A DNA stretch of 36,879 nucleotides from Leptolyngbya sp. (GTDB taxonomy: Bacteria; Cyanobacteriota; Cyanobacteriia; Leptolyngbyales; Leptolyngbyaceae): assembly GCA_003249025.1 (NCBI GenBank), contig QBMH01000024.1, positions 1 to 36,879 on the forward strand, in the 5' to 3' direction. The notes under the pieces are model-generated. The model was not told where the DNA came from. It did no database searches and saw nothing but the letters and a program-made list of their open reading frames with translations. Made by a program: the position numbers and the translations under genes. Position 1 is the first letter of the stretch. Each line of letters opens with the position of its first letter. Positions 1 to 36,879 of this stretch are shown here, piece after piece.

Positions 1-702
1 GTGGAGGAGTGGAGGGGTGGAGGAGTGGAGAGGCGAAAGAGTACGAGGTGTGGCGAGGAGGAGGTTGATGGTAGCGATCGCGGAGAGGGAAATGCCCAAA
101 ATGATCAGGCTCCAGAACCAAGCTTGATCGGTTGCACCAGCTTCTACGGCGGAGTAAATTGTTAGGGGGATGGTTTCTGTTTCGCCGGGAATATTGCCAG
201 CGATCATCAACGTTGCACCAAATTCCCCCAATCCTCGCGCAAAGGTGAGGGTTGCGCCTGCCAGTACTCCCGGTAGTGCCAGCGGTAAGCTAACCTGGCA
301 GAAAATGCGGAGTTCCGAAGCGCCCAAGGTTCTAGCGGCGTGGAGTAGATTGCTATCAATTTGCTCAAAGGCTCCTAGGGCAGTCCGATACATCAGCGGA
401 AAGGTGACGACGGTGGCAGCGATCGCGCCTGCATACCAGGTAAAAATAATTTCTACATTCAGCGATTGCAGCAGTTGTCCTGCCCAGCCATTGCTCCCAA
501 AAAACTGCAATAAGATGAATCCAACGACAGTGGGTGGCAATACCAAAGGAGAAATGAACAGCGTATCCAGCAGCGATCGCCATTTTCCCCGATAGCCCAA
601 TAATCCATAGGCAGCCGCAGTTCCCGTAAGAAAGGTGATCAGAGTTGCCACTGCCGAAACTTTCAACGAAATCCAAAGAGGCGAAAGGTCAAGAGTGATC
701 AT
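1..702 (-). CDS. modB: Molybdate ABC transporter permease ModB (3' end beyond window)
   Basis: Inner-membrane permease of the molybdate ABC importer, which would receive oxyanion from ModA. The frame starts at the ATG at 702 (MITLDLSPLWISLK) and stays open through 234 codons to the left edge, so the C-terminus is missing. It has several hydrophobic helices and the cytoplasmic EAA loop of binding-protein-dependent permeases (AARTLGASELRIF...LPLALPGVLAG), followed by GLGEFGATLMIAGNIPG, which is typical of ModB. It lies 79 nt downstream of modA on the same strand, so the two are probably co-transcribed. The last dozen codons are made by an octamer repeat (GTGGAGGA-like) and read as a Pro/Ser/His-rich tail (SPLHSSTPPLLH). 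Many cyanobacteria carry ModB fused to the ATPase ModC, so this tail could be an inter-domain linker, but the sequence ends before that can be seen. Family assignment is firm. Confidence 0.9.
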   Translation of the reverse strand, partial: MITLDLSPLWISLKVSAVATLITFLTGTAAAYGLLGYRGKWRSLLDTLFISPLVLPPTVVGFILLQFFGSNGWAGQLLQSLNVEIIFTWYAGAIAATVVTFPLMYRTALGAFEQIDSNLLHAARTLGASELRIFCQVSLPLALPGVLAGATLTFARGLGEFGATLMIAGNIPGETETIPLTIYSAVEAGATDQAWFWSLIILGISLSAIATINLLLATPRTLSPLHSSTPPLLH

Positions 703-781
703 GGACAATGAAATAGTGATAGATAAGAGGCGATAAGCAATAGATAAAATATATTAATTTAGGACAACTCAAATCTTAGAA

Positions 782-1576
782 TTAGCTGATTCCAAACCCA
801 TATTTTTGAAAGATTTTTTTTGATTTACTGCTTGACAAAAACTGAATAAAAGTACGTGCAGAGGTTTGATTTTTGCTACGTTTGACTACGGCGATCGGGT
901 AAGCAATTGGCGCATGTAAATTAGTCGGAATTACCTGGACGACTTTTACTTTGCTGGATGTTTTCGCATCGGTGGCATACACCAGACCTGCTTGCACATT
1001 GCCCGATTCGACAAATTGCAACACTTGACGCACATTATTTGCCAACACAAATTTAGGTTGCAATGAGTTCCATAATCCCTGCTTTTTCAAAGCCTCTGCG
1101 CTGTATTGTCCGGCTGGAACGCTGCGTGGATCACCGATCGCAATTCGTTTGACGCGAATATCTGTCAAGCTTTTGAGATTAGTAATTCCTGACGCTGTGT
1201 TAGGCACCAGGAGAACTAACCGATTGGTGAGCAAATTGCGACGGCTCGCTGGCTCAATCAAATTTTTCTGCTGCAAGGTATCCATCTGTTTCTCAGCCGC
1301 AGAAATAAAGATATCTGCTGGGGCACCATTTTCAATTTGCTGTTGCAATGCTCCAGAACTAGCAAAGTTATAGCGCAAGGTGACGGTTGGCTGAGTTTGG
1401 TTGTAGAGCGGGGCGATTTCCTGAAGAGCATCGGTTAAGCTGGCAGCAGCAGACACGACCAATCGAGAGTTAGTTTGTGCGATCGCCGGAGATTGATCAG
1501 CCCATCCCCTGCCCAAGATCAGCGAGATCGCTAGCACCATTCCAGCACTAAAAGCAAAACTGAGCCTTCGTTTCAT
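782..1576 (-). CDS. modA: Molybdate-binding periplasmic protein ModA
   Basis: Periplasmic substrate-binding protein that captures molybdate (possibly tungstate) for the ModB permease. It is 264 residues, the usual length. An N-terminal signal peptide (MKRRLSF...AISLILG) has a likely cleavage site near AIAQ at about residue 34. The mature protein opens with LVVSAAASLTDALQEIAP and continues with NFASSGALQQQIENGAP and ADIFISA, the hallmark ligand-binding segments of ModA. The ATG start is supported by an AGGAG ribosome site 7 nt upstream. It is first in transcription order ahead of modB. The product matters for molybdoenzymes such as nitrate reductase (family knowledge). No ModE-type operator was recognised in the upstream region shared with the divergent channel gene. 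Confidence 0.95.
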   Translation of the reverse strand: MKRRLSFAFSAGMVLAISLILGRGWADQSPAIAQTNSRLVVSAAASLTDALQEIAPLYNQTQPTVTLRYNFASSGALQQQIENGAPADIFISAAEKQMDTLQQKNLIEPASRRNLLTNRLVLLVPNTASGITNLKSLTDIRVKRIAIGDPRSVPAGQYSAEALKKQGLWNSLQPKFVLANNVRQVLQFVESGNVQAGLVYATDAKTSSKVKVVQVIPTNLHAPIAYPIAVVKRSKNQTSARTFIQFLSSSKSKKIFQKYGFGIS

Positions 1577-1793
1577 CGTTTTCTCCTCGCTTAGTTTTAT
1601 CTAGCCTACTTTGAGGCGGTTGCAGGTAAACAAAATACTAACAAGGTTGATTCGGTAGTAACGCATCATTTTCCAGAATGGTTCAGTCTCTCCCTATTTA
1701 TCGAGATATGTAATATTAGATACCCTCTCGAAATTGATGATTGCCCCATCATCTGTGGAAGAGGCTGTTTTTTGGGTTGCTGTAGGCGATTTC

Positions 1794-2861
1794 ATGCAAA
1801 GCTCACTAAAGCGAATGTTAATCGGTGGAGGCTTTTTTGGGAGCACTCTAGTTATCGCTGTCGTCGGCTATCGATTAGCTGGATGGAACTGGCTTGATTC
1901 CATTTATATGGTCATCATCACCATTTTTGGGGTCGGGTTTGGTGAAATAGGACCCATGACTCCCGCCCTGCGAATTTTCACAATGGCGGTCATTATTTCA
2001 GGCTGCACCTCAGTTGCCTACATTTTGGGCGGCTTTCTGCAAATGATTACCGAAGGCGAAATTAAACGAGTATTGGGAGTGAGACGGATGAAGCGCGAAA
2101 TTGATCTGCTAACAGACCACGTAATTATCTGTGGCTATGGTCGCATCGGGCAAATTTTAGCGCATCAGATGGAAGCCGCTCATCAGCCTTTCGTCTTGAT
2201 TGATAATGACGACCACCGGGTAGCACAAGCTGAGGGCAAAGGATTTTTGGTGCAGATGGGCAGCGCTGCGGATGAAAATATTTTAGAAGCCGCCGGAATT
2301 ATGCGAGCAAAATACCTGGCAACGGTTTTGCCCGATGATGCCATCAATGTGTTTATTACGCTCACCGCGCGGGGCTTACATCCTGAGCTAATCATTTTGG
2401 CACGAGGTGAGTATCCGTCAACAGAAAAGAAGCTATTGCAGGCAGGAGCCGATCGCGTCGTCTCTCCAGCGGCGATCGGGGCACTTCGCATGTCGCATAT
2501 GATTACGCATCCCGCTGCCATGGATTTTTTGGAGCAGAATGATGGACGCAGTAGCCTCAACGAATTACTGGCTCAAATTGATATCCAGGTTGAAGAACTG
2601 GCAATTTCTCCCGGCTCTAATCTGGCAGGGGCAACGGTAGGCAGTGTGCAAGTGCGTGGCAAAGGAACCTTTGTAGTGGTGGCACTTCGCAAAGCGGCTG
2701 GTTCAACCGTGATCCACCCCGACCAAGAATCTTTTCTAGAGGAAGGCGATACGCTCATCGTGATGGGGCATAAAGGCGATATTCCCAAGTTTGCACGCCA
2801 TCACGCGAGTAAGCGACAAATGCAGTATCGCGGAGCCAAGTTTTCACGACGGCAGAAATGA
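1794..2861 (+). CDS. Two-TM potassium channel with RCK (TrkA-N/TrkA-C) domains
   Basis: Inner-membrane K+ channel subunit with a cytoplasmic ligand-gated RCK module. Two hydrophobic helices (about residues 8-30 and 56-83) flank a pore loop whose selectivity filter reads TIFGVGFGE (residues 43-51). This corresponds to the TVGYGD filter of canonical channels, with Phe for Tyr and Glu for Asp. The RCK-N Rossmann fold starts with HVIICGYGRIGQ (about 109-120), and a TrkA-C domain follows at about 255-335. The ATG at 1794 gives MQSSLKRML directly before the first helix. An upstream in-frame ATG at 1737 would add 19 residues with no evident ribosome site, so the start is uncertain. The gene diverges from modA. 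The specific ligand (nucleotide, Ca2+) cannot be read from the sequence. Confidence 0.85.
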   Translation: MQSSLKRMLIGGGFFGSTLVIAVVGYRLAGWNWLDSIYMVIITIFGVGFGEIGPMTPALRIFTMAVIISGCTSVAYILGGFLQMITEGEIKRVLGVRRMKREIDLLTDHVIICGYGRIGQILAHQMEAAHQPFVLIDNDDHRVAQAEGKGFLVQMGSAADENILEAAGIMRAKYLATVLPDDAINVFITLTARGLHPELIILARGEYPSTEKKLLQAGADRVVSPAAIGALRMSHMITHPAAMDFLEQNDGRSSLNELLAQIDIQVEELAISPGSNLAGATVGSVQVRGKGTFVVVALRKAAGSTVIHPDQESFLEEGDTLIVMGHKGDIPKFARHHASKRQMQYRGAKFSRRQK

Positions 2862-2905
2862 TGTCGAACTCCCGGTGGACACCAACAAGCCCGGACTTCG
2901 TCGGA

Positions 2906-3148
2906 TTAGGTGTAATCGAATTGCTCAACTTGAGCCACATTCCACACCGCATCACGCAAAAAGTGATGCAAGCTTTGTCCATTTTTCAGACCGTTGAGTT
3001 TGGCAATTTCCGGCAGCGTTTTGCGTGGCAGTGGACTCACAATGCCCAAGTGCAAGCATTCATAAAACCGCACATCTGAGAACACCGAGCGATAAAGCAG
3101 ACAATACTCGTCAATGAAGCTGACTGTAGCAATCGGCGGACGTAACAT
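2906..3148 (-). pseudogene. IS4/IS701-like transposase N-terminal fragment
   Basis: An 80-codon open frame from the ATG at 3148 resembles only the N-terminus of cyanobacterial DDE transposases of the IS4/IS701 type. It has the pattern FIDEYCLLYRSVFSDVR, then LPRKTLPEIAKLNGL and QSLHHFLRDAVWNV. Complete proteins of this group are several hundred residues and carry the catalytic DDE residues further on. Here the frame stops at 2906 and no DDE region follows. The fragment sits immediately downstream of the potassium channel gene, in the opposite orientation. I infer a relic of an insertion sequence whose remainder has been lost. The IS family assignment is from recalled pattern similarity and is moderate. 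Confidence 0.55.
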
Positions 3149-3574
3149 GATCTCAACCTGAACACAGCGACTTTCAGCTTATTTTGTCACTAAAGTAACA
3201 AATAAGGGATCACCAAAAAAGTTGTTAAGAATTCCGTAATTCCTTTAATTCCCCTGTAGGTATAGCCAGATAGGAAACTGTCACCAAATGTAATACCCGG
3301 ACCTATCTGGAAGTGGTTTGATAAATTTATAAAGATTTTTCGCTCCACGCCTCATCCAAATCGCCGGTTTTCCCTTTACTTGCTCTCGTTAGAAGTCGCT
3401 CTGCGCTCTCCAACAGGATGAGTCATCAGGATGAAGACTAACGATTTGGCGATCTGTATAGTTGAGTCAATCAGCAATTGTGAGGCGATCGCATAATCCC
3501 TTCAAAGTTGCCCGATGACTCTATAGAATCCGCTACACAAACTAAATGTTTTCCCTGGGTGAATGGAGGAAGTT
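3149..3574. other. Intergenic region with one inverted repeat
   Basis: About 425 bases without a supportable gene, between the transposase remnant and the secreted-protein gene. It contains the 9-bp inverted repeat annotated at 3266-3310 and the short duplicated word CAGGATGA near 3414-3437. An AT-rich imperfect palindrome lies near 3180-3207. The promoter of the downstream gene should lie here, but I could not define it. Confidence 0.5.
3266..3310. repeat. 9-bp perfect inverted repeat
   Basis: CCAGATAGG (3266-3274) and CCTATCTGG (3302-3310) are perfect reverse complements separated by 27 nt. Matching does not extend inward or outward. The spacing suits an operator or a remnant of mobile-element ends better than a tight RNA hairpin. 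Confidence 0.4.
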
Positions 3575-4099
3575 ATGCAAAAGTCCCTAAAAACGTCTAT
3601 TTCTAAAAGGTTTGCCCTAGCTAGCCGCGTTGCTATCGCGCTTATAGGAACCTCTATCACTCTAAGTGCTGCATTTGAAGCTCAAGCTGCTTACAGTAAG
3701 CCAGTTGCCCAAACACCTGCTGTACCAAACGCTACATTGCCTGACGGTGTTTATTTATATGGTCAAGTTCCCAAGGCTAACGAATTGGGTAAAGGGTATT
3801 TTGTATTTGAAAATAAAGCTGGAAAGGTTGTAGGTGCCCTATACATGCCTAGCTCCTCCTTCGATTGTGCAGCAGGTGAGTTTAAAGCGGATCAACTTGC
3901 ATTGATGGTGACGGATAGCTACGATCGCACTGCCAATCCGTTTGAAATTGCGCTTGATCGTACTTCAACCGTAGCTAGTAATGGCAATCCATCTTTAAGA
4001 TTAGGGCTGCAAGGCTTTCATAAGCTAAATGCTGTGAGCAAAAATGATTTACGCCTTTTGAATGTCTGCAAAGTGGATCATCAACAAGCCCAAAAGTAG
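3575..4099 (+). CDS. Exported protein of unknown function
   Basis: A 174-residue protein I do not recognise. The ATG at 3575 is chosen because GGAGGA ends 4 nt before it. An ATG at 3563 overlaps that ribosome site and is less likely. The N-terminus is a signal peptide: basic MQKSLKTSISKRF, a hydrophobic core (VAIALIGTSITLSAA) and a probable cleavage after AQA near residue 37. The mature part has PDGVYLYGQVPKANELGKGY, a segment of aromatic and glycine residues, and two cysteines (in SFDCAAGEF and LNVCKVD) that could form a disulphide. It ends QQAQK. An extracytoplasmic location is inferred. No catalytic motif was seen. A strong hairpin lies 34 nt downstream. Confidence 0.75.
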   Translation: MQKSLKTSISKRFALASRVAIALIGTSITLSAAFEAQAAYSKPVAQTPAVPNATLPDGVYLYGQVPKANELGKGYFVFENKAGKVVGALYMPSSSFDCAAGEFKADQLALMVTDSYDRTANPFEIALDRTSTVASNGNPSLRLGLQGFHKLNAVSKNDLRLLNVCKVDHQQAQK

Positions 4100-4132
4100 G
4101 ATATTGGCTGAACAATAAGCATGAAGCCGACC

Positions 4133-4168
4133 CAAATCAGCCCTCTCCCGCAGGAGAGGGCTGATTTG
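4133..4168. terminator. 16-bp perfect hairpin between convergent genes
   Basis: Perfect inverted repeat with arms at 4133-4148 and 4153-4168 and a 4-nt CGCA loop; the core is CCCTCTCC/GGAGAGGG. It lies between the convergent ends of the exported-protein gene and the antiporter gene. There is no T-tract on either side, so a classical intrinsic terminator is not proven. It may act as a bidirectional transcription barrier or 3'-end stabiliser, or be a copy of a dispersed palindromic repeat. Confidence 0.6.
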
Positions 4169-4197
4169 TACATCCCGTCAAGCAGGCTAACCGAAAG

Positions 4198-5316
4198 TCA
4201 GACCGCACTCTCTAGCACGGGATGAAAATAGAACGCTAAACATAAAATCACATAGGCTGCTAGCAGTAAAGTTCCTTCCAACCAGTTCGATTTGCCATCA
4301 GAACTAATCGAATTAGTGATTAGAACTGCCACTGCCACCGCCACCAATTCAAACGGGTTAAAGTCTAGATCCATTGGCTTGTCCAGCCACCAACCAGCGA
4401 GTACCAGCACAGGCGCAACAAACAGCGCAATTTGCAGGCTGGAACCAACCGCCACGGAAACCGCCAGATCCATCTTATTTTTCATGGCAACCGTCACTGC
4501 TGTCGCATGTTCTGCTGCATTTCCCACAATTGGCAGTAAAATCACACCCGTGAACAGTGCTGTTAAGCCTAATTTAGACGTAGCTTCTTCCAGTGTGGCG
4601 ACTAGGAGTTCTGATTCCACTGCCACCAACACGGTTGCAACGAGCAGAATTCCTATCCAAAGCCGTAGATTGGGCTTTTCGGTGGGATGTTCAGGCACAA
4701 GATTGGATTCTGCCATGATTTTAATCTCTTCTTCGGCAACGCCCACATCATAGAGATAGGCATGAGTTTTCATGGAGAACAACAGCGTTAATCCATAGAC
4801 TCCAATCAGAACGATCGCCACGGCAACAGAAAGATTCTGCATAGTGGAAAAGGAAATGCCGGGAGAGGTATAGTTCATGGCGGTCGGAAGCAGCATGGCA
4901 ATCACTGCCAGGTTCATGGATGACGCATTCATGCGAGCAATAACGGGCTGAAATTCTTGCTCTTTGTATCGCAACCCGCCCAGAAACATTGACAATCCCA
5001 TAACCAGCAGCAGGTTACCAATAATTGAGCCTGTCAAACTCGCTTTGACAACCTCAATCAAGCCTGCGTTTAGGGCTACCAAGGCAATGATTAATTCAGT
5101 GGCATTGCCAAAGGTCGCGTTAAGCAATCCGCCCAGGGTGGGTCCAACCACGACAGCGATTTCTTCAGTCGCAGTACCCATCCAAGCGGCAAGGGGCAAG
5201 ATGGCGATCGCGGCAGTGATGAAAACCACCACTGATCCCCAATCCTGTAATTTTGCGGCAATAGAAACCGGAATGAAGGCTAACAGCCCGTAAAAGACAG
5301 CGTTTTTAATAGACAT
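4198..5316 (-). CDS. cax: Calcium/proton antiporter (CaCA family, Cax type)
   Basis: Inner-membrane cation/proton exchanger expected to expel Ca2+ using the proton gradient. It is 372 residues with about eleven hydrophobic helices. The two diagnostic alpha repeats are visible. The first is GLLNATFGNATELIIALVAL (about residues 62-81). The second is ILLPIVGNAAEHATAV near residue 265, followed by AVSVAVGSSLQIALFVAPV. An acidic loop (VAEEEIKIMAESN) separates the two halves, as in Cax proteins. The length and motifs are complete, so the gene looks intact. It is transcribed convergently with the exported-protein gene. Metal specificity cannot be decided from motifs alone. Confidence 0.92.
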   Translation of the reverse strand: MSIKNAVFYGLLAFIPVSIAAKLQDWGSVVVFITAAIAILPLAAWMGTATEEIAVVVGPTLGGLLNATFGNATELIIALVALNAGLIEVVKASLTGSIIGNLLLVMGLSMFLGGLRYKEQEFQPVIARMNASSMNLAVIAMLLPTAMNYTSPGISFSTMQNLSVAVAIVLIGVYGLTLLFSMKTHAYLYDVGVAEEEIKIMAESNLVPEHPTEKPNLRLWIGILLVATVLVAVESELLVATLEEATSKLGLTALFTGVILLPIVGNAAEHATAVTVAMKNKMDLAVSVAVGSSLQIALFVAPVLVLAGWWLDKPMDLDFNPFELVAVAVAVLITNSISSDGKSNWLEGTLLLAAYVILCLAFYFHPVLESAV

Positions 5317-5512
5317 CGTAGATTCAGGCGTTCAAACTTTGAGTCAGCGTAGGTGAAAGATGATTAAAGCAGGCGGATTATAAAAAATATTTCGCACACT
5401 TTACGAATCAAATCATTCATATCCACTGTACGCCCGAAAGATCCTATGCCCAAGAAATATGCAATCGCGCCTTGCAAGCTAAACCAATTTAAAAAGTCAT
5501 ACCAATATAAAG
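5317..5512. other. Upstream region of the antiporter gene
   Basis: About 200 AT-rich bases between the antiporter start and the inverted-repeat element. No gene, terminator or clear promoter could be supported. Confidence 0.3.
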
Positions 5513-5779
5513 AGTACTGGGTAGTGCCCTAAAGGTAAGGATGCTTGAAACTCCATGTCAGCATCAATTTCATCGATTTACTGCCCCGTGAAAAGATGCC
5601 AGTATCTGCCCATGAGATCGCCCAGAGTGCCGATTATTTCGTTCATGTCTTGGCTTTGTAGCTGCAAAGGCATGAAAAAAGCCAGGATACTTCAGGTCTG
5701 CAAGGTTGACCCTAAGCTCTGAAAGCTTTACATGAAAGGAGTTATGTCCATCCTTACCTAAATAGGACTACCGAGTACT
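5513..5779. mobile_element. MITE-like element bounded by 31-bp imperfect inverted repeats
   Basis: The segment begins at 5513 (AGTACTGGGTAGT...) and ends at 5779 with the reverse complement. The 31-bp ends match at about 25 positions, including 11 perfect inner bases (AGGTAAGGATG at 5533-5543 versus CATCCTTACCT at 5749-5759) and a perfect outermost AGTACT. The 267-bp interior has no sustained open frame on either strand. Short size, terminal inverted repeats and no coding capacity fit a non-autonomous miniature inverted-repeat transposable element or a deleted IS. No unambiguous target-site duplication was seen. It lies in a region with other decayed genes. Confidence 0.55.
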
Positions 5780-5898
5780 GAACTGCTAACGGTTAGTGGC
5801 TGGTGGCTAAGGGCTGATTTCGGCTTCATCATCAACCACGCTTCAACTAATTCCATAGAGTAGATGGATCACCACAATGCTGAGGGCTTGGATCCAGT

Positions 5899-5975
5899 CC
5901 TTTCTGCCCGCGTCTCTCCCGTTCTCCCCGTCTCCCCCTGCCCTTGCCTGCCCTCATCCTTCACTTCCACCCATT
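5899..5975. repeat. Pyrimidine-rich degenerate tandem repeat
   Basis: A CT-rich tract with recurring CTCCC/CCCGT/CCCCTGCC words, ending in CACTTCCACCCATTCTACC. It resembles the C-rich strand of the octamer repeats at the left edge and at 19.33-19.37 kb, so it is probably the same class of short tandemly repeated repetitive sequence. Confidence 0.5.
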
Positions 5976-6114
5976 CTACCAATCCACCCTAGTTGGCAAA
6001 AGCGATTGATCCGCCCTTTCTGACATCCAAATCAGCCACCGCAGAAAAGCGTTCTGTTGATACAACCATTGCCAAACAGGATGATTGGCGCATACGATTC
6101 TGCCTAACAAAATG
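5976..6114 (-). pseudogene. Unassigned coding remnant
   Basis: A minus-strand frame with coding character reads LLGRIVCANHPVWQWLY, then FLRWLIWMSERADQSLLP, and stops at 5976. It has no start codon of its own. It follows, in the same orientation, the glycosyltransferase fragments and probably belongs to the same decayed region. I could not assign a family. Confidence 0.3.
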
Positions 6115-6123
6115 CAACACGAG

Positions 6124-6299
6124 CTAATGTCTTGCTAAGGGGTGAAAATTCAGTGGGATCAAAGCCGCAGGGAATAAGGGTAAATTTTGCACGATCTACG
6201 TGATCAAAATCAGTCAGATCAATCTCGTATTGCGGACATTCTGTTAATGATGTGATCAGCAGCAGCAATTACGCGATCCTCAATTGCAAACTGTTCATC
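6124..6299 (-). pseudogene. Glycosyltransferase family 4 fragment (frameshifted)
   Basis: Two adjacent frames give DEQFAIEDRVIAAADHII, then, after a one-base frameshift near 6245, PQYEIDLTDF and RAKFTLIPCGFDPTEFHPL. This is the mid-protein pattern of GT4 (GT-B fold) enzymes, where IPCGFDP(T)EFHP precedes the donor-binding domain. The nucleotide-sugar-binding C-terminal domain is absent and a stop follows at 6124. It abuts the GT9 fragment in the same orientation, so two glycosyltransferase genes appear to have been shortened and joined by deletions. It is not expected to make an active enzyme. Confidence 0.55.
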
Positions 6300-6665
6300 A
6301 GGAAACTCATCTGCTTGCCCTTGATGTAATCGGCTGCAAAGTTTTTAGGAGACCAACATCGTGTTGCCACACTCGCATCGAGATGAATACGGATGTGATC
6401 CCACAGGAGCTTATCTTGCACGGTTTTGATGTTCCATAGTGCTTCACGATCAGCCTCAAACAGTGGAAACTCTAAGTTCTCGCCTTGAGCAGGAAACCCC
6501 AAAAATGTTAGCCGTTTCAAATAGCGGCGGATCTCTGATTCGTGGGGCAGATAGGGCAAGAAGCGATCGCAGGGCTGGAATCACACACAGCATATCTCCC
6601 AACCCTGATAACGCTCTTAAAACTGTAACCCGTTGAGGTATCCGCTTTTCGAGCGGACTAATCAA
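6269..6665 (-). pseudogene. Glycosyltransferase family 9 (heptosyltransferase-like) remnant
   Basis: The 5' part reads RVTVLRALSGLGDMLCVIPALRSLLA, the N-terminal Rossmann strand and loop of GT9 proteins. Near 6560 the coding frame shifts and continues as HESEIRRYLKRLTFLGFPAQG and LDASVATRCWSPKNFAA, which belong to the middle and the donor-binding start of the same family. The roughly 70 or more residues normally between these parts are missing, and the C-terminal half after NFAA is gone. An internal deletion, a frameshift and a truncation are therefore all visible. The first codons overlap the stop of the DUF2231 gene by a few bases. Intact relatives transfer sugars in cell-envelope glycan synthesis; this copy should be dead. 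Confidence 0.65.
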
Positions 6666-7183
6666 GATTCATGGCGGCTACTGTAGCCAATCACGGCGAT
6701 TTTATGTCGATAAACCAGTTCAGCACCAAACCATCCTGTGATTGCTAACAGTGTCGCCACAACGGTCGAGAGAATCAACCCAATCGGCACGATCGCTCCT
6801 TCGACGTTATTCCACCGCAGCGCCCAGTTGACAAGGGTTAAAGCCATTGCCGCAACATTGCCAGCCATATGAATCCAGCCAGCACTGTGCTTTTTAACGC
6901 GATCAATCTTGATAAAGTCCATCATGCCAGTGAAGGCTGCCAGTAATCCTGCAACAAAGCCTGAACCAATTAACCACAAAGAAGCTCTTGCCCAGAAGGG
7001 ATCTTGAGTAAACCAATAGCCAAGATCGCTAGCAAAAGCTCCAGTTAAAAATGCGATCGGAAAGGTGACAATTAAAGGATGCAGCGGATGACCCGCGATC
7101 GCCACTGTGCTAGGAATGCCACTATCACGATATTCGCGCTCATCACTTTCAATAAAGGGTGGAATGTTGGGAGTTTGTGTCAT
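6662..7183 (-). CDS. DUF2231 membrane protein
   Basis: A 173-residue integral membrane protein. The ATG at 7183 is preceded by AGGAG at 8 nt. Four hydrophobic helices are visible. The second half of the first loop has the family signature GHPLHPLIVTFPIAF at about residues 31-45, and a second conserved block, GMMDFIKI, lies near the centre. This matches the DUF2231 family of small membrane proteins, sometimes associated with haem or redox proteins; no function is established here. It stops where the decayed GT9 gene begins, and nothing in the neighbourhood points to a partner. Confidence 0.8.
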   Translation of the reverse strand: MTQTPNIPPFIESDEREYRDSGIPSTVAIAGHPLHPLIVTFPIAFLTGAFASDLGYWFTQDPFWARASLWLIGSGFVAGLLAAFTGMMDFIKIDRVKKHSAGWIHMAGNVAAMALTLVNWALRWNNVEGAIVPIGLILSTVVATLLAITGWFGAELVYRHKIAVIGYSSRHES

Positions 7184-7723
7184 GGTTTTTTCTCCTGAAG
7201 ATTAGTGATAAAAGTATGGGGAAATATTCAGTGTGTCCTGATTGACTATCGAATTTTGCTAGTTGCTACATCAATTCTGAATTTCCCTCGTATAGGTTAC
7301 GCTTACACTTCTCAATTACCTCAATTCATGAGCCGATAGAATAGGTTGTGAGTGCTTGTAATTCGTATCTATAATCCAGTAGAGATGAGCCAAGAATCAA
7401 TCTATCCAAAGAAAGATAGATAGATAGATAGATACCTGGCAAGTTGATATAGAAACAGGTTGAGAATCGTTTCTAAGGAAACACAATTTCAAGAATGGGC
7501 CAATATCTAAATCCGCTTGAAGATTAGGTATGATCGGCTGCTGAAGGCTCTGGAAAGAAGCTAGAGGGCAGCTTAACAGATGTAAGTGAGCCAAGAAGCA
7601 AGCCAAAACATCATTAATGCTTTTTCACCTTCAAGCTATAACTTTGGTTAGAGGGATAGTTGTTTTTTTATCGATAGGCTTGGATTTATGTTCAAAAATT
7701 CCAGGTAATTAAGGAGTATTGTC
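7184..7723. other. Intergenic region, 540 bases
   Basis: It separates the divergent DUF2231 gene and the small exported-protein gene. Apart from the AGAT microsatellite at 7414-7434 I see no gene, strong hairpin or recognisable operator. Confidence 0.4.
7414..7434 (+). repeat. AGAT tetranucleotide microsatellite
   Basis: Five perfect AGAT units plus one base, in an intergenic region. Such a tract can change length by slippage, but it lies about 290 bases before the nearest downstream start, so a phase-variation role is not obvious. Confidence 0.8.
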
Positions 7724-8101
7724 ATGATGACTTTGTATTCTAATGCGATCGCCTATCTTCGTTCTCTCGCGAAAAGACTTCAGATTCAGCAATATCTTGC
7801 ATTTGCTTTAGTTGGTTTTTTACTACTGACAACCAATGCAAATGCCGCCCCTCATAACGACGCTCTGGCAGCAAAAGTGCGGGAGAGGATAGAACAAACT
7901 GATCAGGCAGACAGACCAAAAACCACGGGTGAGTGGAATCGCGAAGCCCAAGAAACCGAAGGGAATCCGGGCAAACGCCTAGGAAGAATTGCCAAGGAAT
8001 CTGGAGAAGCCTTTAAACAGTTTGGCTCTGGTTACGTGAAGGGCGCTCAAGAAACGGCTAGTGATGTGCAAGGTGGTGCAGCACGAGCAATTCACGAGTA
8101 G
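7724..8101 (+). CDS. Small exported or membrane-anchored protein of unknown function
   Basis: A 125-residue protein. The ATG at 7724 has AAGGAG 7 nt upstream; a second ATG follows directly at 7727. A basic N-terminus (RSLAKRLQIQ) precedes a hydrophobic stretch (LAFALVGFLLLTTNANA) with a plausible signal-peptidase site after ANA or AA near residue 42. The mature part is short, hydrophilic and predicted helical. It is rich in Glu, Lys and Gln, with AAKVRERIEQTDQADRPKT, then GNPGKRLGRIAKESGEAFKQ and a Gly/Ala-rich end. It lacks cysteines and enzymatic motifs. It is reminiscent of small stress-associated amphipathic proteins, but I do not recognise a named family. Confidence 0.7.
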   Translation: MMTLYSNAIAYLRSLAKRLQIQQYLAFALVGFLLLTTNANAAPHNDALAAKVRERIEQTDQADRPKTTGEWNREAQETEGNPGKRLGRIAKESGEAFKQFGSGYVKGAQETASDVQGGAARAIHE

Positions 8102-8204
8102 ACAAAGTAAACAGGCACTAGAGTTATCCGAATACTCAATACATTGATTGACAGTATTCGATCTAAGCCTAAGTCTGTTTAGCAAAGTATTACAAGCTTC
8201 TGCC

Positions 8205-8234
8205 TGTGAGGATATATTGCGATACATCCTCACA
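8205..8234. repeat. 9-bp inverted repeat
   Basis: TGTGAGGAT (8205-8213) and ATCCTCACA (8226-8234) form a perfect 9-bp stem with a 12-nt loop. It lies about 105 nt after the small exported-protein gene and 38 nt before the broken MBL gene. It has no T-tract. It could be a weak transcription end or an old operator. Confidence 0.4.
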
Positions 8235-8272
8235 AATCTTGCTAACTCTCAAGATGAGATCGATGAGGAGCT

Positions 8273-8436
8273 ATGAAAATTCATCATCTTAACTGTGGCT
8301 GTCTGTCTCCCCTTGGAGGTGTACTGTTTGATGGGTTCAGTCAGGGTGTGACGGCTCATCTGTTTGTCACTGTCTGTTAATTGAAACAGAGCAAGGCTGA
8401 GTTTTGGTAGATTATCGGTTTCGGCTTACTCTGTAG
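8273..8436 (+). pseudogene. Metallo-beta-lactamase-fold hydrolase, N-terminal remnant
   Basis: Starting at an ATG with AGGAG just upstream, the frame reads MKIHHLNCGCLSPLGG, then LFDGFSQGVTAHL. This is the N-terminus of a cyanobacterial MBL-fold metallohydrolase group whose normal text continues VCHCLLIET..GLVLVDTGFG. Here a one-base shift near 8370 breaks the frame. The continuation CLLIETEQG is followed by a TGA in place of the expected codon, then VLVD. The rest of the protein, including the HxHxDH zinc motif, is absent. It therefore has at least three lesions: a frameshift, a nonsense codon and a 3' deletion. Its retained ribosome site suggests a fairly recent loss. Confidence 0.6.
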
Positions 8437-8534
8437 CACTTGATTAAGCGTAAATTCGGGAGTAGGATAAGCTGACATGCATTCAAACTATAGAAACAAG
8501 GAGCTTAAGCCTCTTGTTTACAAGTTTCCTTGAA

Positions 8535-8570
8535 TCTTTACTACAACTTAAGTCTTTACTGCAACTTAAA
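8535..8570. repeat. 18-bp direct tandem repeat, two copies
   Basis: TCTTTACTACAACTTAAG is followed immediately by TCTTTACTGCAACTTAAA (16 of 18 identical). It lies just beyond the 3' end of crtW, in non-coding sequence. Confidence 0.6.
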
Positions 8571-8605
8571 GGACGACTAACTTATCAACCCGACAATGGT
8601 TGATT

Positions 8606-9415
8606 CTACCCATTTGAAGTCGTACTTCGACTACACTCAGTCTCAAATATCGATGCGGCTTTCATCCGCTGTGTGCTTTGATGAACCCCAGGCAAGTCGT
8701 ACCATGCAACATCAGGATACTCATGATGCTCCCAATGGTATCCAAAGTGGTAGCAGGAAAAGAATGACCAGATTGGAGGGTAGTTGCTGCTCACAGCACG
8801 GTGAGGATTGCGACTATCAATGTTGCTCGATCTGTGAGGGAGATAGGTTCCAAAAAAGAATAGCTGTATTGAACTGAGCACAAGGGGCAGAAGCCAGAAC
8901 AACAGGATATTAAAACCTGAAATATTCAACCCAAACCGCAAGATTAAAAACGCGATAGTCATGTACCAAAACAGCTTGCGTCGCAATTCTGCATCGACGT
9001 AATCCATCATGAAATTTAGATACCAGGCAAAAAAGCCAGAATGAACTCCATCATGAAAATCAGGATCGTCTAGTTGACCTGGATGACGATGATGTTTCCA
9101 ATGATTCAATGTCAGTTTTTTGTAGGGTAGAAGAGCATACATTGTCACCATGAAAGATCCAATCCAATCATTCAAAGGGCGGTTGTTGGAAATCACACTG
9201 CCATGAATTGCATCATGGGCAACAATAAACAGTCCGGTTTGAATAAAGGTTCGCCCTAAAATAGCTGGCACAATCCATATCAGTGATGCATCAGCTAGGT
9301 TAGCGGTTAACAAGATGACCAGACTGCTGATCCACAGGAAGACAAGCACTAAAGCGACTAAAAGTCCTATCTTGGACTCTACTTTGGGTTTACGCTGCAC
9401 GGAGATCTGCCTCAT
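8606..9415 (-). CDS. crtW: Beta-carotene ketolase, CrtW type
   Basis: Membrane di-iron oxygenase of the fatty-acid-desaturase superfamily, expected to add 4-keto groups to beta-carotene (echinenone, canthaxanthin). It is 269 residues, close to Nostoc CrtW. The histidine clusters that bind iron are in order: HDAIH (67-71), HWKHHRH (105-111), and YHFGYHWEHHEYPD in the C-terminal third. FGTYLPHR and LLPYKKL are also CrtW-like. Four hydrophobic segments anchor it. The Synechocystis-type ketolase CrtO is unrelated, so the CrtW assignment is specific. The last 20 or so residues (after GVHQ) run into low-conservation sequence and may be a recent read-through extension. The product could supply ketocarotenoid to an orange-carotenoid-type protein, but none is encoded here. 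Confidence 0.9.
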   Translation of the reverse strand: MRQISVQRKPKVESKIGLLVALVLVFLWISSLVILLTANLADASLIWIVPAILGRTFIQTGLFIVAHDAIHGSVISNNRPLNDWIGSFMVTMYALLPYKKLTLNHWKHHRHPGQLDDPDFHDGVHSGFFAWYLNFMMDYVDAELRRKLFWYMTIAFLILRFGLNISGFNILLFWLLPLVLSSIQLFFFGTYLPHRSSNIDSRNPHRAVSSNYPPIWSFFSCYHFGYHWEHHEYPDVAWYDLPGVHQSTQRMKAASIFETECSRSTTSNG

Positions 9416-9829
9416 CGAGAACCACTCTTTGAGACTGACGGAAGCTAGGAGACTGAATAAGAGTTGTCGTCATAAACCACTCGAAGAATTATCGTTTTCA
9501 ATATCTTAACTGTTCTTAACAATAACGAAAGCGATCGCAGACAGCTTGCATCTTTCTGAATAGAAGAATGATTCATCCTCTATATCTTTTGGGTAATGTT
9601 GCCATAAATCATACGATTTAGCCCCAACTGAAACCCCTTGCTCAAAAAAGGTTTGCTTATTGCAGGTTCAAAGGGATCGAAGCAGTAGGGATGGATCTTG
9701 TGCCTGCCCATGAGAATCGAAGACACCCACAAAAAGTGCCCTGATCTGACGTTGATATCCGATCATTGATGGCGGTTTAATTTAAAGTCTTTAAAGCCGA
9801 TCGCGGCATCGATTTATAGCCATTGCCCC
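9416..9829. other. Intergenic region, 414 bases
   Basis: It lies between crtW and the end of the PAS-GAF kinase. A minus-strand frame of about 55 codons (ending in SAIAFVIVKNS) is open but has no start codon and no recognisable similarity, so I do not call a gene. No strong hairpin was seen. Confidence 0.4.
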
Positions 9830-11698
9830 TTAGTAATGGGGTAGCTCAATAGTAAAATGAAGTTGTCCTGGAGTTTTTTCAACCGTAATAGTGCCGCCCA
9901 GATGATGGATTAACTGTTGTACAAGCGCTAGCCCTAAACCCGTGCCGCTTTGTTTCCAGGGATCAGAATTGGGGATGCGATAGAACTTTTCAAAAATGCG
10001 AGTGAGATCATTCATCGCAATGTCCGCGCTGGTATTGCTGATTTTTATTTGAGTTGAGTCAGCTTGAGCTTGAACAGTGATAATAATACTTCCATCTTGG
10101 GGCGTGTATTTGTAGGCATTGTTGAGTAGCTCTGCCAGGATGCGTTCTAAACTGGCTGCATTGGAAGTGAGGGCAGGCAAATTGGGCGCTAGGACTAGCT
10201 GGAGCGTTTGTTGACGGGCTTCGATTAATCCTTGGAAGGATGTAATCAAGTTGGGCAGCCATTGTTGTAGATGAATGGTTTCCAGGATTGGGGGCTGCTG
10301 TTCTGTCTGAAAGCGTTGCAGATCGAGCAGATCATTGATCAATTTGATTTCACGATCGCACTCTGCCTCCAAAATTTTAAGATATTTATTGAGCCGATTT
10401 CCCAGGGGATCGGATGGGGTCAAGGTCGAGGAGTTGCTTGCTTGAGTGGTGGCAAGCTTCAACATCTGAACTGCCATTTTTATATTAGCAACGGGCGATC
10501 GCAGTTCATGAGAGATGGTGCTGAGGAAATCATCTTTAAGGCGATCGAGGTTCTGCAATTCCTCAATTTGAGCTTGAGAGGCTTGATAGAGCCGAGCCTG
10601 CCGGATTGCGATCGCACATTGATTGGCAACCTGCTGCACAAGTCGAATTTCTAACTCATTAAATTCATTTTGCCGCTGCTTAAACAGCGACAGATCACCC
10701 AGCACGCCTTGACCATCGGAAATGGGATGAGACAAAATTGCGTAAGGGCGCACTGAGTGGACATCGATCTCACAAAATTGGAAATAGTCTCCTTGTAAAA
10801 GCTGGCGGTAGTTGTCTGGCAAGGTTGACATTGAAACCACTTCACCCTGAGTCGAGGGCGGTGGTAGTTCGACGACATTGCTAAACTCGTGGCAAACAGT
10901 GGAAGTCGCCAAGTCGATATCATACAGCGCCGTATTACAGCAAACTAAGTCCAACACGAGGGTTAACTCTTGGACTGCTGCTTGTAAAATATTGCTTTCG
11001 TCTAAACTATCCCGCACTTTATCCGTAATTCGTTTGAGACCCGCTTCAAAATTAAAAGCTTGCTGCAATTGAGTCGTGCGCTCTTGCACTCGTGTTTCTA
11101 GCTCGATGTTGAGCCATTCCGTGAGTCGCTGTAGCTGTTTGCGCTCGGTGATGTCGTGTATCGACCACCGCAGAGTGACCAACTGACCTTGAGGATCGCG
11201 AACCGCAGAAACCGTCAGCGCTACATCAAAAGGAAGATAGACCTTGGAACGCAGACGAACTTCCCAGTTTTGAATCTTGTCTATCTGCTGTAATTCATCG
11301 AGTTTTACGTGAAATCCAAAGAGACCGCCTTGCTCTATGAATACCCCCAGCGGCTTGCCTACCAAAAACTCTTGGGATACCTTCAGCATGTGGGCGATCG
11401 CTTGATTGGCTTCTTGAATTCTTCCAGTTGGGTCTGTCACCAAGTAGCCATCGGGGGCAAACTCAAATAGCTCTTGATAGCGCTGACGTTCTGCCTCGAT
11501 CGTGTGGCGTGCCATGATCAATGCTTCACTTTGTGCACGCACTTCCTCCTCAGAGACTTGCAACTCTTCCAAAACTGTCTGAAGTTCCTTAAATCCCTCT
11601 GCCAAAATTTCCTGGTAAGCGGTTGGCAGTTCAGCAGAGCGCTGATGTAAGGAGAGAACCCGGCGATGCACCGCGTTTAGCTGAGGAGAAATAGGCAT
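9830..11698 (-). CDS. PAS-GAF sensor histidine kinase
   Basis: A 622-residue cytosolic sensor kinase. A coiled segment (about 1-65) leads into a PAS domain (about 70-185, with FEFAPDGYLVTDPTGRIQEAN), then a coiled linker (ETRVQERTTQLQQ) and a GAF domain (about 218-370). The GAF lacks the Cys-His motif of bilin binders. HisKA follows with phosphoacceptor His397 (STISHELRSP), then an ATPase domain with an N box (ELLNNAYKYTP) and GTGLGLALVQQL. There is no receiver, so it must phosphorylate a separate protein; the single-domain receivers upstream are candidates. The ATG at 11698 is chosen. A TTG at 11800 would add 34 mostly hydrophobic residues with no evident ribosome site. It follows the CheB-CheR hybrid on the same strand, 156 nt apart. 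Confidence 0.85.
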   Translation of the reverse strand: MPISPQLNAVHRRVLSLHQRSAELPTAYQEILAEGFKELQTVLEELQVSEEEVRAQSEALIMARHTIEAERQRYQELFEFAPDGYLVTDPTGRIQEANQAIAHMLKVSQEFLVGKPLGVFIEQGGLFGFHVKLDELQQIDKIQNWEVRLRSKVYLPFDVALTVSAVRDPQGQLVTLRWSIHDITERKQLQRLTEWLNIELETRVQERTTQLQQAFNFEAGLKRITDKVRDSLDESNILQAAVQELTLVLDLVCCNTALYDIDLATSTVCHEFSNVVELPPPSTQGEVVSMSTLPDNYRQLLQGDYFQFCEIDVHSVRPYAILSHPISDGQGVLGDLSLFKQRQNEFNELEIRLVQQVANQCAIAIRQARLYQASQAQIEELQNLDRLKDDFLSTISHELRSPVANIKMAVQMLKLATTQASNSSTLTPSDPLGNRLNKYLKILEAECDREIKLINDLLDLQRFQTEQQPPILETIHLQQWLPNLITSFQGLIEARQQTLQLVLAPNLPALTSNAASLERILAELLNNAYKYTPQDGSIIITVQAQADSTQIKISNTSADIAMNDLTRIFEKFYRIPNSDPWKQSGTGLGLALVQQLIHHLGGTITVEKTPGQLHFTIELPHY

Positions 11699-11854
11699 GG
11701 TTGGTTTGGGTAAAGCCAATTGTATTAAGTTGGCAGCAAAAGACCAGATAGTTACGAGTACGGTGTGGGTGACAATGGCACTTAACCCTTGGGCGACCAA
11801 GGTCGAAGCCCAGTATCAACTGAGTCAGAACAAACAGGATTCATTTAATAATAA

Positions 11855-14800
11855 TCATTGTTTTCCCCGTTGGTCGTGTTTAGCCAAGCCTGCAATGATC
11901 CCCGCCAGTTGAACAGGCTGAACGGGTTTAGCAATATGCACTTGAAACCCCGCTGCGATCGCCAGATCTCGTTCGCGATCGTTGGCATAGGCAGTGAGAG
12001 CAACGGCAGAAATTTGCCCGGTCGGGGCATCCATTGCTCTCACTTGACGCATCAGGAACAGTCCATCTTCATCTGGCATTCCGATATCGGACAGCAGCAC
12101 ATCAAATTTATTCGGCGTTTCAGTGAGGGCAGCGATCGCCTCCCTTGCCGATGACACCACAACCACCTCCGCTCCAAAATCTTGCAATATCCATTGGATC
12201 AAATCCCGGCTATCCGCTTCATCATCCACCACCAAAATCTGTAATCCTTTCAGAGAAAGCGCTTTCGGCATGATCTCATCTACCGATTCTGCTCTATTGT
12301 CGGCTAGTTCTAGTTCGGCACTGGTTAACGGCGCTTCCGGCACCTCCTGCACCTTTGAAACTTCCAACAGGGCTTCCCCTAAGGGCAACCGCACGATCAT
12401 CGTAGTGCCCTGACCCTCACCTGGACTCTCTGCCTGCACCGTGCCCCCGTGGGCTTCCACAATATGGCGCACAATCGACAAGCCCAACCCTAAACCCTGA
12501 CTCGATTTGCTGCTGCTAGAATCGCCCTGACGGAAGCGATCGAAGACATAGGGCAGCAACTCGACGCGGATTCCTTGCCCCGTATCACAAACTCGAATTT
12601 CGGCATGAGTTTGCCCTGCCTCCAGGCTAATGTCCACGCGCCCACCCGCCGGTGTAAACTTAATCGCGTTGGTGAGTAAATTCCACAAAACCTGTTGGAG
12701 CCGATCGCGATCGCCCCATACCGTCACCGAGGTTAGCTGCGCCACCAGTTGAATAGTTTTCGCGTCTGCCGCTAGCTGCACCGACTCGATCGCCCCTTGC
12801 ACCACCGCACGTAGGTCAGTTGACTGGACATTGAGATGTAGTTTGCCGTTCACAATCCGAGAAATATCTAGCAAATCATCAATTAACTGTGCCTGAGATT
12901 TGGCACTGCGCTCAATGATTTCTAGGGCACTTGTGGCAGCGTCTTCCTTCAATTTACGGGTACGCAGCAAACTTGCCCAACCCAACATAATATGCAGCGG
13001 ATTGCGGAGTTCATGGGATAGGTTCGAGAGAAAATCATCTTTGGCGCGGTTGGCAGTTTCCGCCTGCTGACGGGCTGTTTGCTCCTGGCTCAATAGCTGC
13101 GATCGCTCGGTTTCATATCGTCGCTGCTCAGTAATATCGGCGATCGCCAGCAACAGCATTCGAGCGTCATCCAAGTGCAAAATGCAGGCATTCAGCAGCA
13201 TCGTTTTTTGCCCAATCTGCTCAAAATTGTGAGTGATCTCAAAATCTTGGAGATCGATATCGCTGGCAAACACATCTTCTAACAAAAACCGCAGGTCGGG
13301 CAGATTCCACTGTCTATTGCCCAAATCAAACAGTAACGTCTGCTGGGTTTCGGGCGGTGCAACCTGAAAGGTTCGATAAAACGCTTGATTGGCGGTATTG
13401 ACCCGCAGTTGAGCATCTAGCACAATCAACGGTATTTGCACCGTCTCCACGATCGCTTCCGCATAGTTCCGCGCCGATTCTAGGGCGGCGACTCCTTGCT
13501 TCAAAGCATCAATATCCGTCAGCACCATCACCACCCCATCAATCTGGTTTTCCGTAGTGCGATAAGGACGAACACGCAGGGTATACCAATAGCCTGACTC
13601 AGTTTGCACCTCTAGCTCTTTCCCTGCCAGCGTTTCCAGCACCTCTAACAGCAATAATTCCAGGTTGGGAAGATTGAAGGTCGTGCGGATATCGCTGAGC
13701 GGTCGTCCAACATCCGCCGGGATCAGGTTAAATAACTGCTGCGCCATGGGGGTAAATCGGCGAATATGCAGATCGTTTGTCAACATCAATATAGGGATGT
13801 TGATACTGGCAAGCAGATTCGTCAAATCATTGTTTACCTGAAAGAGATCTAAATTGCGGCTACGGAGTTCTTCGTTGGTGGTGTTGAGTTCTTCGTTCGT
13901 TGACTGAATCTCTTCCTTGGCAGTCTCTAACTCTTCATTGGTGCTTTGCAACTCCTCATTGCTCGACAATATTTCCTCGTTGGCAACCTTCAAATTCTGA
14001 TTCACACCCTCTTGTTCTTGAACTAAGGTTTGCAAATATTCTTGAGTCGTGATCTGCTCCCTTGTAATTGCCGCAAGTGCTTGTCTTAGCCGAATGATCT
14101 CTTGCTCTGTGTCTTCTGGATCTCGGTCAAGTGGCGCAGCGTTGCTCTCCTCAGTAGCAATGGCTTCAAACAAAATCAAAAAATACAACTCTTCAATGGT
14201 GGGCGGCTTGAATGGAATCACCCGTAGAGTCACTGTGTTTGAAGCCAAGTTCATCTCTAACGGGATGCCCTCTTTTATCACGGTCACATTTTGCTGCTGG
14301 GCTTGATGAATTGCGGTTCGCAGGTCTGCTAGCAATGCCTCACGTACGATTTTGAGCAAATTGAGGCTGGCTTTTCCGGGGGCAAACTGAAGATAGGGGT
14401 TCGTGTCGCCACGCAGTTGCAAAATCTCTAGCTTGTGATTGACCACAACTCCTACAGGAGCGTAGTGGGCGGCAATCAGTCGATCGGTTTCTTCTTGCAG
14501 ATCAAAAACATCCGATGATACTTGTATGAGGGGTTGACGATCTTCTACTTTGACGATGGGATAGCTGCTGGTAGTAAAGGAAACCTGAGGACGGATCGCT
14601 TTGAGTTTTTTGGTGTAAATCTTGCACCGTCGATCCACTAACTCAAATAAATCCGAAAATTTTCCGGTGCTTTCGGAGGTGCCCAACATCAAAAAGCCAG
14701 AGGGTTTGAGGCTGTAGTGAAAGATGGGCATTAACCGTTCTTGCAGGGTTTCGCCCATATAAATCAACACGTTGCGGCAGGTGATCAAATCCATATTAGA

Positions 14801-16087
14801 AAACGGCGGCTCGCTGCTTAAATCTTGACGAGCAAATACGCAGAGTTCCCGGACTGCCTTAGAAATTTGGTAGCTGCCGTTTGATAGAGGACTGAAGAAG
14901 ACACTACGGCGATCGCTCGAAACTTCTACCATTTGACTGGCGGCGTAGATGCCACTTCGGGCTTTGTCGATCGCCGCAGTGCTAATATCGGTGGCAAACA
15001 TCTGAATCGATGGATGAATCGGTTTATCTCTTAGAAATTCCAACAGGCAAATAGCGATGGAATAAACTTCTTCCCCCGTGGAGCAACCCGCAACCCAAAT
15101 GCGGATAGGATCGGCTGAGTTATTTTGCACAATCCGAGGAAATACTTGCTGGGTCAAGAGGTCAAAGGCTTCTGAGTCGCGGAAGAAACTAGTCACATGG
15201 ATCAAGATCTCTTCATAGAGTGCCTGTACTTCTGGCGGATGGGTTTGTAAATATTGAACGTATTCATCCAGTTGATCCATTTTATAGAGCAGCATCCGTC
15301 GCTCAATTCGGCGATCGAGGGTGGTGCGTTTATAGAGCGAAAAATCGACTCCAGAGATCGATCGCAACAGTAAAAATAGCGTGGACAGGGGATTGAGACT
15401 AGATGGGATGGCGGGGGCAGCCATTACCGATACCGACTGGGCGATGAAAGGATGGCGGCTAAGCTTGGCAATTTCTTCAGCGATTTGTTGCGGCGGCAAG
15501 ACAAAATCGACGTTGCCCGTTGCCACAGCAGTATTCGGCATACTCTCAAACCGGGCACTGTCTTCACATTGAGCAAAGGTGATTCCGCCTGCTTCCTTAA
15601 TTGCCGTCAAACCACGGGAGCCATCGCCATCGCCACCCGATAAAATGACCGCGATCGCTTTATGTTGGCGATCGGCTGCCAACGAATTAAACAACGCATC
15701 TCCTGGCATGTAACCATGCCCCAACACCTTCTCGCGAGGCGCAAGTTGGAGCCTGCCAGCTACTAAGGTCATAGAAGTATTGGGCGGAATCACATAAATA
15801 TGATTTGGCTCCACCAATACGCCATCTTTCACCTCATTCACAGGCATTTGAGTCGCCCGTCCCAAGATTTCAGACAGCATACTTTTATGATCTGGGGCGA
15901 GGTGTTGCACTAACACAAACCCCATACCTGTATCCGTCGGCAGATGACTTAATAGCTGGGTGAATGCTTCCAGACCACCCGCAGAAGCCGCAATACCCAC
16001 AATCGGAAAGGTTGACTCTGTGCTGTCTTGTGGGGTTTCATTATTCTCTGCGATCGCAGGCTCAAGGGGTGGTTGCTCAGTAATCAT
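11855..16087 (-). CDS. CheB-CheR-PAS hybrid histidine kinase with C-terminal receiver
   Basis: A 1410-residue multidomain signalling protein. The N-terminal CheB-like methylesterase shows the triad segments GIAASAGGLE (Ser35), LVQHLAPDH (His62) and ILSGGDGDGSRG (Asp155). A CheR-like methyltransferase (about 215-500) has the SAM motif VAGCSTGEEVYSIAI and LITCRNVLIYMG. A degenerate PAS-like region (about 540-650), a strikingly repetitive coiled coil (SSNEELQSTNEELETAKEE, about 655-745) and two PAS domains (about 750-990) follow. HisKA has His1025 (NLSHELRNPL), then an ATPase domain with LWNLLTNAIKFTP and GLGLGLSIVRHI. The terminal receiver (about 1284-1400) has phosphoacceptor Asp1334 (LLSDIGMPDEDG). 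No chemoreceptor or CheA is nearby, so a non-chemotactic role is likely. It is probably co-transcribed with the downstream PAS-GAF kinase. Confidence 0.92.
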   Translation of the reverse strand: MITEQPPLEPAIAENNETPQDSTESTFPIVGIAASAGGLEAFTQLLSHLPTDTGMGFVLVQHLAPDHKSMLSEILGRATQMPVNEVKDGVLVEPNHIYVIPPNTSMTLVAGRLQLAPREKVLGHGYMPGDALFNSLAADRQHKAIAVILSGGDGDGSRGLTAIKEAGGITFAQCEDSARFESMPNTAVATGNVDFVLPPQQIAEEIAKLSRHPFIAQSVSVMAAPAIPSSLNPLSTLFLLLRSISGVDFSLYKRTTLDRRIERRMLLYKMDQLDEYVQYLQTHPPEVQALYEEILIHVTSFFRDSEAFDLLTQQVFPRIVQNNSADPIRIWVAGCSTGEEVYSIAICLLEFLRDKPIHPSIQMFATDISTAAIDKARSGIYAASQMVEVSSDRRSVFFSPLSNGSYQISKAVRELCVFARQDLSSEPPFSNMDLITCRNVLIYMGETLQERLMPIFHYSLKPSGFLMLGTSESTGKFSDLFELVDRRCKIYTKKLKAIRPQVSFTTSSYPIVKVEDRQPLIQVSSDVFDLQEETDRLIAAHYAPVGVVVNHKLEILQLRGDTNPYLQFAPGKASLNLLKIVREALLADLRTAIHQAQQQNVTVIKEGIPLEMNLASNTVTLRVIPFKPPTIEELYFLILFEAIATEESNAAPLDRDPEDTEQEIIRLRQALAAITREQITTQEYLQTLVQEQEGVNQNLKVANEEILSSNEELQSTNEELETAKEEIQSTNEELNTTNEELRSRNLDLFQVNNDLTNLLASINIPILMLTNDLHIRRFTPMAQQLFNLIPADVGRPLSDIRTTFNLPNLELLLLEVLETLAGKELEVQTESGYWYTLRVRPYRTTENQIDGVVMVLTDIDALKQGVAALESARNYAEAIVETVQIPLIVLDAQLRVNTANQAFYRTFQVAPPETQQTLLFDLGNRQWNLPDLRFLLEDVFASDIDLQDFEITHNFEQIGQKTMLLNACILHLDDARMLLLAIADITEQRRYETERSQLLSQEQTARQQAETANRAKDDFLSNLSHELRNPLHIMLGWASLLRTRKLKEDAATSALEIIERSAKSQAQLIDDLLDISRIVNGKLHLNVQSTDLRAVVQGAIESVQLAADAKTIQLVAQLTSVTVWGDRDRLQQVLWNLLTNAIKFTPAGGRVDISLEAGQTHAEIRVCDTGQGIRVELLPYVFDRFRQGDSSSSKSSQGLGLGLSIVRHIVEAHGGTVQAESPGEGQGTTMIVRLPLGEALLEVSKVQEVPEAPLTSAELELADNRAESVDEIMPKALSLKGLQILVVDDEADSRDLIQWILQDFGAEVVVVSSAREAIAALTETPNKFDVLLSDIGMPDEDGLFLMRQVRAMDAPTGQISAVALTAYANDRERDLAIAAGFQVHIAKPVQPVQLAGIIAGLAKHDQRGKQ

Positions 16088-16687
16088 AAAGCCGGTGAAT
16101 GTTTGGAGGAGGCTGATAACTCAGTCAGTCTAAATGCCCTGATACTATCACGTATAAAAATTCATGATGTTGCATTGAATTAAGATAAGGCACTCATATA
16201 CTTAACGCATCCACAACCCTGTGGTCAAGGCAGTTTACCTATCGCGTTGCAGTGGATGACGCAATCCTCTAAAGGAAGATTTTGAACATCTACTTTGAAC
16301 ATCTACGTTACGTAATGTGCAGTGATGTCTTAGCCTGACTGGAAAGTTGCCCATTGCATGACGTTGTGATTGGGTAAGAACAAACAAAAGATAAGCAGTG
16401 TTGCGAGATTAGATCTCCACTGCTTGCCTATGACCACTCCCTACTTGAATCAGAAAAAACCTAACGAAAATCAGAGCGAGTCGTTGTGGCGTTTGGCTCG
16501 TAGCGATCGACCGTTTCAGGCTTCGGACGGCGCAACCCTGCCAATCCTGCTGAGTTTTTCTTAGCAATATATCAACTCAAGACATAGATTTCTTGGGTAT
16601 TCATAGGCGTTTATTAAGTGCAATAGCGATCGCAATAAGTTTGAAATGTAGAGTATTAATTCAGGCGCTCCTAGCCTATGGAACATC
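16088..16687. other. 600-base gap in the signalling cluster
   Basis: It separates the single-receiver gene from the CheB-CheR hybrid and should hold the latter's promoter. It contains a perfect 13-bp tandem repeat (16281-16306) next to the palindrome TTACGTAA (16308-16315). A 64-codon plus-strand frame at 16370-16564 begins with TTG, has no ribosome site and no recognisable motif, so it is not called. Confidence 0.4.
16281..16306. repeat. 13-bp perfect tandem repeat upstream of the hybrid kinase
   Basis: TTTGAACATCTAC occurs twice back to back and is followed by GTTACGTAAT, which contains the 8-bp palindrome TTACGTAA. It lies about 195-230 nt upstream of the CheB-CheR-kinase start. Repeated half-site plus palindrome could be a regulator-binding region, but this is unproven. 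Confidence 0.35.
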
Positions 16688-17107
16688 TCATATAGCTGGA
16701 TCGATCAGATGGCTAGGCTGTAAGATCGTCTTGATTTGATCAAGCAAGTTCTCGAAATCAATCGGTTTACGAACAAAACCGTCGGCTCCCGCATCAAACC
16801 CTTCGGCTGGCATCAGGGCGCTGTAGCCAGTCACTAAAAGAATTGGGATAAAGGGTAGATGATGGTTTTTCCGAATCTGTCGGGTTACCTCAAATCCATT
16901 CATTTCTGGCATCATCACATCCAAAAGCACTAATTCGGGTGGATGAGCAGCAATCTTGTCTAAGGCAGACTGACCACTATTAGCCACCTCAACTTGATAT
17001 CCTTCGTTTTCTAAAACTGTTTGTAGCAAAAAGGAGTTATCGGAAAGGTCGTCAACTACTAGAATGCAATCAACTTGTGGTGCTATTTCAGAAGATAAAC
17101 TATTCAT
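16688..17107 (-). CDS. Single-domain response regulator (CheY-like)
   Basis: A 139-residue stand-alone receiver. The acidic pair is in CILVVDDLSD, the phosphoacceptor Asp in LVLLDVMMPEMNG, the Thr/Ser switch in ILLVTGYSA and the Lys in FVRKPID, so all catalytic residues are present. There is no output domain; it should act by protein contact or as a phosphate shuttle. It is one of three such receivers in this minus-strand cluster, each differing in sequence. The start is the ATG at 17107, without a strong ribosome site. Partner kinases are the flanking multidomain proteins by position only. Confidence 0.88.
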   Translation of the reverse strand: MNSLSSEIAPQVDCILVVDDLSDNSFLLQTVLENEGYQVEVANSGQSALDKIAAHPPELVLLDVMMPEMNGFEVTRQIRKNHHLPFIPILLVTGYSALMPAEGFDAGADGFVRKPIDFENLLDQIKTILQPSHLIDPAI

Positions 17108-17240
17108 TACTAGGGCAAAGCTTTTTCTAAAGGCAAAGGATTTTTGATATGTAGCTCTATCTTCTCTATTAATCTCTGCATTTCACTCCTACCATAGAGA
17201 GATCTATCTTAATTTCTCTGAGTAACCCGGCACTGTTTAT

Positions 17241-17639
17241 TTATACAGAGCAAGCAGTTGCTAATTGGGCGGTTTCTTTACGTAATACTTCAGCTAAATG
17301 CTCGTCAATGGGTTGCCACTGCGGATTTGTCGCTTTTCCTGTTTGCCACTCAAAGGAAACCTGACTAAATCCGTTGTATTTTGGTCGGCTGGTGTTGGCG
17401 GGGCAATGTTCGATCCAAATTAAGCGATCGCAGTCTAATTGAAACTTCTGGGCAATATGGCTTGCCAGTTGTTCAATTTTGTAGGGAACAAACCATCCCG
17501 TTTCGCAACCCATATCAGACACCATCACGATGTACTGCCCAAGCGACGAGTGAAAAATTTGCAAATAGCATCGCAATTGCCAAGTGCCAAATTCTTGCCC
17601 TGGAACCGTACATTGATAGGACTGATCAACGATCTTCAT
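17241..17639 (-). CDS. Hypothetical cyanobacterial-type protein in the signalling cluster
   Basis: A 132-residue soluble protein that I cannot place in a named family. The ATG at 17639 has AGGGA about 7 nt upstream. The sequence is mixed alpha/beta, rich in aromatic residues (GTWQLRCYLQIFHSSLGQY, ETGWFVPYKIEQLASHI, RLIWIEHCPANTSR). It has five cysteines spread along the chain, with no CxxC pair. No signal peptide or transmembrane segment is present. It lies between a receiver gene and the zinc-ribbon miniprotein, all in the same orientation with short spacers. It is likely co-expressed, but a role in signalling is only a guess from position. Confidence 0.65.
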   Translation of the reverse strand: MKIVDQSYQCTVPGQEFGTWQLRCYLQIFHSSLGQYIVMVSDMGCETGWFVPYKIEQLASHIAQKFQLDCDRLIWIEHCPANTSRPKYNGFSQVSFEWQTGKATNPQWQPIDEHLAEVLRKETAQLATACSV

Positions 17640-17697
17640 GGTAAATCCCTAAAAATAAACAACAACTTGCTAGATAGTCACCGATGAAATGCTTGAT

Positions 17698-17883
17698 TTA
17701 AGGAATTAGCAAGGCATGTTTTCGAGATAAAAAACTAAGTTCTCGTTCTAACGATGTAGAGGTTAGGCGAGTTCCTTGATCATATAAAGGCATTTCCTGC
17801 CAACAACTCCGGCAGAACCAATACAGTTGATGTTGACGAACGTGGCGCAACATGGAATGAGAGCAGCAGGGGCAAGAGTTCAT
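17698..17883 (-). CDS. Zinc-ribbon miniprotein
   Basis: A 61-residue protein. The ATG at 17883 is supported by GAGGAA 7 nt upstream. The N-terminal half has CPCC (Cys4-Cys7) and, seventeen residues later, WFCRSCW (Cys24-Cys27), a compact four-cysteine zinc ribbon. Around it are aromatic residues (HQLYWFC...CWQEMP). The C-terminal half is polar and predicted helical (STSLERELSFLSRKH). Proteins like this are found in cyanobacteria next to response regulators (recalled, not searched). It is the smallest convincing gene in the cluster. A metal-binding or protein-interaction role is inferred. Confidence 0.7.
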   Translation of the reverse strand: MNSCPCCSHSMLRHVRQHQLYWFCRSCWQEMPLYDQGTRLTSTSLERELSFLSRKHALLIP

Positions 17884-18053
17884 CGTAAATTCCTCGAATG
17901 AGATCGGATGAAGATTGAGAGATGCAAAAGAAATTAAGCAACTCTTTAAATCGCACTGGCCTGAACATATTTGGAAATTGTGGAGAAAGTTTGGAGAACG
18001 ACAAGAGTTTGACTACGTTTCTTTGCGAATAATGTCAAAGTGTTGAGGTTCTC

Positions 18054-18446
18054 TCATGATTGCAAGGCTTGAGCAATTTGCCGGACAAAATCAACGGGAT
18101 CAAATGGCTTGAAAATGGTTAACACCACGCCTAATTTGGGTAAGCGATCGGGGTTAGGCAAATAGCTCATAGCAGTTAATAGCACCACTGGAATGTTTTG
18201 GGTTGTTGGATCGGAGCGTAGGCATTGCAAAACCGCGATCCCATCCATTTCGGGCATCATCACATCTAAAACGATCGCGTCTAATGATTCAGTAGTCGCT
18301 TGCTGCAATGCCTCTTTTCCTGAAGCTGCCGTTAGCACATTCCATTTACCTAAATGCTGCAAGCAGGCTGACACCACTTCTCGAATCACAGCATCATCGT
18401 CTACAACTAAAATTCGCTTGGCAACTACATTAACCACTTCAATCAC
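18054..18446 (-). CDS. Single-domain response regulator (CheY-like)
   Basis: A 130-residue receiver that starts with GTG at 18446. No in-frame ATG precedes the domain. The motifs are complete: RILVVDDDAVIREVV, phosphoacceptor Asp in AIVLDVMMPEMDG, switch Thr in VVLLTAMSY, and Lys in IFKPFDPVDF. It belongs to the same sequence type as the next receiver upstream (KRILVVDDxxxIREVV...KPFDP), suggesting a tandem duplication followed by divergence. There is no DNA-binding or enzymatic output domain. Confidence 0.88.
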   Translation of the reverse strand: MIEVVNVVAKRILVVDDDAVIREVVSACLQHLGKWNVLTAASGKEALQQATTESLDAIVLDVMMPEMDGIAVLQCLRSDPTTQNIPVVLLTAMSYLPNPDRLPKLGVVLTIFKPFDPVDFVRQIAQALQS

Positions 18447-18617
18447 TTCAACTGTTTACTTGGAACAAGCTGATCACAATGGAGCAGCTTTCACTTGCCT
18501 CAGATCTAGGACTGAGAACCTCAAGCGGTAGCTTTAAGGTAAGCAAAAAATATGGAGAAAGTTTGCAGAAATCGCTCTAGATTGTAAAGAAGAGTTAAGT
18601 TGCGTCCGTTTTTGGGA

Positions 18618-18995
18618 TTAGTTCCAGCCTAATAGTTGGCTGATCTCCTGGGAGATCTGGATTGGATCAAAGGGTTTGACAATTAACCCCGCAACCCCTA
18701 GCTGTTTGTACTGGAGTTGCTCATTGGGTTGAACTTTGGCGGTGAGAAAAATCACTGGAATTGAGATCGTTTGTGGGTGGCGCTGAAGATGTTGTAAGGT
18801 TTCAAGACCATTCATTCCGGGCATGGAAACATCGAGCAAGATGGCATCGGGCACTTGGGCGATCGCGGCTTGAATCGCGTCCTCTCCCGAACTAGCCACC
18901 ATCACCTCCCATTGGGCAAGCTTCACTAGGCACATTCGCACGACTTCACGAATCCGTTCTTCATCATCCACAACCAAAATTCGTTTACTGATCAT
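18618..18995 (-). CDS. Single-domain response regulator (CheY-like)
   Basis: A 125-residue receiver. The ATG at 18995 (MISKRILVVDDEERIREVV) is preferred, with AGGTG 9 nt upstream; a GTG at 19007 would add four residues. The phosphoacceptor lies in AILLDVSMPGMNG, the Thr in VIFLTAKVQ and the Lys in IVKPFDPIQI. It lies about 80 nt after the stop of the bilin-type hybrid kinase in the same orientation, so it is the nearest physically linked phosphate acceptor for that kinase. Close similarity to the receiver at 18.05-18.45 kb points to duplication. Confidence 0.9.
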   Translation of the reverse strand: MISKRILVVDDEERIREVVRMCLVKLAQWEVMVASSGEDAIQAAIAQVPDAILLDVSMPGMNGLETLQHLQRHPQTISIPVIFLTAKVQPNEQLQYKQLGVAGLIVKPFDPIQISQEISQLLGWN

Positions 18996-19087
18996 CACCG
19001 TTTGCACCTGATTTTATCCAAGGTAACCAAATCAACAAAGCAAATCAAAACCTACCATGCTTGCAAAAACTACGATAAAAAAGAGAA

Positions 19088-22000
19088 TTATTCGGGTTGC
19101 AAAGGCAAGGTAAAGCAAAACGTGCTGCCTTGCCCCCAGATACTTTCCACCCAAATTTGTCCGCCATGCTGCTGCACAATCGATTTACAAATTGCCAAGC
19201 CCAAACCTGTGCCGCCCTTATCGCGAGAATCGGAAGCATCCACCTGTTGAAACCGACCAAAAATGCTCTCCAGCTTATCTGTGGGAATGCCACGACCATG
19301 ATCGGTAATGGAGAAGAGAATATGAGGGTGGATGGGTGGATGGGTAGAGGGGTGGATGGGTGAATGGGTGGATGCTTCTACATTCTCATGGTTCTCTGCT
19401 CCCCTGTTCCCCCGCTCCTCCGCTTCCACGCCTTGCAATTCAGCCTTGAGCCAAATGGTGCTGTTTGCCGATGAGAATTTGATGGCGTTGCTGACTAGGT
19501 TGGTGAAGGTTTGAATGATGCGATCGGGGGCAACCCAAATCGGTATGGATAAGGGCTGCACGATTAACTGTACGTTTGATTCTTGGGCGCTGCTTTCCAT
19601 GACCGCGATCGCCCTTTGCATCAGGTCTGCGGTATCGCACCATTCTCGCACTAGGGATAGTCTGCCTGTCTCCAATTTTTCCAAATCCAAAATGTCGTTA
19701 ACCAATCGCACGAGTCGTTCCGTGTCGATTGAGGCAATCTCGATCATACGTTTCATGGCGACTGGTTCATTGTCCATCACGCCGGTTGCTAACAAGCCCA
19801 GCGATCCACGAATGGAGGTGAGGGGAGTCCGCAACTCGTGACTCACGATTGAAATAAATTCGTCCTTGAGTTTCTCGACTGCTTGCCGTTGGGTGACATC
19901 TTCGCCAATGCTGGTCACGCCAATAATGTCGCCTTTCGGATTTCGCAGCAGTGTAATGCTCCAGTTGATAGTTTTTTGTTCCCCTGATTTGATTAAAATT
20001 TTATGTTGAGCAGAGGGATAAAATTCCTGCTTGAGATTTTCTTGAAAAAGTTGTTGCTGCTGTTGTACTTGATCAGCGGGAATCAATAAATCAAACCAGT
20101 TTTGACCCAGCACTTCGCTTGCGGTGTAGCCTGTCAATTTAAGGAAAAATGGATTGGCGGCGTTAATCGCACCGTTAGTATCTAAGCTAATGACTGCCAG
20201 ATTGGTGCTTTCAAACAGCGATCGCCAGCGGCGTTCGGCTTCTCGTAAACCTGCTTCGGTTTGCTTGCGCTCTTGCAGTTCAATTTGCAGTTGGCTATAG
20301 AGTTCGGATTGCTGAATAGCGATCGCCAGTTGGCTAGCAATCTGCTGAGACAAATCGATTTCCCAAGTTTGCCACTGACGCGGGGCAGCATTTTGATAAA
20401 TCGCCAATAAACCCCATAGCCTATCCCCAGAAAAAACAGGGGCGATCGTGTAGGATCTCGCCTGAAATTGTTCTAATAGGTCAATATGGCACGGGCGCAA
20501 CCCAGCCGTGTAAATATCTGAAATCACAAAAGTTTCGTGATTTTGGAATCGTCCTCCTTGCGTTTCTTGCAAATAGGTGTCTTCCCACACTTTTTGAATA
20601 TTAGGTTCCACGAGGGGTATCCACTCTGCCCCAACTGACTCGGCAATAAAAGTTCCATTCCAATCTGGAGTAAATTGATAGACTGCTACTCGATCAGCTT
20701 GTAATAGCTGCCTCACCTCAGTCACAGCCGTGTTAAGAATCACATTAAGCTCCAGCGGTTGGCGAATGGCTTGGGTAACGCGCCAAAGTAACTGTTCTTG
20801 TCTCGCTTGCTGCTGTAGGGCGGCTTCTGCCCGTTTGCGATCGCTGATGTTGTTGTTGATCTCCAGCACTTTTATCGGTCTGCCTAACTCATCTTTTTGC
20901 AACGCCCAACGACTATCTACGGTGATCATTGAGCCATCTCGACAAGTTTGAACCAGTTCACCTTCCCAATAGTCTTTTTCTAGCAATTCGGCTTTAATGT
21001 CGATTAAAGCATGGGGAAACTGAGTTTGCAGTAGCCCATGAGTTTTTTTGCCTAACGCTTCTGCCTTTGTCCACCCATACATAAACTCGGCACCCTCATT
21101 CCAAAATGTGATGATGTCGTTGAGGTCGTGGGTAATGATGGTGTCGTGCGCCAAATCTAGTAGTTGTGCCTGTTCTTGCAGAATGAGTTGAGTTTGTTGT
21201 TGGGTAATCAATGTTTCCAGCAGGCGATCGTTCACATGGGTTAGTTCAGCCGTGCGCTCTGCCACTCGCTGCTCTAGCTCTATATTTAACTCTTGCAGTG
21301 CCAGTTCTGCCTGTTTACGAGACGCAAGCTCAGTTTGGGCTTGTTCAAATAGGGCAGATTGTTGAATGGCAATACCTGATTGGGTCGCTAGTTGCCGCAA
21401 CAGATCAATCTCGGATGGCTGCCACGATCGCGGAGCAACACAATGATGAGCAACGAGCAATCCCCATAGGGTGTTTGCCTGCAAAATAGGAACGACTAAA
21501 TTTGCCCTCACTTCAAACCTTGACAATAGTTCCAGATGGCAGGGGCTAATGTCGGCAGTGGCATAAACATCGGATTTTGCGGTAACAAGCCCCTGTTTAA
21601 AAGGTTCTATGTAGTTTTCCCCAATGCAGGGGTCGTAGATTCGGGTCGCAAGAATGGCTCTTTCAGGGGTTCCGACTGACTCCACTACAACCGTGCCGCT
21701 CCAGTTAGGATCAAACTGAAAAATAAGCACGCGATCGGTGTGAAGATAGTGCCGCACTTCATCCACTGTCGTTTGGAGAATATCTTGTAAATTGAGCGAT
21801 CGCCGGATGCGTTGAGTAATTTCCATCACAAGGCGCTGTTGCTCAACTTGTTGACCCAGTGCTTCTAGCGTGAGATGGGTTTGACTTCGCAAATTCGCCA
21901 CTTGACGGAGCAATTTTCCTTGCTGGATCACGCTATGGAGCGCTAGCCCCACCACTTCAGCCGTTAAAGTTTCCTTGTTTAAATAGGACTGTGCATCCTG

Positions 22001-22306
22001 AGTTGTCTGCGCTGGCTGTACTTCATCCGCTGTTAAAACAACCACAGGGACAATCGAGGCTTCATGCTGTTGTAAGGACTGCAAAAACTGCAATCCGGTC
22101 ATATCTGGTAGGCAATAATCCAGCAAAATTGCATCCGGTTGGGCTGTCCGAAACTGGTCTAGCCCAGCGGCTCCTGTTTCTGCTTCTAGCACCGTGTAAA
22201 GGACGCGATCGCCTTCCAGCAAGTCTTGTTGTAACCAATGACTGAGCAATTCTCGATCTGCTGAGCAATTTTGCACAATTAGAATAGTGTGGGTTACTTG
22301 AGTCAT
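19088..22306 (-). CDS. Candidate cyanobacteriochrome hybrid histidine kinase (REC-GAF-PAS-GAF-PAS-HisKA-HATPase)
   Basis: A 1072-residue cytosolic kinase. The N-terminal receiver (7-125) keeps Asp63 and Lys111 but has Gln12-Asn13 where the acidic pair should be. GAF1 (about 160-320) has both hallmarks of DXCF-type cyanobacteriochromes: Asp-Pro-Cys at 225-227 (RIYDPCIGENY) and Cys256-His257 (SPCHLELL...VRANLVVPI). GAF2 (about 505-670) has Cys606-His607 (RPCHIDLLEQFQA) and a QETQGGR insertion but no first cysteine. PAS domains lie at about 380-490 and 690-805. HisKA has His823 (VSHELRTPLT). The ATPase domain (N box LVSNAIKF, GTGLGLAIC) is interrupted at about 958-994 by a His/Pro-rich stretch encoded by octamer repeats. 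Its ATG overlaps the preceding regulator's stop by 4 nt (ATGA), indicating translational coupling. Bilin binding is inferred from motifs. Confidence 0.88.
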   Translation of the reverse strand: MTQVTHTILIVQNCSADRELLSHWLQQDLLEGDRVLYTVLEAETGAAGLDQFRTAQPDAILLDYCLPDMTGLQFLQSLQQHEASIVPVVVLTADEVQPAQTTQDAQSYLNKETLTAEVVGLALHSVIQQGKLLRQVANLRSQTHLTLEALGQQVEQQRLVMEITQRIRRSLNLQDILQTTVDEVRHYLHTDRVLIFQFDPNWSGTVVVESVGTPERAILATRIYDPCIGENYIEPFKQGLVTAKSDVYATADISPCHLELLSRFEVRANLVVPILQANTLWGLLVAHHCVAPRSWQPSEIDLLRQLATQSGIAIQQSALFEQAQTELASRKQAELALQELNIELEQRVAERTAELTHVNDRLLETLITQQQTQLILQEQAQLLDLAHDTIITHDLNDIITFWNEGAEFMYGWTKAEALGKKTHGLLQTQFPHALIDIKAELLEKDYWEGELVQTCRDGSMITVDSRWALQKDELGRPIKVLEINNNISDRKRAEAALQQQARQEQLLWRVTQAIRQPLELNVILNTAVTEVRQLLQADRVAVYQFTPDWNGTFIAESVGAEWIPLVEPNIQKVWEDTYLQETQGGRFQNHETFVISDIYTAGLRPCHIDLLEQFQARSYTIAPVFSGDRLWGLLAIYQNAAPRQWQTWEIDLSQQIASQLAIAIQQSELYSQLQIELQERKQTEAGLREAERRWRSLFESTNLAVISLDTNGAINAANPFFLKLTGYTASEVLGQNWFDLLIPADQVQQQQQLFQENLKQEFYPSAQHKILIKSGEQKTINWSITLLRNPKGDIIGVTSIGEDVTQRQAVEKLKDEFISIVSHELRTPLTSIRGSLGLLATGVMDNEPVAMKRMIEIASIDTERLVRLVNDILDLEKLETGRLSLVREWCDTADLMQRAIAVMESSAQESNVQLIVQPLSIPIWVAPDRIIQTFTNLVSNAIKFSSANSTIWLKAELQGVEAEERGNRGAENHENVEASTHSPIHPSTHPPIHPHILFSITDHGRGIPTDKLESIFGRFQQVDASDSRDKGGTGLGLAICKSIVQQHGGQIWVESIWGQGSTFCFTLPLQPE
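19325..19374 (-). repeat. In-frame GGATGGGT octamer repeats inside the kinase gene
   Basis: Five to six tandem copies of an octamer close to GGATGGGT (plus strand) lie within the kinase ATPase domain. On the coding strand they read as His/Pro/Ser/Thr (THSPIHPSTHPPIHPH). The adjacent 19375-19435 is also low-complexity. The array resembles the repeats at 1-33 and 5899-5975 in composition and unit length. The reading frame is kept open. Confidence 0.8.
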
Positions 22307-24237
22307 GCCATCTCCTCTACGTCATGCGTCTGATCGATGAAAGCGGCGGTAAATTGCTGACGATGCTTTTGTGCGGGTTGTAAACGATTAAGGACACGAG
22401 CAATCAACTCTGGTTCTAAAATCGGTTTGCGGATATAGTCATCGCCTCCGGCTGCAAACGCTTGCACAATCGTTTTTTCATCTTGGTACGCAGTCAGAAA
22501 AAGAATGGGCAGGTCACCCCAGTGTGGGTCATTTCGCACCACTTGGCAGAGTTCAATTCCACTCAATCCTGGCATTTCTACGTCTAGAATAATTAGATCG
22601 GGTACGACATCAGTTAGGGTCTCCCAAAATCGCTGGGTTTCCAGCAGGGGAGTGACCTGTAATCCCCAGGGCGAGAGCATTAAAGGCACTCGATGTAAAA
22701 TCACTGGGTCATCATCGACAATCAGCACTTTCCCCGCGATCGCGGATTGAGATCGCAAACCTTGAGCTTTGGTTTGCTGCAAAGTCGTTTGGATTGCCTG
22801 AAAAATTTGGGCGGAAGCAATCGGTTTTTGCAGAAATGCTTGGATTCCCAAGCGGGCGGCGGCTACGCGATCGGACAGGTAATCTCGGGCTGTAAACACC
22901 AGCACCGGAAGCTGAGGATGCTGCTGTTTGAGAGCTTCCAACCAGGTTAAACCATCTTCACTACTTTTCGCAAAGGTGAGGTCGAGTAAAATCACATCGG
23001 GTATAGTGGATTCTACAATTCGTTGTGCTTGCGTCAAGTTGGCAGCCGCTTCTAACTGGAGCGATCGCGCAGTCGCCTCTGCCTTTAAGCGATCGGTCAA
23101 TATCTGATCATCATCGACTACCAACACGAAAGGAAAGGGCATTGTGGGATCGGTTGGTTGGGCGATCGCGTCTTGAGTAGTCTGTGTCAACTCTGGTTTT
23201 CGCTGAAGTTCCTGTTTTAGCGCCGTTACCAGTTGGGCGATTTGGCTAATTTCTGGCGATTGCAATTGAATCTCAGGTGATCGTAACAAGTCTTCGATCT
23301 GTCTTGCGATCGTAGATCCGTGGGGAAATCCATAAACACCCAACGACCCCACCAACTTGTGAGCAGTTTGTTTTGCGGTGTGTTTTGCGGTGTGTTGCAA
23401 GTCATCTGTTAAAGAACCATTTTCTAAGGCAGCAACCCATTGATCTAGCCCATCAATTTGTTCCTCAAAAGAATCTTTGAACCGCTCCCATAGCTCTAGC
23501 ATGAGCACTGTAGCCGTTTCAGTGGCAACTTTGGGTGCCGCTTCTAGGGGTGTGGATGTCAGGGTTTTAAGCGATCGCAAGCGATAGCCAAAGCCATAGA
23601 TTGTTTCAATCAGATCTTGACTGGCTCCGGCTGCCTTCAACTTTTGTCGAATCGCTTTAACGTGGCTGCTGATTGCGCTTTCAGTCGGTGATTCATCCAA
23701 TTCCCACAGGCGATCGATCAGGGCTGCGCGACTAAAGATCCGCTGAGGATTTAATAGCAGCAGTTCTAAAATGCCGTACTCTTTCGGCGTTAAGCGGAGT
23801 ACTTGCTGCCCATGGCGAATTTCGCTGATTGCAGAGTCAATTTGAAACTCTCCTTGGGTAACGGTAGAAGGAACGGTTGTTCTACCCCGTCGCAGCAAGG
23901 CTCGAATCCGCGCCAGCAGTTCTGATGTATTAAACGGCTTGATCATGTAGTCATCTGCACCCGCATCTAAACCCATGACGCGATCGGTTGCTCTATCTTT
24001 TGCCGTTAACAGCAAAATCGGCACCTGACATCCCCTAGCACGCAGCCGTTTACAAACGCTAATCCCATCAACTTCAGGAATATCAACATCCAACAGCACC
24101 AAGTCATAGTCAAACTGCTCTACTAAATCTATCGTAGACTGCCCATCTGCCGCCGTTTCAACAACATGATAGACACTTAGTGAACTTTCAAGCATGGCGC
24201 GGGTTGCTTGATCATCCTCCACTAATAAAATTTTCAC
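22303..24237 (-). CDS. Response regulator REC-wHTH-Hpt-REC-REC
   Basis: A 644-residue regulator starting with GTG at 24237. REC1 (1-115) has Asp50 and Lys100, then an OmpR/PhoB-type winged helix (about 125-222, with LRLTPKEYGILELLL and IETIYGFGYRL). An Hpt domain (about 245-345) has phosphotransfer His293 (QTAHKLVGSLGVYG). REC2 (about 370-486) has Asp419 and REC3 (about 503-618) has Asp552 and Lys604. All receivers keep their acidic residues. One polypeptide thus carries DNA binding plus Asp and His relay sites. A 12-bp perfect tandem duplication (23371-23394) repeats His-Thr-Ala-Lys just before the Hpt histidine. It is first in the operon, coupled to the hybrid kinase, and diverges from the phycobiliprotein-like gene, a plausible target. 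Confidence 0.92.
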   Translation of the reverse strand: MKILLVEDDQATRAMLESSLSVYHVVETAADGQSTIDLVEQFDYDLVLLDVDIPEVDGISVCKRLRARGCQVPILLLTAKDRATDRVMGLDAGADDYMIKPFNTSELLARIRALLRRGRTTVPSTVTQGEFQIDSAISEIRHGQQVLRLTPKEYGILELLLLNPQRIFSRAALIDRLWELDESPTESAISSHVKAIRQKLKAAGASQDLIETIYGFGYRLRSLKTLTSTPLEAAPKVATETATVLMLELWERFKDSFEEQIDGLDQWVAALENGSLTDDLQHTAKHTAKQTAHKLVGSLGVYGFPHGSTIARQIEDLLRSPEIQLQSPEISQIAQLVTALKQELQRKPELTQTTQDAIAQPTDPTMPFPFVLVVDDDQILTDRLKAEATARSLQLEAAANLTQAQRIVESTIPDVILLDLTFAKSSEDGLTWLEALKQQHPQLPVLVFTARDYLSDRVAAARLGIQAFLQKPIASAQIFQAIQTTLQQTKAQGLRSQSAIAGKVLIVDDDPVILHRVPLMLSPWGLQVTPLLETQRFWETLTDVVPDLIILDVEMPGLSGIELCQVVRNDPHWGDLPILFLTAYQDEKTIVQAFAAGGDDYIRKPILEPELIARVLNRLQPAQKHRQQFTAAFIDQTHDVEEMA

Positions 24238-24365
24238 GGTTCTACAGAAAATAAATAGAAATATATTGGTTTAGGCAAGCAATTATTGCACTGAATCGAG
24301 GCGAGTGTTAAGAAAGACTACATTATTTCTTCAAATTTATGCATTTCGTCCTTTAAAGTTTTCTT
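24238..24365. promoter_or_regulatory. Divergent promoter region between regulator and phycobiliprotein-like gene
   Basis: Only 128 AT-rich bases separate the two divergent starts, so both promoters must lie here or within the genes. I could not identify a definite -10/-35 pair or the direct repeats expected for an OmpR-type regulator. The arrangement itself suggests autoregulation and control of the neighbour (inference). Confidence 0.45.
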
Positions 24366-24884
24366 ATGGGCAATCTCAAAAGTAAGGTTCTTAATTTTAC
24401 TCACTGCCCTATGCATGCTCTTAACTACAAACTTGACAAATCTATTTTAGAGGCGGATGGTCGGTACTTGGACTCTCAAGAGCTTTACCCATTAGAGTCC
24501 TACATTCAAAGTTATGAAATTCGACTCAACACCTATAAGCACCTACAGGATCATGGCGAAAAGCTAGTAATTTTGGCTTTAAGGAAGCTTGCCCAACTGT
24601 ATCCAGAGTTGATTCAGCAGCATGGATCGCGTTGTAAATACGATATGACAGAAGTTTTGCGCTATATTGCGCTGTCAATTTTGCGAGATGACGAACTTTT
24701 GTTCAAAGAAAAAATGCTGGCATGGCTAGATACAATTCTGCTGGCACACAAACGCAATGACCACTGTAGGCATGCATATCAAAACTTACAAGAGGCGATC
24801 GCTGCTAATTTTGTAGCCGCAGAAACGAGGCTAATTCGTCCCTACTTAGAATTAACCCTGCATGCCCTCGAATCTCACGCCTAG
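24366..24884 (+). CDS. Orphan phycobiliprotein-like subunit
   Basis: A 172-residue all-helical protein resembling the phycobilisome globin-like family (PF00502 type). DGRYLDSQELYPLESYIQSY matches the start of the globin core in phycobiliprotein subunits. SRCKYDMTEVLRYIALSIL places Cys90 where allophycocyanin and phycocyanin subunits attach bilin in their C-x-R-D segment, with CKYD here. An acidic DDE follows, in the position of the usual GD. Later helices (RHAYQNLQEAIAANF, RPYLELTLHAL) fit the fold. It is clearly diverged from ApcA/ApcB/CpcA/CpcB and stands alone apart from the linker-type gene 98 nt downstream. It diverges from the REC-wHTH-Hpt-REC-REC gene. Bilin attachment and its role (antenna, sensor or scaffold) are unknown. 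There is no strong ribosome site before the ATG. Confidence 0.72.
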   Translation: MGNLKSKVLNFTHCPMHALNYKLDKSILEADGRYLDSQELYPLESYIQSYEIRLNTYKHLQDHGEKLVILALRKLAQLYPELIQQHGSRCKYDMTEVLRYIALSILRDDELLFKEKMLAWLDTILLAHKRNDHCRHAYQNLQEAIAANFVAAETRLIRPYLELTLHALESHA

Positions 24885-24982
24885 AGATCTGCACCCTATA
24901 GACATCGCTAGTTGATTTCCTTCTCTTCATCATCCCCTGTGTGTTTCCTCAAGTTTTCATTCAACAGTCGAGGATATTTATT

Positions 24983-25696
24983 ATGACTCTCACCCAACCC
25001 ATCACCGTAAATCGCTACTCTTCTTTAGAGGATCGTGAGCTTGCCCTACGCCAAATCTATCAACAGATCTTAGAACGACAGCCCTATGCTTGCGAACGCA
25101 CTCCGCTAGCCACTCTTGAAAAAGAGTTTTTAACGAACAAGATTGGGGTTAAACGATTTGTGAAAGAGTTTGGGCAGTCAGAGCTTTATCTCAATACTTT
25201 TTACTACACTACTTCTAATTTGAAGTTTCTAGAGTTATGCTTCAAGCATTTTCTAGGACGTGCGCCTCAACATCATGCAGAGATCAGAGTTCACATTGAT
25301 AGGTTAATCCATAAAGGAGTAAAGCAATTAATTCTAGACCTTGTGGATTCAGAGGAGTATCTTAAAGCATTTGGTTGTTTTACGGTTCCCTATCCGCGTC
25401 AGCTAAATTTTTATTTATCACCCAACGTTTATCTAGAATCCAACTTACTGAATGAAGAACAGATTGGTCGGCGCGGGCGATCGCTCCCGACGCTCTACTG
25501 GCGGCAGCTAGGACTTCACTGTGACTCAGGCGTTTGCCACTATCCTAAACCCCATGAAGGAGAATCCTCGACATTGACTCAAGAGGATTTAGCTCAGATG
25601 CTTAAGCTAATGCAATACGCACCCGCAGAACAGGTTTTTACAACTCTGTCTCCACAACAAAAAGCAGTGTTGCGGCAAGCGATTTCAGACCGATAA
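24983..25696 (+). CDS. Phycobilisome linker-domain protein
   Basis: A 237-residue protein with one phycobilisome linker (PF00427-like) domain at about residues 15-155. It has the run RQIYQQILERQPY, then KEFLTNKIGVKRFVKEFGQS, LELCFKHFLGRAP and LVDSEEYLKAFG..TVPYPR, which parallels CpcG and ApcE linker repeats. The C-terminal 80 residues are unique, with two cysteines (LHCDSGVCHYP) and a helical end (SPQQKAVLRQAI). The ATG at 24983 follows GAGGA by 9 nt; a GTG at 24941 is less likely. It is co-directional with the phycobiliprotein-like gene and probably co-transcribed. It ends 8 nt before the convergent cyanophycinase gene. It may bind the upstream subunit, giving a minimal linker-subunit pair (inference). 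Confidence 0.78.
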   Translation: MTLTQPITVNRYSSLEDRELALRQIYQQILERQPYACERTPLATLEKEFLTNKIGVKRFVKEFGQSELYLNTFYYTTSNLKFLELCFKHFLGRAPQHHAEIRVHIDRLIHKGVKQLILDLVDSEEYLKAFGCFTVPYPRQLNFYLSPNVYLESNLLNEEQIGRRGRSLPTLYWRQLGLHCDSGVCHYPKPHEGESSTLTQEDLAQMLKLMQYAPAEQVFTTLSPQQKAVLRQAISDR

Positions 25697-25704
25697 ATCC
25701 CCTT

Positions 25705-26592
25705 CTAGCTACGTTTATTTCTTTCGATAGGGATTCTTTTTTCTAAGTCAAATCCGTATCCGTGGGGAAGAATATGCAGAGTTGCATTACATAGGGCAAG
25801 CGGTTCATCCTTTAGAAGCTCCTCAACATTGGTATGAGTGAGATTTGCGACATCAACAACCGTGATTGCCCCTTCACCAATGACTTCTAGCTCTTTGCCA
25901 TTGATGGCGATCGCAGTATTTTCATCAATACCAAACCCCAGATTAACGGGTTGTTGAGCGATCGCGGATAGCAACCGTCCGAGTCGCCCCCGTTGAGCAA
26001 AATGTTGATCAATCACTACACCCGGTAAAAACCCCATGCCGTGATCCATCTCGGCAACATCCATACGCGGATTAGTTTCCGATTCTCCTTCAACAATCAT
26101 CATGTCAGGCATCATCGCGGCTCCAGCGCTCGTGCCCGCAATAATAATACCTTCAGAAAATCGTCGATGTAATAGACTATGCAGTTCGGTATCTTTCAAA
26201 CATTCAGTAATCCGGGCCTGATTGCCACCTGTGAAGAACACCCCCGTCGCATCCTGAATCGCCTCTAAACCCTTGGGGTCGTCCGCATTCTCACGTTTTG
26301 CAGTATCTACAACCTTGACAGATTCAACTCCCAATCGTTCAAACACATTCATGTAGGTCTCACCAACCTCGCCAGGAAGCCCCGTTGCCACTGTCATAAC
26401 CACAATCCGAGCCTGTAACCCACCTGCACGACGCACAAACTCGCGCAAGATTTTGCAGTCACCCTCTTTATCTTCGGCACCTCCAATGATCACCAATTGC
26501 CCATGAGTCTCAGGAAGTGCCACGCTGTCTTGAACTTCTGACTCGTTGTTTTGGGATGCCGTACCTACCTCTTGAACCTCTTGTAGTGTCAT
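25705..26592 (-). CDS. cphB: Cyanophycinase
   Basis: A 295-residue serine-type exopeptidase of the peptidase S51 family that cleaves cyanophycin (multi-L-arginyl-poly-L-aspartate) to beta-aspartyl-arginine dipeptides. The catalytic nucleophile elbow is GTSAGAA (Ser155), with GGAEDKEGDCKILREFV near the N-terminus and FFTGGNQARI in the middle, all typical of CphB. The length exceeds Synechocystis CphB by an N-terminal Gln/Glu-rich tail of about 25 residues. The ATG at 26592 is supported by GGAG 6 nt upstream; a TTG at 26604 was set aside. It is on the same strand as the 70-residue gene upstream, with a strong hairpin between them. It diverges from the cphA2-like gene. Confidence 0.95.
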   Translation of the reverse strand: MTLQEVQEVGTASQNNESEVQDSVALPETHGQLVIIGGAEDKEGDCKILREFVRRAGGLQARIVVMTVATGLPGEVGETYMNVFERLGVESVKVVDTAKRENADDPKGLEAIQDATGVFFTGGNQARITECLKDTELHSLLHRRFSEGIIIAGTSAGAAMMPDMMIVEGESETNPRMDVAEMDHGMGFLPGVVIDQHFAQRGRLGRLLSAIAQQPVNLGFGIDENTAIAINGKELEVIGEGAITVVDVANLTHTNVEELLKDEPLALCNATLHILPHGYGFDLEKRIPIERNKRS

Positions 26593-26618
26593 AATAATCT
26601 CCAAATCTGATTGTGATG

Positions 26619-26649
26619 GTTTCCTAATAAAGCATTTTTATTAGGAAAC
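26619..26649. terminator. 13-bp perfect hairpin before cphB
   Basis: GTTTCCTAATAAA (26619-26631) and its exact complement (26637-26649) enclose a 5-nt loop. It lies 27 nt upstream of the cphB ATG and 33 nt after the stop of the preceding small gene. There is no U-run, so it could be a partial terminator, an mRNA processing or stability element, or an attenuator adjusting cphB expression relative to the small gene. Confidence 0.55.
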
Positions 26650-26682
26650 TTAGTACAGTCGTTTGGTAGATTCCAAAAAGGA

Positions 26683-26895
26683 TCAGTTGATCTGTTCAAG
26701 TAAATCGGTCAGAAAAGAACGCGCCTCCACTAGAGGCATATGCCTTGGCTTGCCCTCATGCACAATTTGATATTCATCATCATATTCGCTGTCTCCATGC
26801 CCAGAGATTAGGTGACTGTGAAAAGCAGCTTCAGCTAGTTTGTGAACTTCTTCTCTCAAATCAAGCGTAGTTTCCTTTATGTCGTGCTTGTTCAT
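26683..26895 (-). CDS. Small acidic protein between cyanophycin genes
   Basis: A 70-residue soluble protein I do not recognise. The ATG at 26895 (MNKHDIKETTLDLREEV) is chosen because AGGAGG lies about 9 nt upstream; an ATG at 26931 would place that site inside the gene. It is acidic, with a predicted N-terminal helix (LREEVHKLAEAAFHSHL), a polar middle rich in Asp, Glu and Tyr (GDSEYDDEYQIVHEGKPRHM) and a C-terminal helix (EARSFLTDLLEQIN). There are no cysteines and no membrane segment. It precedes cphB on the same strand and diverges from the cphA2-like gene, so a link to cyanophycin turnover is plausible but unproven. Confidence 0.6.
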   Translation of the reverse strand: MNKHDIKETTLDLREEVHKLAEAAFHSHLISGHGDSEYDDEYQIVHEGKPRHMPLVEARSFLTDLLEQIN

Positions 26896-27090
26896 AAGGT
26901 CATACCCTCCTAACAAGGAAATGCTCAGCATAACAACTAGACTTTACAATTTCCCCCTTCAAAAGAATCATTTCTTTGGATAGAGGTAGAGCTAGTCTAA
27001 TTGATCCAGTCAACAATTCATACCCTACGATAGAGAAAAATACAGCCGTGCAAAGCTAACATAAACTGTGAATAAATATGGCGTTGAGTT

Positions 27091-29001
27091 ATGGTTTTGG
27101 ATCAAAGTATTGAAATGGATCGCGTGAACGCACGAACGACTGATGCGTTCGATATCTTCAATATTCGGCACTACATCGGCTCAAATCCATTCTTGAAAAC
27201 AGCGGCAGTAGTTTTCGATTTTGCTGTGGTTGCAAATAATTCACCGCTTCCTTTAGAGGTATATCAAGCTACGGTGAGCGATCGCTATCCTCACTTGGCG
27301 GATGAATCTTATGACTCCTACGCGCATTTGTTTGCGCGAACTGTTGCTGAGGTTAATCAGCTTGAGATGGATTTACATTTAACGCACTGGAGCGTGCAGC
27401 CCTACGATGAGCGAACTAGAATAGCGATACAGTCATTGCATCGCCGCACCAGTCGAGCGATCGTCTATTGCGTGTGGGATTGGTTTGAAGCCATCACACG
27501 CAATCAACAATTTCGGATCGAAGAGCAGATTGAACTGCTCCAAAGCATTTTTCGAGATTCGGTCTATGGCGGTCCCACAGTCTATGCATTGCTTAAAACC
27601 GCTTACGAATTAAGCATTCCTACCTTTTACTTGTGGGATGAAGGACTAATGCAGTATGGCTATGGGCGCAAGCAAGTAAGAGGGATTGCGACCACCTTTA
27701 ACCATGACAGTCATATTGATTCAGACTTTACAACTGGAAAGGATGATTGCAAGAAATTTCTTCACACACTGGGTTTCCCCGTTCCCACAGGCAGCATTGT
27801 TTACACTCTAAGTGAAGCATTAGCCGTTGTAAAACAGATTGGTTATCCCGTTGCAGTCAAGCCTGTTGTTGGACATAAAGGCATCGGGGTAACGGCAGAT
27901 GTGAAAGACTTTAATGGTTTAGAACGCGCTTTTGATAACGCGATCGCCGCCGTACCTGACGATCAACCGATTCGCATCATTGTCGAAAAAAGTATTGCTG
28001 GCAAAGATTTCCGCTTGTTGTGCGTCAATGGAAAGTTCGTGGCAGCAACGGAACGGTGTCCTGCATTTGTGATAGGCGATGGTGTGTCAACAATTAGCGA
28101 GCTGATTGAGCGAGAAAATCGGACTGCTGCTCGAATAGATACCCCAACGTCGCCGCTTGGCAAAATAAAATATGATGCAGCGATGGAACGCTACCTAAAA
28201 GATCAGGAATTATCGTTAAATAGCGTGATAGAAAAGAATCATAAAGTGTTATTGCGAAAGGTTGCTAATCTTTCTGCTGGTGGTTTAAGCATTGATGCCA
28301 CTCGGCAAATTCATCCTGACAACGTGATTCTGGCACAAGATATTGCTCAATACTTTCGCCTTACTTGCCTGGGCATTGATGTAATGGCTCGTGACCTTTC
28401 AGAATCATGGCGAGAAGGGAACTTTGGCATTATTGAAATCAACGCGGCTCCCGGTATCAACATGCATCTAAAGCCTGCGGTAGGCGAAAGTGTAGATGTT
28501 CCTGCTTATATCTTGCAGAGCTTTTTTGAAACTGGAAAGGATGCCCGGATTCCAACTATTAGCTTTAATTGTGTTTCTTCGACTGAAATCCAAGAAATTG
28601 TTGATCACATTCTACTTAAGCATCCTCATTGGATCATTGGGAGTGTTTGTCGAGCAGGCACATTCATAAATCGGTCTGAAAAACACTTGAACCCGGATTA
28701 CAACATCAACGTTCAAAATCTACTCCGCAATCCCAGGCTTGATCTGTTAATTACTGAATATTGCGAAGAAATACTCGATCGCGAAGGGATGTTTTATTAC
28801 GGTAGTAATGTCGTCATTTTGGATAATCCCACCGAAACTGAGATGATGCTGTCTCGTGATGTTTTTGACGATTCAATAGTCGTCGTTCGACAGGGAGACT
28901 CTGTTTCAATTCATCAAAATGGATTGATTGAGCAATATTCTCTAGGTAAAGATGAACCATTTAGCCGAGTTTACCTGAAGGAAATTACAACGATTTTGTA
29001 A
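27091..29001 (+). CDS. cphA2: CphA2-like cyanophycin synthetase with degenerate Mur-ligase region
   Basis: A 636-residue relative of cyanophycin synthetase. The N-terminal domain (about 1-210) is followed by an ATP-grasp domain (about 211-480) with TTGKDDCKKFLHTLGFPVP, YPVAVKPVVGHKGIGV, IIVEKSIAGKDFRLL and IIEINAAPGINMH, the nucleotide and metal-binding text of the CphA family. Standard CphA has about 870-900 residues and a full C-terminal Mur-ligase half with a GTNGKTTT P-loop. Here only about 150 residues remain, reading IPTISFNCVSSTEIQEIVDH at the equivalent place, so the P-loop is lost. CphA2 enzymes with this reduced layout polymerise beta-Asp-Arg dipeptides using ATP (established for the family). 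Cyanophycinase next door would provide that dipeptide. The ATG at 27091 has only a weak ribosome site. Confidence 0.82.
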   Translation: MVLDQSIEMDRVNARTTDAFDIFNIRHYIGSNPFLKTAAVVFDFAVVANNSPLPLEVYQATVSDRYPHLADESYDSYAHLFARTVAEVNQLEMDLHLTHWSVQPYDERTRIAIQSLHRRTSRAIVYCVWDWFEAITRNQQFRIEEQIELLQSIFRDSVYGGPTVYALLKTAYELSIPTFYLWDEGLMQYGYGRKQVRGIATTFNHDSHIDSDFTTGKDDCKKFLHTLGFPVPTGSIVYTLSEALAVVKQIGYPVAVKPVVGHKGIGVTADVKDFNGLERAFDNAIAAVPDDQPIRIIVEKSIAGKDFRLLCVNGKFVAATERCPAFVIGDGVSTISELIERENRTAARIDTPTSPLGKIKYDAAMERYLKDQELSLNSVIEKNHKVLLRKVANLSAGGLSIDATRQIHPDNVILAQDIAQYFRLTCLGIDVMARDLSESWREGNFGIIEINAAPGINMHLKPAVGESVDVPAYILQSFFETGKDARIPTISFNCVSSTEIQEIVDHILLKHPHWIIGSVCRAGTFINRSEKHLNPDYNINVQNLLRNPRLDLLITEYCEEILDREGMFYYGSNVVILDNPTETEMMLSRDVFDDSIVVVRQGDSVSIHQNGLIEQYSLGKDEPFSRVYLKEITTIL

Positions 29002-29212
29002 ATAACTGAAGCTTCTTGCGATCACTCATGATTTTTCTAAGGCGCGATTTCTAGCAAACAAACAATCTCGGTCTTTGACTTCGCTTTCGATTCGCTTACG
29101 CTAAAGTCTCAAACACCTAGCGATCGCGCTTTGGTCAGGGCAAGCATTGGGGTTTGAGTGCGATCGCTGTTTCGTTCACCCAAGCCTAAATGAGGCTCTC
29201 AGAACCTCCGTT

Positions 29213-29959
29213 TTATACCGCTCCCAAAAACTCTAGATAGCTACTGCTTAGCTCTTTCACCGCCAAGTCATAAAACTGTTTGCCATGGTCGGGGGTTGCT
29301 AAAGCCGGATTAGATCCCATCCGACCATCAGGATAGCGCCGACGGAAATCTGCGGCTCCATAAATTCGGTGGTCTTTGGATACATCTGGGTTGAGAACAG
29401 CTTGCTTGATGGCTTCTGGATAGAGGTACTGCGTTAAAGCCACTTCACTAGGAGTCGCATGGGAGCCTTCTTGATCGCCATAGAGTCGTTTTGCCAAACC
29501 ATAAACAGAACCGCACATATACCAATTGCTGACCTGACAGCGCACCTGATCGACAGTTGCCACATTCAAATCAGCCAATGTTGCATAAACTTCTGCAAAG
29601 GCAGCTTTTAAGGTTGCCACATTGCCGCCATGCCCATTGATGAAGAGAAACCGAGTAAACCCTACCTTTGCTAGGCTAGTAATCGTGTCTCGAATAACCA
29701 ACATTAACGTGCTAGGACGAAGGCTAATGCTGCCAGGAAAAGCCGTATGATGGAGTGCCATACCCACATTAATCGTAGGAGCCACGATCGCTTGAGTCAC
29801 TTCGCCCACCCCACGAGCGATCGCCTCCGCACAGATTGCATCAGTCCCAATCAATCCAGTGGGTCCATGCTGTTCAGTGGAGCCAATTGGAATAATAATT
29901 CCCACAGATTTCTCTAAATAAGCTTCAACTTCTGTCCATGTACTTAAATGTAGCAACAT
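29213..29959 (-). CDS. Creatininase-family amidohydrolase
   Basis: A 248-residue metal-dependent amidohydrolase of the creatininase / MftE-like family. The N-terminus has IIPIGSTEQHGPTGLIGTDAI, supplying the usual Glu and His metal ligands and the catalytic region. The middle has FLFINGHGGNVATLKAAF, and QEGSHATPSEVAL supplies further conserved residues. The length is typical and no signal peptide is present. The substrate cannot be deduced; family members hydrolyse cyclic or linear amides such as creatinine or formamido-pyrimidines. It is convergent with the cphA2-like gene. Association with arginine or aspartate metabolism is only positional. The start is the ATG at 29959. Confidence 0.85.
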   Translation of the reverse strand: MLLHLSTWTEVEAYLEKSVGIIIPIGSTEQHGPTGLIGTDAICAEAIARGVGEVTQAIVAPTINVGMALHHTAFPGSISLRPSTLMLVIRDTITSLAKVGFTRFLFINGHGGNVATLKAAFAEVYATLADLNVATVDQVRCQVSNWYMCGSVYGLAKRLYGDQEGSHATPSEVALTQYLYPEAIKQAVLNPDVSKDHRIYGAADFRRRYPDGRMGSNPALATPDHGKQFYDLAVKELSSSYLEFLGAV

Positions 29960-30661
29960 ATTTTCAGCCCTTAGATTAACAATTCTTATCTTAATCTTCT
30001 ATCCTATGAGTAAAGTCGGGTTTGTAGATTTGTATTTAGCGACGAATAGATTAGTCAGGTTAAACCGTTGAGCCGACTCCTACTTTTCTAATGAGCTAAA
30101 TACATACGAGTTCACTTAACAAAGGCTAGAATAGTTGGTACAATCCGATACTTAAGGCGATCAGATTCATGAATACTACCAAGGTTCGTTTATTTGCTGG
30201 ATAGTGGATTATAAAAATTGCCTCCCTCCAGTATTGAGCCGTTTATCCCTCATCTACCGAGTGCATGTTTAGTCAAGGCTTCGATGTCTAAAATACCTCT
30301 CAATAAAGGTTTACTCTTGCCTACCAAACAGAACGTCTCCACGACTATATTCGCCTTATCGCAAGTAACGTTTTTAATGCTGCTTTTCTTCCGAAAGCAT
30401 TCTAAAGCTCTCAATGCCTTTACAACCGCTGCAAATTGGTATTTATGCTTTGGGCAAGTTTTTGATGAACTAAGACGCAGTTTCTACAACTCAGACTTTA
30501 AACAGGAGTTGCATATGATACCTGTTTAAAGTCTGAGTTGTGTAGTGCGCGATCGCCTTCTATTGCGACCTACAGGCAAATCAGAAGAATTAGTTTTCAA
30601 CCGCTAAAGTTTTCCGCTCATCTGTGAAATATTGATAACTACGTGTTCAGGAGAAGCAACC
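29960..30661. other. Gene-poor region, 700 bases
   Basis: It lies between the creatininase-family gene start and the DUF6679 gene. A 103-codon plus-strand frame at 30218-30529 begins with TTG, lacks a ribosome site and ends inside the hairpin annotated separately, so it is not called. The promoters of the two flanking, divergent genes should be here. Confidence 0.45.
30486..30541. repeat. 21-bp perfect inverted repeat (strong hairpin)
   Basis: Arms at 30486-30506 (beginning ACAACTCAGACTTTAAAC) and 30521-30541 are exact reverse complements enclosing a 14-nt loop (AGTTGCATATGATA). It is the longest perfect palindrome I found in this window. No T-tract follows, and it sits 120 nt upstream of the DUF6679 start. 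It could be a processed RNA, an antisense/terminator structure, or a recombination footprint. Confidence 0.75.
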
Positions 30662-30976
30662 ATGCTACACCGCAAGATCTATCAGCTTTGTTGTGATGGT
30701 CGTGAAGTCTGGATTTTCTTGCGGGATCAGCAGCGCTGGATAGAACGTGCCCGCATCCTAGATATTGAAGGGGATCTCGTAACTCTGCGCTATGAAACTG
30801 ACGAAGAAGATGAAAATTGTTCTTGGGAAGAAATGGTACGCCTAGAAAGTATTGGCGCTGTTACTCAAAAGTTGGCATCGGTGCCGAAAGGAAATGTGGA
30901 ACCGCTTATTTCTGATGATTGTCCCGAAGCGGAACAAATTCCTAATAAGCGCTTTCCAGAGACCAATCCCGACTAA
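30662..30976 (+). CDS. DUF6679 family protein
   Basis: A 104-residue soluble protein of a conserved cyanobacterial family (DUF6679, recalled). The ATG at 30662 is preceded by AGGAGA 7 nt upstream; a TTG at 30632 was set aside. The conserved N-terminal block reads MLHRKIYQLCCDGREVWIFL, followed by QQRWIERARILDIEGDLVTL and the acidic stretch ETDEEDENCSWEEMVRLE. The fold is probably a small beta-rich domain similar to RNA- or protein-binding modules (inference). The C-terminus (SDDCPEAEQI) is also conserved-looking. It is followed by a good intrinsic terminator, so it is probably monocistronic. The function is unknown. Confidence 0.82.
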   Translation: MLHRKIYQLCCDGREVWIFLRDQQRWIERARILDIEGDLVTLRYETDEEDENCSWEEMVRLESIGAVTQKLASVPKGNVEPLISDDCPEAEQIPNKRFPETNPD

Positions 30977-31001
30977 CTATCGATTAAATTAAATCTAGTT
31001 G

Positions 31002-31045
31002 CAGCGATCGCCTTTTATTGTAAAAAGCGATCGCTGTAGGTTTTT
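31002..31045 (+). terminator. Intrinsic terminator of the DUF6679 gene
   Basis: A hairpin with arms CAGCGATCGC(C)TTTT and AAAAAGCGATCGCTG around a short ATTGT-type loop (31002-31036), followed by TAGGTTTTT. The stem incorporates two HIP1-type octamers. Confidence 0.7.
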
Positions 31046-31130
31046 CATGTTTTTTCGCCATTGAGACCTTAAAACCAATAAGTCAAATAAGGTATTAGCC
31101 CTCAGATCCGAAATGACATAACAAAATAAT

Positions 31131-31424
31131 TTAATAAATCGATCGGCAAGGGTCAAAATCTGGGCAGTTAATTGCCTCTTCTGTCAGCGCACTAGAGGGA
31201 TGCACCGTACATTTAAGCTGATAATTCCTTGTGAAAAAACGACAGTTTGAGCAGGGAATTTGGTGCATTTTTTGAGTTCGCATCGCCATATCCCTAACTG
31301 CTATCCACAGATTCCAAGTCACTAATACGACAAATAACCAAGCTGCAACAAAGCAGATCGGAACCAAAAATGGCTGAATTGCATCAACAATCGGTTTCAA
31401 GATTTGAAACACTGTAATTACCAA
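31131..31424 (-). CDS. Membrane-anchored Cys-motif protein of unknown function
   Basis: A 97-residue protein with one long hydrophobic helix (LVPICFVAAWLFVVLVTWNLW, about residues 20-40). A basic segment follows, then a cytosol- or periplasm-facing C-terminal domain with IPCSNCRFFTRNYQLKCTVH and INCPDFDPC. The five cysteines in CxxC...C...C...C spacing suggest a metal or iron-sulphur site. The text (MHQIPCSNCRFFT) is of a type I recall as conserved in cyanobacteria without an assigned role. No ATG precedes the helix; TTG at 31424 or a GTG at 31412 must initiate. It diverges from the HlyD-type gene. The conserved cysteine domain makes the gene convincing despite the start. Confidence 0.7.
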   Translation of the reverse strand: MVITVFQILKPIVDAIQPFLVPICFVAAWLFVVLVTWNLWIAVRDMAMRTQKMHQIPCSNCRFFTRNYQLKCTVHPSSALTEEAINCPDFDPCRSIY

Positions 31425-31611
31425 TCAGTAAGAAATTACAAATTCTAGCAGTCGTTAAAGATTAGCTTGAATGCCTGCTCGTCAGAGTGTGTTAGAAACA
31501 AAACACTTAAAGAAACATTAAGCCTCTGTAATAATTAGGCCTTGATTCAGCTTAATTTAGGTATCTCTAAAGAAAGATTGGCTACCCTAGTAGTGGCATA
31601 TCTTTATTCTT

Positions 31612-33063
31612 ATGATCGAGCGCTCCATGAAAGTATCCATATCGTCTAACCCCGCTCAATCCCGACAAGTGCGGCAACAATTAGCCAACCCAGATGAGTC
31701 CTTGACTTATGAGTTAGGTAAAGCAGTTCAGGAATTGCCTCCACTTTATACTCGGGTGCTAGCAGGCACCATTAGCGTGATGGTTTTTGGAACGATCGCT
31801 TGGGCATATTTCAGCAAAGTCGATGAGGTCGCGGTGGCTCAAGGTGAATTGATTCCTTCTGCCCAAGTGCGCCCCGTGCGATCGCTCGGCGGTGGTACCA
31901 TTCAGCAGGTCTATGTGAAAGAAGGCAAGAGCGTTAAAAAAGGCGATGTTTTGCTAGACGTTGAGCCTGAAAAAACGAAGGTTATCGATGCAGATATTTC
32001 CCGCCTCGAAAAATCCTCCAAATTGATTCAAGATGATCTAAATCGTTTAGAAGCGGAGCGATCGGGGAATGGACGCGCTGGAACTGCCATTCAAGATGAG
32101 TTTTTGAAGGCTCGGCTAAAAGCATTTGATGAACAGAGAGCGGGTGCTGAAGCCGAAGCCAATCAACAGACTGCTGCGATCGGGGAAGCCAGAACTCGCC
32201 TTTCTAGATTGGAAGAAAATCTGGTCAACGCCCAAGAAAACCTGAGAAACGCTGGGAAGAATTTAGAAAACGCGAAGGAGCAAGAAAGAGGATTACGAAC
32301 CTTGCTCACGGATAAAGCAGTGCCTCGTCTGGAATACATTCGCGCAAAGGATAACGTTACGAATGCGGAAGATAAGGTGGTTTCAGCCCAAGATAAAGTT
32401 GTTTCAACCCAAAAAGAATTAGCTGGACAGCTAGACCGCATTCGTCAGTCGGAACAAGCCTATCAAGCGGCGAAAAGTAAGGCTGATGGACTTGCCTCTC
32501 AACGTCAAAGCGAAATTCTGACAACGTTGACCAAGCGCAAAGAAGAGATTGCTTCTACGAAAGGGCAACTCGAACAATCTAGAAAACAACGGGAGTTGTC
32601 AAAAATTACTGCACCCGTAGATGGCACGGTTTATTCCGTCAAAGCAACCAGAGGACCGGTACAGCAGGGAGAGGAATTGCTCTCAATTTTACCGAAGGGG
32701 GAAGAGGTGGTTTTAGAAGTCAAAGTGTTGAACCGCGATATTGGCTTCATTCAATCGGGGCAGCCAGTAAAGGTGAAAATGGCAACGTTCCCTTTCCAAG
32801 AATTCGGCATTGTTGAAGGCACTGTGATGAAGGTTAGCCCTAATGCGATCGTTGAAAAGGATGATAATGGTCAGTCTCAGGGACCTGTTTTTCCCACTCG
32901 TATCCATCTAAAAAAACAGGCGATCGACGTTCATGGCAAGGAAGTGGAATTAACTCCGGGGATGTCAGCAACTGGAGAGATTGTTACGCGGAAAAAATCA
33001 ATCCTAACCTTCTTGATAGAGCCTGTGACTCGCCGATTTAGTGAAGCCTTCCAGGTGCGCTAG
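31612..33063 (+). CDS. HlyD-family membrane fusion protein
   Basis: A 483-residue periplasmic adaptor of the type I secretion / bacteriocin-export class. It has a short cytosolic N-terminus, one transmembrane helix (about 47-66, VLAGTISVMVFGTIAWAYF) and a biotinyl-lipoyl half (GGGTIQQVYVKEGKSVKKGD). A very long alpha-helical hairpin follows (about 125-335, rich in Glu, Lys, Ala and Gln, with LTDKAVPRLEYIRAKDNV). The second lipoyl half is ITAPVDGTVYSVKATRGPV, then a beta-barrel and a conserved end (TPGMSATGEIVTRKKSIL). Complete systems need an ABC or MFS transporter and an outer-membrane channel, neither of which is adjacent. The ATG at 31612 was used; ATG 31627 is an alternative. It ends 7 nt before the convergent PlsY-PEP-synthase gene. 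Confidence 0.88.
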   Translation: MIERSMKVSISSNPAQSRQVRQQLANPDESLTYELGKAVQELPPLYTRVLAGTISVMVFGTIAWAYFSKVDEVAVAQGELIPSAQVRPVRSLGGGTIQQVYVKEGKSVKKGDVLLDVEPEKTKVIDADISRLEKSSKLIQDDLNRLEAERSGNGRAGTAIQDEFLKARLKAFDEQRAGAEAEANQQTAAIGEARTRLSRLEENLVNAQENLRNAGKNLENAKEQERGLRTLLTDKAVPRLEYIRAKDNVTNAEDKVVSAQDKVVSTQKELAGQLDRIRQSEQAYQAAKSKADGLASQRQSEILTTLTKRKEEIASTKGQLEQSRKQRELSKITAPVDGTVYSVKATRGPVQQGEELLSILPKGEEVVLEVKVLNRDIGFIQSGQPVKVKMATFPFQEFGIVEGTVMKVSPNAIVEKDDNGQSQGPVFPTRIHLKKQAIDVHGKEVELTPGMSATGEIVTRKKSILTFLIEPVTRRFSEAFQVR

Positions 33064-33070
33064 CGGGTTG

Positions 33071-36022
33071 CTACAACAAAATTTCAATAGTGCCCTGCTG
33101 CCCATCCATGCGAATCAGTTGCCCATCCTGAAATTGTTGAGTGGCATTGTGTACATCCATCACAGCGGGAATCTGATATTCTCGCGCCACGATCGCCCCA
33201 TGAGAAAGTTGCCCTCCAACCTCAGCGATTACCCCCCCGGCTCGTGCTAATAAGGGTGCCCATCCAGAATCGGTATAAGGAACCACAAGAATCGTATCTT
33301 TTCCGATATTGGGAAGTGCTGCTAACGTCGTGACGATTTTTACCCGCCCTTCTACGATTCCAGCACTAGCACCAATTCCTTGAAAATGTTGAACAGTTGG
33401 TCTTTTGCTTAGCGTTGGCATAGGAGGCGCATTCCCGTAAACCAAAAAAGGAATGGATGGCAGGGCGCGATCGCGTTCTAATTGCGATCGCCGCTGATCA
33501 ATCACATCCTGCATACTCGTTTTGAACGCACTCTTTTTCTGTTCAATCAGTTGCCGCACCTCTTGAACTTCTAAATAAAAAATGTCGCCTAATTGCAATA
33601 ATTGCCCACTCTTGAGGCAGTGCTGCTCTAATGCCACGAAACTCCAACGGAGTTCAGCTAGCAACCGACTATAAATTTCAGTCACTCTGCCTTTAATATT
33701 CACCCGACGCTGAACCATGCGCGCAACTCCCCGAAGCGGAGCAGGTGCAGGCGGAGGAGCGATCGGAGCAAGACAAAATTGAGCAAACAATTCGCGCACC
33801 GGGGTTGGATTTTCCTTCCAGGTAGGTACTGCAATGTCGGTGCCCACTTCACTTAGATAACCATATTGCTCTAGCAACTGGTTAAATCTCATAAAAATTA
33901 TTTTTCCTTCGGGTGTTGTATTCAGTGTTTCAAACAATTCAATCGATGAAAGAGAGACAGTCTCGACCAATAATTCAGGCAAAGTTGATCGGGCGGATTC
34001 AGCCAATGCTTGCAACGATCTCAGTGCCGCAATTTCTGGAGTACCACCGTTGTCTAAAGTGGCATCATTGACTTTGAATAATGCCTTGCGTAAGGCTGCA
34101 CTTAGCGGAGCCAAGATACTGTAGTATGTCGCTGGTTGCAGCAGATTTAATATAAAGTCAATTCGGTTTAACAACTCAAGCTCAGTTAAGTTTGCAGCAG
34201 GTTGCCGAGCGAATTCAGTGAACGCAGGAGTTAGTTGTAGGCGATCGCATCGGGCAAAGTCCTTCACTAAGCTCACTTCACGCCCTAGCAATCGCATCAG
34301 CCCAATCGAATTTCGGAGCGTTGAAACTAAGGGCGGCTTGCTAAATTTTGCACCTTTTGTCAAAAACTCTAAACTTTCCGGCGGCAGCCCCATTTGCCGA
34401 AAAGTTTGCCCTAATAGAGACGCATTGAAATAAGCCTGAGAATAATGCAGCGTTGCCGTTTTGTCAAAATTCAATCCAATCGCGCGCTTTCCCAAAACCA
34501 GGGTGAACAGATCACCCCAAACTCCACAGGTCAACGGACGATTAATCGACCAGGTAAGTGGACAAATCAGCCCTGGAATCACTTCTGCGGCTATCTTGCG
34601 AGTCCAAATCGGCAATAATGTTGTAATTGGGCGAGTTTGTAGCAGCCAGAGAGTTTGCCCGTCATAGCTCCACTCCATATCTTGAGGAATGCCTTGGTAG
34701 TGAGTTTCTAACTGTCTCGCCCAGTAAGCAACCTGCTGAATAATTCGAGGGGGCACCTCTCCAATTCCATCGACTTCTAAAGTCAAATCATCTGGCATAA
34801 GCCAGGGTTGGGCAGAGTTGGGCGATCGCGAGAACAACGCATCGTCCACAAAAACGCGATAGGTTTCTGGCGTTAACCTGCCAGAAACCACCTGACTCGC
34901 ACTTCCAGGTAATGCCTCAACTACCACCATTTCCCCACTTTGAGAAATGGGATCGCGGCTGAATGCAACTCCCGAAAAGACCCCGCGAATCTGCTGCTGA
35001 ACCAGAACCGCCATTGAACTTTCCAATACTCCTAAATCTCGCCGATATTGAGTGGCAACAGATCGGTTATAAGACTCAAAACAGCGATTAATCGCGGGTT
35101 GCAACCCTTCACGTCTTGTAATGTTAGCAATACTCTCATATTGTCCAGCCGCAGATGCTCCCTCAGAATCCTCTCCGATCGCAGACGATCGCACAATCAA
35201 AGGACACTGAGTCGATAGATTTAAGCTCTCAATTAACGGTTGCGGATCGTCTCCCGCTGCCAACACCCAACCCGTGGGCACTGGATAGCCCAATTTTTTA
35301 AGATGGGCAAGCGTTGATGCTTTTTGTCCATATTGCTGGACATCCAAAAAATCATCCAAAGAGCGAATCGCTCGGCGTTGAAATGAATCCTTCAATGAAT
35401 CTCCTTGGAAAAACTTAAACGCACCACGAGAGCTAGCCTGAACAGACTGGGAATTTAGACTCAAATCATCAGGAATTTTAGTATAAATCCAGCTAAGTAA
35501 TAACGCTAATGCCGCCGTTGCAATAATCAAATCTGTTTGCTCTGGATGTAGTAAAACGGTGACTAGAATCAGCAGTCCTAAAACGCCAAACTGAGCTTGT
35601 TTGCGATCGCGCAAAACCGTAAATCCGACTGCACCCGTTAAGCAAACAAAACCTGCAACAACTGGATCATGAGCAAAATATCCCCACACTACATTGGTTA
35701 TTCCCGCTCCTCCACCTACCCAATAGCGACCCATCACAAGCGAAATTAACGCGATAACTTCCCATACTTCATCCGTAGGAAAAAAGAATCTTGCTAGCAA
35801 AACAGCAGCAATTCCCTTCAAAGCTTCCGAACAAACTGCCAATATCCCAGCAAAACGTCCACCGTGGTAAAAAGCCGCAGACACGCTGATATTGCCAGTA
35901 CCAAGTGTTCTTAAATCTTTTGCAAAAAATAAATTAGTAATCCCATGAATCAGTGGAAGCCCACCCAATAAAGGGCAAACAACAAAGATTACTAACGCCC
36001 CCCAAACCTGCATTAGCGTCAT
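33071..36022 (-). CDS. PlsY-like membrane domain fused to PEP-synthase/PPDK-like enzyme
   Basis: A 983-residue fusion. Residues 1-185 hold about five membrane helices and the PlsY-like segment GTGNISVSAAF...ALKG (41-70). The canonical GH...GGKG acyltransferase motif is replaced by MGRYWVGGGAG, so acyltransferase activity is doubtful. Residues about 225-470 form a PPDK/PEP-synthase ATP-binding domain (VRSSAIGEDSEGASAAGQ, 277-294, and DMEWSYDGQTLWLLQTRPI). A helical middle region follows, then the swivelling phosphohistidine domain with GGQLSHGAIVARE (His941) at the C-terminus. The PEP/pyruvate TIM barrel is absent, so the layout recalls rifampin phosphotransferase, with the middle region perhaps binding the substrate. 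It is the last gene after bactofilin on the same strand. The substrate is unknown; a membrane-located phosphotransfer is inferred. This fusion type is recalled from other cyanobacteria. Confidence 0.85.
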   Translation of the reverse strand: MTLMQVWGALVIFVVCPLLGGLPLIHGITNLFFAKDLRTLGTGNISVSAAFYHGGRFAGILAVCSEALKGIAAVLLARFFFPTDEVWEVIALISLVMGRYWVGGGAGITNVVWGYFAHDPVVAGFVCLTGAVGFTVLRDRKQAQFGVLGLLILVTVLLHPEQTDLIIATAALALLLSWIYTKIPDDLSLNSQSVQASSRGAFKFFQGDSLKDSFQRRAIRSLDDFLDVQQYGQKASTLAHLKKLGYPVPTGWVLAAGDDPQPLIESLNLSTQCPLIVRSSAIGEDSEGASAAGQYESIANITRREGLQPAINRCFESYNRSVATQYRRDLGVLESSMAVLVQQQIRGVFSGVAFSRDPISQSGEMVVVEALPGSASQVVSGRLTPETYRVFVDDALFSRSPNSAQPWLMPDDLTLEVDGIGEVPPRIIQQVAYWARQLETHYQGIPQDMEWSYDGQTLWLLQTRPITTLLPIWTRKIAAEVIPGLICPLTWSINRPLTCGVWGDLFTLVLGKRAIGLNFDKTATLHYSQAYFNASLLGQTFRQMGLPPESLEFLTKGAKFSKPPLVSTLRNSIGLMRLLGREVSLVKDFARCDRLQLTPAFTEFARQPAANLTELELLNRIDFILNLLQPATYYSILAPLSAALRKALFKVNDATLDNGGTPEIAALRSLQALAESARSTLPELLVETVSLSSIELFETLNTTPEGKIIFMRFNQLLEQYGYLSEVGTDIAVPTWKENPTPVRELFAQFCLAPIAPPPAPAPLRGVARMVQRRVNIKGRVTEIYSRLLAELRWSFVALEQHCLKSGQLLQLGDIFYLEVQEVRQLIEQKKSAFKTSMQDVIDQRRSQLERDRALPSIPFLVYGNAPPMPTLSKRPTVQHFQGIGASAGIVEGRVKIVTTLAALPNIGKDTILVVPYTDSGWAPLLARAGGVIAEVGGQLSHGAIVAREYQIPAVMDVHNATQQFQDGQLIRMDGQQGTIEILL

Positions 36023-36127
36023 CAGCTTGCTTCTGAACGAAAGCTTTCAATCTTCATGGCGCACCTCAATAGTTAATTCACTTTCTCTGGTACACCAATC
36101 TGCTTTTCCACTGCAATCCCCTTGAGC

Positions 36128-36532
36128 CTAATATTCTCGACTTGCCGCCAACTCAGGTCTATTTTGAATTCCAGGTAAAACCTTTGCATCCCCAGTTTCG
36201 ATATAGCCGACATAGAACGCACCCGCTGCAATATCAAGAGAATTGGCAACCACATCTCCTTCTAAACGAGCAGTAGGACTAAGAGTCAACCGTCCCTGTG
36301 CCACAACTCGCGCTTTAATCACACCATGCACAACCAGATTACGAGCACGTACCTCGGCTCCCTCTACAAGACCTGTCGCAGAAATCTCCATGTCACCGCT
36401 GACATCCACAGTGCCATGCACAATTCCATCCACTCGTAGATCTCCATCCACATGAAGATTCCCTTGAAATTCACTATTTGAAGCTAAATAGGTTAGAGAG
36501 GGCGTAACTTTACTTTTATCCTTATTAAACAT
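36128..36532 (-). CDS. Bactofilin
   Basis: A 134-residue polymer-forming cytoskeletal protein (bactofilin, DUF583/PF04519 type). The ATG at 36532 (MFNKDKSKV) has GGAGAAG just upstream; an ATG at 36598 would add 22 residues without such a site. The core is a right-handed beta-helix of short repeats with alternating Gly and hydrophobic residues: NSEFQGNLHVDGDLRVDGIV, then GTVDVSGDMEISATGLVEGA, ARNLVVHGVIKARVVAQGRL and LTLSPTARLEGDVVANSLDI. Bactofilins self-assemble at membranes and organise cell-envelope enzymes. It lies 105 nt upstream of the PlsY-PEP-synthase fusion, so co-transcription and spatial organisation of that membrane protein are possible (inference). Confidence 0.9.
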   Translation of the reverse strand: MFNKDKSKVTPSLTYLASNSEFQGNLHVDGDLRVDGIVHGTVDVSGDMEISATGLVEGAEVRARNLVVHGVIKARVVAQGRLTLSPTARLEGDVVANSLDIAAGAFYVGYIETGDAKVLPGIQNRPELAASREY

Positions 36533-36706
36533 AATCTTCTCCAAATAAACGCGAAAGCGTTGGCTGAAATTGGCAATTAGATTATTGTGTAGCGTCATTC
36601 CCTACTCTCAATGTCATCTGTCACTCAATGACATCCTACCTATATAAAAAGCTTTTCGTAGTTTTTAAAGGGACTTTTAAGTGAAAATCATCAGGATTCT
36701 CAACCT

Positions 36707-36879
36707 TTAGATGAATGCTACAAGGTTCCTAATGGGCACCTCGATTAATTGATATCCCGGAATTTCAAGTCTCAGCACAGTCTCATGGCTTGATAGCAAT
36801 GCTTCTGCCCCTACGGTTGAGGCGCAAAAGCTCCACACTCCCCCAGAAACATGCCTCAATGCCTCATGTTGGACAGATC
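36707..36879 (-). CDS. Possible C-terminal fragment of a gene entering from the right edge
   Basis: A minus-strand frame is open from the right edge for 56 codons to a TAA at 36707. It includes HVSGGVWSFCASTVGAEALL and LRLEIPGYQLIEVPIRNLV. Codon content looks coding, but an antisense frame (plus strand, to the edge) is also open, so the evidence is weak. If real it would precede bactofilin on the same strand. No family recognised. Confidence 0.3.
   Translation of the reverse strand, partial: SVQHEALRHVSGGVWSFCASTVGAEALLSSHETVLRLEIPGYQLIEVPIRNLVAFI

Follow-up and report, generated by a model that had tools for sequence, protein, structure and literature searches.

A conserved cyanobacterial gene pair of a BBAG-like globin and a phycobilisome linker-domain protein

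Genes and features of the locus

The window, the whole stretch of 36,879 nucleotides of Leptolyngbya sp. DNA that was analysed, was found to contain two open reading frames on the + strand (24366-24884 and 24941-25696). The first-pass annotation had read them as a diverged phycobiliprotein-like gene (here PBP) and a linker-domain gene (here LNK), and profile searches agreed, with 65.1 bits for PF00502 in PBP (cut-off 22.2) and 126.2 bits for PF00427 in LNK (curated cut-off 28.7). Both starts were moved by alignment with orthologues (Table 1). PBP very probably starts at the ATG at 24411 (MHALNYK...) and not at 24366, because nearly all orthologues begin there and the ATG at 24366 lies inside a conserved upstream element; LNK probably starts at the ATG at 24983 and not at the GTG at 24941. 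The distance of 128 bp to the divergent regulator given earlier is correct from the frame at 24366 and becomes 173 bp from the probable true start of PBP.

Table 1. Features of the PBP-LNK locus (window coordinates)
Feature	Position	Strand	Evidence or remarks
REC-GAF-PAS-GAF-PAS-HisKA kinase, two CBCR-like GAFs	19088..22306	-	neighbour, outside the unit
REC-wHTH-Hpt-REC-REC response regulator	22303..24237	-	neighbour, outside the unit
Conserved element upstream of PBP, TTAAGAA...GGGCAATCT	24308..24376	+	GGG extended -10-like
PBP, predicted BBAG-type bilin-binding globin (PF00502), 157 aa	24411..24884	+	PF00502 match, AF2 model, orthologue starts
Cys75 codon, position of bilin-attachment Cys84	24633..24635	+	invariant, 52/52 family members
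Asp78 codon, Asp87 of phycobiliproteins	24642..24644	+	invariant, 52/52
LNK, phycobilisome linker-domain protein, 237 aa, partner of PBP	24983..25696	+	PF00427; own clade; co-occurrence
PF00427 linker domain of LNK, nearest ApcE repeats and CpcN	25028..25399	+	
Family-specific C-terminal module of LNK	25385..25555	+	invariant S, E, RG, PT; C..G.C motif (C180, G183, C185); no hydrophobic anchor helix

No further phycobilisome genes were found among the window ORFs scanned, in line with the earlier remark that no ordinary ones are adjacent. The standard set was found on other contigs of the genome (5.46 Mb, 407 contigs) and contained ApcA, ApcB, ApcD, ApcF, ApcE, two CpcBA, two CpcC-type domains and one CpcG-type linker, the names being assigned by reading the sequences. 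The same genome contained two more diverged PF00502 proteins, labelled L010 and L012.

The window also contained a CheB-CheR-PAS-kinase-REC fusion protein of 1410 aa (11855-16087) and a cluster of cyanophycinase, an 82-aa ORF and a shortened cyanophycin-synthetase-like protein of 636 aa (25705-29001), which also lies near the pair, at a distance of about 6 kb, in locus L055. An odd fusion protein of 983 aa (33071-36022) joins a glycerol-3-phosphate acyltransferase-like domain to PEP-synthase-like ATP-binding and mobile domains.

The globin and linker families

In 390 cyanobacterial genomes searched, PBP orthologues were found at 42-71% identity in many families, followed by a more distant set at 35-41%. 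The Cys first noted at the bilin-attachment position of PBP was found to align with Cys84 of phycobiliproteins with an Asp at +3, and both residues were conserved in 52 of 52 aligned family members. The same position was occupied by Trp in 21 of 22 L010-type paralogues, and the L012-type paralogues did not contain a conserved Cys there. The CXRD-type bilin motif was mostly CXYD in the PBP family, X-R being mostly K/Q-Y, and the GGNxY...RR loop of phycobiliproteins was absent, with a shorter loop before the Cys; the pocket of PBP therefore differs. The GRYL and LRY motifs were conserved.

The AlphaFold (AF2) model of PBP (pLDDT 87) was found to contain the phycobiliprotein fold, with a TM score of about 0.72-0.75 to phycobiliproteins, and the best PDB sequence match was ApcF. 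In a maximum-likelihood tree the PBP family was monophyletic (98/96), and a 100/99 branch separated it, together with the L010- and L012-types (sequences from many genomes), from Apc/Cpc. The tree was built without BBAG-1/-3 of other bacteria, and 'BBAG-like' is used here as the cautious label. Where the first pass had pointed to ApcA-F, CpcA/B and FaRLiP paralogues, the tree placed PBP with the BBAG-type globins, and identity as an allophycocyanin paralogue was ruled out by the supported clade outside the light-harvesting phycobiliproteins. PBP thus shares with ApcB/ApcF and other phycobiliproteins the PF00502 fold and the equivalents of Cys84 and Asp87, whereas the loop, the separate clade and the lack of an alpha/beta partner set it apart. 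As judged from its sequence, PBP is a BBAG-like globin of PF00502 type outside the light-harvesting clade, and not a cluster BBAG.

The cyanobacterial BBAGs are slr0149-like globins (Rockwell et al. 2023, PMC10151467), and a link with the assembly of photosystems, rather than with phycobilisomes, has been made for the cluster relatives slr0144-slr0149 (PMC10151467). In BBAGs of other bacteria, bilin binding needs no lyase and fluorescence is weak, their functions not being known (Rockwell et al. 2023, PMC10151467); a fluorescence yield of 3-7% was reported for the characterised BBAGs (PMC10151467). In the genome of the window, the L010 and L012 loci were found to be split remnants of the slr0144-slr0152 cluster, L010 adjoining an Fe-S protein gene and L012 lying between V4R-like proteins (neighbours identified by eye). 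An apparently intact slr0144-slr0152-like cluster with V4R and Fe-S kinds was found in genome G020 (L167:4654-11149), and it contained a Cys-bearing globin (CIQD) placed with weak support as the sister of the PBP clade. Neighbours of the V4R and Fe-S kinds, as seen here for L010, L012 and the G020 globin, are features by which Rockwell et al. characterise cyanobacterial BBAGs such as slr0149 (PMC10151467). PBP resembles these globins in fold and in its side of the tree relative to the light-harvesting phycobiliproteins, the Asp is retained in the L010-type, and the G020 homologue carries a Cys inside such a cluster. In contrast, no V4R/Fe-S cluster was found around PBP in the loci examined, where its neighbours were the phycobilisome linker and unrelated genes, and its Cys is invariant whereas the sampled cluster paralogues are mostly without one.

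LNK was found to contain a single PF00427 domain nearest to the ApcE repeats and CpcN. The LNK family formed a separate clade (99/99); long branches leave its exact sister group uncertain. The 'novel 80-residue C-terminal part' of the first-pass annotation proved to be a conserved module of about 58 residues after the domain, with invariant Ser, Glu, Arg-Gly, Pro-Thr and the C..G.C motif, followed by a variable tail. No C-terminal hydrophobic helix was found, the maximum 19-residue hydropathy being below 1.0 in 35 of 35 sequences, and CpcL identity was excluded by the lack of the CpcL-type helix. LNK thus shares one PF00427 domain with the ApcE repeats, CpcG and CpcL, and differs from them in its clade, its family-specific module and the missing helix. 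The AlphaFold model of LNK (pLDDT 54, 8 rows) was too poor for use. In family f23 (L088, L095 and similar loci) the linker had often undergone tandem duplication, giving a protein of about 440 aa in which the C-terminal module occurs twice, and locus L092 carried two PBP copies.

The C-terminal module alone was detected in 104 of the 390 genomes. With PBP presence called at E <= 1e-24, a threshold chosen by the analyst, both genes were found in 101 genomes, LNK only in 3, PBP only in 19 and neither in 267 (p = 2e-69, the independence being inflated by shared ancestry). The two genes were <= 3 kb apart in 69 of the 99 genomes with coordinates for both, and the fully read loci had LNK after PBP in the same orientation, so the two-gene unit first proposed was borne out. 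The gene orders surrounding the pair vary widely among loci, which argues for a functional link despite the shared ancestry of the genomes. Neighbours elsewhere (hydrolase, acyltransferase, methionyl-tRNA synthetase, NYN-like and LptC-like genes, by eye) gave no functional hint. The identities of PBP and LNK were correlated (r = 0.82), phylogeny not being removed, so that shared ancestry alone could give the same value. PBP without a detectable LNK was found in at least two nearly complete genomes, G020 and G135. No description of the pair was found in the literature searched on orphan phycobiliproteins or linkers, and PBP and LNK apparently form a widely conserved pair that has not been described.

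The upstream element and the neighbouring phosphorelay

The region 5′ of PBP was found to contain a composite element: TTAAGAA-N4-T.CA, in many cases a second copy 22 bp further on that reads TTGAGAA, and then GGGCAGTCTGA. With <=3 mismatches allowed, 22 of 42 upstream regions contained the element and none of the shuffled sets did, a partly circular count as the motif was derived from these sequences. As independent checks, the TTAAGAA ... GGGCAGTCT element was also found before LNK genes lying apart from PBP in several families, and TTRAGAA-N29-58-GGGCARTCT was found once in the 5.46 Mb genome of the window, at PBP. The strict pattern gave 9 matches in 42 family genomes, 4 of them before PBP; the reversed control gave 5-6, and the strict pattern by itself therefore lacks specificity. 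A larger regulon carrying the element was not found, few matches lying beyond PBP. The J-Box of SigJ promoters is GGGaAtacT with a GGG extended -10 (PMC6495340); GGG, A and T are kept in GGGCAGTCT and the other positions differ, so that GGGCAGTCT may be read as resembling this extended -10 (PMC6495340). The pair is predicted to have its own promoter, with tandem activator sites and a GGG-type extended -10.

The divergent regulator was confirmed as REC-wHTH-Hpt-REC-REC by profile search, and its gene was found to overlap the kinase gene by 4 bp (22303-22306). The kinase contained two CBCR-like GAF domains with Cys-His, as the cyanobacteriochrome-like GAFs noted earlier would have it. GAF2 was nearest to PDB entries which we take to be of AnPixJ/NpR6012 type, the red/green CBCR type, and the kind of these GAF domains makes a light-responsive relay plausible. 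The regulator, the kinase, two REC proteins and a small ORF (16688-24237) form a conserved block, an uncharacterised relay with a red/green-type GAF, which recurs in three further genomes (L168-L170). G015, G270 and G276 were found to hold the regulator's nearest relatives, at 60-68% identity; in them the regulator-kinase-REC-REC order is kept and PBP and LNK lie on other contigs.

The first-pass annotation had joined the pair and the phosphorelay into a dedicated photosensory or regulatory antenna module, one that would fail if the pair never sat near the regulator and kinase in other genomes. Among about 45 independent PBP loci, the regulator was found beside the pair in the window only, an outcome close to that, and the module was rejected by synteny. 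In L090 the pair has two REC proteins nearby, but neither was recognisably of the wHTH-Hpt kind, and several Leptolyngbyaceae loci had GAF kinases 3-5 kb upstream that proved to be different ones. As the adjacency is confined to the window among the PBP loci read and the block is conserved without the pair, the nearness is a feature of the lineage and not evidence for a module. Judged from gene order, the regulators are most likely accidental neighbours and not part of the unit; in this one strain the relay may regulate the pair.

A possible role at the phycobilisome

The explanation that we favour, with middling confidence, is that PBP is an accessory bilin-binding globin, of BBAG type and not a standard antenna subunit, which is docked to phycobilisomes by a dedicated linker. 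PBP would carry a bilin, most likely phycocyanobilin, on Cys75; LNK, similar to the ApcE repeats of the phycobilisome core, would contact PBP and dock it, probably at the core, as a minor component. At a guess, the pair would tune, quench or help to assemble the phycobilisome instead of adding absorption. This reading is favoured by the invariant Cys and Asp against the Trp and the missing Cys of the paralogues, by the phycobiliprotein fold in a clade outside the light-harvesting proteins, and by a linker domain closest to the ApcE repeats without a hydrophobic anchor. Co-occurrence, adjacency, correlated divergence and the element shared with solitary LNK genes argue for it as well, as do the lyase-free bilin binding and weak fluorescence of BBAGs of other bacteria (PMC10151467). 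Against it stand the CXYD motif and the missing loop, the tie of the cluster relatives to photosystem assembly, and PBP without LNK in G020 and G135.

A rather unlikely alternative is that PBP is a photosystem or thylakoid assembly factor and has retained what is proposed as the role of the slr0144-slr0152 cluster, with LNK as a scaffold and a bilin that is regulatory or absent. The cluster remnants that hold the closest globins of the same genome and the G020 globin point that way; PBP, however, lay outside the cluster in all loci examined, tied instead to a phycobilisome linker, and kept the Cys that the cluster globins mostly lost. A minor true light-harvesting subunit, with PBP rings around LNK passing energy on like allophycocyanin, would suit the fold, the GRYL and LRY motifs and the linker partner, but appears unlikely given an operon without an alpha/beta partner, the position outside the antenna clade and the 3-7% yield of characterised BBAGs (PMC10151467).

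As first suggested, the neighbouring CBCR kinase and RcaC-like regulator would have the pair as their output or antenna, a reading that we regard as very improbable. In its favour, the genes are divergent and separated by 128-173 bp, the kinase carries a GAF2 of the red/green type, the regulator is of the RcaC kind, and the gap contains TTGCAC, a 6-bp match to what we take to be half of the RcaC L-box. Upstream of PBP, however, only this one half-site was found and no direct repeat of the L-box; the relay block is conserved elsewhere without the pair, and the upstream element occurs in genomes where nothing closer to the regulator than a match of about 44-49% identity was found. The kinase and regulator resemble components of the RcaE-RcaF-RcaC and CcaS-CcaR systems of chromatic acclimation, but the adjacency is not conserved and the paired genes are not phycoerythrin, phycocyanin or CpcL. 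The FaRLiP and LoLiP antenna clusters likewise contain extra phycobiliprotein-like genes beside a photoreceptor-like kinase, whereas no rfpABC, apc/psa/psb paralogues or isiX were recognised in the window.

An extension of the docked globin, in which the linker-anchored non-antenna globin serves as a regulated energy sink or quencher, is a long shot; if true, it would be a photoprotection route built of a bilin protein and not of a carotenoid protein. Roughly one in four of the cyanobacterial genomes sampled contains the pair, for which the literature searched gave no description. It connects the phycobilisome scaffold with the BBAG-type globins, which have no known function and are presumed relatives of the ancestors of phycobiliproteins. 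The question of what cyanobacterial bilin globins do thereby becomes directly testable, since two small genes are involved and the read-out is a visible pigment.
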